A stretch of DNA of 64,000 nucleotides from an uncultured Hoeflea sp. (GTDB lineage: Bacteria > Pseudomonadota > Alphaproteobacteria > Rhizobiales > Rhizobiaceae): NCBI RefSeq assembly GCF_947501405.1, contig NZ_CANMVK010000001.1, positions 1,116,001 through 1,180,000 on the forward strand, in the 5' to 3' direction. The notes beneath the pieces were generated by a model. It saw nothing but the letters and a program-made list of their open reading frames with translations, made no database searches and was not told the DNA's origin. Of this stretch, positions 1 through 64,000 are shown piece by piece (the stretch's first letter is position 1; each line of letters begins with the position of its first letter). Both the position numbers and the translations under genes were made by a program.

Positions 1-834
1 AATCTGCTGGTTCTGGGCTCAGTCGGGCAGGCCGGGGTGATCGGCGCACCGGGTTGCGCCCGCAGCCCCAAGGAAAACGGCTTCGACTGGGTGCTTGCGC
101 GGATGCTGGCGGGCGAAACGCCGTCGGCGCGCGACATATCGCGGATGGGTGTCGGTGGTCTGCTCAAAGAAATCCCCAACCGTCCGCAGCCGCGTCAGAG
201 TGCGCGGGGTAAGGAGGAGACGGGATTCAAAGTGGGAACGGTGCTTCTTGCGGCGGGCCGGGCCAGCCGCATGGGGGAGGCGGCCGGGCACAAGCTGATG
301 GCCGAATTCGATGGCGAGCCGCTGGTGCGCAAGATGGCGCGCACTGCGCTGGCCTCAAAGACCGCGCAGACGGTGGTGGTGACCGGCCACCGGGCCGGCG
401 ATATTGCGGCAGCGCTTGCAGGTCTGGATATCGATCTTGTCGACAATCCGGCCTATGGCTCCGGCATGGCCTCGTCGCTGCAGGCGGGGCTGCGGGCGCT
501 CGATGGCGAGATCGCTGGCGCGCTGGTGCTGCTTGGCGATATGCCGGCGCTGACCAGTGACCATCTCGACAGGCTGATTGAGGCTTTTGCCGCGGCCGGC
601 GGTGAAGCCATCGTGCGTGCTTGCGATGGCGGGATCCGGGGCAATCCGGTGATCCTGCCGCGCGCAGCATTCGATGATGCGATGGCGCTGTCAGGCGATG
701 TCGGCGCACGGACGCTCGTGGAAAGCGGCGCCTGGCCGGTGCGCGATGTCGACATCGGACCGGCGGCACGGCTCGATGTCGACACAGCCGAGGCAGTCCG
801 CCAGGCTGGCGGGACAACCGAACGCAGCGGCTGA
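1..834 (+). CDS. Molybdopterin-binding / MobA-like nucleotidyltransferase fusion, 3' part
   Basis: The reading frame is open from base 1, so the N-terminus lies outside the window; a GTG at 37 is internal rather than the start. The first roughly 70 visible residues resemble the end of a MoeA/MogA-type molybdopterin-binding domain (GAPGCARSPKENGFDWVL). They are followed by a complete MobA-like NTP transferase domain with the nucleotide-binding loop LLAAGRASRMG, then GDMPALTSDHL and a C-terminal DVDT. This fused architecture is common in Rhizobiales, where such proteins are thought to make or modify molybdenum cofactor for xanthine-dehydrogenase-family enzymes. The sequence shows the domains; the cofactor role is family knowledge, and the exact nucleotide used (CTP or GTP) cannot be told. 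Confidence 0.8.
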   Translation, partial: NLLVLGSVGQAGVIGAPGCARSPKENGFDWVLARMLAGETPSARDISRMGVGGLLKEIPNRPQPRQSARGKEETGFKVGTVLLAAGRASRMGEAAGHKLMAEFDGEPLVRKMARTALASKTAQTVVVTGHRAGDIAAALAGLDIDLVDNPAYGSGMASSLQAGLRALDGEIAGALVLLGDMPALTSDHLDRLIEAFAAAGGEAIVRACDGGIRGNPVILPRAAFDDAMALSGDVGARTLVESGAWPVRDVDIGPAARLDVDTAEAVRQAGGTTERSG

Positions 835-1240
835 CATCGTAGTCAGACCCGGCGACTGCTGAACGATATAGGCAACCGGTTAAGCACCGGAATGTCGATC
901 TGGGGGCATCATCCAAGGTGCGCCGAAGAAGAACCAGCTTGTGATCAGGCTTTGGAACCGGTCCTGGTTTCGGCGGGCGGGACGCGTCTGGATCGGGTGC
1001 GGCAACGCCGGAAGCGGTACTTCACAGCCTCCCAGTCCCTGGACCATTTCCGTCGCCACGCGATAGGTCTTCCGCAACAGGCACAGGGTTTTTGCGGCGG
1101 TTCGGAATTGGCGATGTGCTTGGCGATGGGAAAACATGGTGCGCATTGGCTGGCAGGCAAAGCTTGCGCGGCGGGTTTGATCGGGGGACAATCACGGCGA
1201 TATTGAAGCCTCGTGACCTCATCGAACGGATTGACCAACC
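835..1240. other. Intergenic region, no recognised gene
   Basis: About 400 bp between the nucleotidyltransferase gene and the TfoX-like gene. Short open frames exist on both strands (for example 892-1206 plus and 880-1191 minus), but none has a good ribosome binding site or a recognisable protein. I see no clear hairpin terminator or tRNA. Confidence 0.5.
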
Positions 1241-1558
1241 ATGGACAATGAACGCATCCACGAACTGTTCGACAGCCTGGGCGCGGTGACGATCAAGCGC
1301 ATGTTTGGCGGTAAGGGGATCTACCATCAGGGGCATATTCTGGCGCTGGAAGTGGATGGCGAGATCCTGCTTAAGGCCGATGCGCAAAGCGCGGCGCAAT
1401 TCGCCGATGCCGGCGCCAGCCAATGGGTTTATGAGGGCAAGTCCAAGCCTGTGGCAATGCCTTACTGGTCGATCCCCGACGCGGCGCTCGACGATCCCGA
1501 TGAGATGGCGAAATGGGTTCGCCTGGCCTGGGATGCAGCGCTCAGGGCCAAGAAGTAA
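1241..1558 (+). CDS. TfoX N-terminal domain protein
   Basis: A 105-residue protein consisting only of the TfoX/Sxy N-terminal domain, seen in the family pattern LFDSLGAVTIKRMFGGKGIYHQGHILAL and a central YWSIPDAALDDPDEMAKWV. The C-terminal TfoX domain of the competence regulators of gammaproteobacteria is missing, as usual for alphaproteobacterial members. The function of these stand-alone proteins is not established, and a competence role should not be assumed. The gene converges on the helicase gene and shares a hairpin terminator with it. Confidence 0.8.
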   Translation: MDNERIHELFDSLGAVTIKRMFGGKGIYHQGHILALEVDGEILLKADAQSAAQFADAGASQWVYEGKSKPVAMPYWSIPDAALDDPDEMAKWVRLAWDAALRAKK

Positions 1559-1596
1559 CTGTTCGACCGGAGCCAATGCGGTCCTGAAGCATACAA

Positions 1597-1628
1597 AAAA
1601 GCCGCCGGCGGTGAAGCGGGCGGCTTTT
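1597..1628. terminator. Bidirectional intrinsic terminator
   Basis: The arms AAAAGCCGCC (1597-1606) and GGCGGCTTTT (1619-1628) form a 10-bp stem with T-runs on both strands. It sits between the convergent TfoX-like and helicase genes. Confidence 0.8.
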
Positions 1629-1652
1629 GATCAACGGATTCGGTCCGCGCGG

Positions 1653-3212
1653 TTACTGACCGGCGCCGATCATCATGAAAGCGGGGATTTCATCGCCGAA
1701 GCCGACCGGGGTCGGGTCGCGATCCTCGTTGTTGCGCCCGCGCCGGCCGCGATTGCGATCATCATTGGCGGGTTGCGGCGTCTCCTGCGGTTCGGGGCGC
1801 TTGCTGCGATCCTGTCGCGCGGGTTTCGCCCGGGCGGCCTTTGCCTGCTCCGGTTCGGGGGCGGCATTTTCCGATGCCCGCTCGGCGATGTTTGCGACAT
1901 CGGTTGGTGCGGCTACAGCCGCATCCATTTTCTCGTCTACGAGCTGTGCGGGTGCTTGCTCGTCGCTGTCCGCCTTGCCGCGCTTGTTGTCCCGGCCGGA
2001 GCGGCGCGGGGATGACGATTTTGCATCCGAGCGGCGTCCGCGGCGTGGTTTGCTTTCGGTGTCATCGTCGCCGGTATCAGCCACGGCCTCGCCATTGAGC
2101 CATTCAATGTCGCGGGTGATCAGCTTGGTGATCGCCTCGACATATTTGCCGTCGCGACGGGCGACCAGGGTGAAAGCTGCGCCTTCGCGTCCGGCGCGCC
2201 CGGTGCGGCCGATACGGTGGACATAGTCTTCGGCATGGATTGGCACATCGAAGTTAAAGACGTGGCTCACATCGGGGATATCGAGACCTCGGGCCGCCAC
2301 ATCGGAGGCCACCAGCAGCGTGATTTCATTGTCCTTGAAACCCTGGAGCATGTTGGTGCGCGAGCGCTGGTCCATGTCGCCATGCAGGGCGCCGACGGAA
2401 AAACCGTGCTTGTCGAGGGATTTAAAGAGATCGGCCACATCGCGCTTGCGGTTGCAGAAGATGATCGCGTTCTTCAAATCGGTCTGGGAACGGATCAGCT
2501 CGCGCAGCGTCTCGCGCTTTTCGAAATCCTTGCTGCCGCAGGCGACCAGCCGTTGGGTCACGGTGGCGGCGGTAGAAGAGGGCGGCGCTACTTCGATGCG
2601 AGCCGGATTTTGCAGGAACTTGTCGGCCAGTTTCTGGATTTCCGGCGGCATTGTGGCCGAGAAAAACAGGGTTTGGCGGGTGAAGGGGATCAGTTTGACA
2701 ATGCGTTCGATGTCGGGAATGAAGCCCATATCGAGCATCCGGTCGGCTTCATCAATCACCAGCAGTTCAACACCGGTCATCAGCAATTTACCGCGCTCGG
2801 TGTGATCGAGCAGCCGGCCGGGAGTGGCGATCAGCACATCGGCGCCGCGTTCGAGCTTGCGATCCTGTTCGTCAAAGGAGACGCCGCCGATCAGCAGCAC
2901 GATGTTGAGGCGGTGATTCTTGCCGTATTTTTCGAAATTCTCGTGCACCTGTGCCGCCAGTTCGCGGGTCGGCTCGAGGATCAGCGTGCGCGGCATGCGC
3001 GCCCGGGCACGGCCGCGCTCAAGCATGGTCAGCATCGGCAGGACGAAGGAAGCGGTTTTACCGGTTCCGGTCTGGGCGATGCCGAGAATATCGCGTCGTT
3101 CCAGTGCTGGGGGAATGGCCCCTTCCTGGATCGGCGTGGGGATGGTGTAGCCGGCATCGGTGACGGCGGACAGTACTTTTTGGCTCAAGCCAAGGTCATC
3201 AAAAGTGGTCAA
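1653..3212 (-). CDS. DEAD-box ATP-dependent RNA helicase (RhlE-type)
   Basis: A 519-residue superfamily 2 RNA helicase. With the chosen start, motif I AQTGTGKT lies at 46-53, motif Ia PTRELA near 81, motif II DEAD at 154-157, motif III SAT at 185-187, and motif VI HRIGRTGRAG is present in the second RecA domain. The last 130 or so residues are a charged, disordered Arg/Lys/Glu/Ala-rich tail. The frame is open upstream to 3419, but those residues are not family-like. The conserved protein begins TTFDDLGLSQ, so I chose the TTG at 3212; an in-frame ATG there is lacking. The likely job is RNA unwinding in ribosome assembly or RNA decay, including cold adaptation, by family analogy. Confidence 0.88.
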   Translation of the reverse strand: MTTFDDLGLSQKVLSAVTDAGYTIPTPIQEGAIPPALERRDILGIAQTGTGKTASFVLPMLTMLERGRARARMPRTLILEPTRELAAQVHENFEKYGKNHRLNIVLLIGGVSFDEQDRKLERGADVLIATPGRLLDHTERGKLLMTGVELLVIDEADRMLDMGFIPDIERIVKLIPFTRQTLFFSATMPPEIQKLADKFLQNPARIEVAPPSSTAATVTQRLVACGSKDFEKRETLRELIRSQTDLKNAIIFCNRKRDVADLFKSLDKHGFSVGALHGDMDQRSRTNMLQGFKDNEITLLVASDVAARGLDIPDVSHVFNFDVPIHAEDYVHRIGRTGRAGREGAAFTLVARRDGKYVEAITKLITRDIEWLNGEAVADTGDDDTESKPRRGRRSDAKSSSPRRSGRDNKRGKADSDEQAPAQLVDEKMDAAVAAPTDVANIAERASENAAPEPEQAKAARAKPARQDRSKRPEPQETPQPANDDRNRGRRGRNNEDRDPTPVGFGDEIPAFMMIGAGQ

Positions 3213-3510
3213 TTGGGAGCTGTTTCCATTTCGGAGAGTGCGACAATGCGCGCAAGCGCGTAAATCCACGCGCCTGCCTTTGGGCCTCCGCTTAGTCGCT
3301 GTGTCCCGCAAAGTCAAGAAATGCCCCCCGAATGCCGGGAATTGACGGCATTTACCGCATAGGCGGTCTGTCGATTTTTCAAGGTCAGGCGACCGCCGAA
3401 AACGGAGGCGGATTTTCACCCCTTCAATGGCGTCGATCAGGTGAACCGTTCAGGTCCGGCCTGCGTGAAAGATGACGTGGGGGCGCTTATGCTCACAAGG
3501 GAGTTTACCA

Positions 3511-4005
3511 ATGAAACTGACCAAGACACTCACCGCAGCCATGCTGGCCTTTGGACTTGCCGGCGGCGCGGCGTTTGCCGGATCGCATTCGGGCAAGGAT
3601 ATTGTCGACACCGCCGTGGAAGCCGGAAGCTTCAACACGCTGGTGGCCGCCGTTCAGGCCGCCGGTCTCGTGGAAACCCTCAAGGGCGAGGGACCGTTTA
3701 CGGTGTTTGCGCCGACCGACGAGGCGTTCACCGCGCTCGGCGCCACGGTTGAAGAGCTGCTCAAACCCGAAAACAAGGACAAGCTTACCGCGGTGCTGAC
3801 CTACCATGTCATCGCCGGTGAAGTGATGTCGGGTGATCTGGTGGATGATTCGACGCCCGAGACCGTTCAGGGCGGGACCGTCACCATTGATCTCGACAAT
3901 GGCCCGATGGTCAACGATGCCAATGTGGTCAGCGCGGATGTCGACGCCAGCAATGGCGTGATCCATGTGATCGACAAGGTGCTGGTGCCTGAAGGCGTGC
4001 TGTAA
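3511..4005 (+). CDS. Secreted fasciclin-domain (FAS1) protein
   Basis: A 164-residue exported protein. It has a Sec signal peptide ([19 protein letters not shown]) with probable cleavage after AFA at residue 23. A single FAS1 domain follows, with H1 motif [11 protein letters not shown] and H2 motif [12 protein letters not shown]. The start at 3511 is preferred over an upstream in-frame ATG at 3472 because AAGGGAG (3497-3503) sits 7 bp before it and the signal peptide begins there. FAS1 domains mediate adhesion; in rhizobia the related Nex18/ExoFn-type proteins are surface or periplasmic, but a specific role here is unknown. Confidence 0.88.
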
Positions 4006-4043
4006 GACCTGCCGTCAAAGGGTGTTTGACCTGAAAACCGGAA

Positions 4044-4071
4044 ACGGGGTCGCATGTGCGGCCCCGTTTTT
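4044..4071 (+). terminator. Intrinsic terminator after fasciclin gene
   Basis: An imperfect 11-bp dyad, ACGGGGTCGCA / TGCGGCCCCGT (4044-4054, 4057-4067), is followed by TTTTT. It lies between the convergent fasciclin and M23 genes. Confidence 0.8.
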
Positions 4072-4121
4072 CGTTGGTTTGTCTTAGCAAGGTCGCTGCA
4101 GATGGCTGCCACGGCCGAAGG

Positions 4122-5441
4122 CTATTTCGACACCAGCAGGGGCGCCAGCTTCGTGGCGGTTCTCAAGAAACGCATCGGATCGACGGGCTTGCCGTTGCGG
4201 CGCACTTCATAGTGCAAATGCGGGCCGGTCGACCTGCCGGTGGACCCGGCCTTGCCGATAAGTGCGTTCATGGTCACCGTCTGTCCCTTGCGCACCAGAA
4301 CCTTCGACAAATGCGCGTAGCGGGTCACGATGCCGCCGCCATGATCGATCTCGACCATCTTGCCGTAACCGCCCTTGCGGCTGGCATGGACGACAACACC
4401 GGCGCCGGCGCTGTTGATCGGGGTGCCGGTGGGGGTGCGGAAATCAATACCGCCATGAAAGGCCATACGGCCCAGAAACGGATCGCGGCGATTGCCAAAA
4501 CGTGACGTCACGTCGGCGCCGGGAGCGGGAACGCCGATCGGCAATTTGCGGGCGTGATAGCGCATGGTGTCGAGCCGTCCCAGCGCTTCGTCGAGATCCT
4601 CGAGAGTGGCCTCAAAGGCGTTGGGATCGGATGCACGGATGAAGGGGCCGCCGATCGCGTTGTCGGCCGCAGCGGGGACCGGCAGGCCGGCGGCCTTAAT
4701 GATCTCGCCGATTTCCGAGGCCGTCTCATAGGCGTCGATCGCCAGGCTTTGCATCTTTTCGATCTGTTCGCGCTCGATCGATTTGAGCGACAGCGTGACT
4801 GTGGAGAAAATGCGGTCGGCGCGGTCAGCCACGGATTCAGCGCCTACGGCTCGTCCTTGACGGGTGCTCCGGGCGGTGGCGGCATAGGCCAGCGGATTTG
4901 CCCGGGTTGTGGCGGGATCGGCGACGATGTCGGGCTGTCCCGCCATGTTCGCCAGACGTGGTGAGCTTAGGCTTGGGGCTGGGAGGGCGGCCTGTTTCCT
5001 GGGATTGGCGACAGGGGTGGGGACATGCTGGGGTTTTACGCCGGCGCGATTGAGCAGCGGACCGAGTTTGCCGTGGCGGTTGGTCAGCGCGTTCTGGCGG
5101 GCGATCAGCTCTGTGACCTTGTCTTCCATCAATTGCTGATCGAGAAGCTGCCGGCTGGTGACCCGGTCAACTTGAGAGCGCAACGCGGCGATGCGGTCCT
5201 CGTAGGCGTGCTGTATGCGCGCCTGACGCGCCATCGAAGCGCCGATGAGATCATCGCGCAGCACCAGATAGGTGGTTGCGGCCAGATAACCGATTGCCAT
5301 TACCCCGATTAGCGACATGCAAAGACCGGCCACCCAGGGCCGGACCGTTACATGACGGATGGTTTCGCCGCTGGCGAATATGATCGTGTGGGATTGTTTC
5401 CGACGCTTGCCGAATACCCGGCTGTCCTGCCTCTGCGACAC
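4122..5441 (-). CDS. M23 family metallopeptidase (LytM-type), membrane anchored
   Basis: A 439-residue protein. A basic N-terminal region is followed by one membrane helix around residues 36-60, a coiled-coil stretch around 65-125 (ARQARIQHAYEDRIAALRSQV), a low-complexity linker, and a C-terminal peptidase M23 domain from about 310. The zinc ligands are visible: H329 and D333 in HGGIDF, and H408/H410 in HLHYE. All are intact, so it is likely an active periplasmic endopeptidase cutting peptidoglycan cross-links, rather than an EnvC-type activator that has lost its ligands. It lies downstream of the ferritin-like gene in the same direction, 125 bp away. Confidence 0.88.
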   Translation of the reverse strand: MSQRQDSRVFGKRRKQSHTIIFASGETIRHVTVRPWVAGLCMSLIGVMAIGYLAATTYLVLRDDLIGASMARQARIQHAYEDRIAALRSQVDRVTSRQLLDQQLMEDKVTELIARQNALTNRHGKLGPLLNRAGVKPQHVPTPVANPRKQAALPAPSLSSPRLANMAGQPDIVADPATTRANPLAYAATARSTRQGRAVGAESVADRADRIFSTVTLSLKSIEREQIEKMQSLAIDAYETASEIGEIIKAAGLPVPAAADNAIGGPFIRASDPNAFEATLEDLDEALGRLDTMRYHARKLPIGVPAPGADVTSRFGNRRDPFLGRMAFHGGIDFRTPTGTPINSAGAGVVVHASRKGGYGKMVEIDHGGGIVTRYAHLSKVLVRKGQTVTMNALIGKAGSTGRSTGPHLHYEVRRNGKPVDPMRFLRTATKLAPLLVSK

Positions 5442-5566
5442 GCAATAATCCTTGTCAGAACCGGTTGCCGTTGTGGTTCAGAGGCGATTACACCCTGTTA
5501 AGGTTAATAAACGTTTGAAGCGTGGATCTTTCCCCTGTCATTCAAGGGGCAGGACCGGCAAGGCGG

Positions 5567-6394
5567 TCAGGACCGGTTCTGGCTGGAGAGCGAGCGGTAG
5601 AAGGTTGGCGTCAGGCCCGCGGCGGCGCGGGCGATGTCGTTGAAGGGCGGTTTGAGCCCGCCGCGGAAATTGGCGCGCACCAGGTGCCTGAAGGTTTCCG
5701 CGGGGTCCTTGCCCTGACGGGCGCACAGGAACCGGAACCATTTGGCGCCGACGGCGACGTGGGTTTTCTCGTCCTCGTAAATCACGTCGAGCACGGCGGC
5801 GCTGTCCTCATCGCCGGCTTCGCGCATCTTGGCGCGCAGCGACGGGGTAACGTCAAGGCCGCGGGCTTCGAGAATCAGCGGTACCACGGCGAGACGCGCG
5901 GTCAGGTCGTTGCGGGTGTCATGCGCCGCCTGCCAGAGCCCGTCATGGGCGGGCATGTCGCCATAGTCGGCGTCCAGGGTGTGAAGACGTTGACGCACCA
6001 TATTGAAATGTTTGGCTTCTTCGGACGCGACCCGCATCCAGCCATCAAAGAAGCTCTGCGGCATCCGGGTGGCGGCGAAGCGGGCAACGATGTCGAGCGC
6101 CAGGTCGATGGCGTTGAGTTCGATATGGGCGATGGCATGCAGCAGCGCGATGCGGCCGCGCCGCGAGTGAAGCGAGCGCCGCGTCACCTGGGTGGGCGGG
6201 ACCAGTTCGGGCTTGTCGGGCCTGCCGGGCCGGTCGGGCGGGTGGGTGTCGAGCGGCCCGCGCAGCGAGATACGGCGATCCCGCCAAAGCTCCTCGGCAC
6301 TTCGGGTGAGCGCCGTCTTCTCATCAAGATCGGTTGCGCGGATAGCCTGCGATGCGCCGTCACGCAGCGATTTGATTGAGAGCGGAGCGTTCAT
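5567..6394 (-). CDS. Ferritin-like DUF455 family protein
   Basis: A 275-residue protein of the DUF455 ferritin-like group. Metal-ligand candidates of a four-helix bundle are visible: HAIAHIELNAIDLALD, SEEAKHFNM, and YEDEKTHVAVG with the E-x6-H spacing. The start is the ATG at 6394 (MNAPLSIKSL); the longer open frame upstream overlaps the peroxiredoxin gene and looks random. The family is predicted to bind a di-metal centre, but its reaction is not established. It lies 26 bp after the peroxiredoxin gene, which suggests joint transcription and perhaps a redox or repair context. Confidence 0.82.
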   Translation of the reverse strand: MNAPLSIKSLRDGASQAIRATDLDEKTALTRSAEELWRDRRISLRGPLDTHPPDRPGRPDKPELVPPTQVTRRSLHSRRGRIALLHAIAHIELNAIDLALDIVARFAATRMPQSFFDGWMRVASEEAKHFNMVRQRLHTLDADYGDMPAHDGLWQAAHDTRNDLTARLAVVPLILEARGLDVTPSLRAKMREAGDEDSAAVLDVIYEDEKTHVAVGAKWFRFLCARQGKDPAETFRHLVRANFRGGLKPPFNDIARAAAGLTPTFYRSLSSQNRS

Positions 6395-6420
6395 TGCAAA
6401 TTCTCGATCGCGGCCAGCGC

Positions 6421-6888
6421 CTACAACTGCTTTGCGGCGTCGAGAACTGCCTGGGCGTGGCCGGGCACCTTGACCTTGCGCCAGATCCTGGCGATGCGGC
6501 CCTCGCCATCGATAAGGAAGGTGGAGCGTTCGACGCCCATGTATTTGCGGCCATACATGCTCTTTTCCTTCCACACGTCATAGGCTTCGAGCACCGACTT
6601 TTCCTCATCGGAAGCCAGAATGACGCCGAGATCGTGCTTTGCGATGAATTTGTCATGCTTCTTGACCGGGTCCGGGGACATGCCGATCACCACTGTGCCG
6701 GCTTGGGCAAACTCATCGGCCAGCGCCGTGAAATCGATGGCCTCGGCCGTGCAACCGCTGGTGTCGTCCTTGGGGTAGAAATACAGCACCACTTTCTTGC
6801 CTGCCATATCCGCCAGCGACACGTTTCCGCCGCCATCGCGTGGCAGATCAAACAACGGGGCTGCGCTGCCTTCCAAAACTTCGCTCAT
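6421..6888 (-). CDS. bcp: Peroxiredoxin, BCP/PrxQ type, single cysteine
   Basis: A 155-residue thioredoxin-fold peroxidase that reduces hydrogen peroxide and organic hydroperoxides. The peroxidatic cysteine is in the motif YPKDDTSGCTAEAIDF. The resolving cysteine normally five residues later is isoleucine here, and no other cysteine exists in the protein, so it must act as a one-Cys enzyme or use an external thiol. The start at 6888 (MSEVLEG) is preferred over a GTG at 6903 because an AAGGA sequence lies just upstream. It is divergent from the AsmA-like gene. Confidence 0.88.
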   Translation of the reverse strand: MSEVLEGSAAPLFDLPRDGGGNVSLADMAGKKVVLYFYPKDDTSGCTAEAIDFTALADEFAQAGTVVIGMSPDPVKKHDKFIAKHDLGVILASDEEKSVLEAYDVWKEKSMYGRKYMGVERSTFLIDGEGRIARIWRKVKVPGHAQAVLDAAKQL

Positions 6889-7013
6889 TTGGGTGTCCTT
6901 CACTGACTTACCGGGGTGTTTTGCAGGTGACCCTGCTTCATGGCGATATATAACCGAAGGCGCGCCCGTCCAGCAGAATCAGCAGAAACCGGAAAAGAAG
7001 CTCTCAATCAGCG

Positions 7014-10000
7014 ATGCCCGACCACCCCGTCTCCAAAGTTCGGTTCAAAAAGCGCGATATCGCTGCGCTGCATGAAATGCCGTCATCCACCGCCGATGAC
7101 CGGGTGGTCCTGCGGGCTCCGGCCCGGCGGCGAACCGGGCGCTTGCTGCTCGGCTGGAGTGTTGGGCTGATTCTGGTGGTGGCGCTGATCGGCGCGGCGC
7201 TGGCGGCGGCGCTGGAAGCGGGCTTTGCCGACAGTTATATCCGGGACCGGGCGCGGGTGGCGCTGGCCCAGGCAATGGGGCCCGCCAACCGTGCCGACCT
7301 GACTTCGGCGGCGGTGCGGCTGACAGAGCGTGGCCAGCTTGCATTGGAGGCACGCGACGTGGTGGTCGAACCGGTCGCTGGCGGCGCCGATGCTTCGCCC
7401 AACCGCGTTGAACGGGTGCTGATTTCGCTGGATACAATGGCGCTGCTGTCGGGCCGGATTTCAGTTCGCTCAGTCGATGTCGAGGGCGTCGGCCTGGTGG
7501 CGCCGGAACGCGGCGGCTTTAATTTGTCGGATCTGGCCGGACTTCGCGTGGACGGGATCGGGGCGCGGATTGAAGGTATGTTCGTGGCGCTCAACGCGAT
7601 CGCCGACAGGGTGGAGAAGGTGGATGCGGGCGTGTTCCGGTTCAGCGACATCACGATTTCGGGGTCCGGCACGCCGCTCGTCATCGAGACCGCCTCGATT
7701 GAGAAGATTGATGCGCTCAGCTACGCCATCGAAGCCCATATTCAGCGCGACGGCAGCCGGTTGTCGGTCCGCGGTATGGCAAGCGCCCAGGACGAAGGGT
7801 CCGGGCTGACGACGATCAGCGGCGACATTAACGGCTTGAGCGTCGACGTTGAGAGCAAGGGTCTGGCCGCTCGCCGCAACGCGCTGCGGACCGATCTCAC
7901 TGTCGATTTCGAAGCGACGCGCAGCGGCGAGGGACGGCAAGCCGACATGAAAGCCGGGATTACAGCGTCCCGGGGCGCGCTGACCATGGGCGGCGTCGAG
8001 GCAGAGCTCAACGAGGCCCGCATCAATCTTGTCTATATGCCGGAGATGAACAAGATCGAGCTGACGCCCTCGCTGATCCGCATCGGTGAAACGGTGATGC
8101 CGTTTACCGGCGGGCTGATCGACGCCGACCGCGTCGACAGCCTCGATGGAAAGGGCCTGGCCTTTGATCTGGTGATCCGCGAAGGCCGTGCGGCGCCGGG
8201 CGATTCCAGCGAAGCGCCGATTTCCTTTGATGGGAAGGCGCTTGGCTGGTTCGATGCCGAAAACCGTTTGCTGGTGGCCGAAGAACTGACCTTGGCTTCG
8301 CCGCGCGGCGGGCTGTTCGGGTCCGCTTCCTGGCGGTTTGTGGAGGGCATGTCGCCCGAGATGAATTTGGTGGCGACGTCGCAGCGCATGTCCACGGCCG
8401 CGGTTAAGCAATTGTGGCCTTACTGGATCGGCAAGCGCGCGCGGCAATGGGTGCTGAACAATCTTTATGGCGGTGTGGTCACCAACGGCCGCATTGCGCT
8501 TTCGGTGCCCGCCGGCCATTTTCCGCGCGATGCGCCCGCCCGTTTTACAGCGGAGCATCTGCAGATTGATTTCGACATTGAACGCGCACGCATGAATGTG
8601 GCGGGCGATATCCCGCCGTTGCGTGACACGATCGGGCATATGCGGCTGCGCGGACCGAAGATCGATGTGACGATCGCCTCGGGCACGGCGTTTTTCCCCA
8701 CCGGGCGCAAGGTCGAAGTCAGTGACGCGCGGTTTTCCATTCCCGCCGCCGATCAACGGCCCCTGATGGCGGAATTGGCGATGTCGGTGAGTGGCGATGC
8801 CGACGCGGTGGCGGAACTGATCACCTATCACCCGATCGCGGCACTCGACCGGATCGGGCTCGTGCCGGAGGACCTGAGCGGATCGATCGAGTCCGATGTA
8901 ACCGCGCGCTTCGGGCTCATTCGACAGCAAAAACCGCCGCCGCCCGACTGGACCGTGCAGCTTGAGATGCGCGAAGTCGACATCGCCAAGCCGGTTGAGG
9001 GCCGGTCGCTGACCAATATGGACGGCAGTCTCTATGTGACGCCGGAGCGGGCCGAGCTCAAGACAGAAGCCGATGTTAACGGCGCGCGGATGACGCTTGA
9101 TGTCGTCCAACCGGTGGGGAATTCAGGTGTCGAGAACAAGCGGATCCTGTCCGGCACCCTCAGTCCGGAGGAGCGTGAGGCAATTGCGCCAGGCAGCGGC
9201 GTGCTGATTTCCGGCCCGGTCGGGTTCACATTTGAAACCATTGACAAGGCGCGCTCCGCAATCACGCTTGATCTGAAGCCGGCGACGCTGACAGTTCCCG
9301 GTCTGGGGTGGACCAAAGGCAAGGGCGTGGCTGCCGGTTTGAGCTTCACGATGGCCAACGAAGACGGCTCGACACGGCTGTCGGAACTGGAGCTGTCGGG
9401 CAAGGGCTTCAAGGCCAGCGGCGACATGACGCTCAAGGACGGACAACTGGCATCGGCGGATTTTACGACCGTCTCGCTGTCGCCGCGCGACGACTACCGC
9501 GCAAGCATCCGGCGCAACGGCAGCGGCTACAAGATCGAGATCGGTGGCAAGGCGATTGACGCCCGGCCGATCATTGCGCGGGCGAAAAACACGGTCTCCG
9601 GCAAAAGCAGCAACGATGACAGGCTGGGCCGCATAGAAGTATCGGGCAGCGTCGACAATGTTCACGGCTATTCCGACGAGCGGCTCAGATCCGGGGTGAT
9701 CGGGTTTGCGGGGCAAGGCGACCGCATCGACCGGCTCGATTTCAAGGCGGTGACCCGCAGCGGCCAGGCGGTCGTGCTTTCGGTCAAGGGGGCGGGAAAT
9801 GGAGATACGGTGGAGGTGACCAGCGGCGACGCGGGCGCTTTTGCGCGTTTCATGGGGATCTATTCGCGCATACAGGGTGGGCTGTTGAATGTACGGCTGG
9901 TGCGGGAGGGAGGCCCGCTCAGGCGCGGCGCCATCGATCTGCGAAACTTCATGGTGGTGGGGGAGCCAAGGCTGACTTCGCTGGTTTCGACGCCGAGCAA

Positions 10001-10403
10001 GGAAGACGGCCGCAGCCTGAATGAAGCGGTCAGGGCCGACATCGATGTTTCACAAGCCCGTTTCGAGGTGGCCAATGCGCGGGTGGTTTCGGGCAATGGC
10101 GAATTGCTGATCGAGGATGGCGTGTTGCGCGGTCCGCAGATCGGGGCCTCGTTCCGTGGCAAGGTTCATGACAAGCAGGGCCGGATCGACCTGGCGGGCA
10201 CGTTCATGCCGGCCTATGGAGTCAACCGGCTGTTTGGCGAATTGCCGCTGATCGGCGCGCTGTTGGGCAATGGCCGCGACCGCGGGCTGATCGGCATCAC
10301 CTTCCGGCTTGGCGGCAAGACCGAGTCACCGCTTCTGGAGGTCAATCCGCTGTCGGTGGTCGCACCCGGGGTGTTCCGGTCGATCTTCGAGTTTCGGCCT
10401 TAA
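7014..10403 (+). CDS. AsmA-like / DUF3971 (YhdP-type) envelope protein
   Basis: A very large protein of 1129 residues with one N-terminal membrane helix (about 41-67, RLLLGWSVGLILVVALIGAA). A long beta-rich periplasmic body follows, with repeated xxIxVSDxxF-like strands, and it ends in an AsmA-like C-terminal region (GTFMPAYGVNRLFGELPLIGALLGNGRD). This matches the YhdP/TamB/AsmA superfamily, whose members form hydrophobic bridges thought to move phospholipids between inner and outer membranes. Assignment rests on architecture and the C-terminal motif; the exact paralogue is uncertain. It is divergent from the peroxiredoxin and convergent with tyrS. Confidence 0.8.
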   Translation: MPDHPVSKVRFKKRDIAALHEMPSSTADDRVVLRAPARRRTGRLLLGWSVGLILVVALIGAALAAALEAGFADSYIRDRARVALAQAMGPANRADLTSAAVRLTERGQLALEARDVVVEPVAGGADASPNRVERVLISLDTMALLSGRISVRSVDVEGVGLVAPERGGFNLSDLAGLRVDGIGARIEGMFVALNAIADRVEKVDAGVFRFSDITISGSGTPLVIETASIEKIDALSYAIEAHIQRDGSRLSVRGMASAQDEGSGLTTISGDINGLSVDVESKGLAARRNALRTDLTVDFEATRSGEGRQADMKAGITASRGALTMGGVEAELNEARINLVYMPEMNKIELTPSLIRIGETVMPFTGGLIDADRVDSLDGKGLAFDLVIREGRAAPGDSSEAPISFDGKALGWFDAENRLLVAEELTLASPRGGLFGSASWRFVEGMSPEMNLVATSQRMSTAAVKQLWPYWIGKRARQWVLNNLYGGVVTNGRIALSVPAGHFPRDAPARFTAEHLQIDFDIERARMNVAGDIPPLRDTIGHMRLRGPKIDVTIASGTAFFPTGRKVEVSDARFSIPAADQRPLMAELAMSVSGDADAVAELITYHPIAALDRIGLVPEDLSGSIESDVTARFGLIRQQKPPPPDWTVQLEMREVDIAKPVEGRSLTNMDGSLYVTPERAELKTEADVNGARMTLDVVQPVGNSGVENKRILSGTLSPEEREAIAPGSGVLISGPVGFTFETIDKARSAITLDLKPATLTVPGLGWTKGKGVAAGLSFTMANEDGSTRLSELELSGKGFKASGDMTLKDGQLASADFTTVSLSPRDDYRASIRRNGSGYKIEIGGKAIDARPIIARAKNTVSGKSSNDDRLGRIEVSGSVDNVHGYSDERLRSGVIGFAGQGDRIDRLDFKAVTRSGQAVVLSVKGAGNGDTVEVTSGDAGAFARFMGIYSRIQGGLLNVRLVREGGPLRRGAIDLRNFMVVGEPRLTSLVSTPSKEDGRSLNEAVRADIDVSQARFEVANARVVSGNGELLIEDGVLRGPQIGASFRGKVHDKQGRIDLAGTFMPAYGVNRLFGELPLIGALLGNGRDRGLIGITFRLGGKTESPLLEVNPLSVVAPGVFRSIFEFRP

Positions 10404-10410
10404 GGCGAAC

Positions 10411-10443
10411 AACGCCGCCAAGCCTGTTGGCTTGCGGCGTTGC
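10411..10443. terminator. Hairpin between convergent AsmA-like gene and tyrS
   Basis: The arms CAACGCCGCCAAGCC (10411-10425) and GGCTTGCGGCGTTG (10430-10443) pair over 14 bp with a single bulged C and a 4-base loop. There is no real T-run, so it may terminate weakly in both directions or stabilise 3' ends. Confidence 0.6.
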
Positions 10444-10505
10444 TGCGAGACGTTCGACAGGCACTCGGCAAGCCCGGGCGCGACGCTCACTGGCAGTGTG
10501 TGGCC

Positions 10506-11759
10506 TTAGTTAGGGCGCACCAGCACATGCTTCTTTTTGCCCAGCGACAGTTTGATGACGCCGTTGCCGTCAAGATGGCCAGCGTCGACCATGGTCATAT
10601 CGTCGCTGATTGCCACATCGTTGAGCTTGATGGCCCCGCCTTTGATGTGGCGGCGGGCTTCCCCGTTGGATGCGGCCAGACCGGCGCGAACGAACAGGGC
10701 GAGCAGGCCGATGCCGCCCTCAAGTTCGGCGGCGGGAACCGCAATGCTCGGCAGATTGTCCGCGGCCGCACCCTCCTCGAAGGTCTTGCGCGCGGTGTCG
10801 GCGGCTTCATCGGCGGCGGCGCGGCCATGCAGCAGCGCGGTGATCTCGGTCGCCAGCACCTTCTTGGCTTCATTGATCTCGGCGCCGCCAAGGGCTGACA
10901 GCCGGGCGATCTCGTCCATCGGCAGTGTGGTGTAGAGCTTGAGAAAGCGCGTGACGTCCGCATCCTCGGTGTTGCGCCAGTACTGCCAGAACTCGTAAGC
11001 GCTCAACAGATCGGCGTTGAGCCAGACCGCGCCGCTGGCGGTTTTGCCCATTTTGGCGCCCGAGGAGGTGGTCAGCAGCGGTGAGGTCAGTGCGTAGAGC
11101 TGCGGACAGCCCATCCGGTGGCCGAGGTCGATGCCATTGATGATGTTGCCCCACTGGTCTGACCCGCCCATCTGCAGCCGGCAGCCATAGCGCTTGTTGA
11201 GTTCCACGAAATCATAGGCCTGCAGGATCATGTAGTTGAACTCGAGGAACGACAGCGATTGCTCGCGCTCGAGCCTGAGCTTGACCGAATCGAAGGCCAG
11301 CATGCGATTGACGGAGAAATGGCGGCCGACATCGCGCAGGAACTCGACGTAGTTGATGTCCATCAACCAGTCGGCATTGTTGACCATCATAGCGTCGGTC
11401 GGGCCATCACCGAATTGGAGATAGTTGGAAAACACGCTCTTGATGCCGGCGATGTTGCTGGTGATGGTTTCGGGCGTCATCAGCTTGCGGGCCTCGTCCT
11501 TGAACGAGGGGTCGCCGACCATGCCGGTGCCGCCGCCCATCAGCGCGATCGGCCGGTGACCGGTCTGCTGCATCCAGTAAAGCAGCATAATCTGCAGCAG
11601 GCCGCCGGCGTGAAGGCTCGAAGCGGTCGGATCGAAGCCGATATAGGCGGTGACAGTCTCGCTCCGGAACAATGCATCCAGCCCCTCGGCGTCGGAGTTC
11701 TGGTGAATGAAGCCGCGCTCGTCGAGGGTGCGCAGGAAATCGGATTTGAACGCTGACAT
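10506..11759 (-). CDS. tyrS: Tyrosyl-tRNA synthetase
   Basis: A 417-residue class I aminoacyl-tRNA synthetase that charges tRNA-Tyr. A HIGH-type motif appears as HAGG (50-53) in [14 protein letters not shown], and the KMSKS loop appears as KMGKT near 236-240. An S4 RNA-binding domain is at the C-terminus ([13 protein letters not shown]). The start at 11759 ([17 protein letters not shown]) matches the family; the longer open frame does not. It is divergent from anmK, a pairing frequent in Rhizobiales. Confidence 0.96.
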
Positions 11760-12036
11760 GTCATTGTCCTTGATTTTGCAGCCGGAGCACCGGCAAAAAC
11801 GAGGGCGCCGATCACAAAATGCGGCGCCCGGCCGCGCCTTTACCACCGGCGCGCGACCGGTTCAACCGGAACGCCGGGCAACGCGGCGGCGGCGGCTGGT
11901 TTACCGGTGCGGATGCTGACGCGCGACCGGGAGCGATATAGGCTGTAAGCGTCAACCTGGGCTGATTCCCTGAGGCGGACTGGCGCGGTATCTCCAAGCC
12001 CATGACGAGGACACTTTTGATGAGCGGGAACAAGCG

Positions 12037-13188
12037 ATGAGCGGGACGGGCCGGGTCATGCGGGCAATCGGATTGATGAGCGGCACCTCGATGGATGGCG
12101 TCGATCTGGCGCTATTGGAGACTGATGGCGATGCCGTGGTTCGGCGGATCGCGTCTTCGCTTACGCCCTTCGAGGCAAGGTTCCGAAAGCGCCTGGAGGC
12201 GGGGCTGGAGGATGCCAAGCAAATCAGCGAACGCTCCGAACGGCCGGGCGACCTGGCCGGGCTCGAACAGGAACTGACCGACCGCCATGCAGAGGCGGTC
12301 GAGGCATTCCTGGCGCGCGAGGGACTTGCGGCGTCTGACATCGATGTGGTCGGTTTTCACGGCCACACAGTTTTGCACCGGCCGCGGCAAGCGCTTACGG
12401 TTCAACTGGGCGGTGGCGCGCGGCTGGCCGAGAGGCTCGGCATCGATGTGGTGTACGATTTGCGCGCCAACGACATGGTCCATGGCGGGCAGGGGGCGCC
12501 GCTGGCGCCGGCTTACCACCGGGCGCTGGCGGCGGGTCTGCCAAAGCAATGGGCCGGCAAGCTGCCGGTGGCGTTGGTCAATATCGGCGGGATCTCCAAC
12601 ATTACCTATATCGGCCACGACGGAACGTTGTTGGCCTTTGACAGCGGGCCGGGCAATGCGCTGATTGATCAATGGGTGGCGAGGCATGCGGGCATTCCGT
12701 TCGATTCGGGCGGGGCGATCGCCTCGGAAGGAAGGGTGATTTCAACGCTGGCGGAGCGTTATCTGACCTCGCCGTTTTTTACCGCCAAGGAACGCATTTC
12801 GCTCGACCGGCTGGATTTCAAGCCGCCGGAAGACGACGCGGCGGGTCTGGAAGATGGTGCGCGGACACTGGCATTCGTCACCGCGGCGTCGATCGAGAAG
12901 GCGCAGGCGCATCTGCCGGAAAAGCCGAAATTGTGGATCCTGACCGGCGGCGGCCGCCACAACCGCATCATTGTCGAGGATCTGACAGTGGCGACCCGGC
13001 ACACTGGCGAAGTCATCATCGCTGAACAGGCGGAGCTGAACGGCGATTCCATGGAAGCCGAAGCCTGGGGCTGGCTGGCGGTCCGATCGCTGAGGGGCCT
13101 GGCGCTGACCTATCCGGGAACCACCGGGGTCGATAGGCCGGTGAGCGGCGGCGCCCTGGCGCGCGCTGCTGATCGCAAGACTGCGTGA
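12037..13188 (+). CDS. anmK: Anhydro-N-acetylmuramic acid kinase
   Basis: A 383-residue cytoplasmic enzyme that opens the 1,6-anhydro ring of anhydro-MurNAc and phosphorylates it, returning cell-wall sugar to the MurNAc-6-P pool. The signature [15 protein letters not shown] is near the N-terminus, with [20 protein letters not shown]-like NIGGISNIT, and LTGGGRHN later. The start at 12037 is used; an ATG at 12058 (MRAIGLMSG) is also possible. It converges on the DeoR gene with only 10 bp between stop codons, spanned by a small GATCCC/GGGATC dyad. Confidence 0.93.
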
Positions 13189-13198
13189 TCCCGAGGGA

Positions 13199-13969
13199 TC
13201 AAGAGGCCTCGGCCTGCGGCAACATGAGTGACAATCCGAGCGCCTCGAGGCGCTCGACAATCTGCGGATCGGGCTTGGCGTCGCAGATAACGCCGCGGGC
13301 TTTCGCCATGGGTTTCCAGCGCAGTGGCGCGCTGCGGCCGAATTTGGTTTGGTCGGCCAGGAAATAGGCGTCCATCGAGGCGGCGATCATGGCACGGCGC
13401 AACGCCAGGCCCGAACCGCTGAAGTCGGTCAGGCCATGAGCCGCGCTCAGGCCACCCAGGCTGACAAAGGCCAGATCGGCGGTATGGCCGTTCATCATGT
13501 CGATAGCGTCGGGTCCGCCGAGCGTGCGTTCCGTAGGGTCGAGTTTGCCTCCGAGCAGCGTCACCTGTGCGACCGGGGTCAGTTCCAGCGCAATGGCGAT
13601 GTCGTTGGTCCACACCTTGAGACCGGTTCGGATGCGCAATTGCCGCGCCAGCTCCAGCGTGGTCGAGCCTGAATCGAGGATCACCCGTGCGCCGTCGGGC
13701 ACCAGATCCAGCGCTCGTTCGGCAATCAGCGCCTTGCCTTCGGGGTTGGCGGTCAGCCGCTCGGCCAATTCGGGTTCCTTGATGCCGATCGCTACCGCAC
13801 CGCCGCGTACCAGCCGCAGCAGTTTGCGGTTGGCCAGGTGCGCCAGATCGTTGCGAATGGTCTCCCTCGTTACATCGAAAAGGGCTGCGAGCTCGGTGGT
13901 GCGGGCGCCCGAATGGTGCTCGAGATGCGCAAGAATCAGCGCGTGCCGCCGGACAGGAAGTTCGGCCAT
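13199..13969 (-). CDS. DeoR/GlpR family transcriptional regulator
   Basis: A 256-residue regulator. An N-terminal winged helix (ILAHLEHHSGARTTELAALFDVTRETIRNDLAHL) is followed by a DeoRC sensor domain with DSGSTTLELARQL and FVSLGGLSAAHGLTDFS. These proteins usually respond to phosphorylated sugars or similar metabolites. The start at 13969 is set by GAGGAG six bases upstream. It is transcribed divergently from the flavoenzyme gene across a 199-bp AT-rich gap, so it may control that gene. It could be either the left edge of the phosphonate island or an unrelated neighbour. Confidence 0.85.
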   Translation of the reverse strand: MAELPVRRHALILAHLEHHSGARTTELAALFDVTRETIRNDLAHLANRKLLRLVRGGAVAIGIKEPELAERLTANPEGKALIAERALDLVPDGARVILDSGSTTLELARQLRIRTGLKVWTNDIAIALELTPVAQVTLLGGKLDPTERTLGGPDAIDMMNGHTADLAFVSLGGLSAAHGLTDFSGSGLALRRAMIAASMDAYFLADQTKFGRSAPLRWKPMAKARGVICDAKPDPQIVERLEALGLSLMLPQAEAS

Positions 13970-14081
13970 GGTTGCTCCTCTTGACCGCCATTGGGCGAGT
14001 CTGTTGCCAATCCTTAGCCGAAAGGCCGGACGGGTGGCAGTGAGATCGACGCCCCGGCGCGGATCGTCACGGGCGACAGAA

Positions 14082-14120
14082 AAACTGATATGCCAATAAA
14101 ATAAAATATTTTCCAAGAAA
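14082..14120 (+). promoter_or_regulatory. Weak fourth copy of the shared island operator, upstream of the flavoenzyme
   Basis: This AT-rich stretch aligns without gaps to the elements at 17500, 19282 and 26843. It shares TGATATG with the 17500 copy and ATAAAATAAA with the 26843 copy, with about 18-19 matches over 30-33 positions. It begins 87 bp before the flavoenzyme ATG. A direct repeat ATGCCAA (14090, 14120) and the palindrome AAAATATTTT (14103-14112) lie in or beside it and could alternatively be a DeoR site. Confidence 0.4.
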
Positions 14121-14168
14121 TGCCAAATCCAAATAGGCTCACTGTGAATTGAGGAGCTTGAAATCATC

Positions 14169-16592
14169 ATGACAATTCCAGACCTTCCACAACATGCCCA
14201 TGTCGTTATCATCGGGGGCGGCGTTATCGGCGCATCGGTGGCTTATCATTTGACCAAGCTTGGCGTCACAGATGTGGTGCTCATCGAACAGGGACAATTG
14301 TCATCGGGCACCACCTGGCATGCGGCCGGGCTGGTGGGGCAATTGCGCAGCCACTCGGTGATGACCTCGCTCATTCAGTACTCGACCCGACTCTACCAGG
14401 ACTTGGCTGCCGAAACCGGACTTGAAACCGGCTGGAAGCAGTGCGGGTCGCTGTCGGTGGCACGCACCGATGAGCGGATGACGCTGCTCAAGCGCACAGT
14501 CGCCTCGGCGCGTTCACAAGGCGTGGAGGTTGAACTGCTGAGCCCGGAGGAGGCGGGCGCGGTGTGGCCGCCGATGGAAACCGGCGACCTCAAGGGCGCG
14601 ATCTGGTTGCCGGGCGACGGCAAAGCCAATCCCACGGATCTCACACAGTCGCTGGCCAAGGGCGCACGAATGGGTGGCGCGCGGGTGATCGAGGGTGTTC
14701 GCGTCACAGGCATTGCCACGCAGGACGGGCGGGTGACAGGGATCGAGACCGACAGGGGCGCGATCTCCGCCGAGATCGTCGTCAACTGCGCGGGACAATG
14801 GGCGCGCAAGATCGGGCAAATGTGCGGCGTGTCCGTGCCGATGCACTCTGCGGAGCATATGTACATCGTCACGGGGAAGGTCGACGGCGTCGATCCCGAT
14901 TTGCCGGTGATGCGCGATCCCGACGGCTACATCTATTTCAAGGAAGAGGTTGGCGGCCTGGCGATGGGCGGGTTCGAGCCTTCGGCCAAGCCCTGGGGCA
15001 TGGACGGCATTCCGGATGATTTCGCGTTCCAGCTTCTTGAAGATGACTGGGACCAGTTCGAAATCCTGATGGAGAACGCGTTGATCCGGGTGCCGGAGCT
15101 GGCGAATGCAGAGGTCAGGAAGTTCTACAACGGCCCCGAAAGCTTTACGCCGGACAACAATTTCCTGCTCGGCGAAGCGCCCGAGTTGAAGAACTTCTAT
15201 GTCGGGGCGGGGTTCAACTCGATGGGCATCGCCAGCGCCGGCGGGGCCGGCAAGGCGTTGGCGGAATGGATCGTCAATGGCGCGCCGACCATGGATCTTT
15301 GGCCGGTCGACATCCGGCGTTTTGCGGGCTTCAACAACAATCCGACCTGGCTGCACGACCGCATCAAGGAGGTGCTGGGTCTGCACTACGCCATGCCGTG
15401 GCCCAATCTGGAACTTGATTCTGCGCGGCCGTTCCGGCGCTCGGCGCTATACTCGACTTTTGATGCCAAGGGCGCTGTCTGGGGCTCCAAGATGGGCTGG
15501 GAGCGGGTCAATTATTTTGCGCCCCAGGGTCAGGAAGCCAGGATCGATTACTCGTTTGGCCGCCAGAACTGGCATGAGGCGGTTGCGGCCGAGCATCATG
15601 CAACGCGCAACAATGTCGCCATGTTCGACCTCAGCTCGTTTTCCAAGCTGATGGTTGAGGGCCGTGATGCGCTTGCCGTGCTTAACCGGATCTGCGCGGC
15701 AAATCTCGATCGTCCGATCGGCTCCTCGGTTTATACCGGACTGTTGAACGCGCGCGGCGGTTATGAAAGCGATCTGACTGTGTTCCGGCTCGGCGCCGAG
15801 CGTTTTATGGTGGTTACCGGCTCTGCGCAGGCGGTGCATGATGCTGACTGGATCCGCAAGAACACGCCTGACGACGCCCATGTCTTTGTCCATGACGTCA
15901 CCAATGCGTGGTCAGTGCTGGCGGTGATGGGGCCGAATTCTCGGGATTTGCTGCAAAAACTGACCCGCGCCGACCTTTCGGAAGAGGGATTCGCCTTTGC
16001 CACAATCAGGGAGATCGACATTGGCTACGCCACGGTGCTTGCCAACCGTATGAGCTATGTCGGTGAGCTGGGCTGGGAGCTGTTCGTGCCAGTGGAGTTC
16101 ACGGTCGGCGTTTACGAGGCGTTGCACGCTGTAGATCCGTCTCTGATCGACGCCGGTTATTATGCGCTTGAAGGCTTGCGCATTGAAAAGGGCTTCCGCG
16201 CCTGGGGGCGGGAGCTGACGCCTGACATCACGCCATTGGAGGCGGGTTTGGGTTTCGCTGTCGACTTCACCAAGCCCGGCGGCTTCATCGGCAAGGAGGC
16301 GTTGGAGGAGGCCCGCGCCCGCGGCGGGCTGCATCAGCGAATCGTGCAGATCAGTCTTGACGATCCTGAGCCGCAATTGTGGGGCGGTGAATTGCTGATG
16401 CGCGATGGCGCGCCGGTGGGCAAGGTGATGTCGGCCGCCCACGGGCACACGCTGGATCGCCCGGTGGCGCTGTGCCGGATCGAGGAGCCGGAGCGGGTGA
16501 TTGACCGCGCCTATCTCACCGAAGGCAGCTTCTCGGTTGATCTGGCGGGCGAGATCCATGCTGCCACGCTGCATCTCAAGCCCGCGGTCTAA
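14169..16592 (+). CDS. FAD-dependent oxidoreductase with GcvT folate domain (dimethylglycine/sarcosine dehydrogenase family)
   Basis: An 807-residue two-part enzyme. Residues 1 to about 430 form a DAO-type flavin amine oxidase with dinucleotide loop GGGVIGAS (16-23). H51 in GTTWHAAGL is the position that carries covalent FAD in dimethylglycine dehydrogenases. From about 440 to the end is a GcvT-like aminomethyltransferase domain with its C-terminal barrel (EGLRIEKGFRAWGREL, then GFIGKEAL). Family enzymes oxidatively demethylate N-methyl amines and pass the carbon to tetrahydrofolate. No glycine betaine genes are nearby. Its place beside an AEP operon and the shared promoter element suggest an N-methylated AEP as substrate, which is inference. 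It converges on the LysR gene with 9 bp between stops. Confidence 0.88.
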   Translation: MTIPDLPQHAHVVIIGGGVIGASVAYHLTKLGVTDVVLIEQGQLSSGTTWHAAGLVGQLRSHSVMTSLIQYSTRLYQDLAAETGLETGWKQCGSLSVARTDERMTLLKRTVASARSQGVEVELLSPEEAGAVWPPMETGDLKGAIWLPGDGKANPTDLTQSLAKGARMGGARVIEGVRVTGIATQDGRVTGIETDRGAISAEIVVNCAGQWARKIGQMCGVSVPMHSAEHMYIVTGKVDGVDPDLPVMRDPDGYIYFKEEVGGLAMGGFEPSAKPWGMDGIPDDFAFQLLEDDWDQFEILMENALIRVPELANAEVRKFYNGPESFTPDNNFLLGEAPELKNFYVGAGFNSMGIASAGGAGKALAEWIVNGAPTMDLWPVDIRRFAGFNNNPTWLHDRIKEVLGLHYAMPWPNLELDSARPFRRSALYSTFDAKGAVWGSKMGWERVNYFAPQGQEARIDYSFGRQNWHEAVAAEHHATRNNVAMFDLSSFSKLMVEGRDALAVLNRICAANLDRPIGSSVYTGLLNARGGYESDLTVFRLGAERFMVVTGSAQAVHDADWIRKNTPDDAHVFVHDVTNAWSVLAVMGPNSRDLLQKLTRADLSEEGFAFATIREIDIGYATVLANRMSYVGELGWELFVPVEFTVGVYEALHAVDPSLIDAGYYALEGLRIEKGFRAWGRELTPDITPLEAGLGFAVDFTKPGGFIGKEALEEARARGGLHQRIVQISLDDPEPQLWGGELLMRDGAPVGKVMSAAHGHTLDRPVALCRIEEPERVIDRAYLTEGSFSVDLAGEIHAATLHLKPAV

Positions 16593-16601
16593 CCGCGGGC
16601 G

Positions 16602-17477
16602 TCAGTTGGCGGCGGTTTGGCTGCGCGCAATCTCCAGAAAGGCGTTGACCAGCTTGCCGCCGCGGCGTTCGCGCAGACAGATCAGCGTCTCCTGCATCAT
16701 CATGTTTTCCTCGCCCTCAAGCGGGATCCGCACCAGTCGCGGATCCTCTCCGAATTCGGCCGTCGACACGAAGCCGACGCCAATGCCGGAGGCGACGATT
16801 TCGCGTACCGCCTCACGCCCCTCGGCGACGATGGCCGGTGAAAACTCATGGCCTGCGGCGCTGGCCGCTTCCTCGAATTTTGTGCGGGTCTTGGAGCCGC
16901 GCTCACGCATGACCAGCGGCAGCTCCTTGAGATCGTTGAAGGTAAGGCGGCCGCGGCTGGCAATCGGATGGCCGGCGGCGACGAAGGCCGCAATCGGGGT
17001 GGCGTTGAGCAGGATGGTTTCGAACTCGCGTCCCTGCGGGATTTCGCCAAGCACCCCGATATCGGCTTCATAGCTGAACAGGTTTTCGATCACGCTTTCA
17101 GAATTGCCGCCGCTGATGGTGACGCCGACGCCGGGGTACTTTTCCTGAAACCGGGCCAGGATCTTGAGCACATGCAGGGCGCTGTCGGCGACGATGCGAA
17201 GGGTGCCTGCGCGCAACACCCGGCTTTCGGACAAGAGCTCGCGCGCCTGGTTTTCATAGTCGAAAAAACGCCGGGTGATCTCCAGCAGACGTTCGCCGGC
17301 CGGCGTCAGCGTAACCTGTTTTTTGTGCCGGTTGAACAGCAGAATATCGTATTCTTCCTCCAGCTTTCGGACCTGGTCGGAGATCGCCGGCTGGGTGAGA
17401 AACAGTTCCTCGGCGGCGCGCGAAAAACCTCCGCTGACCGCGACGTAGTGGAAAGCACGCAATTGAACATAGCGCAT
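16602..17477 (-). CDS. LysR-type regulator, probably of AEP catabolism
   Basis: A 291-residue LysR protein. The N-terminal HTH (VQLRAFHYVAVSGGFSRAAEELFLTQPAISDQVRKLE) is followed by a LysR substrate-binding domain (AGTLRIVADSALHVLKILARFQ). A LysR subfamily associated with aminoethylphosphonate catabolism is known (the phn_lysR group); membership is likely from context but not proven here. The start at 17477 (MRYVQLRAF) fits family length; the upstream extension does not. It is divergent from the Na/Pi-type gene, with the shared 39-bp element between them, the usual arrangement for an autoregulated LysR gene. Confidence 0.87.
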   Translation of the reverse strand: MRYVQLRAFHYVAVSGGFSRAAEELFLTQPAISDQVRKLEEEYDILLFNRHKKQVTLTPAGERLLEITRRFFDYENQARELLSESRVLRAGTLRIVADSALHVLKILARFQEKYPGVGVTISGGNSESVIENLFSYEADIGVLGEIPQGREFETILLNATPIAAFVAAGHPIASRGRLTFNDLKELPLVMRERGSKTRTKFEEAASAAGHEFSPAIVAEGREAVREIVASGIGVGFVSTAEFGEDPRLVRIPLEGEENMMMQETLICLRERRGGKLVNAFLEIARSQTAAN

Positions 17478-17499
17478 CAGTGGGCCTTGATGGTTTGTG

Positions 17500-17538
17500 A
17501 AATTGATATGTGCATCGAAACTAACGATTGGATTTATA
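17500..17538. promoter_or_regulatory. Shared island operator in the LysR / Na-Pi divergent intergenic region
   Basis: Ungapped alignment to the phnW upstream element gives about 25 matches in 37 positions, including the exact 8-mer TAACGATT (17522-17529) and AAATTGATA at the left end. It lies 23 bp from the LysR start codon and 95 bp before the Na/Pi-type start codon. It is a likely LysR binding site, judging from position. Confidence 0.65.
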
Positions 17539-17594
17539 GAAGGCAAGAGTGCTCAATGGTCGTTTGAGTCCGAATCGCCACGCCGGGGAAGCGC

Positions 17595-19262
17595 ATGTTG
17601 CCAGTTGCATTCTTTATCCATCTCGCCGGAGCCATCATGCTGTTGCTGTGGGCGGTGCGAATGGTGCGAACCGGTGTGGAACGGGCTCATGGAACGCGGT
17701 TGAAGTCCGCTCTTCGCGATGCCCGCGGCGGCAATGCCCAGATGGCGGTGGCGGGCACGGTGCTGGCGGTGGTGCTGCAGAGCTCAACCGCAGTCGGTGT
17801 TCTGGCGGCGGGATTCGCCACCAGCGGGATTTTGACCGTCAATGCGGGAATCGCGGCGCTGCTGGGCGCCGATCTCGGTTCGGCGCTGGTGGTCAAGATC
17901 CTGTCATTCGATCTCAGCGGCTTCATTCCGCTGCTGCTTCTGGTGGGAGCGGCGCTGTTTTTGAAATTCGAGGCCCGCACCGTGCGCCAGACCGGCCGCA
18001 TCGTGCTTGGCATCGCCTTTATTCTGCTGTCGCTCAAGATGGTGGGCGAAGCCACCGAGCCGCTGCGTGACAGCGCGATACTGCCGGGGCTGATCGGCTA
18101 CCTGAAAGATGATCCGCTGACCGCCTTTCTTGTGGCGGCGGCGATTGCCTGGCTGGTGCATTCCTCCGTGGCGACGGTTTTGTTGTTTGTCACCTTCGCG
18201 GCCCGCGACCTGCTGCCGCTCGAAGTGGCGCTGCCGATGGTACTCGGCGCCAATGTCGGCGGCGGGCTGATCGCGGTCTGGCTTACCCGCGGGATGGAGA
18301 TCGAGGCGCGGCGCATCCCTCTGGGAAACCTGATTTTTCGTGGGACCGGCGCCATCGCGGGATTGACGGCGCTGCAGTTTTTCGATGTTCCGATCCATTA
18401 CCTGGGGCAGGGCGAGGCGGTGCAGCTGGTGAATTTTCACCTGGCTTTCAATCTCGTTTTGGTGGTGCTGACCATTCCCCTGGTGCGCCCGATGGAGCGG
18501 CTGACCGCTGTGCTGCTGCCCATCCCGGCAAGTGCTCCCGATCCGATCGGGGCCGATCCGCTGGAAGTCAGCACACTTGATCGCGGTTCCACCGACCGAC
18601 CGAATGTGGCGCTCGCAAGCGCCAAGCGTGAGCTCTTGCGCATGGGCGAAACGGTGGCTGCGATGTACCGGCCGGTAATGGAAATGATGGATGGCGGTAA
18701 TCTCGAGCAGATCGCGCGGGTGCGCAAGATCGACGAGCAGGTCAACCGCAAGCACACTGACATCAAGCTGTTCATTGCCGAGGTCAATCGCGGCAAGCTG
18801 TCGGAGGACGAGATCCGCGAGGGCATGGATCTGACCGAGTTTTCGATCAATCTCGAACATATCGGCGACATCATCGCCAAGAACCTGCTGGCGCTGGCTG
18901 CCGAGCGTGCCCGCAAGAAGCTGCGGTTTTCGCCGGAAGGGTGGGCCGAGATGTGCAATCTGCACGCCCGGGTGGAGACCAACATGCAATTGGCGCTCAA
19001 CGTGCTGATCTCAGGCGACATCGAGAGCGCGCGGCAGTTGGTGGGTGAAAAGGAAGCCATGCGACAACTGGCCCGCGACAGCAACGACCGGCATCTCGAG
19101 CGGCTGCGCGAAGGCCATGCCGACAGCATTGAAACCAGCGATATTCATCTTGAAACCGTGCGCGCCTTCAAGGAGATCAACTCGCTGCTGGTCACCGTCG
19201 CCTATCCGATTTTGACCGAAAGCGGCCAGCTGTTGCGCAGCCGTCTGGCGCAACTTGACTGA
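17595..19262 (+). CDS. Na/Pi cotransporter-like protein with PhoU-like C-terminus
   Basis: A 555-residue membrane protein of the Na/Pi cotransporter II (NptA/YjbB) family. Eight or so hydrophobic segments fill residues 1-310. The first repeat carries the family motif QSSTA (62-66) and the second repeat has the partner SSVAT preceded by His instead of Gln. Residues about 335-550 form a PhoU-like helical domain (LTEFSINLEHIGDIIAKNLLALA). Bacterial members such as YjbB have been linked to phosphate export. Next to enzymes that release phosphate from AEP, a safety-valve role is plausible but inferred. It is divergent from the LysR gene. Confidence 0.88.
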   Translation: MLPVAFFIHLAGAIMLLLWAVRMVRTGVERAHGTRLKSALRDARGGNAQMAVAGTVLAVVLQSSTAVGVLAAGFATSGILTVNAGIAALLGADLGSALVVKILSFDLSGFIPLLLLVGAALFLKFEARTVRQTGRIVLGIAFILLSLKMVGEATEPLRDSAILPGLIGYLKDDPLTAFLVAAAIAWLVHSSVATVLLFVTFAARDLLPLEVALPMVLGANVGGGLIAVWLTRGMEIEARRIPLGNLIFRGTGAIAGLTALQFFDVPIHYLGQGEAVQLVNFHLAFNLVLVVLTIPLVRPMERLTAVLLPIPASAPDPIGADPLEVSTLDRGSTDRPNVALASAKRELLRMGETVAAMYRPVMEMMDGGNLEQIARVRKIDEQVNRKHTDIKLFIAEVNRGKLSEDEIREGMDLTEFSINLEHIGDIIAKNLLALAAERARKKLRFSPEGWAEMCNLHARVETNMQLALNVLISGDIESARQLVGEKEAMRQLARDSNDRHLERLREGHADSIETSDIHLETVRAFKEINSLLVTVAYPILTESGQLLRSRLAQLD

Positions 19263-19281
19263 TCGACGAAAATTGAAAGCA

Positions 19282-19320
19282 AAATCGATACACGGATACA
19301 AAATAACGATTTTACATATA
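19282..19320 (+). promoter_or_regulatory. Shared island operator upstream of phnW
   Basis: This is the clearest copy. It matches the element before the AEP importer at 27 of 39 positions without gaps, with AAATCG and GATTTTAC at identical 26-bp spacing. It also shows a dyad AAAATCG-N19-CGATTTT (19281-19313). It starts 95 bp before the phnW ATG, in a 114-bp AT-rich gap after the Na/Pi-type gene, so phnW has its own promoter. Confidence 0.7.
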
Positions 19321-19376
19321 TCTGGATCGATGGAAAAACCAATGCGAAGCCGATGATCCGAACGCAGGGAAATTCG

Positions 19377-20567
19377 ATGTCGATGGTTCAAACAGACAGT
19401 TTCGCCGACCCGGAAATGGGGGAACCCTTTCTGCTCACGCCGGGCCCTTTGACCACTGCTTTCAGCGTCAAACAGGCGATGCTGCGCGACTGGGGCTCCT
19501 GGGACGGCGATTTCCGCGCCATGACGAAATCCATGTGCGATCAACTGGTTGTCATGGCCGGTGACACTAGGAGCGAATTCGTCTGCGTGCCGATGCAGGG
19601 ATCGGGAAGCTACTGCGTGGAAGCGCTTTTGGGAACCTTCGTGCCGCGCGACGGCAAGGTGCTGGTGCTGGCCAACGGCGCTTACGGGCTGCGGGCGGCG
19701 GAGACCATGCGCTATCTTGGCCGGGCGTTCACGCTGATCGACAAGGGCGACTACATGCCGCCTCGGGGCGACGAGGTGGCTGCGGCGCTGGATGCTGATC
19801 CGGCCATCACGCACGTCATTGCAATTCACTGCGAAACCTCCTCGGGCATCCTCAATCCAATCGACGAAATCTCGCAAGTTACCTATGCCCGCGGCCGCAA
19901 ATTGCTGGTCGACAGCATGAGCGCCTTTGGCGCCATCGAACTGGATGTGGAAAAGACCCGCTATGAGGCAATGGTCTCTTCTGCCAACAAATGCATCGAA
20001 GGCGTGCCGGGCTTCGGTTTCGTCATCGCGCGAAAATCCGAACTGGAATCCTGCAAGGGCAACAGCCATTCGCTGAGCCTTGATATCCATGCGCAATGGG
20101 CCAATCTGGTCAAGACCGGACAGTGGCGCTACACGCCGCCGACCCATGTGGTCGCAGCCTTCATCGAGGCATTGCGCATGCATGCCCGGGAGGGCGGCGT
20201 CGAGGCGCGGGGCGCGCGCTACACCCGCAACCGCGATGTGATGGTGGCGGGCATGCGCGAATTGGGTTTTGAAACCCTGCTCAAGGACCGCTGGCTGTCG
20301 CCGATCATAGTGACGTTTTTCTGCCCTGCGCATCGCAATTTCGTGTTTTCGACCTTCTATGAGCTGATGAAGGCCAAGGGCTTCATCATTTATCCAGGCA
20401 AGCTGACCGTGGTTGAAAGTTTCCGCGTCGGCTGCATCGGCCGGATGGATGAGCACATCATGCGCCGCGTGGTTGAGGCCGCTGGCGAATGCCTTGAGGA
20501 AATGGACGTCGACACCGCGGCCCCTCCCGCCGAAGCCATTGCCGAACGCGCAAAACTCGCCGCCTGA
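19377..20567 (+). CDS. phnW: 2-Aminoethylphosphonate-pyruvate aminotransferase
   Basis: A 396-residue fold-type I PLP enzyme that transfers the amino group of AEP to pyruvate, giving phosphonoacetaldehyde and alanine. Visible landmarks are LLTPGPLTT near the N-terminus, the cofactor-binding D179 in VDSMSAFGAIELD, and K205, the PLP Schiff-base lysine, in SSANKCIEGVPGF. IYPGKL and FRVGCIGR occur near the end. The start at 19377 has AGGGA seven bases upstream. It is the first gene of a phnW-phnA-phnY operon; the spacing to phnA is 33 bp. Confidence 0.95.
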   Translation: MSMVQTDSFADPEMGEPFLLTPGPLTTAFSVKQAMLRDWGSWDGDFRAMTKSMCDQLVVMAGDTRSEFVCVPMQGSGSYCVEALLGTFVPRDGKVLVLANGAYGLRAAETMRYLGRAFTLIDKGDYMPPRGDEVAAALDADPAITHVIAIHCETSSGILNPIDEISQVTYARGRKLLVDSMSAFGAIELDVEKTRYEAMVSSANKCIEGVPGFGFVIARKSELESCKGNSHSLSLDIHAQWANLVKTGQWRYTPPTHVVAAFIEALRMHAREGGVEARGARYTRNRDVMVAGMRELGFETLLKDRWLSPIIVTFFCPAHRNFVFSTFYELMKAKGFIIYPGKLTVVESFRVGCIGRMDEHIMRRVVEAAGECLEEMDVDTAAPPAEAIAERAKLAA

Positions 20568-20600
20568 GGCGGCATGCATTCCCCAACAAAAGGACACGAG

Positions 20601-21851
20601 ATGACAACTTCCTCCCACGCCCCCGTCTCGGCGAACGACCGCAGCTATCCCTGGCCCAAGGTTCCGGCGATTGCGATCTGCCTGGACGGCTGTGAGCCGG
20701 AATATCTGACAAAGGCGATCGAGGCAGGGTTGATGCCGACGCTCGAGCGGATCCGCGAGAACGGCACCGACCGGTTGGCGCATTCGGTGATCCCGAGCTT
20801 TACCAATCCCAACAATCTGTCGATCGCCACCGGACGCCCGCCGATCGTGCACGGGATCTGCGGCAATTATCTCTACGATCCCGACACCGGCGAAGAGGTG
20901 ATGATGAACGACGTGCGCTTCCTGCGCGCGCCGACGCTGTTCTCCAAATTCTATGAAGCCGGCGCGCGGGTGGCGATCGTCACCGCCAAGGACAAGCTGC
21001 GCGCTCTCCTGGGCGCCGGGCTGAAATTCGACGAGGATCGCGCCAAGTGTTTTTCGGCCGAAAAATCGGACAGCTCCACCGCCGCCGAACACGGTCAGGA
21101 TGCAGCGTCCAAATGGCTGGGCATGGCGCAGCCGGACGTGTATTCGGCGGAACTGTCGGAGTTTGTGTTTGCCGCCGGCGTCAAGCTTCTTAAGGAATGG
21201 AAGCCGGATGTGATGTATCTGACCACAACCGACTATGTTCAGCATAAATATGCACCGGACCAGCCCGAAGCCCAGAGTTTTTACGAGATGTTCGACAAAT
21301 ATCTCACCCAACTCGATGCCATGGGCGCGGCGATCGTGGTGACCGCCGATCACGGCATGAAGCCCAAACATCTAGCCGACGGCTCTCCTTCGGTTGTTTA
21401 TGTGCAGGATATGCTTGATGAATGGCTGGGCGAGGCTGCGGCGCGGCTGATCCTGCCGATCACCGACCCTTACGTGGTTCACCATGGAGCGCTCGGGTCG
21501 TTTGCCACCGCCTATCTTCCCAAGGGCGCTGATCAGGCCGACATTGCTGCCAGGCTTATGGCCGTCGACGGCATTACCCATGTGCTGACCAAGGCCGAGG
21601 CGATTGAGCGGTTCGAGCTTCCGGGCGACCGGATTGGCGATCTTGTTCTGGTCTCGGGTGAAAATGTCACCATCGGCACATCTGAACACCGGCATGATCT
21701 TGCCGCACTCAATGAGCCCCTGCGTAGCCATGGCGGGCTGACCGAACAGGAAGTACCGTTTATCGTCAATCGCGTTCTGGATCTGCCTGGCCAACCCGAG
21801 CTGCGCAATTTCGACGCCTTCTTCTATGCCACCACCGCGGCGGCGCTCTGA
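20601..21851 (+). CDS. phnA: Phosphonoacetate hydrolase
   Basis: A 416-residue alkaline-phosphatase-superfamily enzyme that cleaves the C-P bond of phosphonoacetate to acetate and phosphate, using two zinc ions. The catalytic set falls at the numbering I recall for the Sinorhizobium meliloti enzyme: D29, nucleophile T68 (PSFTNPNN), D211 and H215 (TTTDYVQHK), D250 and H251 (TADHGMKPK) and H377 (RSHGG). Nothing appears broken. The start at 20601 follows AAAGGAC. It is 12 bp before phnY. This hydrolase route is used here instead of phosphonatase PhnX, which I do not see. Confidence 0.96.
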   Translation: MTTSSHAPVSANDRSYPWPKVPAIAICLDGCEPEYLTKAIEAGLMPTLERIRENGTDRLAHSVIPSFTNPNNLSIATGRPPIVHGICGNYLYDPDTGEEVMMNDVRFLRAPTLFSKFYEAGARVAIVTAKDKLRALLGAGLKFDEDRAKCFSAEKSDSSTAAEHGQDAASKWLGMAQPDVYSAELSEFVFAAGVKLLKEWKPDVMYLTTTDYVQHKYAPDQPEAQSFYEMFDKYLTQLDAMGAAIVVTADHGMKPKHLADGSPSVVYVQDMLDEWLGEAAARLILPITDPYVVHHGALGSFATAYLPKGADQADIAARLMAVDGITHVLTKAEAIERFELPGDRIGDLVLVSGENVTIGTSEHRHDLAALNEPLRSHGGLTEQEVPFIVNRVLDLPGQPELRNFDAFFYATTAAAL

Positions 21852-21863
21852 AAGGACATTGTC

Positions 21864-23345
21864 ATGAACGCCAGCCCCCCGAATTTCGATCCGCGAAGCC
21901 GCAGCCGCGAAATCCGCCACGAAGGCATGCGGATCGGCGGCGAGGCCGTATTCACCGATGAGGTGGTGGAGGTGCATTACCCCTACACCGACGAGGTGAT
22001 CGGCACGGTTCCCGCCGGCAAGGCCGAACATGCGCGTCGCGCCTTCGCAATCGCCGCCGCCTACAAGCCGAAGCTCTCGCGCTATGAGCGGCAGCAGATC
22101 CTGTTTCGCGCAGGTGAGCTGATCCGGGAAAAGCGCGAGGAACTGGCCTACTGGCTGGTGCTGGAACTCGGCATCTGCTGGCAGCATGCGCTCTATGAGA
22201 CCGGCCGCGCCTATGATGTGTTCACGCTTGCCGGGCAGATGGCGATTCTCGACGACGGCCAGATTTTTTCCTGCGATCTGACGCCTCAGGGCAAGGAACG
22301 CAAGATCTTCACCTTGCGTGAACCGGTGCGGGCAATTTCGGCGATCACCCCGTTCAATCATCCGCTCAACATGGTCAGCCACAAGATCGCGCCGGCGATC
22401 GCCACCAACAATTGCGTGGTGTGCAAGCCGACTGAACTGACGCCGCTGACGGCGATTGCGCTGGCCGACATCCTCTACGAGGCGGGTTTGCCCCATGAGA
22501 TGTTCCAGGTGGTGACCGGCTGGCCCAAGGATATCGGTGACGAGATGATCACCAATCCCGACATCGATATCATCACCTTTACCGGCGGAGTTCCGGTCGG
22601 CAAGATGATCGCCTCGAAGGCCGGCTACAAGCGCTGCGCGCTGGAGCTTGGCGGCAATGATCCGCTGATCATTCTCAACGATCTGTCCGACGCCGATCTC
22701 GACAAGGCTGCGACCATAGCGGTGGCAGGCGCGACCGGCAATTCCGGCCAGCGCTGCACGGCGGTCAAGCGCATACTGGTGCAGGAGAGCGTGGCCGACC
22801 GGTTCGTCCCGCTGGTGCTCGAGAAAGCCAAGAAGCTCAAATTCGGTGATCCGATGGATCCCGAAACCCAGCTTGGTTGCGTGGTGCATGCGCAAGCAGC
22901 CGAAACATTCGAGCGCCGGGTTCACGACGCGGAGGCCCAGGGCGCCAAGATCCTCTATCATCCCGGCCGCCAGGGCGCGCTGCTGCCGCCGATCGTGGTC
23001 GACCACGTGCCGCACGGCTCGGAACTGGTGATGGAAGAGACATTTGGCCCCATCGTGCCCATCGTGCGGGTGCCCGACGATGACGCCGAGGTGATGGCGA
23101 TATCCAATTCGACCGAGTTCGGACTGTCGTCTGGTGTGTGCACCAATGATCTCAACCGGGCGATAGCCTTCGTCAACGGGCTCGACGTGGGCACCTGCAA
23201 CATCTGGGAACAGCCCGGCTACCGCATCGAGATGTCGCCCTTTGGCGGCATTAAGGACAGCGGTAATGCGGTCAAGGAAGGGGTGCTGGAGGCGATGAAG
23301 TTCTTCACCAACGTCAAGACCTATTCGCTGCCGTGGCCGCGCTGA
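21864..23345 (+). CDS. phnY: Phosphonoacetaldehyde dehydrogenase
   Basis: A 493-residue aldehyde dehydrogenase that oxidises phosphonoacetaldehyde to phosphonoacetate with NAD+, linking PhnW to PhnA. Catalytic C298 is in [12 protein letters not shown] and the general base E261 is in [15 protein letters not shown] and [10 protein letters not shown] are typical of the family. The start at 21864 has AAAGGAC upstream. The assignment to PhnY rather than another aldehyde dehydrogenase rests on position between phnA and the terminator and on the S. meliloti-like phnWAY order. It ends 24 bp before an intrinsic terminator. Confidence 0.93.
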
Positions 23346-23368
23346 GGCGGCCGATTGACAAACGTTCT

Positions 23369-23395
23369 GGCGCGGCCCCGTGGCCGCGCCTTTTT
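23369..23395 (+). terminator. Strong intrinsic terminator after phnY
   Basis: GGCGCGGCC (23369-23377), loop CCGT, GGCCGCGCC (23382-23390), then TTTTT. A perfect 9-bp GC stem with U5 closes the phnWAY unit before the PbfA-like gene. Confidence 0.88.
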
Positions 23396-23439
23396 CCGTT
23401 GAAGCTTGGCATGCCGGGGTCCGGAGCAAGGGGCGCGAG

Positions 23440-24792
23440 ATGAAAATCACCCACACCGAAGGCGAATCCAACACTTCGGCCGCCCGTCAGGCCTGGGCCG
23501 CCAAACATCCCGATGCGGCGACACGAGACCTGCTCAAGCGCGACGCCGACGCCTTTTTGCACCAAAGCCTGTCGAGCCCTTGCGTTTCCACCATCGCCAA
23601 GGCCGAGGGCATCTGGATCGAGGACACCGCTGGCCGGCGTTACATGGATTTTCACGGCAATTCGGTCCACCACATCGGCTACGGCCATCCACGGCTGGTG
23701 GCCGCCATCAAGGATCAACTGGATCAATTGCCCTTCGCGCCGCGCCGCTTCACCAACGAGCCCGCCGTGGCGTTGGCTGAAAAGCTGGGCCGGATTGCGC
23801 CCGGCGATCTCGACAAGGTGCTGTTTACCACCGGTGGCTCCGACGCCAACGAGGTGGCGCTGAAGATCGCCCGCGCCGCCACCGGGCGGTTCAAGACGGT
23901 GTCGTTCTGGGACGCCTTTCACGGGGCGGGGCTGGGTTCGGCGAGCGTTGGCGGGGAAGCGACTTTCCGCTCGCATATTGCGGGGCCTCTGATTCCCGGC
24001 ACTGAGCATGTGGCGCCCTTTGCCTGCTACCGTTGCCCCTATAATCATTCCGGCCCCGATGTCTGCGGGCTCGCCTGCGCCAATATGGTCGACTACGTGC
24101 TGGGCCGGGAAGGCGACGTGGCTGCAGTGATCGCCGAACCGATGCGGGCGGTGCCCACCGTGCCGCCGCCGGGTTTCTGGAAGGCGGTGCGCGAGGCCTG
24201 CAACCGCCATGGCGCGCTGCTGATCATGGACGAAATCCCGACCGGTCTGGGCAAGACCGGCCGCATGTTCGCCTTCGAGCACGACGACGTGGTTCCCGAT
24301 ATCGTCACGCTGGGCAAATCGCTGGGCGGCGGCATTCTGCCGATCGCGGCGGTGGTGGCGCGGCATGATCTCGACGTGTGCGGGGAGTTCGCCATCGGCC
24401 ATTACACCCACGAGAAAAACCCGGTGACCGCGCGCGCGGCGCTGACCACGCTGGAAATCATCGAGGATGAAGGCCTGGTGGAACGATCTGCCGCACTCGG
24501 TGCCCACGCTATGGACCGTCTGCGCGAGTTCGCGCCGAAAAGTGCGCATGTCGGAGACGTGAGGGGCAGGGGGCTGATATTCGGGGTCGAGATTGTCGAG
24601 GACCGGGACAGCAAACAGGAGGGACGCGAGCGCGCCGAGCGGATCTACTACCGCTGTCTCGAAGCCGGGCTGAGTTTCAAGATCAGTGCCGGTTGCGTGC
24701 TCACATTGTCGCCACCACTGACCATCAGCCGCGAGGAGCTCGACCGGGCGCTCGACATCGTCACAGGCGCTATCATCGCGGAGGCACGCTAA
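23440..24792 (+). CDS. pbfA: PbfA-like (R)-1-hydroxy-2-aminoethylphosphonate ammonia-lyase (class III PLP enzyme)
   Basis: A 450-residue protein with the class III aminotransferase fold. It has TTGGSDANEVALKIAR, D264 in MDEIPTGLGKTGRMFAFE, and PLP lysine K293 in TLGKSLGGG. Proteins of this kind next to phnW or phnWAY were shown to be PbfA, a lyase that eliminates ammonia from hydroxy-AEP to give phosphonoacetaldehyde rather than transaminate. The location directly after phnY supports this call, but sequence alone cannot exclude a true aminotransferase. A cysteine cluster C196-x2-C199-x9-C209-x3-C213 stands out. The start at 23440 has AAGGGG upstream. The next gene follows after 2 bp. Confidence 0.8.
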   Translation: MKITHTEGESNTSAARQAWAAKHPDAATRDLLKRDADAFLHQSLSSPCVSTIAKAEGIWIEDTAGRRYMDFHGNSVHHIGYGHPRLVAAIKDQLDQLPFAPRRFTNEPAVALAEKLGRIAPGDLDKVLFTTGGSDANEVALKIARAATGRFKTVSFWDAFHGAGLGSASVGGEATFRSHIAGPLIPGTEHVAPFACYRCPYNHSGPDVCGLACANMVDYVLGREGDVAAVIAEPMRAVPTVPPPGFWKAVREACNRHGALLIMDEIPTGLGKTGRMFAFEHDDVVPDIVTLGKSLGGGILPIAAVVARHDLDVCGEFAIGHYTHEKNPVTARAALTTLEIIEDEGLVERSAALGAHAMDRLREFAPKSAHVGDVRGRGLIFGVEIVEDRDSKQEGRERAERIYYRCLEAGLSFKISAGCVLTLSPPLTISREELDRALDIVTGAIIAEAR

Positions 24793-24794
24793 AC

Positions 24795-25805
24795 ATGAAG
24801 ATCGTACGAACCGATTGCGAACTGCAAACACCCGTCGTCGACGCCAGATTGCGCGAGCAGGGCCATGAGCTTGTGCTCTTGCCTGACGGGGTGCCGGAGG
24901 CACAATTGACGGAGGCGGTGCGCGACGCCGATCTTCTTTTGATGTGCTACACGCCGATCACCAGGCCGGTGCTGGAAGCGGCGAGCCGTTTGAAGGGCAT
25001 CGTCAAATACGGGGTTGGTATCGATGCGATTGACATCCTGGCAGCGATCGAGCGCGGCATCCCGGTCGTCAACATTCCCGAATATGCCGAGGAGACCGTG
25101 GCTGAGGGCGCTTTTGCGCTTTTGATCGCGCTTGCCAAGAAGTTGCAGCCCTTGAGCCGGGCCATGCAGAAGGATGGCTGGGTGTGGCCGGAGCGGCAGT
25201 GGCTGGGTTCCGACATTTCAGGCAAAACTCTCGGTATTGTCGGGTTTGGCAAAATCGGCCAGAGCGTGGCGCGAATGGCGGGTGCGGGCTTCAGGGCCAA
25301 TGTGATTGCTTACAATCCGGGCAAATCGGACGCTGAAATTGCCGCGGCCGGGGCCACCAAGCGCGATGATCTTCACCAGTTGCTTGCCGAAAGCGATTTC
25401 GTGTCGCTGCACTGCACATTGAATGAAAGCACCTACGGGATGATCGGCGAGGCGGAGCTTCAAGCCATGAAGCCGTCCGCGCTCCTGATCAACACATCTC
25501 GCGGCGCGCTGGTGGATCAGGACGCTCTTGTGCGGGCGCTCGAGGAGGGATGGATCGCCGGCGCCGGGTTGGATGTGTTTTCGAACGAGCCGCTTGCCCG
25601 CAGCGGGCACCCGATGAGCCGCCTGTTCGATCTCGATCAGGTGATCATCACGCCGCATCTGACCTTCTACACCCACGAAGCCATGCACCGCCTGGAGCTT
25701 GAGACGCTGGAGCGATGCGCGGAGATGCTGTCGGGCCGGCCAACGCTGGTCAAATCCCACGACCCGCGATTGAGAGCCCAGAAGAACGGAGTGATCTTTG
25801 CGTAA
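24795..25805 (+). CDS. D-2-hydroxyacid dehydrogenase of unknown substrate
   Basis: A 336-residue NAD(P)-dependent dehydrogenase of the phosphoglycerate dehydrogenase/CtBP family. The Rossmann loop is GIVGFGKIGQ (147-156) and the catalytic triad is R236 (NTSRGALVD), E265 (FSNEPL) and H288 (TPHLT). The residue that usually is Asp at the end of the second Rossmann strand is N174 (IAYNPGKS), which may relax NAD preference. It begins 2 bp after the PbfA-like gene and is certainly co-translated with it. A substrate such as a phosphonated hydroxy- or ketoacid is plausible but unproven. Confidence 0.85.
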   Translation: MKIVRTDCELQTPVVDARLREQGHELVLLPDGVPEAQLTEAVRDADLLLMCYTPITRPVLEAASRLKGIVKYGVGIDAIDILAAIERGIPVVNIPEYAEETVAEGAFALLIALAKKLQPLSRAMQKDGWVWPERQWLGSDISGKTLGIVGFGKIGQSVARMAGAGFRANVIAYNPGKSDAEIAAAGATKRDDLHQLLAESDFVSLHCTLNESTYGMIGEAELQAMKPSALLINTSRGALVDQDALVRALEEGWIAGAGLDVFSNEPLARSGHPMSRLFDLDQVIITPHLTFYTHEAMHRLELETLERCAEMLSGRPTLVKSHDPRLRAQKNGVIFA

Positions 25806-25919
25806 CCGAAACCTGCTGCGAACGCGCAACGCCCGGGCGAAGCCGTGCCTGCCGTGCGGCACATGCGATTACCTGAGAACACTTGAACTGCGTTTGGCTC
25901 CATTTCAGCCCAACCTCCA

Positions 25920-26828
25920 ATGCGGCTTCGCAAGGCCAGTGGCCTCGGCAACGGCCGCCCCGAGCGGATTTCTGCGCGGATTTCTGCCTTGAGCCTGTTT
26001 GCCCTGAGCATCGTGTTGTTTTCGGCGTTTTTGCACGCCGGCTGGAATGCGATGCTCAAGTCAGTCACCGACCGTGCCGCGGTGCTTGGCGCGGTGGCTG
26101 CGATCACCGCGCTGGCGGGCGTGGCGCTGATCAGCGTTTCACCGATCCCGGCGGCGGCAAGCTGGCCGGCCTTGTTCATTTCCACGGTCGTCCATTACGC
26201 CTACTATCTCTTGTTGTTTAGGGCTTACCGCTACGGTGATTTGAGTCAGGTCTATCCGATTTCGCGAGGGCTCGCGCCGGCGCTGGTGGCGTTGTCGGCT
26301 TTTGTGCTCTTGGGCGAGAGCCTGGGGCCGCTGGGCTGGGCTGGGCTGGCAACCATCAGTCTGGGAATTTGCATCCTTGCCATGCAGCGCGGGCCGATCC
26401 AGGCCTCTGGCCAGACCATCATGGTGGCGCTGCTTCTGGGGCTTTGCATCGGAACCTATTCGGTGGCCGATGGTATCGGGGTGCGCAGCGCCGGCACGCT
26501 GACGGGCTATATGGGCTGGCTGTTCCTGCTCGAGGCGCCGGTGCCGCTGGCGATTGTTCTCAAGCGCCGGAGGGACAGGGGACGATTTGAATCCCGCGCC
26601 TTGGTACTCGGCGCGCTGGGTGGGCTGGCGGCGGTAACGGCTTACGGGCTGGTGCTTTACGTCAAGACCATCGCCCCTTTGGGAGCGGTGTCAGCCGTGC
26701 GTGAATCAAGTGTGGTTATCGCCGCGCTGATCGGGTTGGTGTTCTTTGGCGAGCGGCCTTGGCTGGGGCGTTTGGTGGCGGCCGCAATCGTGGCTGGCGG
26801 TGTTGTGACGCTTGCGCTTTCGGGTTGA
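25920..26828 (+). CDS. EamA-family (DMT) transporter
   Basis: About 302 residues with ten hydrophobic segments arranged as two EamA repeats. GESLGPLGWAGLATISLGI closes the first half and FFGERPWLGRLVAAAIVAGGV the second. DMT transporters usually export amino acids or small metabolites. Position at the end of the pbfA-dehydrogenase unit suggests export or uptake of a phosphonate or by-product. The start is uncertain: ATG at 25920 is used, but a TTG at 25989 (LSLFALSIVL) would give a more typical N-terminus. Confidence 0.8.
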   Translation: MRLRKASGLGNGRPERISARISALSLFALSIVLFSAFLHAGWNAMLKSVTDRAAVLGAVAAITALAGVALISVSPIPAAASWPALFISTVVHYAYYLLLFRAYRYGDLSQVYPISRGLAPALVALSAFVLLGESLGPLGWAGLATISLGICILAMQRGPIQASGQTIMVALLLGLCIGTYSVADGIGVRSAGTLTGYMGWLFLLEAPVPLAIVLKRRRDRGRFESRALVLGALGGLAAVTAYGLVLYVKTIAPLGAVSAVRESSVVIAALIGLVFFGERPWLGRLVAAAIVAGGVVTLALSG

Positions 26829-26842
26829 TCAAAATACGAGAG

Positions 26843-26881
26843 AAATCGTTGCAATCATAAAATAAATAGATTTTACTTATT
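26843..26881 (+). promoter_or_regulatory. Shared island operator upstream of the AEP ABC importer
   Basis: Matches the phnW element at 27 of 39 positions in the same register (AAATCG ... GATTTTACnTAT). It is located just after the EamA stop and 205 bp before the binding-protein ATG, so the importer has a long leader and its own regulated promoter. Confidence 0.68.
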
Positions 26882-27047
26882 GTTTGAGCCTTCCCAAACT
26901 CTCAACCACTGCGGCCTCTGGATTGATGTCAATGTTGTCAAAAGAGCTTCACAATCCGGCCGCCACACAGACGGGGAGCCGCCTGACCAGGCCGGGTGTA
27001 AAAGACTCCGGAAATCAAATCGCCTGCATGTTCTAAAGGGGAACCAC

Positions 27048-28070
27048 ATGACAAAATTGAAAAGCCTTTATCTCGGGGTCGCAATCTCCGCGTTTTGCAC
27101 CACCATGGCGCTGGCCGAGACCGAACTGACCGTTTACACCGCCGTCGAGGCCGAGGACCTGGCGCGTTACGCGGAAACCTTCAATCAGGATCATCCGGAC
27201 ATCAAGATCAACTGGGTGCGCGATTCCACTGGAGTGATCACCGCCAAGCTTCTGGCTGAAAAGAACAATCCGCAGGCCGATGTGGTTTGGGGCCTGGCTG
27301 CAACATCGCTTCTGGTGCTCAAGACCGAAGGCATGCTCGAGCCTTATGAGCCCTCTGGCCTCGACAAGCTCGATCCCAAGTTCCGCGACAGCGACACCCC
27401 GCCATCCTGGGTGGGTATGGACGCCTGGGTGGCCTCGGTGTGCTACAACACGGTGGAAGGCGACAAGCTCGGCCTGACCGCACCGGCAAGCTGGATGGAC
27501 CTGACCAAGCCCGAATATGCCGGTCATGTGGTGATGCCGAACCCGGCCTCGTCAGGCACCGGCTTTCTCGACGTCTCGTCCTGGCTGCAGATCTTCGGTG
27601 AGGAAAAAGGCTGGGAGTACATGGATGCGCTGCATGAGAACATCGCGGCCTATACCCACTCCGGCTCCAAGCCCTGCAAGATGGCCGCGTCCGGCGAGAC
27701 GGTGATCGGCGTTTCCTTCGCGTTCCGCGGCGCCAAGTCCAAGGCCGCCGGAGCTCCGCTGGAGATCGTGGTGCCGACTGAAGGCATCGGCTGGGACATG
27801 GAAGCCTCGGCAATCATGGCGGGTACTGCCAATGAAGAGGCGGCCAAGACGCTTCTCGACTGGTCGATCACGTCCAAGGCCATGGAAATGTACAACACCG
27901 GTTACGCCGTTGTCGCGATCCCGGGCATTGCCAAGCCCGTGGAGCATTTCCCCGAAGGCATCACCGACGCGATGATCGACAATGATTTCGAGTGGGCTGC
28001 AAACAACCGTTCGGCTATTCTGGAGGAATGGACCAAGCGGTACGACACCAAGTCCGAGCCAAAGGGCTAA
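27048..28070 (+). CDS. AEP ABC transporter periplasmic binding protein (PhnS2/AepX-like)
   Basis: A 340-residue extracellular solute-binding protein of the iron/AEP type-2 fold. The Sec signal peptide (MTKLKSLYLGVAISAFCTTMA) is probably cleaved after ALA at residue 23. The mature protein begins ETELTVYTAVEAEDL and contains the pattern ADVVWGLAATSLL. Together with the following ATPase and double-length permease it matches the putative AEP importer families (PhnS2-T2-U2, also described as AepXVW). AAGGGGA (27037-27043) precedes the ATG at 27048, fixing the start within a longer open frame. Confidence 0.88.
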   Translation: MTKLKSLYLGVAISAFCTTMALAETELTVYTAVEAEDLARYAETFNQDHPDIKINWVRDSTGVITAKLLAEKNNPQADVVWGLAATSLLVLKTEGMLEPYEPSGLDKLDPKFRDSDTPPSWVGMDAWVASVCYNTVEGDKLGLTAPASWMDLTKPEYAGHVVMPNPASSGTGFLDVSSWLQIFGEEKGWEYMDALHENIAAYTHSGSKPCKMAASGETVIGVSFAFRGAKSKAAGAPLEIVVPTEGIGWDMEASAIMAGTANEEAAKTLLDWSITSKAMEMYNTGYAVVAIPGIAKPVEHFPEGITDAMIDNDFEWAANNRSAILEEWTKRYDTKSEPKG

Positions 28071-28090
28071 CTGCCAAGCGCCCGACCTCC

Positions 28091-28121
28091 GGGAACGCCG
28101 CCATTGCGCGGCGTTCCCTTT
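28091..28121 (+). terminator. Intercistronic stem-loop after the binding-protein gene
   Basis: GGGAACGCCGC (28091-28101), a 6-base loop, GCGGCGTTCCC (28108-28118), then only TTT. A perfect 11-bp stem between binding protein and ATPase is typical of partial terminators or mRNA stabilisers that keep binding protein in excess. Confidence 0.7.
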
Positions 28122-28140
28122 CCCGACACCCACCCGGAAC

Positions 28141-29271
28141 ATGATGATGACTTCAGCACACTCTGGCGGGGCGTCCAGCGCTCCGGCCGACGCAACCTCG
28201 TATCTGCAGATCAAGGGCCTATGGAAGGCCTTCGGCGAGTTTCTGGCGCTCAAGGACATTGACCTGGAAATTGCAGCGGGCGAGTTCATCTGCTTTCTCG
28301 GGCCGTCGGGCTGCGGCAAGACCACCCTGCTGCGCGCCATCGCCGGGCTCGATCCGCAGACCCGGGGCGAGATTCACCAGGGCGGCGCCCACATTTCCTC
28401 GCTGCCGCCGTCGGGTCGCGACTATGGCATCGTGTTTCAGTCCTATGCGCTGTTTCCCAATCTGACTGTGGCCCGCAACATCGCCTTCGGGCTTGAGAAC
28501 ACCGGCCGGCCCAAGCCTGAGATCGAAGCTCGCGTCAAGGAACTGCTGGAGCTCGTCGGGCTTCCCGAGCAGGCCGACAAGTACCCCGCACAGCTTTCCG
28601 GCGGTCAGCAGCAGCGCATCGCGCTGGCCCGCGCTATTGCGATCAATCCCGGCCTGTTGCTGCTTGATGAGCCCCTGTCGGCGCTGGATGCGAAGGTGCG
28701 TGTTCATTTGCGTCACGAAATCAAGGAATTGCAGCGCAAACTTGGAGTTACCACCATCATGGTGACCCATGACCAGGAAGAGGCGCTGGCGATGGCTGAC
28801 CGGATCGTGGTCATGAACCACGGCACGGTGGAACAGGTGGGCACGCCCACCGAGATCTACCGCCATCCCGCTTCGCTGTTCGTTGCCGATTTCATCGGCG
28901 AGACCAACAAGGTGCCGTCTGTCTATCGCAGCGGCAAGGTCAGCATTGGCGATTTTGCGCTGTCGACGGATGTCGAGGGGATCGCCGATGGTACGGATGT
29001 GAACGTTGCCGTGCGTCCCGAAGACGTGGTGCCGCACCGGGTCGAGGACGCGGCCACGGGGCTCGTCAATCTGCTGCCGGCCAGCATTTCAGACATGGAG
29101 TTTCTGGGCTCGTTCTGGCGTTGCCATTTGCGCAGTCCGGTGTTGGGGGACACGCCGTTTGTGGCGAATTTCTCGGTCAACGCGGTGCGTCGGCTGGGGC
29201 TTGAGACGGGAATGGACATGGCGGTCGAACTGCCGGCCGAACGCGTTCTCGTGTTTCCGGGAGGGGCGTGA
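28141..29271 (+). CDS. AEP ABC transporter ATP-binding protein (PhnT2-like)
   Basis: A 376-residue ABC ATPase of the spermidine/iron importer type. It has Walker A GPSGCGKT (54-61), Q-loop FQSYALFPNLTV, signature LSGGQQQRIALARA, Walker B LLLLDEPLSALD, and a TOBE domain in the last 110 residues (AVRPEDVV ... PAERVLVFPGG). It energises AEP uptake with the neighbouring permease. Three consecutive ATG codons (28141, 28144, 28147) could each start it. Its stop overlaps the ribosome binding region of the permease gene. Confidence 0.9.
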   Translation: MMMTSAHSGGASSAPADATSYLQIKGLWKAFGEFLALKDIDLEIAAGEFICFLGPSGCGKTTLLRAIAGLDPQTRGEIHQGGAHISSLPPSGRDYGIVFQSYALFPNLTVARNIAFGLENTGRPKPEIEARVKELLELVGLPEQADKYPAQLSGGQQQRIALARAIAINPGLLLLDEPLSALDAKVRVHLRHEIKELQRKLGVTTIMVTHDQEEALAMADRIVVMNHGTVEQVGTPTEIYRHPASLFVADFIGETNKVPSVYRSGKVSIGDFALSTDVEGIADGTDVNVAVRPEDVVPHRVEDAATGLVNLLPASISDMEFLGSFWRCHLRSPVLGDTPFVANFSVNAVRRLGLETGMDMAVELPAERVLVFPGGA

Positions 29272-29273
29272 GG

Positions 29274-31277
29274 ATGACCGATCTGAGCCTGCCTGCGGGA
29301 AAGCCGATCAAGCTGAAGCTCGATCGCGACGGCGCGATCAAACGGCTGTTTATGGTCATGATCGGATTGTATCTGGTCGTGGCGCTGGCTCTGCCGCTCT
29401 ATGCGATGCTGTCCAAGAGCTTTGTAACCTACGGATTTGACCTGGATCGCTACGAGTTTCAGGTCAGCGACGATGCCGGGGTGTTCGGTGAGCCGGTCAC
29501 CGCGGCCGCGCTCAACGAGCAACTGGGCGTGGTTGGTGACGCCGATCTGAGATCGAGTTCCGACGGGCGGCTGTCGGTAACCGTGTTCTTCTCGGATTTC
29601 AGCTTCCGAAGCCCTGTCAAATACCGGATCCGCGGCACGACGCCTGACGCGCCGTATCTGGTCGGCCTAGACCTGCAGAATTCGACCGAGTGGCAGGAGT
29701 ATGATTCCAACACTTTCCGCCGCATCAATCTGCGCCCGGTGCAGTCGGTCGGGCCGCAGAACTACATCGAGTATTTCTCCAATCCGGCGTTGTTTTCGTC
29801 AATCGAGAACTCGCTGTTCATCGCCAGTGTGAGCACGGTTCTGACGGTGTTTTTTGCGTTCGGTTTTGCCTATGCGATCAACCGCAGCTGCATGCCGTTC
29901 AAGGGCGTCTTCAAGCTGGTGGCGATGATGCCCATTCTGGTGCCGTCGCTGCTTCCCGGCATTGCGCTGATCTATCTGTTCGGCAATCAGGGCATGCTCA
30001 AATCCATACTGATGGGCCAGAGCATCTACGGGCCGCTCGGCATCGTCATCGGCTCGGTGTTTTTTACCTTTCCGCATGCGCTGATCATCATCACCACAGC
30101 GCTGTCGATCGCTGATCAGCGGCAGTATGAAGCAGCCGAAAGCCTGCGCGCCAGCCGATGGCGAACTTTCTGGACGGTGACGATTCCCGGCGCGCGCTAC
30201 GGGTTGATCTCGGCAGCATTCGTCACCTTCACGCTGGTGATCACCGATTTCGGCCTGCCCAAGGTGATTGGCGGGCAATACAATGTGCTGGCGATCGACA
30301 TCTACAAGCAGGTGATCGGCCAGCAGAATTTCGAAATGGGCGCGGTGGTGTCGGTGATCCTGCTGATCCCGGCCGTGCTGGCCTTTTATGTCGACCGGCA
30401 GGTGCAGAAGAAACAGGTGTCGCTGCTGTCGGCGCGTTCGGTTCCCTATCAGCCCAAGCCAAATCGCCGTTTCGAGGCACTGTGCCTGGCCTGGTGCGGT
30501 CTGATGACGGTGTTCATCGTCGGCATCATCGGGGTGTGCCAATACGCGGCACTGATCAAGTTCTGGCCTTATGATCTGAGCTTGAGTCTGAACAATTACG
30601 CCTTCGACAAGATGGATGGCGGAGGCTGGTCGGCCTACTGGAACTCGATCAAGCTTGCGGGACTGACTGCGGTGGTCGGCACGGTGATCGTCTTCACCGG
30701 CGCTTATATGGTGGAAAAGATTGACGGCTTTAGGACCGGCCGCAGCCTGTTCCAGTTCCTGGCCATGCTGCCGATGGCGGTGCCGGGGATGGTGCTGGGC
30801 CTGGCCTACATCTTCTTCTTCAACAATCCCGACAATCCGCTCAATGTGATCTACGGCACCATGACCATCCTGGTGGTCTCGACGGTCACCCACTTTTACA
30901 CGGTGGGACACCTGACGGCGCTGACCGCACTCAAGCAGATCGACGCCGAGTTTGAGCCGGTCGCAAGCTCGCTCAGGCAACCGTTCTACCGGCTGTTCAC
31001 CCGGGTGACGGTGCCTGTGTGCCTCCCGGCAGTGCTCGACATCTCGATTTACATGTTCGTCAACGCGATGACGACAGTGTCGGCGGTAGTGTTCTTGTAT
31101 TCCACCCATACGGCGCTGGCCTCGGTGGCGGTGTTGAACATGGACGATGCGGGGGACATCGCACCAGCGGCGGCGATGGGCATGATGATCTTCTACACCA
31201 ACGCCACAGCGCGGCTTGTGCATCTGTTCGCCTCACGTCGCATTCTCGGCACCACCCAGGCCTGGCGCAAGCGATAG
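29274..31277 (+). CDS. AEP ABC transporter permease, two fused domains (PhnU2-like)
   Basis: A 667-residue membrane protein carrying two complete importer permease domains in one chain. The EAA coupling loops are at about 285 (EAAESLRASRWRTFWTVTIPG) and about 560 (FEPVASSLRQPFYRLFTRVTVP). There are about 12 membrane helices. Between helix 1 and 2 lies an unusual periplasmic stretch of about 110 residues (roughly 50-160), rich in beta pattern (LSVTVFFSDFSF). The start at 29274 has GGGAGGGG upstream; a GTG at 29268 overlapping the ATPase stop is possible. It is the last gene of the importer operon, with no clear terminator behind it. Confidence 0.88.
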   Translation: MTDLSLPAGKPIKLKLDRDGAIKRLFMVMIGLYLVVALALPLYAMLSKSFVTYGFDLDRYEFQVSDDAGVFGEPVTAAALNEQLGVVGDADLRSSSDGRLSVTVFFSDFSFRSPVKYRIRGTTPDAPYLVGLDLQNSTEWQEYDSNTFRRINLRPVQSVGPQNYIEYFSNPALFSSIENSLFIASVSTVLTVFFAFGFAYAINRSCMPFKGVFKLVAMMPILVPSLLPGIALIYLFGNQGMLKSILMGQSIYGPLGIVIGSVFFTFPHALIIITTALSIADQRQYEAAESLRASRWRTFWTVTIPGARYGLISAAFVTFTLVITDFGLPKVIGGQYNVLAIDIYKQVIGQQNFEMGAVVSVILLIPAVLAFYVDRQVQKKQVSLLSARSVPYQPKPNRRFEALCLAWCGLMTVFIVGIIGVCQYAALIKFWPYDLSLSLNNYAFDKMDGGGWSAYWNSIKLAGLTAVVGTVIVFTGAYMVEKIDGFRTGRSLFQFLAMLPMAVPGMVLGLAYIFFFNNPDNPLNVIYGTMTILVVSTVTHFYTVGHLTALTALKQIDAEFEPVASSLRQPFYRLFTRVTVPVCLPAVLDISIYMFVNAMTTVSAVVFLYSTHTALASVAVLNMDDAGDIAPAAAMGMMIFYTNATARLVHLFASRRILGTTQAWRKR

Positions 31278-31525
31278 CGAAGGCCGGACCCGTAGCCGGG
31301 TAGGACGTGGACCTGACAGCGCTAACTGAGGAAGCGGGTGAACTCCGCATTCGCCTCTGAAAGCGCTACGTTTGTACGAGGCGGCCGGGCCCGTTGAGAG
31401 GTTAGGGCCGCTTCCGACCGAGAGGACGTGGGTGTTGCGATGTGCACGCCAGCAGAGCGCGTGCCGCCCGATGCGCCTGTGTCAGGTACGTGCGTCGTCG
31501 GTTTCAATCATGTCGATCTGGAAAA

Positions 31526-31601
31526 TGGTGGGCGATGAGAGACTCGAACTCCCGACATCCTCGGTGTAAACGAGGCGCTCTACCAACTGAGCTAATCGCC
31601 C
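31526..31601 (-). tRNA. tRNA-Val (anticodon TAC)
   Basis: Read on the minus strand: acceptor GGGCGAT/ATCGCCC, D-arm GCTCAGTTGGTAGAGC, anticodon loop TTTACAC in a CTCG/CGAG stem, T-loop GTTCGAGTC, and an encoded CCA at 31526-31528. A possible promoter lies upstream on the minus strand (TTGCGG at 31647-31642, 17-bp spacer, TAAAGC at 31624-31619). Confidence 0.96.
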
Positions 31602-31785
31602 CCAGTGCGATGGCGCCTGCTTTAGGGCCTCGGCGGCGGTTCCGCAAGAAAAAATCACGCGAGCGGCCCCTCGAAGCGACAGTTTTTGTGGCTGCCTGAC
31701 CGGCGGCGGAGACCGATTTCGGTTTCCTCCGGCCAGCGCCCCGGGACAAGATTGATATTTGTCGTTTTTCCTTCGCATTGAGCGC

Positions 31786-31814
31786 TTGACACCTCCCGGC
31801 GAACGCCGTAATCA
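31786..31814 (+). promoter_or_regulatory. Promoter of tRNA-Asp
   Basis: A perfect -35 TTGACA (31786-31791), 17-bp spacer and -10 TAATCA (31809-31814), placing the start near 31821, about 40 bp before the tRNA. Confidence 0.65.
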
Positions 31815-31860
31815 GCCGCTCACGGGACGCCGGTCAGCCGCTGTCCCGTATGAAAAATGC

Positions 31861-31937
31861 GCGGGTGTAGCTCAGTTGGTTAGAGTGCCGGCCTGTCACG
31901 CCGGAGGTCGCGGGTTCGAGCCCCGTCACTCGCGCCA
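31861..31937 (+). tRNA. tRNA-Asp (anticodon GTC)
   Basis: A 77-nt tRNA with acceptor GCGGGTG/CACTCGC, D-arm AGCTCAGTTGGTTAGAGT, anticodon loop CTGTCAC between CCGGC and GCCGG, T-loop GGTTCGAGCC and encoded CCA (31935-31937). A T5 run follows directly. Confidence 0.97.
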
Positions 31938-32316
31938 TTTTTCCATGATTTGCCGAAGACCTTCGATCTTTTCGCTGAATCCGGCCCGATTTTCCATATC
32001 CCTTAGGATTTCTGACCGCTTGCCGCTGTATTTCCATGCGTCTCGCCTGCAGAAAAATTACCAATTTTTCAAAGACCTGCTGTAAACTATTTCACATAAA
32101 TTGCTCAGGTTGCGCGGCGATATTTATTCAATCGCAATAGTTAACCAAACATAAGCCATTCAGTGCAATTTTATGCATGAGACTGTTACCGAGATGCTTT
32201 GATCGGGCAAGCAAACGGCCACAGAATCTTCCCGGCGTGATCATGCCCGGGTATGGGTTCATGACGAGCTTTTCCAACGATTTGTATGCTGTCGACGCAA
32301 AAGGGGGAAGCGCGCG
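31938..32316. other. AT-rich upstream region of the chemoreceptor gene
   Basis: About 380 bp without a believable gene. The part 32080-32180 is markedly AT-rich compared with its surroundings and probably contains the chemoreceptor promoter, but I cannot fix -35/-10 boxes. A purine-rich AAAGGGGGAAG just before 32317 is the ribosome binding site. Confidence 0.5.
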
Positions 32317-34014
32317 ATGTTATCAATGTTTCATGGGCGTGGTGCCGAAAACAACGCAATTTTGGAAGCTCTGGGCCGTTCAATGGCGATTATCGAGTTC
32401 GATATGAAGGGCAAAATCCTAACCGCCAACGAGAACTTTTGTCAGGCGCTCGGCTATTCGCTCGAAGAAATCAAAAATCAGCACCACCGGATTTTCGTGG
32501 ATCCGGAAGAGGCTGCTTCAAAGGAATATACGACGTTCTGGAAGGACCTGGCCGCAGGCAAGTTTCAGAGCAAGCGCTTCCGTCGCATTCGCAAGGATGG
32601 CTCCGACATCTGGATTGAAGCATCCTATAATCCGGTGTTTCGTAACGGCAAACCCTACAAATGCGTCAAGTTTGCCAGTGATGTGACCGAGCAGGTTCTA
32701 AAGTCGCTCGACCACTCCGGCAAGATTGCGGCGATCTCGAGATCGCAGGCAACGATCGAGTTTCAGCCGGACGGCATAATTCTTGACGCCAATGAGAACT
32801 TTCTTTCCGCTGTGGGTTACACAATCAATGAGATTCGCGGCAAGCACCATTCGATTTTCTGCGACGCCGAATACGTCAAAGGTGAGGATTACAAGCACTT
32901 CTGGAAGCGGCTTGGAGACGGAGAATTCTTTTCCGACGAGTACACGCGCTTCGGCAAGGGCGGCAAACGCATCAATATCCAGGCGTCCTACAATCCGATC
33001 ATCGATACGCTCGGCAATGTGATCAAGGTCGTCAAATACGCCACCGATGTGACTGAGCGTGTTGAGAATGTTGAGGAGCTGGCGTCCAATCTGTCAAAGC
33101 TCGCCGAGGGCGATTTGACCCTGTCAATTGACGCCCCTTTTATCCCGGCCTTCGAGCGCGTGCGGCTTGATTTCAACAGTTCGGTTGCCAGCCTTGCGGA
33201 GGTCGTTCGCATGGTCAGCGGCAATGCCGATGCGATCAACGCCAGTTCGGGTGAAATCTCAAAGGCTGCTGTCGATCTGTCGAGACGAACCGAAACCCAG
33301 GCCGCCTCGCTCGAGGAAACGGCCGCGGCGCTGGAAGAAATTACCACCACGGTCAACGATTCGAGCAAACGTGCTCAGGAAGCAGGTCAACTGGTCGAAG
33401 ATACACGCACCAATGCCGAACGCTCTGGCAATCTGGTGGAGACCGCAACGGCTGCCATGGGCGAAATCGAGAGTTCCTCCCGTGAAATCTCCAACATTAT
33501 CGGCGTCATCGACGAAATCGCTTTCCAGACCAACCTGCTTGCGCTGAACGCAGGTGTGGAAGCGGCCCGGGCGGGTGAGGCCGGCAAGGGATTTGCCGTG
33601 GTCGCCCAGGAAGTGCGTGAACTGGCGCAGCGTTCCGCCACCGCCGCCAGGGAAATCAAGGGCCTGATCACCAATTCAGGCTCCCACGTGTCCCGCGGTG
33701 TCGATCTGGTCGAGCAGACCGGGAAGGCGTTGCGCGTAATCGCCAAGCAGGTTCACGACATTGACGATAACGTGGCTGCGATCGTCAAGTCGTCGCAAGA
33801 GCAGGCGGCCGGCATCAAGGAGATCAATACGGCGGTCAATGTGCTGGACGAGGGAACGCAGCAGAATGCCGCGATGGTGGAAGAAACCACCGCTGCAACG
33901 TCCGAAGTGGCGCAAGAGGCGCAAAAGCTGTTCGAACTGATTGCAAGGTTTCGCATCAACGCCTCGGTCCAACGGTCGGCCTCTGCGCCGGCTGCCTCGG
34001 AGATCGCGGCCTAG
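32317..34014 (+). CDS. Soluble methyl-accepting chemotaxis protein with two PAS domains
   Basis: 565 residues. PAS domain 1 covers about 12-125 (IIEFDMKGKILTANENF ... VKFASDVTEQ) and PAS domain 2 about 135-247 (IEFQPDGIILDANENF ... VKYATDVTERV). A HAMP-like linker (LAEGDLTLSIDAPFIPAFERVRLDFN) is followed by the MCP signalling domain with hairpin tip IDEIAFQTNLLALNAGVEAARAGEAGKGFAVVAQEVRELAQRS. There is no membrane segment, so it is cytoplasmic and probably senses redox, oxygen or a small ligand through PAS. The two PAS domains are clearly duplicated. It stands alone, with no che genes nearby. Confidence 0.92.
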   Translation: MLSMFHGRGAENNAILEALGRSMAIIEFDMKGKILTANENFCQALGYSLEEIKNQHHRIFVDPEEAASKEYTTFWKDLAAGKFQSKRFRRIRKDGSDIWIEASYNPVFRNGKPYKCVKFASDVTEQVLKSLDHSGKIAAISRSQATIEFQPDGIILDANENFLSAVGYTINEIRGKHHSIFCDAEYVKGEDYKHFWKRLGDGEFFSDEYTRFGKGGKRINIQASYNPIIDTLGNVIKVVKYATDVTERVENVEELASNLSKLAEGDLTLSIDAPFIPAFERVRLDFNSSVASLAEVVRMVSGNADAINASSGEISKAAVDLSRRTETQAASLEETAAALEEITTTVNDSSKRAQEAGQLVEDTRTNAERSGNLVETATAAMGEIESSSREISNIIGVIDEIAFQTNLLALNAGVEAARAGEAGKGFAVVAQEVRELAQRSATAAREIKGLITNSGSHVSRGVDLVEQTGKALRVIAKQVHDIDDNVAAIVKSSQEQAAGIKEINTAVNVLDEGTQQNAAMVEETTAATSEVAQEAQKLFELIARFRINASVQRSASAPAASEIAA

Positions 34015-34486
34015 ACGGGACGGGCCCGAATCCGGTCGCGAGCGGGCTCGCGGCCATAAGCCGCATCGATTGATTCTCTCGCCGCAGCTCCGCGTTGACG
34101 CCGCAGCCCTGCCAGCCAGGGGGAGGGCAGCGTCAGGCCGCTTCATATATATTTGGCAATCGGTCCAATCCCATGCGGACTGGCTTCAAACGCCCACGTT
34201 GAACGGCGCGCGACGACCGCTCGCCTGCGATTCCCCAAGGCGCCTTGGGGGCTGAATTGCCGTCCTTAGCAAAAAGAGTCCCTTCAATCCCACCCGACTT
34301 TGCAGTAACTGTTCGTAGAGGCGATTGGCATGGCTGTGCAATTACCTGCGTGCGCTCTTGCACACATAGGCAGGCTGCGCTAACCACGCCGCGTTGCAAC
34401 ATGATCAGTCGCGCGGGCCTGAGGCCGGCTCCAGACCTTGAGGCAGGGCCGGGGCTTTAACCGCAGCGGACACAGGAACGGACGTC
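34015..34486. other. Non-coding region ahead of the nuo operon
   Basis: About 470 bp between the chemoreceptor and nuoA. Small open frames on both strands lack family resemblance. It must carry the nuo promoter, and it contains the perfect 18-bp palindrome described separately. Confidence 0.5.
34233..34250. repeat. Perfect 18-bp palindrome upstream of nuoA
   Basis: CCCCAAGGCGCCTTGGGG is its own reverse complement with no loop, 236 bp before the nuoA ATG. It could be a protein-binding dyad; no T-run follows, so a terminator is unlikely. Confidence 0.5.
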
Positions 34487-34852
34487 ATGACGGAACTCTT
34501 GGGCGCCTATTTGCCAATCGCGATCTTCATCGGTGTAGCCCTGGTCATCGGGCTGGCTTTGCTGATTGCGCCCTTTGCCATCGCCTACAAGAATCCCGAT
34601 CCCGAAAAGCTTTCCGCATACGAATGCGGCTTCAACGCTTTTGACGATGCGCGCATGAAGTTCGACGTGCGGTTCTATCTGGTGTCGATCCTGTTCATCA
34701 TCTTTGATCTCGAAGTGGCGTTCCTGTTTCCCTGGGCGGTATCGTTCGGCGATATTGGCTGGATGGGATTCTGGTCGATGATGGTATTCCTGGGCGTGCT
34801 GACAGTCGGCTTCATCTATGAATGGAAGAAGGGAGCGCTCGAATGGGAGTAA
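34487..34852 (+). CDS. nuoA: NADH-quinone oxidoreductase subunit A
   Basis: A 121-residue membrane subunit of complex I with three helices. The family loop [48 protein letters not shown] is complete and includes the conserved ECGF. It is the first gene of the operon. Its end overlaps nuoB by 10 bp. Confidence 0.97.
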
Positions 34853-35418
34853 GCAACCAGACGCTGGTGGCGCCTGCGGCCAAGGGCATCATTGATCCCA
34901 ATACCGGCAAGCCGGTGGGCCAGGACGATGTGTTCTTTGGCGAGGTCAACAATGAACTCGCCGACAAGGGTTTCCTCGTCACCTCCACCGATGAGCTGAT
35001 CAACTGGTCGCGCACCGGATCTTTGATGTGGATGACGTTTGGTCTCGCCTGCTGCGCGGTCGAGATGATGCAGATGTCGATGCCGCGCTACGACGCCGAG
35101 CGGTTCGGTTTCGCGCCGCGCGCCAGCCCGCGCCAGTCCGATGTGATGATCGTGGCCGGCACGCTGACCAACAAGATGGCGCCGGCGCTCAGGAAGGTCT
35201 ACGACCAGATGCCCGAGCCGCGCTATGTGATCTCGATGGGCTCGTGCGCCAATGGCGGCGGTTATTATCACTACTCCTATTCGGTGGTGCGCGGCTGCGA
35301 CCGGGTGGTGCCGGTCGACATCTATGTTCCGGGTTGCCCGCCGACGGCGGAAGCCCTGCTTTATGGCGTCCTGCTCTTGCAGAAGAAGATGCGTCGCACC
35401 GGCACGATCGAGCGCTAG
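34843..35418 (+). CDS. nuoB: NADH-quinone oxidoreductase subunit B
   Basis: A 191-residue peripheral-arm subunit carrying cluster N2, the last iron-sulfur centre before quinone. Ligands C70, C71 ([10 protein letters not shown]), C135 (GSCANGG) and C165 (VPGCPP) are intact. The start at 34843 (MGVSNQTLV) lies inside the nuoA end, with GAAGGGAG upstream. Confidence 0.97.
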
Positions 35419-35427
35419 GAAACAGAT

Positions 35428-36030
35428 ATGAGCGAAGCCCTCAAGGACCTTTCGGATTATCTCGGCGAGACCAGGGGCAACCTGATCGAAAGCGCCGAGA
35501 TTGCCTTTGACGAACTTACGCTGACCGCACAGCCGGGCAATCTGATCGAGCTTTTGACATTCCTGCGCGATGACGCGCAGTGCCAGTTCGTCAATTTCAT
35601 CGATTGTTGCGGTGTCGACTGGCCGGGCCGCGCCGAGCGTTTCGACGTGGTCTACCATCTGCTTTCGCCGCGCCAGAACATGCGAATCCGCATAAAGGTA
35701 GCGACCAGCGAAGATGCGCCGGTGCCATCGATCACCCAGGTCTATCCCGGCGCCGACTGGTTCGAGCGCGAGGCCTATGACCTTTACGGCATCCTGTTTA
35801 CCGGCCACCCGGATCTGCGCCGCATTCTGACCGACTACGGTTTCGAAGGGCACCCGCTCAGAAAAGATTTCCCGCTGACGGGCTTTGTCGAAGTGCGTTA
35901 TGACGACGAGGTCAAGCGCGTGGTCTATGAGCCGGTGGTGCTCAAGCAGGAATTCCGCGATTTCGATTTCCTCTCTCCCTGGGAAGGCACGGACTACGTG
36001 CTGCCGGGCGATGAGAAAGCCAAGGGGTGA
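35428..36030 (+). CDS. nuoC: NADH-quinone oxidoreductase subunit C
   Basis: A 200-residue 30-kDa subunit of the connecting arm. The signature [40 protein letters not shown] is present. It is separate from nuoD, as in alphaproteobacteria and mitochondria and unlike the fused nuoCD of Escherichia coli. Confidence 0.97.
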
Positions 36031-36041
36031 GGACGTAAGCC

Positions 36042-37232
36042 ATGAACGAACACAACGTCCGCAACTTCAACATCAATTTCGGCCCGCAGCACCCGGCCGC
36101 CCACGGCGTGCTTCGTCTGGTGCTCGAACTCGACGGTGAAATCGTCGAGCGCGTCGACCCGCATATCGGATTGCTGCACCGCGGCACCGAGAAGCTGATC
36201 GAGGCCAAGACCTATCTGCAGGCGGTGCCCTATTTCGACCGGCTCGACTATGTCGCACCGATGAACCAGGAACATGCCTTCGCGCTGGCCGTGGAAAAGC
36301 TTGCCGGCGTCGAGGTGCCGCGGCGCGGTCAGTTGATCCGGGTGCTCTACTCCGAAATCGGCCGCATCCTGTCGCATTTGCTCAACATCACCACCCAGGC
36401 TCTTGACGTAGGCGCGCTGACACCGCCGCTGTGGGGCTTCGAAGAGCGCGAAAAGCTGATGGTGTTTTACGAACGGGCCTGCGGCGCGCGGCTTCATGCC
36501 GCCTATTTCCGGCCCGGCGGCGTGCATCAGGACCTGCCTGATGAATTGGTCGAGGACATCGGCAAATGGTGCGACCCGTTCCTGCAGACCTGTGACGACA
36601 TTGAAGGGCTGTTGACCGACAACCGGATCTTCAAGCAACGCAATGTCGACATCGCCGTGGTCAGCCTTGATGATGCCTGGGCCTGGGGCTTTTCAGGCGT
36701 GATGGTGCGCGGCTCGGGCGCTGCCTGGGACCTGCGCCGCTCGCAGCCCTATGAATGCTATTCGGAGCTCGATTTCGACATCCCGATCGGCAAGAACGGC
36801 GACTGCTATGACCGTTACCTGATCCGCATGCAGGAAATGCGCGAATCGGTGAAGATCATGAAGCAATGCGTAGAGCTGCTGCTGGGTCCCGACCGGGTCG
36901 GGCCGGTGTCGGCGACCGACGGCAAGATCGTGCCGCCCAAGCGCGGTGAGATGAAGCGGTCGATGGAAGCGCTGATCCATCATTTCAAGCTTTATACGGA
37001 AGGTTTCCGGGTGCCGGAAGGCGAGGTCTATGCGGCGGTGGAAGCGCCCAAGGGCGAATTCGGCGTCTATGTGGTCTCCGACGGATCCAACAAGCCCTAT
37101 CGCTGCAAGATCCGGGCGCCGGGCTATGCGCATCTGCAGGCGATGGATTTCATCTGCCGCGGCCACCAGTTGGCCGATGTCTCGGCAGCGTTGGGTTCGC
37201 TCGACATCGTGTTCGGGGAGGTAGACCGGTGA
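36042..37232 (+). CDS. nuoD: NADH-quinone oxidoreductase subunit D
   Basis: A 396-residue 49-kDa subunit that forms the quinone pocket with NuoB. Landmarks are [24 protein letters not shown] at the N-terminus, [12 protein letters not shown], and a C-terminal DIVFGEVDR. Full length. Confidence 0.97.
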
Positions 37233-37333
37233 CCGGGCTTCACTCTGCCAAGAATTGCCATTGCGGCGCATATACGACCAATTCGCCGCTTGGCGTGTTC
37301 AAATAGGCCGGAAGAAAGACAGAAGAGTTCACC

Positions 37334-38491
37334 ATGTCCGTTCGTCGACTAGCCGAAGAGAATGTCCAGCCCGCGGATTTCGCGTTCAACCGCGAGTTTT
37401 CCGCGCAGGCCAAGACATGGATCAAGAAATATCCCAAGGAGCGTGCGCAATCGGCGGTGATTCCGCTGTTGATGCTGGCCCAGGAGCAGGACGGCTGGGT
37501 GACCAAGCGGGCGATTGAAACCGTCGCCGACATGCTCGGCATGCCCTATATCCGCGCTTTGGAAGTGGCGACCTTCTACACCCAGTTCCAGCTCAAGCCG
37601 GTTGGCACGCGCGCCCATATCCAGGTCTGCGGGACCACGCCCTGCATGCTGCGCGGCTCCGAAGAGCTGATGGATGTCTGCCGCAAGAAGATCCACCCCG
37701 AGCCGTTTCATACCAATGAAAGCGGGACGCTGTCGTGGGAAGAGGTCGAGTGCCAGGGTGCCTGTGTGAACGCGCCGATGGTGATGATTTTCAAGGACGC
37801 CTATGAGGATCTATCAGCCGAGCGGCTGGCCTATATCATCGACCGGTTCGATGCCGGGCGTCCCGAGGAGATCAATACCGGGCCGCAGATCAACCGGATC
37901 TTTTCCGCACCGGAAAGCGGGCTCACCAGCCTGGCCGAGGAGATCAAGCCCGCGAAGAACGGGGCGGCAAAGACTTCGAAAGCCAGGGCTGCATCGCCTG
38001 CGGCGGCCAAGTCTGCCCCGGCCAAGGCGACGGTTGCCGCCAAGCCAGCCGCGAAGGCCGGTTCGGATGCGAAGAAAGCGGCCTCGGTGACATCGGGCAA
38101 AGCCAAGTCTCCGGCCAAGGCCACGGCTGCCAAAACCACAACAGCCAAAACCGCACCTGCGGCCAAATCCACCGCCAAGGCGGCGCCGGCGGCCGCGGTT
38201 GCCTCGCTTGAAGACAAGAACCGGCCGGCAGGCATCGCCAAGCCCGCGCAACCGGATGATCTCAAGATGATTTCCGGCGTCGGTCCGAAAATCGAGGGCA
38301 TTTTGCATTCGCTGGGCATCTACACCTTCGATCAGGTCGCCAAATGGAAGAAGGCGGAGCGTGAGTGGATCGACGGCTATCTTAAGTTCAAAGGCCGTAT
38401 CGAGCGTGAGGACTGGGTCAAACAGGCCAAGGCGCTGGCCAAGGGTGGCGAGGCCGAGTACATCAAGGTCTTCGGCAAGAAGCCGCGATAG
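37334..38491 (+). CDS. nuoE: NADH-quinone oxidoreductase subunit E with C-terminal helix-hairpin-helix extension
   Basis: 385 residues, against about 165-240 for the usual 24-kDa subunit. Residues 1 to about 200 are NuoE with [2Fe-2S] ligands C99, C104, C140 and C144 (CGTTPC ... CQGAC). About 212-300 is an Ala/Lys/Pro-rich, probably disordered linker. About 305-372 is a helix-hairpin-helix-like module (DDLKMISGVGPKIEGILHSLG ... FKGRIEREDW). The same module ends the protein encoded at 39888. Extended NuoE proteins are common in Rhizobiales; the role of the tail is unknown. Confidence 0.95.
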   Translation: MSVRRLAEENVQPADFAFNREFSAQAKTWIKKYPKERAQSAVIPLLMLAQEQDGWVTKRAIETVADMLGMPYIRALEVATFYTQFQLKPVGTRAHIQVCGTTPCMLRGSEELMDVCRKKIHPEPFHTNESGTLSWEEVECQGACVNAPMVMIFKDAYEDLSAERLAYIIDRFDAGRPEEINTGPQINRIFSAPESGLTSLAEEIKPAKNGAAKTSKARAASPAAAKSAPAKATVAAKPAAKAGSDAKKAASVTSGKAKSPAKATAAKTTTAKTAPAAKSTAKAAPAAAVASLEDKNRPAGIAKPAQPDDLKMISGVGPKIEGILHSLGIYTFDQVAKWKKAEREWIDGYLKFKGRIEREDWVKQAKALAKGGEAEYIKVFGKKPR

Positions 38492-38497
38492 AGGTGA

Positions 38498-39808
38498 ATG
38501 ATGTTAGCTGACGAGAACCGGATCTTTACCAATATCTACGGCGTCTATGACAAGTCGTTGAAGGGCGCGATGGCGCGCGGGCATTGGGACGGCACCAAGC
38601 AAATCCTGGAAAAGGGCCGCGACTGGATCATCAGCGAGATGAAAGCATCGGGTCTGAGGGGCCGCGGCGGCGCCGGATTCCCGACCGGGCTGAAATGGTC
38701 GTTCATGCCCAAGGAGAGCGATGGCCGGCCGCATTATCTGGTCATCAACGCTGATGAGTCCGAACCGGGCACCTGCAAGGACCGCGACATCATGCGCCAC
38801 GATCCGCATACGCTGATCGAAGGCTGCGTGATCGCCGGCTTCGCCATGGGCGCGCATGCGACCTACATCTATGTGCGCGGCGAATATATGCGCGAGCGCG
38901 AGGCGCTGCAGGCAGCGATCGACGAGTGCTATGATGCCGGCCTTCTGGGCAAGAACTCCAAGCTCGGCTACGACATGGATGTCTACGTACACCATGGCGC
39001 GGGCGCCTATATCTGCGGTGAGGAGACCGCACTGCTCGAAAGCCTTGAGGGCAAAAAGGGGCAGCCGCGGCTTAAACCGCCGTTCCCGGCCAATGTCGGG
39101 CTCTATGGCTGTCCGACGACGGTCAACAATGTCGAATCGATTGCCGTGGCGCCGACCATCTTGCGCCGGGGCGGGGCCTGGTTTGCTGGCTTCGGTCGGC
39201 CCAACAACACCGGCACCAAGCTGTTTTGCGTCTCCGGTCACGTCAACACGCCGTGCACCGTGGAAGAAGCGATGTCGATCCCGTTCCGCGAATTGATCGA
39301 TACCCATTGCGGCGGCATTCGCGGCGGCTGGGACAATCTGCTGGCGGTGATCCCGGGCGGCTCCTCGGTGCCTTGTGTGCCTGGCGCCGATATCATCGAC
39401 ACGCCGATGGATTTCGACAGCTTGCGCGATCTCAAGTCCGGCCTGGGAACGGCCGCGGTGATCGTGATGGACAAATCCACCGACATCGTCAAAGCGATCT
39501 GGCGGCTTTCGGCCTTCTACAAGCACGAGAGCTGCGGCCAGTGCACGCCCTGCCGCGAGGGCACCGGCTGGATGATGAGGGTGATGGACCGCATGGTCAA
39601 AGGCAATGCGCAGAAGCGCGAGATCGACATGCTGTTCGATGTCACCAAGCAGATTGAGGGTCACACCATCTGCGCTCTGGGCGACGCCGCGGCCTGGCCG
39701 ATCCAGGGCCTGATCCGGCATTTCCGTCCCGAGATGGAAGCGCGGATCGATCAATACACACGAAACGCTGTTCAAAGCCGCAATGTGCGGCTGGAAGCGG
39801 CGGAATAA
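38498..39808 (+). CDS. nuoF: NADH-quinone oxidoreductase subunit F
   Basis: A 436-residue 51-kDa subunit that binds NADH and FMN and carries cluster N3. The NADH/FMN loop [16 protein letters not shown] is near residue 50. Cluster ligands C346, C349 and C352 are in [12 protein letters not shown], with a fourth Cys in [13 protein letters not shown]. Two adjacent ATG codons (38498, 38501) are possible starts. Confidence 0.97.
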
Positions 39809-39887
39809 GAGGTTCGCTATAACCGGACCCGCATGAACAGGAAACGTCACGAGGGATGAGAGCCAGCACACGACAAAGGAGAAACTT

Positions 39888-40889
39888 ATGTCGATGTTTT
39901 CTTTTCCCGCAGACATGAACATGAACGAGATGATGAAACCGATGACAGCCATGACGGACTTGTCCAAGGCGGCAGACATGCAGGTCGCGCCGCTGATGGT
40001 CTATCCGTTGGGTGCGGCTGCGGCGGCGACCGCGGTCGGTTTCGGCATGGCCGGGCAGATGACCGGACTGATGATGGGCGCGATGCAGGCCGCGATGCAA
40101 AGCCAGACCTCGGCGCTTGGCGCCAAGCCCGATCTGAGCTGGCTGGTGCCGACGCTGGCCGAGGATCTGGCTCCGGAAGAACTGGATGAGGCCCCGGTGG
40201 CTGAGAGCAAGCCCAAGGCCGCCAAGGCCAAGACGCCAGCGGCCAGGAAGCCCGCGGCAAAAACCGCAGACATTGTTGAACTGAAGCCTGCAGCCAAGGC
40301 TGCGGAAGCAGCCATTGTTGAAAAGCCTTCAGCCAAGGCCGCTGACAAGACACCGGCTGTTGCCAAGACAGCTGCGGCAAAGCCCAAGTCGACCGCGAGG
40401 TCATCGACGGCAAAGCCTGCCACGCCAAAGGCGGAAGCAAAGGCTTCCAAGGCTCCGGCATCCGAAACCGGCGCGAAAGCCGCCAAGACGCCAAAGCCTG
40501 CCGAAGCTGCCAAGGGCAGCGCGGTCGCAGCGGTAGAGAAACTCAAGTCCGACGCCGAAACGGCAGCGGCAGTAGCCACCGAGGCTGCATCGACGGTTGC
40601 GGTGAAACAGGCCAAGCCGGCAGCGGCGCTCGAACCCGAGGACTATCGCCGTCCCTCGGAGATCGAAAAACCCGGCACGCCGGACGATCTCAAACTGATT
40701 TCCGGGGTCGGTCCGAAGCTTGAGCAGGTGCTCAACGGGCTTGGCGTGTGGACATTCGCGCAGATCGCTGACTGGAAGGCCGAAGAGATCGCCTGGGTCG
40801 ACGATTACCTGCAATTCAAAGGCCGGATCGACCGCGACGACTGGATTTCGCAGGCGCGGGCGCTGGCAAAGGGCGGCATAACCGCCTGA
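39888..40889 (+). CDS. Complex I operon protein with helix-hairpin-helix C-terminus, function unknown
   Basis: A 333-residue protein between nuoF and nuoG. The N-terminus (1-80) is methionine-rich with a hydrophobic Ala/Gly stretch (VYPLGAAAAATAVGFGMAGQMTG). Residues about 95-250 are an Ala/Lys/Pro/Thr low-complexity tract. About 264-330 is a module strongly similar to the NuoE tail: PDDLKLISGVGPK, then TFAQIADWK and YLQFKGRIDRDDW. It is in frame, with normal GC bias and an AAAGGAG site at 39881, so it is a real gene. It may be an accessory or assembly factor of complex I, but no function is established. Confidence 0.85.
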   Translation: MSMFSFPADMNMNEMMKPMTAMTDLSKAADMQVAPLMVYPLGAAAAATAVGFGMAGQMTGLMMGAMQAAMQSQTSALGAKPDLSWLVPTLAEDLAPEELDEAPVAESKPKAAKAKTPAARKPAAKTADIVELKPAAKAAEAAIVEKPSAKAADKTPAVAKTAAAKPKSTARSSTAKPATPKAEAKASKAPASETGAKAAKTPKPAEAAKGSAVAAVEKLKSDAETAAAVATEAASTVAVKQAKPAAALEPEDYRRPSEIEKPGTPDDLKLISGVGPKLEQVLNGLGVWTFAQIADWKAEEIAWVDDYLQFKGRIDRDDWISQARALAKGGITA

Positions 40890-40999
40890 CATGACAACCA
40901 AGCCGGGCGGCCTTGGCGCCGCCCGGTCAAACATGAAACGGGTCCCGGCAAGGGATGGTGCGCGGCCACGGGGCCGCCCGCAACGACAGGACTGCTTGC

Positions 41000-43081
41000 A
41001 TGGCCAAGATCAAGGTTGACGGAAACGAGATCGAGGTGCCGGATCACTACACGCTTTTGCAGGCGTGTGAGGACGCCGGCGCCGAGGTGCCGCGGTTCTG
41101 TTTTCACGAACGGCTGTCGATCGCCGGCAATTGCCGCATGTGCCTTGTCGAGGTGAAGGGCGGACCGCCCAAGCCGGCGGCGTCCTGCGCCATGGGCGTG
41201 CGCGATCTGCGTCCCGGCCCCAATGGCGAAACGCCCGAAGTGTTCACCAACACTCCGATGGTCAAGAAGGCGCGCGAAGGGGTGATGGAATTCCTGCTCA
41301 TCAACCATCCGCTCGACTGCCCGATCTGCGACCAGGGCGGCGAGTGCGACCTGCAGGACCAGGCGATGGCCTTCGGCATGGACAATTCGCGCTATGAGGA
41401 AAGCAAGCGCGCCGTCGAGGACAAATATATCGGCCCGCTGGTCAAGACCATCATGAACCGCTGCATTCACTGCACGCGGTGTGTGCGGTTCACCACCGAG
41501 GTGGCGGGCATTTCCGAGCTTGGCCTGATCGGCCGCGGCGAGGACGCCGAGATCACAACCTATCTCGAACATGCCATGAGTTCGGAACTGCAGGGCAATG
41601 TGATCGACCTGTGTCCGGTGGGAGCGCTGACCTCGCGGCCTTACGCCTTCCAGGCCCGGCCGTGGGAGCTCAACAAAACCGAATCCATTGATGTGATGGA
41701 CGCGGTCGGCTCGGCAATCCGGGTTGACACCCGCGGCCGCGAAGTGATGCGGGTGATGCCGCGCGTCAACGAGGCGATCAACGAGGAGTGGATTTCCGAC
41801 AAGACCCGCTTCATTTGGGACGGGTTGCGCACCCAGCGGCTCGACCGGCCCTATGTGCGCCGCAACGGCAAGCTTGAAGCCGCATCCTGGGGTGAGGCAT
41901 TTGCGACGATCGCAAAGGCGGTAAAGGCTGCCAAACCGGAGCGCATTGGCGCTGTTGCCGGTGATCTAGCCAGTGTCGAGGAGATGTTTGCCCTCAAGAG
42001 CCTGATGGCTTCGCTGGGCTCCGTCAATATCGACTGCCGGCAGGATGGCGCCGCCCTCGACCCGTCGCTGGGCCGGGCAGGCTACATCTTCAACCCGACC
42101 ATTGAAGGCATCGAAGATGCCGATGCGATCCTGATCGTCGGTTCCAATCCGCGCCGTGAGGCGGCGATCATCAATGCCCGGATCCGCAAGCGCTGGCGCA
42201 TGGGAGATCTGCCGATTGGCCTGATCGGCGAACAGACTGATCTGCGCTATGCCTATGAGTATCTGGGTGCCGGTCCCGAAACATTGAAGGAGCTGGTCGA
42301 CGGCTCCAGCAAATTCACAGCCAAGCTCAAGCGCGCCAAGAAGCCGATGATCCTCATCGGGCAGGGGGCCCTGTCGCGCGGCGACGGCGCGGGCGTGCTG
42401 GCCAATGCGGCCAAACTGGCCGAAGCGGTTGGCGCGGTGAAGGGCGAATGGAACGGCTTTGCGGTGCTGCATACGGCGGCCGCGCGGGTCGGCGGGCTCG
42501 ATCTGGGACTGGTTCCCGGCGAAGGCGGCCTCACGGCGGCCGAGATGCTTGGCGGGACCGATGTGCTGTTCCTGCTTGGCGCTGACGAGCTGGATTTCAC
42601 CAAAAAGACCGTCGGCTTCACGGTCTATATCGGCACCCATGGCGACAATGGCGCTCATCATGCCGATGTGATCCTGCCGGCCGCGACCTACACCGAAAAA
42701 TCCGGCACCTATGTCAACACCGAGGGCCGGGTGCAGATGGCCAGCCGGGCCGCCTTCGCACCAGGCGAGGCGCGTGAGGATTGGGCGGTGCTCAGGGCGC
42801 TGTCGGATGTTCTGGGCAAGAAACTGCCCTATGATTCGCTCACCGGCCTGCGCGCCGCACTTTATGCCGATTACCCGCATTTTGCGGAAATCGACATGAT
42901 TTCAACAGCCGATGGCGGCGCAATTGCCGCAATTGCGAAGAAAGCGGCCCGGATGAACAAATCGGCGTTTGCGTCGCCGGTCAAAGACTTCTATTTGACC
43001 AACCCGATCGCACGCGCATCGGCGGTGATGGCTGAATGCTCGGCCTTGGCGAAGACCGCCAAGGCGGTTGCGGCGGAATAG
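41000..43081 (+). CDS. nuoG: NADH-quinone oxidoreductase subunit G
   Basis: A 693-residue 75-kDa subunit. The [2Fe-2S] ligands are C34, C45, C48 and C63, followed by the His/Cys motif [19 protein letters not shown] and the 4Fe-4S motif [10 protein letters not shown] with a later LCPVGAL. A molybdopterin-oxidoreductase-like C-terminal region follows, without cofactor. The start at 41000 ([13 protein letters not shown]) is family-consistent and preceded by GACAGGA; the longer frame to 40955 is rejected. Confidence 0.97.
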
Positions 43082-43095
43082 GGGCGGAAAACACC

Positions 43096-44142
43096 ATGGA
43101 CGGTTTCATCACAACCTATGTCTGGCCCGGGGTCATCATCCTGGCGCAATCGCTGTTGCTGCTGGTCGCGCTGCTCCTGTTCATCGCCTACATTCTTTAC
43201 GCCGACCGCAAGATCTGGGCGGCCGTGCAACTGCGCCGCGGCCCCAATGTGGTGGGACCCTGGGGGCTGTTCCAGTCGTTCGCCGACCTTTTGAAATTCG
43301 TCTTCAAGGAGCCGGTGATCCCGGCGGGCGCCAACAAGGGCGTGTTCCTGCTGGCGCCGCTGGTGGCGGTGACGCTGGCGTTGGCGGCCTGGGCGGTGAT
43401 CCCTGTCAATGCCGGCTGGGTGATTGCCGACATCAATGTGGGCATCCTGTTCGTCTTCGCCATTTCCTCGCTCGAGGTCTATGGCATCATCATGGGCGGC
43501 TGGGCCTCGAACTCGAAATATCCGTTCCTGGGCGCGCTGCGTTCGGCGGCACAGATGGTGTCTTACGAAGTCTCCATAGGCTTCGTTATCGTGGCGGTGC
43601 TGTTGTGCGTTGGATCGCTCAACCTGACCGAAATCGTCATGGCGCAATCCAATGGCGTCGGCACGCGCATGGGGCTGCCCAATTCGCTGTTTGACTGGCA
43701 CTGGTTCGCGCTGTTCCCACTGTTCGTGATCTTCTTCATCTCGGCTCTGGCCGAAACCAACCGTCCGCCGTTTGACCTTCCCGAGGCCGAATCGGAACTG
43801 GTGGCGGGCTTCATGGTCGAATACGGCTCGACGCCGTACATGATGTTCATGCTCGGTGAATACGCAGCCATCGTGCTGATGTGTGCGCTGACCACGATCC
43901 TGTTTCTGGGTGGCTGGCTGCCGCCGGTGGATGTGTGGTTCCTGAACTGGGTGCCGGGGATCGTCTGGTTCGTGCTCAAGGTCTGCATGGTGTTCTTCAT
44001 GTTCTCCATGGTGAAGGCGTTCGTGCCGCGCTACCGTTACGACCAGTTGATGCGTCTGGGGTGGAAAGTATTTTTGCCGATCTCGCTCGGCATGCTGGTG
44101 ATCGTGGCCTTTGTGCTCAAACTGACGGGTACCGCGCCGTGA
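43096..44142 (+). CDS. nuoH: NADH-quinone oxidoreductase subunit H
   Basis: A 348-residue membrane subunit with eight helices at the junction of the peripheral and membrane arms. The signatures [26 protein letters not shown] and [21 protein letters not shown] are present. The start at 43096 ([12 protein letters not shown]), 14 bp after nuoG. Confidence 0.97.
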
Positions 44143-44200
44143 TCGCCAGGTTTCAGATAACCCACCGGCGGCTTGCGCCGGGCAAAAGCGGAGACTGACC

Positions 44201-44686
44201 ATGTTAGCTCAAGCCGCAAAATCGCTGTTCCTGAAGGAATTTGTCGGCGCGTTCTTCCTGTCGATGCGCTATTTCTTCAAGCCCAAGGCGACCGTGAACT
44301 ATCCGTATGAAAAGGGTCCGGTGAGCCCGCGCTTTAGGGGTGAACATGCGCTCAGGCGCTATCCCAACGGTGAAGAGCGCTGCATCGCCTGCAAGCTGTG
44401 CGAGGCCATTTGTCCGGCGCAGGCGATCACCATCGAGGCCGGTCCGCGCCGCAATGACGGCACCCGGCGCACGGTGCGTTACGACATCGACATGGTCAAA
44501 TGCATCTATTGCGGCTTCTGCCAGGAAGCCTGCCCGGTGGATGCCATCGTCGAGGGGCCGAATTTCGAATTCGCGACCGAGACTCGCGAAGAGCTCTATT
44601 ATGACAAGGACCGGCTACTCGCCAATGGCGATCGCTGGGAGCGGGAAATCGCGCGCAACATCGCGCTCGATTCGCCCTACAGGTAA
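44201..44686 (+). CDS. nuoI: NADH-quinone oxidoreductase subunit I
   Basis: A 161-residue 23-kDa ferredoxin-like subunit holding clusters N6a and N6b. There are two 4Fe-4S motifs: C61, C64, C67, C71 ([11 protein letters not shown]) and C101, C104, C107, C111 ([11 protein letters not shown]). An N-terminal amphipathic helix docks it to the membrane. Confidence 0.97.
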
Positions 44687-44829
44687 CAGCCGGAGGCCGT
44701 CACGCATCAGGGGATGCGCCGGCTTCCACGATAATGACGGAGCAGGGACGGCGAAGCCGGATCCTGTTTCATTCGGGGCGGGGGCCATGCGGCCGCTGTC
44801 ACTTGGGGAAAGACGAAAAGGCGCCGATC

Positions 44830-45444
44830 ATGGGTCTTCAGGCTCTGTTTTTCTATTTGTTCGCCTTCGTGGCGGTGGCTTCGGCATTCATGGTGATTGC
44901 GGCGCGCAATCCCGTGCATTCGGTGTTGTTCCTCATTCTCACCTTTTTCAATGCCGCGGGGCTGTTTCTGCTCACCGGCGCCGAGTTCCTGGCGATGATC
45001 CTCTTGGTGGTTTATGTCGGCGCGGTGGCGGTTTTGTTCCTGTTCGTCGTCATGATGCTGGATGTTGATTTTGCCGAGATGAAAGCCGGGGCGCTGGAAT
45101 ATGCGCCGATCGGTGCGCTGGTCGGCGTGATCCTGGCCGCCGAGCTGATCATCGTGCTTGCTGGCAATGCCTTTTTGCCCGCCGCGGCGGGAAGCGGCGC
45201 GAGCCCGATCCCGCCGGTGAGCGAGCGCACAAACACCGAAGCGCTCGGCGATGTGCTTTACACCGACTACATCTTCTTCTTCCAGATCGCCGGGTTGGTG
45301 CTGCTGGTGGCGATGATCGGCGCCATCGTGCTGACGCTTCGGCATCGCGAGCACATCAAGCGCCAGGATATCAATGAGCAGGTCGCGCGCACGCCTGAAA
45401 CCGCTATCGAAGTGGTCAAGGTCAAGCCCGGACAGGGCATCTGA
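44830..45444 (+). CDS. nuoJ: NADH-quinone oxidoreductase subunit J
   Basis: A 204-residue membrane subunit with five helices, including the conserved third-helix motif [29 protein letters not shown]. The start at 44830 ([11 protein letters not shown]). The 143-bp gap after nuoI is the longest inside the operon and shows no gene. Confidence 0.96.
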
Positions 45445-45470
45445 ACGCGGGGACGTTAAGGAACAATCGC

Positions 45471-45779
45471 ATGGAAATCGGACTCTCCCATTACCTGACC
45501 GTCAGCGCGATCCTGTTCACGCTCGGCATTTTCGGGATCTTTTTGAACCGCAAGAACGTGATCGTGATCCTGATGTCGGTGGAGCTGATCCTGCTTGCGG
45601 TCAACCTGAACATGGTGGCGTTTTCGATGCACCTCAATGACATCGTCGGGCAGGTGTTCGCCCTGCTGATCCTGACGGTGGCCGCCGCCGAGGCGGCGAT
45701 CGGGCTTGCCATCCTCGTCGTCTTCTACCGAAACCGCGGTTCGATCGCCGTGGAAGACGTCAACATGATGAAGGGCTGA
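45471..45779 (+). CDS. nuoK: NADH-quinone oxidoreductase subunit K
   Basis: A 102-residue subunit with three membrane helices and the two conserved buried glutamates of the proton path, in [16 protein letters not shown] and [15 protein letters not shown]. Start [11 protein letters not shown]. Confidence 0.97.
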
Positions 45780-45786
45780 GAGAGCC

Positions 45787-47775
45787 ATGTACCACGCTAT
45801 CGTCTTCCTGCCGCTTATCGGTGCGCTCATCGCGGGTCTTGGCGGACGCGCCATCGGCGCAAAGGCGTCGGAATATGTGACCACGCTGTTCATGATCGTG
45901 GCCGCGCTGTTGTCCTGGGTGGCGTTTTTCACCGTCGCCATGGGCGAAACCGAAATTGTCCGCGTGCCGGTGATGCGCTGGATCGATTCCGGCTCGCTGA
46001 GCGTCGACTGGTCGCTGAGGATCGACACGCTGACTGCAGTCATGCTGGTGGTGGTCAACACCGTTTCGTCGCTGGTTCATCTTTATTCCATCGGCTACAT
46101 GCATCATGATCCGCACCGGCCGCGGTTCTTTGCCTATCTGTCGTTCTTCACCTTCGCCATGCTGATGCTGGTGACGTCCGACAATCTCCTGCAGATGTTC
46201 TTTGGTTGGGAAGGCGTCGGTGTCGCCTCCTATCTGCTGATCGGATTCTGGTACAAAAAACCATCGGCCAACGCCGCGGCGATGAAGGCCTTTATCGTCA
46301 ACCGGGTGGGTGATTTCGGCTTCCTGCTCGGCATGTTCGGCGTGTTCATGCTGTTCGGCTCGATCTCGTTCGATGCGATTTTCGCGGGCGCTGCCGATTT
46401 CGTGCCGGTCGAGGGCGCTGAAGCCGGCGAGGCGATCATCTCGCTTTTCGGCATGGAGCTCGACAAGGCGCATGCGCTGACGGCCGTTTGTCTGCTGTTG
46501 TTTATGGGCGCGATGGGCAAATCGGCGCAGTTCCTGCTCCACACCTGGCTGCCCGACGCCATGGAAGGCCCGACGCCGGTGTCCGCACTCATCCATGCGG
46601 CTACCATGGTGACCGCCGGTGTGTTCCTGGTGGCGCGGATGTCGCCGCTGTTCGAACTGTCGCAGGATGCTCTTACAGTCGTGGTGATCATCGGCGCCAT
46701 CACTGCGTTTTTCGCCGCCACCGTTGGTCTTGTGCAAAACGACATCAAGCGGGTGATCGCCTATTCAACCTGTTCGCAGCTCGGGTACATGTTTGTCGCA
46801 CTCGGCATCGGCGCCTATGGCGCGGCGATCTTCCACCTGTTTACCCACGCGTTCTTCAAGGCGCTGTTGTTCCTTGGCGCCGGATCGGTGATCCATGCGG
46901 TTTCCGACGAACAGGACATGCGCCGCATGGGCGGGCTCAGGAAGAAGATCCCGCTGACATACTGGATGATGATCATCGGAACGGTCGCGCTGACCGGCGT
47001 GGGCATTCCCGGTACGGTGATCGGCACCGCCGGCTTCTTCTCCAAGGATGCGATCATTGAATCGGCCTTTGTCGCCCACAATCCTGCAGCCGGATACGCG
47101 TTCGGGCTGCTGGTGGTCGCGGCACTTTTTACCAGCTTTTATTCCTGGCGGCTGATCTTCATGACTTTCCACGGCAAGCCGCGGGCGTCCGCCGACGTCA
47201 TGCATCACGCTCATGAATCACCGCCGGTGATGCTGGTGCCACTGTTTATCCTGGCGGTCGGGGCGCTATTTGCTGGCCTGCTCTTCAAGGAGTATTTCTT
47301 CGGCCACCATTACGACGAGTTCTGGGGTGCGGCGCTGTTTACGCTGCCCGATAACAAGATCGTCGAGGAATTCCACCACGTGCCGCTGTGGGTCAAGCTG
47401 AGCCCGTTCATGGCCATGCTGATCGGCCTGGTGACCGCGTGGTTCTTTTACATCCGCTCGCCCGAAACGCCCAAGCGGCTGGCCGAGGATCACGGTCTGC
47501 TCTACCGGTTCCTGCTCAACAAATGGTATTTCGACGAGGTCTACGACTTTATCTTTGTCCGCCCCGCCAAATGGCTCGGCTCGTTCCTGTGGAAGCAGGG
47601 CGATGGCCGCGTGATCGACGGCTACGGCCCGAACGGCATTGCCGCGCGGGTTCAGGACATCACCGGCCGGGTCGTGAGACTGCAGACCGGTTACCTCTAC
47701 CACTACGCCTTCGTGATGCTGATCGGAATTGCAGCGCTTGTCACATGGATGATGCTCGGGAGTGCATTTAGATGA
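45787..47775 (+). CDS. nuoL: NADH-quinone oxidoreductase subunit L
   Basis: A 662-residue antiporter-like proton pump at the distal end of the membrane arm. Signatures include [55 protein letters not shown] and a C-terminal lateral helix region ending [12 protein letters not shown]. Its stop overlaps the nuoM start by 4 bp (ATGA). Confidence 0.97.
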
Positions 47776-49283
47776 CCGATTGGCCTCTTCTGTCCGTCGT
47801 CACCTTCATACCGCTGATCTGCGTGCTGTTTTTGCTGCCGATCAAGGACGACACGGAGATCGGGCGGCGCAACATCCGCCAGGTGGCGCTGTTGGGCACC
47901 ACTGCGACCTTCATTATGTCGCTGCTGATCTGGGCAAATTTCGACACCAGCGACCCTGGCTTCCAGATGGTGGAAAGCATCGAGCTTGCGGGATCGGGCT
48001 TCTCCTATGCGATGGGCGTCGACGGCATTTCGATGCTGTTCGTGATCCTGACCACCTTCCTGATGCCGTTGTGCATTCTGGCGAGCTGGAATTCGGTCGA
48101 GACCCGGGTGCGCGAATACATGATCGCCTTCCTGGTGCTGGAAACCATGATGATCGGCGTGTTTTGCGCCCTCGACATCGTGCTGTTTTACATCTTCTTC
48201 GAGGCCGGGCTCATTCCGATGTTCATCATCATCGGCGTGTGGGGCGGCAAGCGCCGGGTCTATGCGAGCTTCAAGTTCTTCCTCTACACGCTCGCCGGTT
48301 CGGTGCTGATGCTGCTGGCCATCATGGCGATGTTCTGGGACGCCGGCACCACCGATATCCGCGCGCTGCTTGCGCACAATTTCCCGGCCGAGATGCAGAC
48401 CTGGCTATGGCTAGCCTTCTTCGCGTCATTTGCGGTGAAGATGCCGATGTGGCCGGTGCACACCTGGCTGCCCGACGCCCACGTCGAGGCGCCGACGGCG
48501 GGATCGGTGATCCTTGCCGGAGTTTTGCTCAAGCTCGGAGGTTACGGGTTCCTCCGGTTCTCGTTGCCGATGTTCCCGCTCGCCTCGGCCGATTTCGCAC
48601 CGTTCATCTTCACACTGTCGGTCATTGCCATCATCTACACCTCGCTGGTGGCGCTGATGCAGGACGACATCAAGAAGCTCATTGCCTATTCATCGGTGGC
48701 GCATATGGGCTTTGTGACCATGGGCATCTTTGCCGCCAACCAGCAGGGCGTGCAGGGCGCGATTTTCCAGATGCTCAGCCACGGGCTGATTTCGGGGGCG
48801 TTGTTCCTGTGCGTGGGCGTGGTCTATGACCGGATGCACACCCGCGAGATCTCCGCCTATGGCGGGCTGGTCAACAACATGCCCAAATACGCGGTGGCGT
48901 TCATGATCTTCACCATGGCCAATGTCGGGCTGCCCGGCACCTCAGGCTTCGTCGGTGAATTCCTGACCATGATCGGCGTGTTCCAGGTCAACACCTGGGT
49001 GGCGATGTTTGCTGCCCTCGGCGTGATCCTGTCGGCGGCTTACGCGCTGTGGCTTTACCGCCGCGTCGTCTTTGGCGCGCTGGAGAAGGAAAGCTTAAAG
49101 GCCATGCTCGATTTGTCGGGTCGCGAGAAGGCGATCCTGTATCCGCTGATCGTGCTGGTCATCTTCTTTGGCGTCTATCCGGCGCCGATCTTTGACGCGA
49201 CGGCGGCTTCGGTCGACGCGCTGATCAACAACTACACGGCTTCGCTGCAGGCGGCGCGCGATCTCGCGCTGTCGACCCAGTAG
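47772..49283 (+). CDS. nuoM: NADH-quinone oxidoreductase subunit M
   Basis: A 503-residue antiporter-like proton pump. The lysine/glutamate channel motifs are visible in [21 protein letters not shown] and [37 protein letters not shown]. Translationally coupled to nuoL. Confidence 0.97.
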
Positions 49284-49304
49284 AGCCACGGAGACTGCGG
49301 GACC

Positions 49305-50747
49305 ATGACGCCAGAAATTCTCTATTCGAGCCTTCAGCTTTCCGTACCCGAGCTCATGCTGGCCGGTGGCGCGATGGTGCTGCTGATGGTCGGTGTGTTC
49401 TCCGGCGAGAAGTCGGTGACCATGGTCAACGGCCTGGCGGTGGCGCTGCTGATCGCCGCGGGCCTGGTTCTGGTGCTGGTGACCGGTGACGGCGAAGCCT
49501 ACAACGGCGCGTTCCTGTCCGATCCCTTTGCCCGCTTCATGAAGGTGCTGGCGCTGATCGGCTCGATTACAGCAATGGTGATGACCGTCGGCCACGCCAA
49601 GGCCGAGCGGATCGATAAGTTCGAGTTTCCGGTGCTGATCGTGCTGGCCACGCTCGGCATGCTTTTGATGATCTCGGCCAATGACCTGATTGCGCTTTAC
49701 ATGGGGCTGGAGCTGCAGTCGCTGTCTCTTTATGTGGTTGCCGCGATCAACCGCGACAGCACCCGGTCGACCGAGGCGGGTCTCAAATATTTCGTGCTGG
49801 GCGCCTTGTCCTCGGGCATGCTGCTTTACGGCGCGTCGCTGGTCTATGGCTATACCGGTCACACCGGCTTTGACGAGATCGCTGCAGCGATTGGCGGGGG
49901 CGAGCGCTCGCTGGGCCTGATCTTCGGCCTGGTGTTCCTGCTCGCGGGCATCGCATTCAAGATCTCCGCGGTGCCCTTCCACATGTGGACGCCTGATGTC
50001 TATGAGGGTGCACCGACCCCGGTAACAGCGTTCTTCGCAGCAGCCCCCAAGATTGCCGCCATGGCGGTGTTCGTGCGGATTGTCATCGAAGCTTTCGAGC
50101 CGGTCACCCTCGACTGGCAGCAGATCGTGGTCTTCATCTCCATCGCCTCGATGGTGCTCGGCGCGTTTGCTGCGATCGGGCAGAAGAACATCAAGCGGCT
50201 GATGGCCTATTCGTCGATTGCGCATATGGGCTTTGCGCTGGTCGGTCTTGCGGCCGGCAGCCAGGCCGGCGTTCGTGGCGTCATTTTGTACATGCTCATC
50301 TACATGGTGATGACGCTGGGCGCCTTTGCCTGCATTCTGGCGATGCGGCGTAAGGAAGAGGGCAATGTCGAGCAGATCGACGATCTGGCCGGGCTGTCGT
50401 CGACCAATCCGTTCATGGCGCTGATGCTGACGATCCTGATGTTCTCGCTCGCCGGCATTCCGCCGCTTGCCGGGTTCTTCGGCAAATACTTCGTCTTTGT
50501 CGCAGCGATCGAAGCCAAGCTCTATGCCCTGGCGATCATCGGGGTGTTGGCCTCGGTGGTGGGAGCGTACTACTATCTGAGGATCATCAAGATCATGTGG
50601 TTCGATCAGCCGGCCGGAGAGTTCGCGCCAGTGGCGGGCGAGCTCAAGCTGGTGTTCGGTGTCTCGGGCCTGTTCGTGCTGTTTTACGTGGTTGTGTCCA
50701 ACCCGCTGGGCCTTGCAGCCGACGTCGCCGCCAAGACCTTCTTTTAA
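49305..50747 (+). CDS. nuoN: NADH-quinone oxidoreductase subunit N
   Basis: A 480-residue antiporter-like proton pump. [21 protein letters not shown] and [31 protein letters not shown] are diagnostic. It is the last complex I gene; birA follows after 18 bp and is probably transcribed from the same operon. Confidence 0.97.
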
Positions 50748-50765
50748 GATGGCGCGGCTGCCCGC

Positions 50766-51509
50766 ATGAAGGGTCCGGAGTTCCGCCACATCGAACTGGG
50801 CGATGTCGCCTCCACAAATGCCGAATGTATGGAGCTGGCGCGCAACGGCGACCCGGGCAATGTGTGGGTCACGGCAACGCGGCAGACCGGCGGACGGGGT
50901 AGGCGGGGCCGCGGCTGGGCGTCGGAACCGGGCAATCTCTATGCCTCGTTACTGTTGATCGATCCCGCACCCTGGGAAGCGATGGCGAGCCTGCCGCTGG
51001 CTGTCACACTGGCGGTCTATGAGGCGGTGGCGTCGGTGCTTCCGGCGGAGGCAAAGGGGCTGACGATCAAGTGGCCCAACGATCTTTTGATCGAGGGCGG
51101 CAAGACCTGCGGGATCCTGATCGAGGCGGAGCCCTTTGCCGACGGACGCAAGGCGGTGGTGATCGGTTGCGGTATCAATGTCGCGCACCGGCCCGATGCG
51201 GGGCTTTACAAGACCACTTGTCTCGGTGAGCACGGCAGCTCTGCTACGCCACAGGATTTGTTTGCGCGGCTGGTGGTTTCGATGGACCGGACGCTCGCGC
51301 TGTGGGATCAGGGGCGGGGAGTCGCCAGCATTCGCGATGCCTGGATCGAACGCGCCGAGGGCATCGGCAAACCGGTGACTGTGAATTTGCCAGACCGGCA
51401 AATCCATGGTCTCTTCAAAGCAATTGACGGCGCGGGCAGGCTGGTGCTTGAGACGCCTGACGGGAAACAGCAGATGATCGCTTCGGGCGATGTGTTCTTC
51501 CCCGTTTAA
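50766..51509 (+). CDS. birA: Biotin-[acetyl-CoA-carboxylase] ligase
   Basis: A 247-residue enzyme that activates biotin and attaches it to the biotin carboxyl carrier protein. The biotin loop TRQTGGRGRRGRGWASEPGNLYAS and KWPNDLLIEGGKTCGILIE are present. There is no N-terminal DNA-binding domain, so it is a mono-functional ligase and not a repressor as in E. coli. It sits after nuoN, as in other Rhizobiales. Confidence 0.94.
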   Translation: MKGPEFRHIELGDVASTNAECMELARNGDPGNVWVTATRQTGGRGRRGRGWASEPGNLYASLLLIDPAPWEAMASLPLAVTLAVYEAVASVLPAEAKGLTIKWPNDLLIEGGKTCGILIEAEPFADGRKAVVIGCGINVAHRPDAGLYKTTCLGEHGSSATPQDLFARLVVSMDRTLALWDQGRGVASIRDAWIERAEGIGKPVTVNLPDRQIHGLFKAIDGAGRLVLETPDGKQQMIASGDVFFPV

Positions 51510-51533
51510 GGACCAATTCAGACAGGATAATTG

Positions 51534-53201
51534 ATGACCAAGGACAACGATCTCGTATTCATACCGCTGGGCGGTGTCGGTGAAATCGGCATGAATCTGG
51601 CGCTGTATGGCTACGGCCAGCCCAAGAACCGCGACTGGATCATCGTCGATTGCGGCGTGACCTTTCCCGGGCCGGAGCTGCCGGGCGTGGATCTGGTTCT
51701 GCCCGACATCGAGTATGTCAAGAAATTGGGCGGGCGGCTCAAGGCAATCATCATCACCCATGCCCACGAAGACCATTATGGCGGGCTCGCGCAGCTCTGG
51801 CCGCAGCTCAAGGTCCCGGTCCACGCCTCGGCCTTTACAGCCGGCATGCTGGAGGCCAAGCGCGCCTATGAGCGCACCCGCGCGGAAGTGCCGGTCACCC
51901 TGTTCAAGGCGGGCGAGCGCTTCACCGTCGGGCCGTTTGAAATCGAGCCGGTGCCGGTCAATCACTCGATTCCGGAGCCGTTCTCGCTGGCCATCCACAC
52001 GCCGCTGGGCAAACTCATCCACACCGGTGACTGGAAGATTGACGCCACGCCGTCGCTGGGACCGCTGACCGACGAGAACCGTTTCCGGCAATTGGGCGAG
52101 GAGGGGATCCTCGCCATGATGTGTGATTCCACCAACGCCATGCGCGATGGCATCTCGCCCTCGGAGCAGGAAGTCAGCCAGGGTCTGCGCGAGGTCATTG
52201 AAGCGGCGGAGGGCCGGGTGGCGATCACCACATTCTCCTCCAATGTCGGGCGCATTCGCTCCATTGCAGAAGCTGCGCGGGACGCCGGCCGCGAGGTTCT
52301 GCTGATGGGCAGTTCGATCAAGCGGGTGGTCAATGTCGCCACCGAGCTTGGCATGATGGAAGGGTTGCCCGGATTTCTGGAAGAAGACGAATACGGTTTC
52401 ATCCCGCGCAACAAGGTGGTGGTGATCCTCACCGGCAGCCAGGGGGAGCCGCGCGCGGCGCTCGCCAAGCTTTCGCGTGACGAAATGCGCCATGTTGCGC
52501 TGGCCTCGGGCGACACGGTGGTGTTTTCCTCGCGCACCATTCCCGGCAACGAGAAGGGCATTCTCGAGATCAAGAACGCGCTGATTGATCGGGGCATCAA
52601 GGTGATCTCCGATGATGATGCGCTGGTGCATGTGTCGGGCCATCCGCGGCGCAGCGAACTGGTGCAGATGTATGAGTGGGTCAAGCCCAAGATTCTGGTG
52701 CCGGTTCATGGCGAGGCGGCACATCTGACCGCGCAGTCGGAGCTGGCGCAGGCCTCCGGCATTGCGCTCACGCCGCGGGTGCGCAATGGCTCGATCCTCA
52801 GACTTGCTCCCGGAGCGCCCGACGTGATTGGCGAAGCGCCGCACGGCCGGGTCTACAAGGACGGGCAATTGATCGGCGACTATGACGAGATGGGTATCTC
52901 GGAGCGCCGCAAACTCTCCTTTGCCGGTCATGTGGCAGTCAACGTGGTGCTCGATCACCGCTTCGAGTTTCAGCGCGATCCGGTGGTCTCGGCGATCGGC
53001 CTGCCGGCCTTCGATGTGGAGGGCGATGACATGGAGGATATTCTCTATGATTCGGTGCTCGGCGCGGTCGAGAGCATTCCGCGCGGCCGGCGCAAGGACA
53101 CCGACGGGGTGCGCGAGGCAATTCGCCGCTCTGTTCGCGCCGCGGCAAACGAGGTATGGGGCAAAAAGCCGGTGGTGACGGTGTTCGTCAACCGGGTGTG
53201 A
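51534..53201 (+). CDS. rnj: Ribonuclease J
   Basis: A 555-residue metallo-beta-lactamase/beta-CASP nuclease. Zinc motif HAHEDHYGG at 76-84, HTGDWKID, the beta-CASP block MCDSTNA ... ITTFSSNVGRI, and the later GHPRRSEL and PVHGEAAHL. Alphaproteobacterial RNase J trims RNA 5' ends (for example ribosomal RNA) with 5'-3' exonuclease activity. An in-frame TTG directly before the ATG at 51534 is ignored. Confidence 0.94.
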   Translation: MTKDNDLVFIPLGGVGEIGMNLALYGYGQPKNRDWIIVDCGVTFPGPELPGVDLVLPDIEYVKKLGGRLKAIIITHAHEDHYGGLAQLWPQLKVPVHASAFTAGMLEAKRAYERTRAEVPVTLFKAGERFTVGPFEIEPVPVNHSIPEPFSLAIHTPLGKLIHTGDWKIDATPSLGPLTDENRFRQLGEEGILAMMCDSTNAMRDGISPSEQEVSQGLREVIEAAEGRVAITTFSSNVGRIRSIAEAARDAGREVLLMGSSIKRVVNVATELGMMEGLPGFLEEDEYGFIPRNKVVVILTGSQGEPRAALAKLSRDEMRHVALASGDTVVFSSRTIPGNEKGILEIKNALIDRGIKVISDDDALVHVSGHPRRSELVQMYEWVKPKILVPVHGEAAHLTAQSELAQASGIALTPRVRNGSILRLAPGAPDVIGEAPHGRVYKDGQLIGDYDEMGISERRKLSFAGHVAVNVVLDHRFEFQRDPVVSAIGLPAFDVEGDDMEDILYDSVLGAVESIPRGRRKDTDGVREAIRRSVRAAANEVWGKKPVVTVFVNRV

Positions 53202-53211
53202 GAGGTCGATC

Positions 53212-53616
53212 ATGCTGGGACGTTTGAACCATGTCGCCATTGCGGTGCCGGATCTGGCGGCTGCGCGCGCGCAATACCAGACCATTCTGGGCGCGGAAGT
53301 GACTGAACCGCAGGCATTGCCCGAGCACGGGGTGACGGTGGTGTTCATCAAACTGCCCAACACCAAGATCGAACTGCTCGAGCCCTTGGGTGAAGGCTCG
53401 CCGATTGCGGCGTTTCTGGCCAAGAATCCTTCGGGCGGCATGCACCATGTCTGCTACGAGGTGGATGACATTCTGACCGCCCGCGACCATCTCAAGCGTG
53501 AAGGTGCGCGGGTGCTGGGCGACGGCGAGCCGAAGATCGGCGCGCATGACAAGCCGGTGCTGTTCCTCCACCCGAAGGACTTCAACGGCACGCTGATTGA
53601 ACTCGAACAGGCCTGA
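53212..53616 (+). CDS. mce: Methylmalonyl-CoA epimerase
   Basis: A 134-residue VOC-fold enzyme that interconverts (S)- and (R)-methylmalonyl-CoA in propionate breakdown. The metal ligands are in LNHVAIAVPDL (His), GMHHVCYEV (His) and GTLIELEQ (Glu). It lies 10 bp after rnj. Confidence 0.93.
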   Translation: MLGRLNHVAIAVPDLAAARAQYQTILGAEVTEPQALPEHGVTVVFIKLPNTKIELLEPLGEGSPIAAFLAKNPSGGMHHVCYEVDDILTARDHLKREGARVLGDGEPKIGAHDKPVLFLHPKDFNGTLIELEQA

Positions 53617-53627
53617 GGATCACCGAT

Positions 53628-53909
53628 ATGGGATTTGGCACCGGATTTGCGATCTATTTCATCATCTGGTGGGTGGTGCTGTTCACAGTGCTGCCGTTCT
53701 GGGCCCGCAGCCAGGCCGACGAGGGCGAGATTACGCTCGGCACAACCCACAGTGCGCCGGCCAATTTCCGCTTTGCGCCGATCTTCTGGCGCACCACGAT
53801 GATTTCGGCTGTGGTTTTCGCGGTCTATGTCGTGGTCACCGTGATTGGCGGCTTCACGCTCGACGATCTGGTGGCCTTGTCTCCGGACTTCAAACCTTCG
53901 GCTGATTGA
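53628..53909 (+). CDS. DUF1467 family membrane protein
   Basis: A 93-residue protein with two membrane helices (FAIYFIIWWVVLFTVLPF and MISAVVFAVYVVVTVIGGF) and a middle segment SAPANFRFAPIFWRTT. This is a conserved alphaproteobacterial family without known function. It lies 11 bp after mce and is the last gene of the unit before proS. Confidence 0.88.
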   Translation: MGFGTGFAIYFIIWWVVLFTVLPFWARSQADEGEITLGTTHSAPANFRFAPIFWRTTMISAVVFAVYVVVTVIGGFTLDDLVALSPDFKPSAD

Positions 53910-54103
53910 CCGATCCGGTTCAAGCGCGGGAGACCGGTGGTTCCTGCATCGGAAACTGGAAACTTGGTGGTTTGTCGCCGTTGGAGCGGAACACCAATCG
54001 ATCCGTGACGGCCAAGGACATCCGCGCCGGGCGTGAACTGGGCAAGGGCAACCGCAGTTCGGGCTGATCTTTGCAGGAGTGCATCGCGCGCCTAACAAGA
54101 AGC

Positions 54104-54257
54104 AAAAAAAAACAAGGCATGAAGCCTTGTTGTTCAGGTGTCGCGTGATCTGTTTCCCGGTTGCCCGGGGGCTGCGAACAAAGCGCGCCTGAGATCCTAT
54201 CCTCCCAAGACTTTGACCGCGAATTGGGCAGTTCCCCTTAAGGAGTGCCTCATTTGT
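54104..54257 (-). ncRNA. Probable small RNA, alpha-r9 (Smr9C) family candidate
   Basis: On the minus strand, a perfect 8-bp stem GCCTTGTT/AACAAGGC with a 5-base loop is followed by nine T, a textbook intrinsic terminator ending near 54104. About 150 bases upstream is a promoter-like pair GTGACA (54292-54287), 17-bp spacer, TACATA (54269-54264), giving a start near 54257 and a transcript of about 154 nt. No gene exists there on the minus strand to need this terminator. From memory, the Sinorhizobium small RNA Smr9C lies next to proS and has similar length. That family link is recall, not computed. Confidence 0.6.
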
Positions 54258-54486
54258 ACGCGTTATGTAACCCAATCATCCATGCTTGTCACGCATTTTA
54301 TGACAGCCGAATTCCTCGCAAGACAAGCGCTTGGCTGTGGCGTTGCAGGGTGTTGCTTGCCCATGATCATGACGGCTTTCCATTGCCTGGCGAAGCGGAT
54401 AGAACGCTCAGCAGATCAACCCCTTTTTCGCCCGATTCCGCGGCCATTGCTGGCGGTGATTGCCGAAAGCCAAACCGGATTATCCC

Positions 54487-55815
54487 ATGCGCCTGTCCAA
54501 GTATTTTCTTCCGATCCTCAAGGAAAACCCGAAGGATGCGGAAATCGTCTCCCACCGGTTGATGGCGCGGGCGGGCATGATCAAACAGCAATCGGCAGGC
54601 ATCTATTCGTGGCTGCCGCTGGGCAAGCGGGTTCTCGACAAGGTCAACACCATCATCCGCGAAGAGCAGAACCGCTCCGGCGCAATCGAGATCCTGATGC
54701 CGACAATCCAGTCAGCCGAGCTCTGGCAGGAGAGCGGCCGCTATGATGACTACGGTCAGGAGATGCTGCGGATCGAGGACCGGCACGAGCGGCCGATGCT
54801 TTACGGGCCGACCAATGAAGAGATGGTGACAGATATTTTCCGGTCCTATGTGCGGTCCTACAAGAGCCTGCCGCTCAATCTCTACCATATCCAGACCAAA
54901 TTTCGCGACGAACGGCGGCCGCGGTTTGGCACCATGCGGTCGCGCGAATTCCTGATGAAAGATGCCTATTCCTTCGACATCGACAAGGAAGGTGCCGTGC
55001 ATGCCTATAACCGCATGTTTACCGCCTATCTTCGCACTTTCGACAGGATGGGCCTGAAGGCGATTCCGATGCGGGCCGACACGGGCCCGATCGGCGGCGA
55101 TCTGAGCCACGAGTTCATCATTCTGGCCGACACCGGCGAATCCGAGGTGTTCTGCCACAAGGATTATCTGGATTTCCCGATTCCCGCCGACGTCACCGAT
55201 TTCGATGACAAGGCCGGATTGCAGGCAATTGTCGACAAATGGACCTCGCGCTACGCGGCGACCTCGGAAATGCACGATGAAGCCGCCTGGGATGCGGTTG
55301 CCGAGGGAGAGAAGCTGTCGGCGCGCGGCATCGAGGTCGGGCACATCTTCTATTTCGGCACAAAATACTCCGAGCCGATGAAAGGCATGGTGATGGGGCC
55401 GGACGGGCGCGAGCATCCGGTGCATATGGGCTCCTACGGCATTGGTCCGACTCGCGTGGTCGCGGCCATCGTCGAGGCTTCGCATGACGAAAACGGCATC
55501 ATCTGGCCCAAAGGCGTGGCGCCGTTCGATGCCGGGCTGATCAACATGAAGCCGGGTGATGCGGCTTGCGACGCGGCTTGCGAGAAGCTTGAGACCGCAC
55601 TGGAAGCCGCCGGCCTTGAGGTGCTTTACGATGACACCGACGAGCGTGCGGGTGCGAAATTCGCCACTGCCGATCTCATCGGCCTGCCGGTGCAGGTGAT
55701 TGCCGGGCCGCGCGCTGTGGCCGAGGGCAATGTGGAAATCAAGATCCGCGCCACGGGCGAGCGTGAAACCCTGGCGATTGATGACGCCATCAACCGCCTC
55801 ACGCAAGCCCGGTAG
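54487..55815 (+). CDS. proS: Prolyl-tRNA synthetase, short form
   Basis: A 442-residue class IIa synthetase. Motif 2 region [26 protein letters not shown], then GDLSHEF and a C-terminal anticodon-binding domain ([12 protein letters not shown] ... [14 protein letters not shown]). It lacks the roughly 180-residue editing insertion of E. coli ProRS, as is normal for alphaproteobacteria. The start at 54487 ([15 protein letters not shown]) fits the family; an ATG at 54460 is rejected. It begins a proS-lol operon. Confidence 0.95.
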
Positions 55816-55844
55816 GCCACAGTGCGCTCAAAGGAACCCACGAC

Positions 55845-57140
55845 ATGAGCGATCAGGACGTCAGCGCCCCGATGCCAGCCGCTTCGGCCAAACCATTTTC
55901 CGCATTCGAGCGGATGGTGGCCTGGCGCTATCTGCGCTCCCGGCGCAAGGAGGCCTTCATTTCTGTGATTGCCGGGTTTTCCTTTGCCGGAATCACGCTC
56001 GGGGTTGCGACGCTGATTATCGTGATGGCGGTGATGAACGGTTTTCGCGGCGAGTTGATCACCCGAATTCTCGGGATCAACGGCCATATGGTGGTGCAGC
56101 CGATTGATCGGCCGCTCGATGATTATGTCGGGCTGGCCGAGCGCTTCAAGCTGGTCGATGGCGTGGTCAACGCCATTCCGCTGGTGGAGGGGCAGACACT
56201 GGCTTCGGGAGTTGGCGGAGCGGGCACCGGAGCGCTGGTGCGCGGCGTCAGCGCCGAAGATTTTCAATCCATGGAAATCGTCTCCGAAAACATCCGTAGC
56301 GGCGATCTTGTGGGGTTTGTGGCGGGCGAGGGCGTGGCGATCGGCTCGCGCATGGCGCAATCGCTCGGACTCAGCGCCGGCGACCTGATCACCCTTGTCG
56401 CACCCGAAGGCGATGTCACGCCATTTGGGATGACGCCAAGGGTCAAGGCCTATCCGGTGACGGCGATCTTCGAGGTTGGCATGTCGGAGTATGATTCTTC
56501 GATCATCTACATGCCGCTTGAGGAGGCGCAGCTCTATTTCAACGCCGAGGGCGTGGTGCAATCGATCGAGGTGTTCGTCGACGACCCCGATGACATCGAC
56601 GCCATGCGGCCATTGATCGAAGCGGCGGCGGAGCGGCAGATCTTCATCACCGACTGGCGGCAGCGCAACCAGACCTTCTTTTCGGCCTTGCAGGTTGAGC
56701 GCAATGTGATGTTCATGATCCTGACGATGATCATTTTGGTAGCGGCGCTCAACATCGTTTCCGGGCTTATCATGCTGGTCAAGGACAAGGGCCGCGACAT
56801 AGCGATCTTGCGCACCATGGGTGCGAGCTCGGGCGCGGTGATGCGGATTTTCTTCATGACCGGGGCTGCAATCGGCGTCACCGGCACCATCGCCGGCTTC
56901 GCGCTGGGTGTCGTGGTGTGCCTGAATGTCGAGCGCATCCGCCAGTTTTTCTCCTGGCTTTCAGGAACGACGCTGTTCAATCCGGAGCTCTATTTCTTGA
57001 GCCAACTCCCCGCTGACATGGATTCGGGCGAGACATTGCTGATCTTGATCGTTGCGCTGGCGTTGTCCTTCATTGCAACCCTGATCCCGTCGTGGCGTGC
57101 GTCCCGGCTCGATCCGGTACAGGCGCTGCGCTATGAGTGA
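55845..57140 (+). CDS. Lipoprotein-releasing ABC transporter permease (LolC/E type)
   Basis: A 431-residue inner-membrane protein. An N-terminal helix ([34 protein letters not shown]) is followed by a large periplasmic MacB-like domain (about 65-270) and three C-terminal helices. It partners with LolD to extract lipoproteins from the inner membrane. Only one permease gene is present, so it may work as a homodimer. Its stop overlaps lolD by 8 bp. Confidence 0.92.
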
Positions 57141-57834
57141 GGGCGTGCGCAGATCCGGCCATCCGGTTCTCGAACTGATCGAGGTCGGGCGTCATTTCAC
57201 GCAAGGCGACAATGAGCTTTCGATTCTGGATGGCGCGAATTTCGTGCTGCAACCTGGCGAAACAGTGGCGCTGGTTGCGCCGTCGGGCACCGGGAAATCG
57301 ACGCTTTTGCATCTGGCGGGTCTGCTCGAGCTGCCTGACGATGGCGAAGTGGTAGTCGATGGCGAGGCTTGCGGGCGGCTTTCGGATGACCGCCGAACCG
57401 CGATCCGGCGGTCCGAGATCGGCTTTGTCTACCAGTTTCATCATCTGCTGCCTGAGTTCACCGCGCTTGAAAACATCATGATGCCGCAATTGATTTCGGG
57501 CCTAACCAAAGCCGAAGCCCAGGCCCGGGCCGAGCAATTGCTCGATTACATGCGCATCGGTCATCGTGGCGACCACCGCCCGTCGGAATTGTCGGGCGGG
57601 GAGCAGCAGCGGGTGGCGATCGCCCGCGCGGTGGCCAATGCACCGCTGTTGCTTTTGGCGGACGAACCCACCGGCAATCTCGATCCGGAAACGGCGGGCT
57701 ATGTGTTCGAAGCGCTCGATGCGCTGGTGCGCCAGTCGGGGCTGTCGGCGATGATCGCCACCCACAACCATGATCTGGCGAGCCTGATGAGCCGCCGCGT
57801 CACGTTGCAGGACGGCAAGGTCGTCGAGATCTGA
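57133..57834 (+). CDS. lolD: Lipoprotein-releasing ABC transporter ATP-binding protein
   Basis: A 233-residue ABC ATPase with Walker [10 protein letters not shown], the LolD-type signature region [29 protein letters not shown] and Walker [13 protein letters not shown]. The start at 57133 lies inside the permease end, so translation is coupled. Confidence 0.95.
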
Positions 57835-57924
57835 AACGGGCTAACAAGGCCTCGCCGCGCAGCGGGCAATCGTATAACTGCATGGGTGTTGCTGCATCGC
57901 GTTCCGGCTTGCTCCGCTTCTAAT

Positions 57925-57956
57925 AAAAACGCCGCGGATCATATCAATCCGCGGCG
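57925..57956 (-). terminator. Intrinsic terminator of the alpha/beta hydrolase gene
   Basis: Perfect 10-bp stem CGCCGCGGAT (57930-57939) / ATCCGCGGCG (57947-57956); read leftward it is followed by TTTTATTA. It serves the minus-strand hydrolase and may also stop lolD transcripts. Confidence 0.8.
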
Positions 57957-57990
57957 ATAGTGTCGGCGCTCTTCCGCTGGGACCGATTGG

Positions 57991-58668
57991 TCAGCGAAGC
58001 CGTTTGGCCGCGACCGCGGGGACCAGTTCGCCGGCCAGCCGACGGTCGAGATAATCTTCGCACTCCGCCATCAGCTCATCGGTCTTGCCGGCGAAGAAAT
58101 GGTTGGCGCCCGGAATGGTTTTCTGGGTGATGAGAATGCCCTTTTGCTGCTTGAGCTTCTCCACCAGACCGATGACATCCTTTTCCGGGGCGACGCGGTC
58201 GGCATCGCCGTGGATGATCAGCCCGGAGGAGGGGCAGGGTGCCAGGAACGAAAAATCATAGGTGTTGGGTTGCGGGGCGATCGAGAAGAAGCCCTCGATT
58301 TCGGGCCGGCGCATGAGGAGCTGCATGCCGATCCAGGCGCCGAAGGAGTAACCCGCCACCCAGCAGCTCTTGGAATCGGGATGCAGGCTCTGCACCCAGT
58401 CGAGCGCACCGGCTGCATCGGAGAGTTCGCCTGCACCATGGTCGAATTCACCCTGGCTGCGGCCAATCGAGCGGAAATTGAACCTCAGCGTTGTGAAGCC
58501 GCGTTGCTGGAACATATAGAACAACTGATAGACAATCTGGTTGTTCATGGTGCCGCCAAACTGCGGATGCGGATGCAGCACGATGGCAATCGGTGCGTTC
58601 TTTTCCTTGCCGGGTTGATAGCGGCCCTCGAGCCGTCCGGCGGGTCCGTTGAAAATGACTTCGGGCAT
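57991..58668 (-). CDS. Alpha/beta hydrolase
   Basis: A 225-residue cytoplasmic hydrolase. Oxyanion region LHPHPQFGGTMNNQ, nucleophile elbow GYSFGAW, acid residue region IIHGDADRVAP and catalytic His in GANHFFAGK. This subgroup is related to dienelactone hydrolases and the COG2945 family; the substrate is unknown. It is transcribed divergently from the suf operon. Confidence 0.88.
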   Translation of the reverse strand: MPEVIFNGPAGRLEGRYQPGKEKNAPIAIVLHPHPQFGGTMNNQIVYQLFYMFQQRGFTTLRFNFRSIGRSQGEFDHGAGELSDAAGALDWVQSLHPDSKSCWVAGYSFGAWIGMQLLMRRPEIEGFFSIAPQPNTYDFSFLAPCPSSGLIIHGDADRVAPEKDVIGLVEKLKQQKGILITQKTIPGANHFFAGKTDELMAECEDYLDRRLAGELVPAVAAKRLR

Positions 58669-58754
58669 TCATACTCCATGAATCGGATCGTGGTCGCGCC
58701 GCCCGCGGTCCATCCCGCATGACCTGCAGGCGGTTGGATATCGCGGCCGCGCTC

Positions 58755-58783
58755 TTGACGGCGGCGGGGTGGCTCCCTAGAAC
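58755..58783 (+). promoter_or_regulatory. Candidate suf operon promoter
   Basis: -35 TTGACG (58755-58760), 17-bp spacer, -10 TAGAAC (58778-58783). It lies directly before the iron-control box, about 130 bp before the cysteine desulfurase ATG. Confidence 0.5.
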
Positions 58784-58787
58784 CTAG

Positions 58788-58804
58788 TTTAGAATCATTC
58801 GAAA
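58788..58804 (+). promoter_or_regulatory. ICE box, Irr-type iron-responsive operator
   Basis: TTTAGAA-TCA-TTCGAAA differs by one base from the known inverted repeat TTTAGAA-N3-TTCTAAA bound by Irr in Rhizobiales. It is positioned at the expected transcription start of the suf operon, a site suited for repression of suf when iron is scarce. Confidence 0.65.
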
Positions 58805-58912
58805 CTGCAGCAGTGCGCTGAAAGTGTGAGTGTCTTACGGCATCGCGCACGGAAAATTCAAGAAAAATGCGCCCTCGGCCGAAATCGGGGCGCGGACAGA
58901 GCGAAGGGAACC

Positions 58913-60085
58913 ATGGCGAGCGACCGGCTCTATTTCGATTACAACGCAACCGCACCGCTTTTGCCGGCGGCGCGGACGGCGATGATCGATGCGCTGGAGC
59001 TTGCTGGAAACCCGTCATCGGTGCACGCCGAGGGCCGCGCCGCCAGAGCCGCGGTTACCCGGGCAAGGTCCGCCGTGGCAGCTTTGACCGATGTCCCGCC
59101 GGCGCAAGTGGTATTCACCTCGGGCGCCACGGAGGCGGCCAATCACCTCCTGACACCGAATTACCGGATGGGCCGGGCACCGGTGCGGGTGTCGCGACTG
59201 CTGGTGTCGGCGGTTGAGCATCCGGCAGTGCTTGCCGGGGGCCGATTTGCGCCCGATCAGGTGACCGTGTTGCCGGTCGACGAACAGGGGCGGGTCGATC
59301 TCGATGCGCTTGCCGATACGCTTGCCGTCCATGATCAGGCGACCGGCCAGGCGATGCTGGCGCTGCAACTGGCGAACAACGAAACTGGTGTTATTCAGCC
59401 GGTGCGTGCAGCGTCGGAGATTGTCAAGGCGCATCACGGGCTAATGGTGGTGGACGCGGCACAGGGTGCGGGCCGCTTGCCGCTTAAGCTTGAAGTGCTG
59501 GGCGCGGATTTCATGGTGCTGTCGGGCCACAAGATGGGAGCCGCCAAGGGTGTTGGCGCGATCATCAGCGCTGGCGAAGTCTTGATGCCTGTGCCGCTTG
59601 TGACCGGTGGCGGTCAGGAAAAGGGGCATCGCGGCGGCACGGAAAATCTGACAGGCATTGCCGGCTTCGGCGCTGCCGCCACCGAAGCGCTTTCGGCGCT
59701 TGGGGCCGTGGCCTCGGTTGAGGCGCTTCGCGACCGGATGGAAGCCGGGATGCGCGAGGCTGCCCCCGATGTCATCCTTCACGGAAGCGGCGCGAAGCGG
59801 CTGTGCAACACCAGCTTCTTTTCGCTGCCGGGGCTTAAGGCGGAGACCGCACAGATCGCATTCGATATGGAGAATGTTGCGGTGTCGGCCGGCTCGGCCT
59901 GCTCGTCGGGCAAGATCGGCGAAAGCCATGTACTTGAGGCAATGGGCGCGGATGCGGCGCTGGGCGCGATCCGGGTCAGCGTGGGCGCGACCGTCACGGC
60001 GGCGGAGATTGATGCATTCATGCAAGTATTTGCACGCATCAACGACCGTCGGCTGAGCCGCCAGGGTGCCCAGAACGCTGCCTGA
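58913..60085 (+). CDS. Cysteine desulfurase (IscS/NifS-like) of the suf operon
   Basis: A 390-residue PLP enzyme that takes sulfur from cysteine for Fe-S cluster assembly. H103 (VEHPAVLAGG), D181 and K207 (LSGHKMGAAKG) form the cofactor site, and catalytic C330 is in the long-loop motif SAGSACSSGK, which is the class I (IscS/NifS) form. The start at 58913 (MASDRLYFDYNATAP) has AAGGGAA upstream; the open frame from 58826 is too long. A second desulfurase (SufS) may follow sufD beyond the window, as in related genomes. Confidence 0.92.
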   Translation: MASDRLYFDYNATAPLLPAARTAMIDALELAGNPSSVHAEGRAARAAVTRARSAVAALTDVPPAQVVFTSGATEAANHLLTPNYRMGRAPVRVSRLLVSAVEHPAVLAGGRFAPDQVTVLPVDEQGRVDLDALADTLAVHDQATGQAMLALQLANNETGVIQPVRAASEIVKAHHGLMVVDAAQGAGRLPLKLEVLGADFMVLSGHKMGAAKGVGAIISAGEVLMPVPLVTGGGQEKGHRGGTENLTGIAGFGAAATEALSALGAVASVEALRDRMEAGMREAAPDVILHGSGAKRLCNTSFFSLPGLKAETAQIAFDMENVAVSAGSACSSGKIGESHVLEAMGADAALGAIRVSVGATVTAAEIDAFMQVFARINDRRLSRQGAQNAA

Positions 60086-60243
60086 AGCAGCGGCAAGAAA
60101 TTCGGTTTGCAAAGGCAAGATTCTTCGCAAACCACATGGCGCGGACCCCGGTCCCGCCCTACATAGTGATCAGCCTCAAGTGGGGTTGCATTACACGACG
60201 TTAACAAGCTGCCGGCCTTGACCCGGCGAGATTGGAGAGCGCC

Positions 60244-61713
60244 ATGCCTGCCGTGCAGGAGACCATTGATCAGGTCCGTCAAATCGACGTTGACCAGTAC
60301 AAATACGGCTTTGAAACCGTTATCGAAAGCGACACCGCGCCCAAGGGCCTGAACGAAGACACCATCCGGATGATCTCGGCCAAGAAGAATGAGCCAGAGT
60401 GGATGCTGGAGTGGCGTCTGGACGCGTTCAAGCGCTGGCTGACCATGGAAGAGCCCAGCTGGGCGCGCGTCGATTACCCGAAGATCGACTTTCAGGATAT
60501 CCACTATTACTCCGCACCGAAGGGCACCGCGGGTCCCAAGTCGATCGACGATGTCGATCCGGAACTGCTCAGGGTTTACGAGAAGCTCGGTATTCCGTTG
60601 CGCGAGCAGGAAATTCTGGCCGGCGTCCAGCAGTCGAAGATCGCCGTCGATGCGGTGTTCGATTCGGTATCTGTCGTCACCACCTTCAAGGAAGAACTGG
60701 CCAAGGCTGGCGTGATCTTCATGTCGATCTCCGAGGCGATGCGCGAGCATCCCGAACTGGTGAAGAAGTATCTGGGCACCGTGGTGCCGGTGACCGACAA
60801 TTATTACGCCACGCTCAACTCCGCGGTGTTTACCGACGGGTCTTTCGTGTTCGTGCCAAAGGGCGTGCGCTGCCCGATGGAGCTGTCGACCTATTTCCGC
60901 ATCAACGAAAAGAACACCGGCCAGTTCGAACGCACGCTGATCATCGCCGAGGAGGGGGCTTACGTCTCCTATCTCGAGGGTTGCACCGCGCCGCAGCGCG
61001 ACGAAAACCAGCTTCATGCGGCGGTGGTCGAGCTGATCACGCTTGACGACGCCGAAATCAAGTATTCGACGGTACAGAACTGGTATCCGGGCGACAAGGA
61101 CGGCAAGGGCGGGATCTACAATTTCGTCACCAAGCGCGGCGATTGCCGCGGCAAGAACTCCAAGATCTCCTGGACCCAGGTCGAGACCGGTTCGGCGATC
61201 ACCTGGAAATATCCGTCCTGCATCCTGCGTGGCGACAATTCGCGCGGCGAGTTCTATTCGATCGCGGTGTCGAACGGCTATCAGCAGATCGATTCTGGCA
61301 CCAAGATGATCCATCTGGGCAAGAACACCTCGAGCCGGATCATCTCCAAGGGCATTTCGGCAGGCAATTCCAACAACACCTATCGCGGTCAGGTTTCGGC
61401 GCACCGCAAGGCGGAGAATGCCCGAAACTTCACCCAGTGTGACAGTCTGCTGATCGGCAACCAGTGCGGCGCGCACACGGTGCCTTATATCGAGGCCAAG
61501 AACTCGACCGCGCAGTTCGAGCACGAGGCCACGACCTCGAAAATCTCCGAGGATCAACTCTTCTACTGTCTGGCCCGCGGCATTCCCGAGGAAGAAGCGA
61601 TCGCGTTGATCGTCAATGGCTTCGTCAAGGAAGTGATCCAGGAGTTGCCAATGGAGTTTGCCGTCGAGGCACAGAAGCTGATCGGTATCAGCCTTGAGGG
61701 CAGCGTCGGGTAA
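60244..61713 (+). CDS. sufB: Fe-S cluster assembly scaffold protein SufB
   Basis: A 489-residue beta-helix scaffold of the SufBCD complex. Family blocks [34 protein letters not shown] and [16 protein letters not shown] are present, and the conserved cysteine acceptor is in [16 protein letters not shown]. The start at 60244 has GGAGAG upstream. Confidence 0.97.
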
Positions 61714-61800
61714 TCTGCGGGTCCGCAATTGCCGGCGTCGGGCTGCGTGCCCGGATCAAGCGCCGGTGTGGTGCGGAAAATGAAGGATCGGAGCGTTGCA

Positions 61801-62013
61801 ATGAAGCTGAAATCTGAAACCAAGGCCGAATTCGACAAGCTCAGAAGGCGTTACGGCGATCTGGGCCAATCCATCGACGATCTTCTGGAAGCGATTTCGC
61901 GCGGTTCGACGGGAACCAGCGAGCAGATGCTCGGGGCTGAGTTGCACAAGGCGCGGCTCGAACTGGCGTCGATCGCCCGCCGGCTGCAGGGACTGCAGAA
62001 TGATGACGACTGA
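61801..62013 (+). CDS. Small hypothetical protein in suf operon
   Basis: A 70-residue charged, mostly helical protein (MKLKSETKAEFDKLRRRYGDL ... LASIARRLQGLQNDDD), possibly coiled coil. GGAG seven bases before 61801 supports this start; 61780 is an alternative. Its end overlaps the cupin gene by 14 bp, so the two are coupled. I do not recognise a family. Confidence 0.6.
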   Translation: MKLKSETKAEFDKLRRRYGDLGQSIDDLLEAISRGSTGTSEQMLGAELHKARLELASIARRLQGLQNDDD

Positions 62014-62512
62014 CACCTTGACGCCCGTGATCAATCTCGACGACGTCGAGTTGCGTGATTTCGCTGATGCGGAAGGGCGTTTTTCGGCGCGGGTCGGCTC
62101 ATTCGGCAAGGTCATCGGATCGTCCGGAATCGGCTGCATGCTGCATGTGGTCGAGCCTGGCCGCAAAGCGTTTCCGTTTCACGCCCATCACCGGATCCAC
62201 GAGGTGTTCGTGGTGCTCGAAGGCGAGGGCGTCTATCGCTTTGGTGATGAGCGCTATCCGATCAGAACGGGCGATGTGTGCGCAGCGCCAACCGGCGGCG
62301 CGGACACGGCGCACCAGATTGCCAACACCGGAACGACGATGCTCAAATATCTGGGCCTGTCGACGACCGCCGAAACCGAGGTGGTCGAGTACCCGGATTC
62401 GGGCAAGTTTGCGGTATCGAGCCGGTATGACATGAGCAATCCAGAGGCTGGCGGCATTCGCTTCGTAGGGCGCAAGGAAGCCTCACTCGACTACTTCGAG
62501 GGCGAGCCATGA
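62000..62512 (+). CDS. Cupin domain protein
   Basis: A 170-residue single-domain cupin. The metal motif 1 is H-x-H-x(n)-E-like in FPFHAHHRIHEVFVVLEGEGVYRFGDERYPIRTGD, and motif 2 is TAHQIANTG. It could bind iron or another metal; the substrate is unknown. It is embedded in the suf operon between sufB and sufC. The start may be 62000 or the next ATG at 62003. Confidence 0.8.
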   Translation: MMTTDTLTPVINLDDVELRDFADAEGRFSARVGSFGKVIGSSGIGCMLHVVEPGRKAFPFHAHHRIHEVFVVLEGEGVYRFGDERYPIRTGDVCAAPTGGADTAHQIANTGTTMLKYLGLSTTAETEVVEYPDSGKFAVSSRYDMSNPEAGGIRFVGRKEASLDYFEGEP

Positions 62513-62589
62513 GCTTTGGCGAGATCCTTACCTCTGGCTTTGTAGAAAGTGCGGTGCGTTTCAACGCCCGCTCTGAGACGGAGCTGTGA
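62509..62589 (+). CDS. Possible 26-residue peptide
   Basis: A short frame MSFGEILTSGFVESAVRFNA plus six residues, starting in the ATGA overlap with the cupin stop and ending 1 bp before the next gene. Coupling geometry is good, but there is no family evidence, so it may be chance. Confidence 0.25.
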   Translation: MSFGEILTSGFVESAVRFNARSETEL

Positions 62590-62590
62590 C

Positions 62591-62779
62591 ATGAACGACA
62601 GGCCGAACAAGGACATGTCGGGAACCATCAGGCTGGCGGGCGCTGCATCCATCCTGCTTGCTTGCGCGATCGGCTGGTGGCTCGATCCGCTGGGTGAACC
62701 GATGCTGAGCGCTGGCGTTCTGGGGCTGGTGGCCGGCTTGAGCTTCGCGCTGCGCGGCCTGTTTAAATCAAAATCCTAA
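62591..62779 (+). CDS. Small two-helix membrane protein in suf operon
   Basis: 62 residues with a polar N-terminus and two hydrophobic segments (LAGAASILLACAIGWWL and LSAGVLGLVAGLSFALRGLF). The start at 62591 (MNDRPNKDMSG). No family recognised. It lies 23 bp before sufC. Confidence 0.6.
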   Translation: MNDRPNKDMSGTIRLAGAASILLACAIGWWLDPLGEPMLSAGVLGLVAGLSFALRGLFKSKS

Positions 62780-62802
62780 ATTCGAATTCAGGAAACAAAG
62801 AC

Positions 62803-63558
62803 ATGCTGGAAATCAAGAACCTTCACGCCCGGATCGCCGAAGACGGCACCGAGATCATCCGTGGCCTCAATCTGACGGTCAAGGCCGGTGAAGTGGCCGC
62901 GATCATGGGGCCGAACGGCTCGGGCAAGTCGACGCTGTCCTACATTCTTGCCGGGCGCGATGACTATGAGGTGACCGAGGGTGACATTCTCTACAACGGA
63001 GAATCGATCCTCGAACTGGATCCGTCCGAACGGGCAGCCAAGGGTATCTTCCTGGCGTTTCAGTATCCGGTGGAAATTCCCGGGGTGGCAACCATGCAGT
63101 TCCTCAAGGTGGCGATGAACGAGCAGCGCAAGGCGCGCGGCGAGGACGAACTCAAGACCCCGGAATTCATTCGTCTGGTCAAGGAGGCAGCGGCTGCCCT
63201 GCAGATCGATCCGGATATGCTCAAGCGGCCGCTCAATGTCGGCTTTTCGGGTGGCGAAAAGAAGCGCGCTGAGATCCTTCAGATGAAACTTCTGTCGCCG
63301 CAGCTCTGCGTGCTCGACGAAACCGATTCCGGGCTCGACATCGACGCACTGAAAATCGTCTCCGACGGCGTCAACGCGCTGCGCTCGCCTGATCGCGCGG
63401 TGGTGGTTATCACCCACTACCAGCGGCTTCTGGAACACATCGTGCCCGACAGCGTGCATGTGCTTTACCGGGGTCAGGTGATCAAATCTGGCGACAAGGA
63501 TCTGGCGCTTGATCTCGAGGCCAACGGCTATGCCGGGATCATCGAAGCCGCCGCGTAA
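62803..63558 (+). CDS. sufC: Fe-S cluster assembly ATPase SufC
   Basis: A 251-residue cytoplasmic ABC-type ATPase that drives the SufBCD scaffold. Walker A GPNGSGKST at 36-44, the SufC-type signature FSGGEKKRAEILQMKLL, and Walker B LCVLDETDSGLDIDAL. An AGGAAAC sequence precedes the ATG. Confidence 0.97.
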   Translation: MLEIKNLHARIAEDGTEIIRGLNLTVKAGEVAAIMGPNGSGKSTLSYILAGRDDYEVTEGDILYNGESILELDPSERAAKGIFLAFQYPVEIPGVATMQFLKVAMNEQRKARGEDELKTPEFIRLVKEAAAALQIDPDMLKRPLNVGFSGGEKKRAEILQMKLLSPQLCVLDETDSGLDIDALKIVSDGVNALRSPDRAVVVITHYQRLLEHIVPDSVHVLYRGQVIKSGDKDLALDLEANGYAGIIEAAA

Positions 63559-63603
63559 CGCACGATACGAATTGACGGGCCGAAAAGGCCGGGAGAGATA
63601 GGC

Positions 63604-64000
63604 ATGAACATGCAAACCAAGCCGCCGCGCACAGCAGCCGAACAGGCTATCCTCGACAGTTTTACCGAGATGCTGGGCCATCTGCCGGGCGATGCACCGG
63701 TTACTTCGGCGCGTGACAATCTGCTTTACGGGATCTCCGAATCGGGCTTGCCGACGCGGCGGATCGAGAGCTGGCACTACACCGATCTGCGCAATCTGCT
63801 GCGTGGCGAACCGGCCGCACCTGGCGGAACCGCAGCCAAGCTTGAACCGCTCGTGCGCGGCAGCCTTGTGCTGCCGGTGGTGCAGGGGCAAAGCGCCGAG
63901 CTGTCGCCGCCTGAAGACATGGAGCTTACGCCATTCATGGATCTTCTGGTCTCGGGTGAGGCCGCAAAGCTTCTGAGCGAACGCGGGTCCGACGATCTGA
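63604..64000 (+). CDS. sufD: Fe-S cluster assembly protein SufD, 5' part
   Basis: An open frame from the ATG at 63604 runs off the window end after 132 codons. It starts MNMQTKPPRTAAEQAILDSF and contains ESWHYTDLRNLL, the N-terminal pattern of SufD, which completes the SufBC2D scaffold. The C-terminal beta-helix is outside the window. Confidence 0.9.
   Translation, partial: MNMQTKPPRTAAEQAILDSFTEMLGHLPGDAPVTSARDNLLYGISESGLPTRRIESWHYTDLRNLLRGEPAAPGGTAAKLEPLVRGSLVLPVVQGQSAELSPPEDMELTPFMDLLVSGEAAKLLSERGSDDL

Follow-up and report, generated by a model that had tools for sequence, protein, structure and literature searches.

Predicted AepR operators at three promoters of a 2-aminoethylphosphonate island in an uncultured Hoeflea sp.

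Which promoters of a 2-aminoethylphosphonate (2-AEP) island does its own LysR-type regulator control, and through what DNA site? The window analyzed here, a 64,000-nucleotide stretch of contig NZ_CANMVK010000001.1 from an uncultured Hoeflea sp., holds such an island (Table 1). A sequence-only reading had placed one 39-bp operator-like element at four of its promoters, as the DNA bound by the local LysR protein and the mark of a single regulon. We find one conserved core at three of these places. On the sequence evidence, these sites are very likely operators of AepR, through which the regulator would activate three 2-AEP units and act on its own gene, with the flavoenzyme unit standing apart.

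The regulator is the sole TIGR03339 match over the curated cut-off in the host genome and carries the LysR helix-turn-helix and effector domains. It shares its subfamily, targets and divergent placement with AepR-WX and AepR-P of P. putida and with the phnWAY LysR of S. meliloti. For P. putida, one report demonstrates substrate induction of the AepR system, and in strain BIRD-1 the response of the phnWX promoter to 2-AEP is strongly reduced once AepR-WX is lost (PMC9311074). In P. putida several AepR copies serve scattered operons, with PhoBR, NtrBC and CbrAB in addition, whereas here one AepR and three sites lie in one island. A second report describes AepX, PhnWAY and PbfA increasing together in Stappia stellulata on 2-AEP, names a LysR-type regulator as the likely 2-AEP switch in Stappia, and places the AepP-associated AepR close to the alphaproteobacterial AepR (PMC8316502). 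The literature searched on AepR and 2-AEP regulation, parts of it in excerpt, yielded no published AepR operator sequence. AepR is already known; what is new is a candidate operator that would fix the regulon and tie in the Na/Pi transporter.

Within that transporter, residues 340-509 match the PhoU model TIGR02135 at 29.9 bits, below its cut-off. Alternative starts are possible at 19353 for phnW, 20574 for phnA and 23380 for pbfA.

Table 1. Genes and predicted sites of the phosphonate island (window coordinates).
Feature	Position	Strand	Evidence or location
DeoR-family regulator, divergent from flavoenzyme	13199..13969	-	HTH_DeoR and DeoRC above Pfam cut-offs
Operator-like array TGCCAA-N14-TTCCAA-N4-TGCCAA	14091..14126	+	deoR/flavoenzyme gap
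Flavoenzyme, dimethylglycine/sarcosine dehydrogenase kind	14169..16592	+	Pfam DAO, FAO_M and GCV_T
LysR-type regulator, AepR type	16602..17477	-	TIGR03339 phn_lysR 346.3 bits, cut-off 341.1; HTH_1 (PF00126), LysR_substrate (PF03466)
Predicted AepR operator core, 24 bp, ATCGAAACTAACGATTGGATTTAT	17514..17537	+	lysR/Na-Pi divergent gap
Na/Pi cotransporter, C-terminal PhoU-like part	17595..19262	+	NF037997 129 bits, cut-off 50
Predicted AepR operator core, 24 bp, ATACAAAATAACGATTTTACATAT	19296..19319	+	upstream of phnW
phnW, 2-AEP:pyruvate transaminase	19377..20567	+	TIGR02326 473 bits, over cut-off
phnA, phosphonoacetate hydrolase	20601..21851	+	TIGR02335 506 bits, over cut-off
phnY, phosphonoacetaldehyde dehydrogenase	21864..23345	+	TIGR03250 759 bits, over cut-off
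pbfA, (R)-1-hydroxy-2-AEP ammonia-lyase	23440..24792	+	NF049939 686 bits, over cut-off
D-2-hydroxyacid dehydrogenase family protein	24795..25805	+	TIGR01327 248 bits, below cut-off
DUF6-type membrane protein of phosphonate clusters	25920..26828	+	TIGR03340 154.5 bits, below cut-off 288
Predicted AepR operator core, 24 bp, ATAAAATAAATAGATTTTACTTAT	26857..26880	+	upstream of 2-AEP ABC importer
aepX (phnS2), 2-AEP binding protein	27048..28070	+	TIGR03261 523 bits, over cut-off
2-AEP ABC transporter ATPase (phnT2)	28141..29271	+	TIGR03265 512 bits, over cut-off
2-AEP ABC transporter permease (phnU2)	29268..31277	+	TIGR03262 787 bits, over cut-off

A conserved core in three intergenic gaps

The 39-mers at 17500, 19282 and 26843 align without gaps, as first described, and the registers chosen for them are the best of all 39-bp registers of their gaps to within one base. 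The count of 27/39 for 19282 against 26843 stands, and the pair 17500 and 19282, put earlier at about 25 of 37, also comes to 27/39 on recount; for each of these two pairs, none of 500 dinucleotide-preserving shuffles of the gaps reached 27. The copies at 17500 and 26843 agree at 21/39, and this third pair of gaps (lysR/Na-Pi against importer) is not significant alone (best 22, p 0.11 in gap shuffles). The identities of the three pairs sum to 76, against 60.2 +/- 2.1 in shuffled gaps, a value reached in 0 of 500 shuffles. The element is absent from the 20 largest direct repeat families found by a repeat search of the window.

A matrix built on 70 sites of other loci, with the nearest three excluded, ranks the cores first, second and third among 127,954 window positions, with scores of 37.5 before phnW, 36.1 before the importer and 27.1 in the lysR/Na-Pi gap (one of the 70, from the Na/Pi gap of L048, was not a site and is missing from later sets). 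R1, a second model of the site, gives the three cores 29.5, 23.2 and 14.0 bits in an unfiltered pass over the window (E 5e-8, 5e-6 and 0.004); the 14.0 bits belong to the lysR/Na-Pi core, third-best in the window, and the next unrelated place reaches 7.2 bits. In the host genome, with 150 of 268 candidates scored, the phnW core is the best place (E 4e-6), the importer core the second-best (E 3.5e-4) and the lysR/Na-Pi core the weakest of the three (E 0.31). The last is outscored by C2:524308 (E 0.04), which sits upstream of an OxyR-like gene and is not counted in the regulon. A further match at C1:557847 (E 7.2) is judged to be chance.

At orthologous loci, where the sequence-only reading had suggested looking, the element is present in 41/41 phnW gaps, 21/21 aepX gaps and 14/18 Na/Pi gaps, the motif sampler being forced to one site per gap and the 14 including two weak sites (L035, L036) where Na/Pi adjoins another LysR gene. 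Sixteen of 57 loci (L050-L065) were excluded as distant LysR genes, and L001-L008 were unused. Mean pairwise identity across 29 phnW gaps is 79% in the core against 32-48% in the flanks, and the most divergent sites are those of L033, L034, L037, L042 and L043. Chance similarity among AT-rich intergenic DNA could draw on the 52-63% A+T of the gaps and on the fact that neither the third pair nor the fourth copy is significant alone; the shuffles of the other two pairs, the top three ranks under a matrix from other loci and the conservation across genera refute it for the three sites and leave it next to no probability.

Conservation is confined to the last 24 bp of the 39-mer, on its right, and to a short stretch resembling TTAT/CGAT some 8 bp to the left of these. 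The AAATCG noticed at the left edge is indeed in the 19282 and 26843 copies and is not kept in relatives; the inverted repeat AAAATCG-N19-CGATTTT (19281-19313) was rejected as the operator, its left arm likewise not being kept. A T-N11-A dyad is the usual signature of LysR-type sites. Here T-N11-A occurs in 73/76 sites (40/41, 13/14 and 20/21 by class) and in all three window copies, within an imperfect dyad whose symmetry exceeds column permutation (p 0.003). The half-sites are ATAC-N7-CGAT at phnW and a perfect ATCG-N7-CGAT, the first 15 bp of the core, at lysR/Na-Pi. Identity within a promoter class is about 19/24 across genera, and between the classes of one genome 14-17/24. The LysR-type proteins BenM and CatM use ATAC-N7-GTAT. 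For OxyR, one source gives ATAG-N7-CTAT and also reports that OxyR leaves a low-affinity footprint ahead of phnW in P. aeruginosa (PMC5720770). The predicted AepR sites resemble both in having T-N11-A in an imperfect dyad, an extended site and a position near divergent promoters; unlike them, they have less symmetric half-sites, one nearly invariant GATTT half and putative flanking contacts of their own.

A different element in the flavoenzyme gap

The stretch at 14082, taken earlier for a weaker fourth copy, does not belong with the other three. It agrees with them at 20, 22 and 19 of 39 positions, and its gap is at chance against two of theirs (p 0.67 and 0.69). That all four stretches form one operator and one regulon might be argued from 24/39 identities with the phnW gap in a different register (14074/19274; p 0.03, uncorrected). 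The conserved core, however, is not matched there: around 14082 the highest matrix score is 9.6, against 27-37 at the other sites, and ranks tenth, under unrelated places at 17.2, 14.7 and 12.0, and R1 gives 3.6 bits (E 10) at 14098, the last of 8 window rows. We therefore reject this stretch as an operator member and regard a four-site regulon as very improbable.

The same gap holds a different array of TGCCAA-like hexamers (Table 1). In all 8 divergent deoR/flavoenzyme gaps scored, 16-18 of its 18 letters are kept, and in each of the 8 none of 1000 shuffles reaches the match; flavoenzyme gaps without a divergent deoR, or co-directional, were left out of this scoring. DeoR-family operators are built of repeated half-sites. 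The array is like them in its hexamer repeats, helical spacing and adjoining divergent DeoR-type gene, and unlike them in the word TGC(C/A)AA and the spacing of 20 + 10, which are peculiar to this pair. It is probably the operator of the divergent DeoR-type regulator. Because the gap has another conserved element paired with a DeoR-family gene, the flavoenzyme is probably a separately controlled unit outside the phn operator.

Association of the site with AepR across genomes

A genome scan covered 151 genomes of the family, with 45 candidates scored per genome. Of the matches listed, all 36 at E<=0.001 and 49 of the 55 at E<=0.01 are no more than 16 kb away from phnW or from a strong AepR gene, the LysR gene recognized by TIGR03339. 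A match is listed in 27/29 strong-AepR genomes versus 0/6 phnW genomes without strong AepR (Fisher p 1.7e-5). Such scans can miss sites because only part of the candidates was scored, and direct unfiltered looks show that the two AepR genomes missed do hold the site, at 18.2 and 15.8 bits. Of the six phnW genomes, the four without a TIGR03339 match at 1e-70 (G001, G007, G008, G045) have no site before phnW in an unfiltered look. In the two with a more distant AepR (G065, G150), the lysR-phnW gap carries an altered site, ATTG-N7-CAAT, at 14.8 and 12.5 bits. Among the 122 genomes without strong AepR, 5 show a match (E 0.0018-0.005), and in one AepR genome (G114) one match lies elsewhere. The positive side of this association is partly circular, since the LysR itself was the query that retrieved the training loci, and the 151 genomes may include some of the same species.

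Among more distant AepR-like genes beside phnW, L109 gives 8.7 bits with R1, and L113, L114 and L115 give no R1 match at E<=1; outgroup lysR-phnW gaps reach 8.7-8.8 bits in 4/7 and have no R1 match in 3/7. In a filtered search of a phylum sample, 22/29 LysR loci have no match at E<=1. In another class, four genomes have a LysR gene adjoining an MFS transporter gene of organophosphate antiporter type, assigned by scan in G276. A related site lies in this gap (16.4 bits in G276, 10.0-12.0 in the other three), and the LysR of G206 is 48% identical.

It could be held that the element is another regulator's site or a bare promoter element, its link to AepR merely mirroring shared gene clusters. The right-hand ACATAT/ACTTAT could serve as a -10 box, and weak sigma-70-like minus-strand matches run over two sites (19336-19309 and 26897-26870); a plain sigma-70 promoter was nonetheless rejected on the promoter scan. 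The Pho box has the consensus CTGTCAT-N4-CTGTCAT; the four gaps hold at best 8 to 9 of its 14 positions, below the window maximum of 11, and a search of 13900-27100 for Rfam elements found none at gathering scores, so we reject both explanations. A DeoR-type relative was detected in just 8/41 loci, some of them incomplete. The site is missing before phnW in the four genomes without any close AepR, persists in the gap of lysR, and takes a changed form beside a more distant AepR. We consider these alternatives improbable. A site of the local LysR uniting one regulon, as the sequence-only reading had it, is the best reading for three units, the flavoenzyme unit excepted, because the site is conserved, tracks this LysR and not just phnW, and has the T-N11-A form. 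One site lies in the gap from which the regulator gene diverges, and the other two precede the operons for catabolism and transport of 2-AEP.

A proposed mechanism and its significance

We propose that the local regulator very probably switches on the use of 2-AEP, a natural phosphonate. AepR would bind a core of about 24 bp holding the T-N11-A dyad (ATNN-N7-NNAT), whose right-hand part would be ACATAT, ACTTAT or TTTAT, and would make an extra contact (TTAT/CGAT) some 8 bp to the left of the core. With 2-AEP or a product thereof as the putative co-inducer, AepR would activate three units together: the Na/Pi transporter, phnWAY-pbfA plus the two genes that follow it, and aepXVW. It would also control its own gene from the shared divergent site, the near edge of which is 36 bp before the lysR start. 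The flavoenzyme unit would probably answer to its divergent DeoR-type regulator.

Because the variant of each promoter class is preserved from genus to genus, the operators may be deliberately unequal, letting AepR set a graded or ordered response through a near-palindromic site at the importer, ATAC-N7-CGAT at the catabolic genes and ATCG-N7-CGAT between the regulator and the Na/Pi transporter. That transporter would then be the as yet unnamed exporter of the surplus phosphate freed from 2-AEP. We put this forward as speculation that is unlikely to hold in full. Under the AepR switch, the Na/Pi transporter is a possible phosphate exporter.

A defined operator would supply the exact bases for mutation and make the 2-AEP regulon readable from sequence in further genomes. 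In the Stappia report, 2-AEP mineralization is proposed to be a significant marine source of regenerated phosphate (PMC8316502). Linked to 2-AEP catabolism, the Na/Pi transporter becomes a candidate exporter of the phosphate that cells growing on 2-AEP have been seen to release.

A shared core at three promoters of the island

The LysR protein of the phosphonate island is the only match to TIGR03339 above the cut-off in the 4.45-Mb genome, and regulators of this type bear the name AepR in the literature. A sequence-only reading had placed one 39-bp operator-like element at 17500, 19282 and 26843, ahead of the lysR/Na-Pi, phnW and ABC importer units. These three stretches are present and align without gaps, their pairs sharing 27, 27 and 21 of 39 positions. 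Against 500 dinucleotide shuffles of the gaps, two pairs beat every shuffle; the third alone has p 0.11, and no shuffle (0/500) reaches the three pairs jointly. Within the 39-mers lies a conserved 24-bp core, which we predict to be the AepR operator. A matrix of 70 sites from other loci, which omits the closest (L009-L011) and retains a dubious entry (the Na/Pi row of L048), ranks the three cores first to third in a scan of both strands of the window, the next separate place scoring 17.2. R1, a sequence-only model of the core trained on 57 sites to which the window contributes none, gives the next, unrelated place in an unfiltered scan of the window 7.2 bits.

Features of the phosphonate island and its predicted operator cores
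Feature	Position	Strand	Score
DeoR-type gene	13199-13969	minus	
Flavoenzyme, dimethylglycine-dehydrogenase-like	14169-16592		
LysR (AepR type)	16602-17477	minus	TIGR03339 (phn_lysR) 346.3 bits, cut-off 341.1
Core in lysR/Na-Pi gap	17514-17537		matrix 27.1 (rank 3 of window); R1 14.0 bits
Na/Pi transporter	17595-19262		
Core before phnW	19296-19319		matrix 37.5 (rank 1); R1 29.5 bits
phnW, phnA, phnY, pbfA, D-2-hydroxyacid dehydrogenase, DUF6 membrane protein	in this order, after Na/Pi		
Core before aepX	26857-26880		matrix 36.1 (rank 2); R1 23.2 bits
2-AEP importer aepX-ATPase-permease, last in island	27048-31277		

Across the whole genome, with 150 of 268 candidates scored, R1 gives E values of 4e-6 (phnW site), 3.5e-4 (aepX site) and 0.31 (lysR/Na-Pi site). 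One match ahead of an OxyR-like gene (G000:C2:524308-524336, locus L068; 16.8 bits, E 0.04) ranks above the last of these and was not counted as a regulon member. The sites of LysR-family regulators resemble one another in form, a point of possible relevance to the weak OxyR footprint reported at P. aeruginosa phnW (PMC5720770).

Conservation and form of the core

A search with the LysR protein against a genome collection with a single representative per species yielded 57 loci, of which 41 (L009-L049; LysR 45-87% identical) were used. On reading, their gaps before phnW, aepX and Na/Pi hold one common element. A Gibbs sampler, run with the window sequence excluded and one site per gap compulsory, finds it in all 41 gaps before phnW, in 21 before aepX and in 14 of 18 before Na/Pi. 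The 14 include weak sites at L035 and L036, where Na/Pi adjoins another LysR gene; the element is absent from the Na/Pi gaps of L039, L046, L047 and L048, where Na/Pi is not directly divergent from lysR. The greatest departures occur at L033, L034, L037, L042 and L043. Class consensuses are ATACAAAATAACGATTTTACATAT (phnW), ATCGAAACTAACGATTTGNNTTAT (Na/Pi-lysR) and ATAAGATAAATAGATTTTACTTAT (aepX). Among 29 phnW gaps, mean pairwise identity is 79% in the core, 32-37% in the outer flanks and 48% in the 15 bp left of the core, the last because a TTAT/CGAT-like piece is conserved there.

A T-N11-A motif is found in 40 of 41 phnW, 13 of 14 Na/Pi and 20 of 21 aepX sites; the three copies of the window all have it. 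Dyad symmetry exceeds that of column permutations in 30 non-redundant sites (T-N11-A centre, p 0.003; whole 24 bp, p 0.002); over the whole 24 bp it is strongest in the aepX class (p 0.0015), while the Na/Pi class falls short of significance (p 0.06). From the end of the core to the start codon downstream the distance is 57 bp for Na/Pi, 57 bp for phnW (start at 19377) and 167 bp for aepX; on the other side, the lysR/Na-Pi core lies 36 bp from the start of lysR.

A Na/Pi gene (17595-19262 in the window), a candidate phosphate exporter of 2-AEP mineralisers, lies within the fetched stretch of 18 of the 41 loci (L009-L048), and between lysR and phnW, with its own predicted operator, in 12 of them. 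Pseudorhodobacter ferrugineus (L012 9566-9997) shows no Na/Pi gene in the interval from lysR to phnW, yet this gap of about 430 bp holds both elements, one near lysR (by eye) and one before phnW. The predicted phnW operator is also retained where gene order changes: the flavoenzyme lies between phnY and pbfA in L019, and phnY-phnA lie beyond lysR in L031.

Association of the site with AepR

R1 was applied to 151 genomes of the family, our own included, at 45 candidates a genome. Of 55 matches at E<=0.01, 49 have a strong AepR gene (315 bits or more) or phnW no more than 16 kb away, as do all 36 at E<=0.001. Strong AepR occurs in 29 genomes, all with phnW, and 27 of these have a match, counts to be read knowing that the training loci were found via AepR and that the 29 may include species of the training set; in the other two an unfiltered look shows the site (18.2 and 15.8 bits). 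None of the six phnW genomes lacking strong AepR has a match among the 45 candidates (Fisher p 1.7e-5). Because the scan is confined to those candidates, these six genomes were also inspected directly: G001, G007, G008 and G045, which lack any TIGR03339 match at 1e-70, show none to R1 at E<=1 ahead of phnW, and G065 and G150, whose AepR next to phnW is more distant, carry an altered site, ATTG-N7-CAAT and then TTTACATAT (14.8 and 12.5 bits). The best place at the second phnW of G065 scores 2.8 bits. Genomes without strong AepR show a match in 5 of 122 cases, at E 0.0018-0.005, and none at E<=0.001. In one genome, G074, two contigs each bear a strong AepR gene with its own predicted operator upstream (C40:118069-118103; C1:446220-446253).

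In a phylum sample of 398 genomes, 7 of the 29 LysR loci submitted to R1 match at E<=1 with filters. Six loci from other families in which LysR adjoins phnW, scanned unfiltered, gave sites in L112 (15.7 bits) and L117 (12.4), a weak one in L109 (8.7) and none in L113, L114 and L115. In one outgroup family LysR (48% identical in G206) is divergent from a transporter gene, which in G276 encodes an organophosphate antiporter-type MFS protein (MFS_1; TIGR00881 208 bits, below cut-off); the arrangement resembles AepP as described. R1 scores these gaps at 11.3 (G206), 10.0 (G210), 16.4 (G276, ATACGATAAATCGATTTCACTTAT) and 12.0 bits (G292), and four of the family's seven lysR-phnW gaps at 8.7-8.8 bits, the match being absent in the other three. 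The related transporter-gap sites fit with PMC8316502, which describes AepP-associated AepR as a close relative of alphaproteobacterial AepR.

The flavoenzyme gap and the predicted regulon

The sequence-only reading had also counted a fourth copy at 14082 and, with it, the flavoenzyme as a regulon member; neither is upheld. In the 39-bp comparison with shuffles this stretch is at chance level against two of the three gaps, the best matrix score nearby is 9.6, and R1 gives 3.6 bits (14098, E 10). The gap (14003-14168) holds another array, TGCCAA at 14091, TTCCAA at 14111 and TGCCAA at 14121, whose 20 + 10 phasing recurs with 16 to 18 of 18 letters in each of the eight gaps scored between divergent deoR and flavoenzyme genes (window, L013, L046, L047, L136, L145, L146, L147; L011 and L147, identical here, counted once; 0/1000 shuffles each). 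The flavoenzyme therefore has its own predicted operator, most simply, we infer, that of the DeoR-type protein. This conserved 36-bp array is common to the divergent DeoR-type gene and flavoenzyme (13199-16592), a pair that accompanies some AepR clusters.

The mode of action of LysR-type activators serves as our model for AepR. By analogy with these and with P. putida, AepR would act at the cores in response to 2-AEP or one of its products, activating the three promoters and limiting its own gene. In P. putida, 2-AEP induction of phnWX is strongly impaired when AepR-WX is lost (PMC9311074). In Stappia stellulata on 2-AEP, AepX, PhnWAY and PbfA increase together and phosphate is exported (PMC8316502); two loci of other Stappia species (L046, L047) have sites before aepX and phnW. 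In the open full texts searched, among them passages of PMC9311074, PMC8316502, PMC10574752, PMC5720770 and PMC5002191, we found no AepR operator. Both the regulator with its genes and this type of site are already known; what is new, and well supported, is a specific, testable predicted operator.
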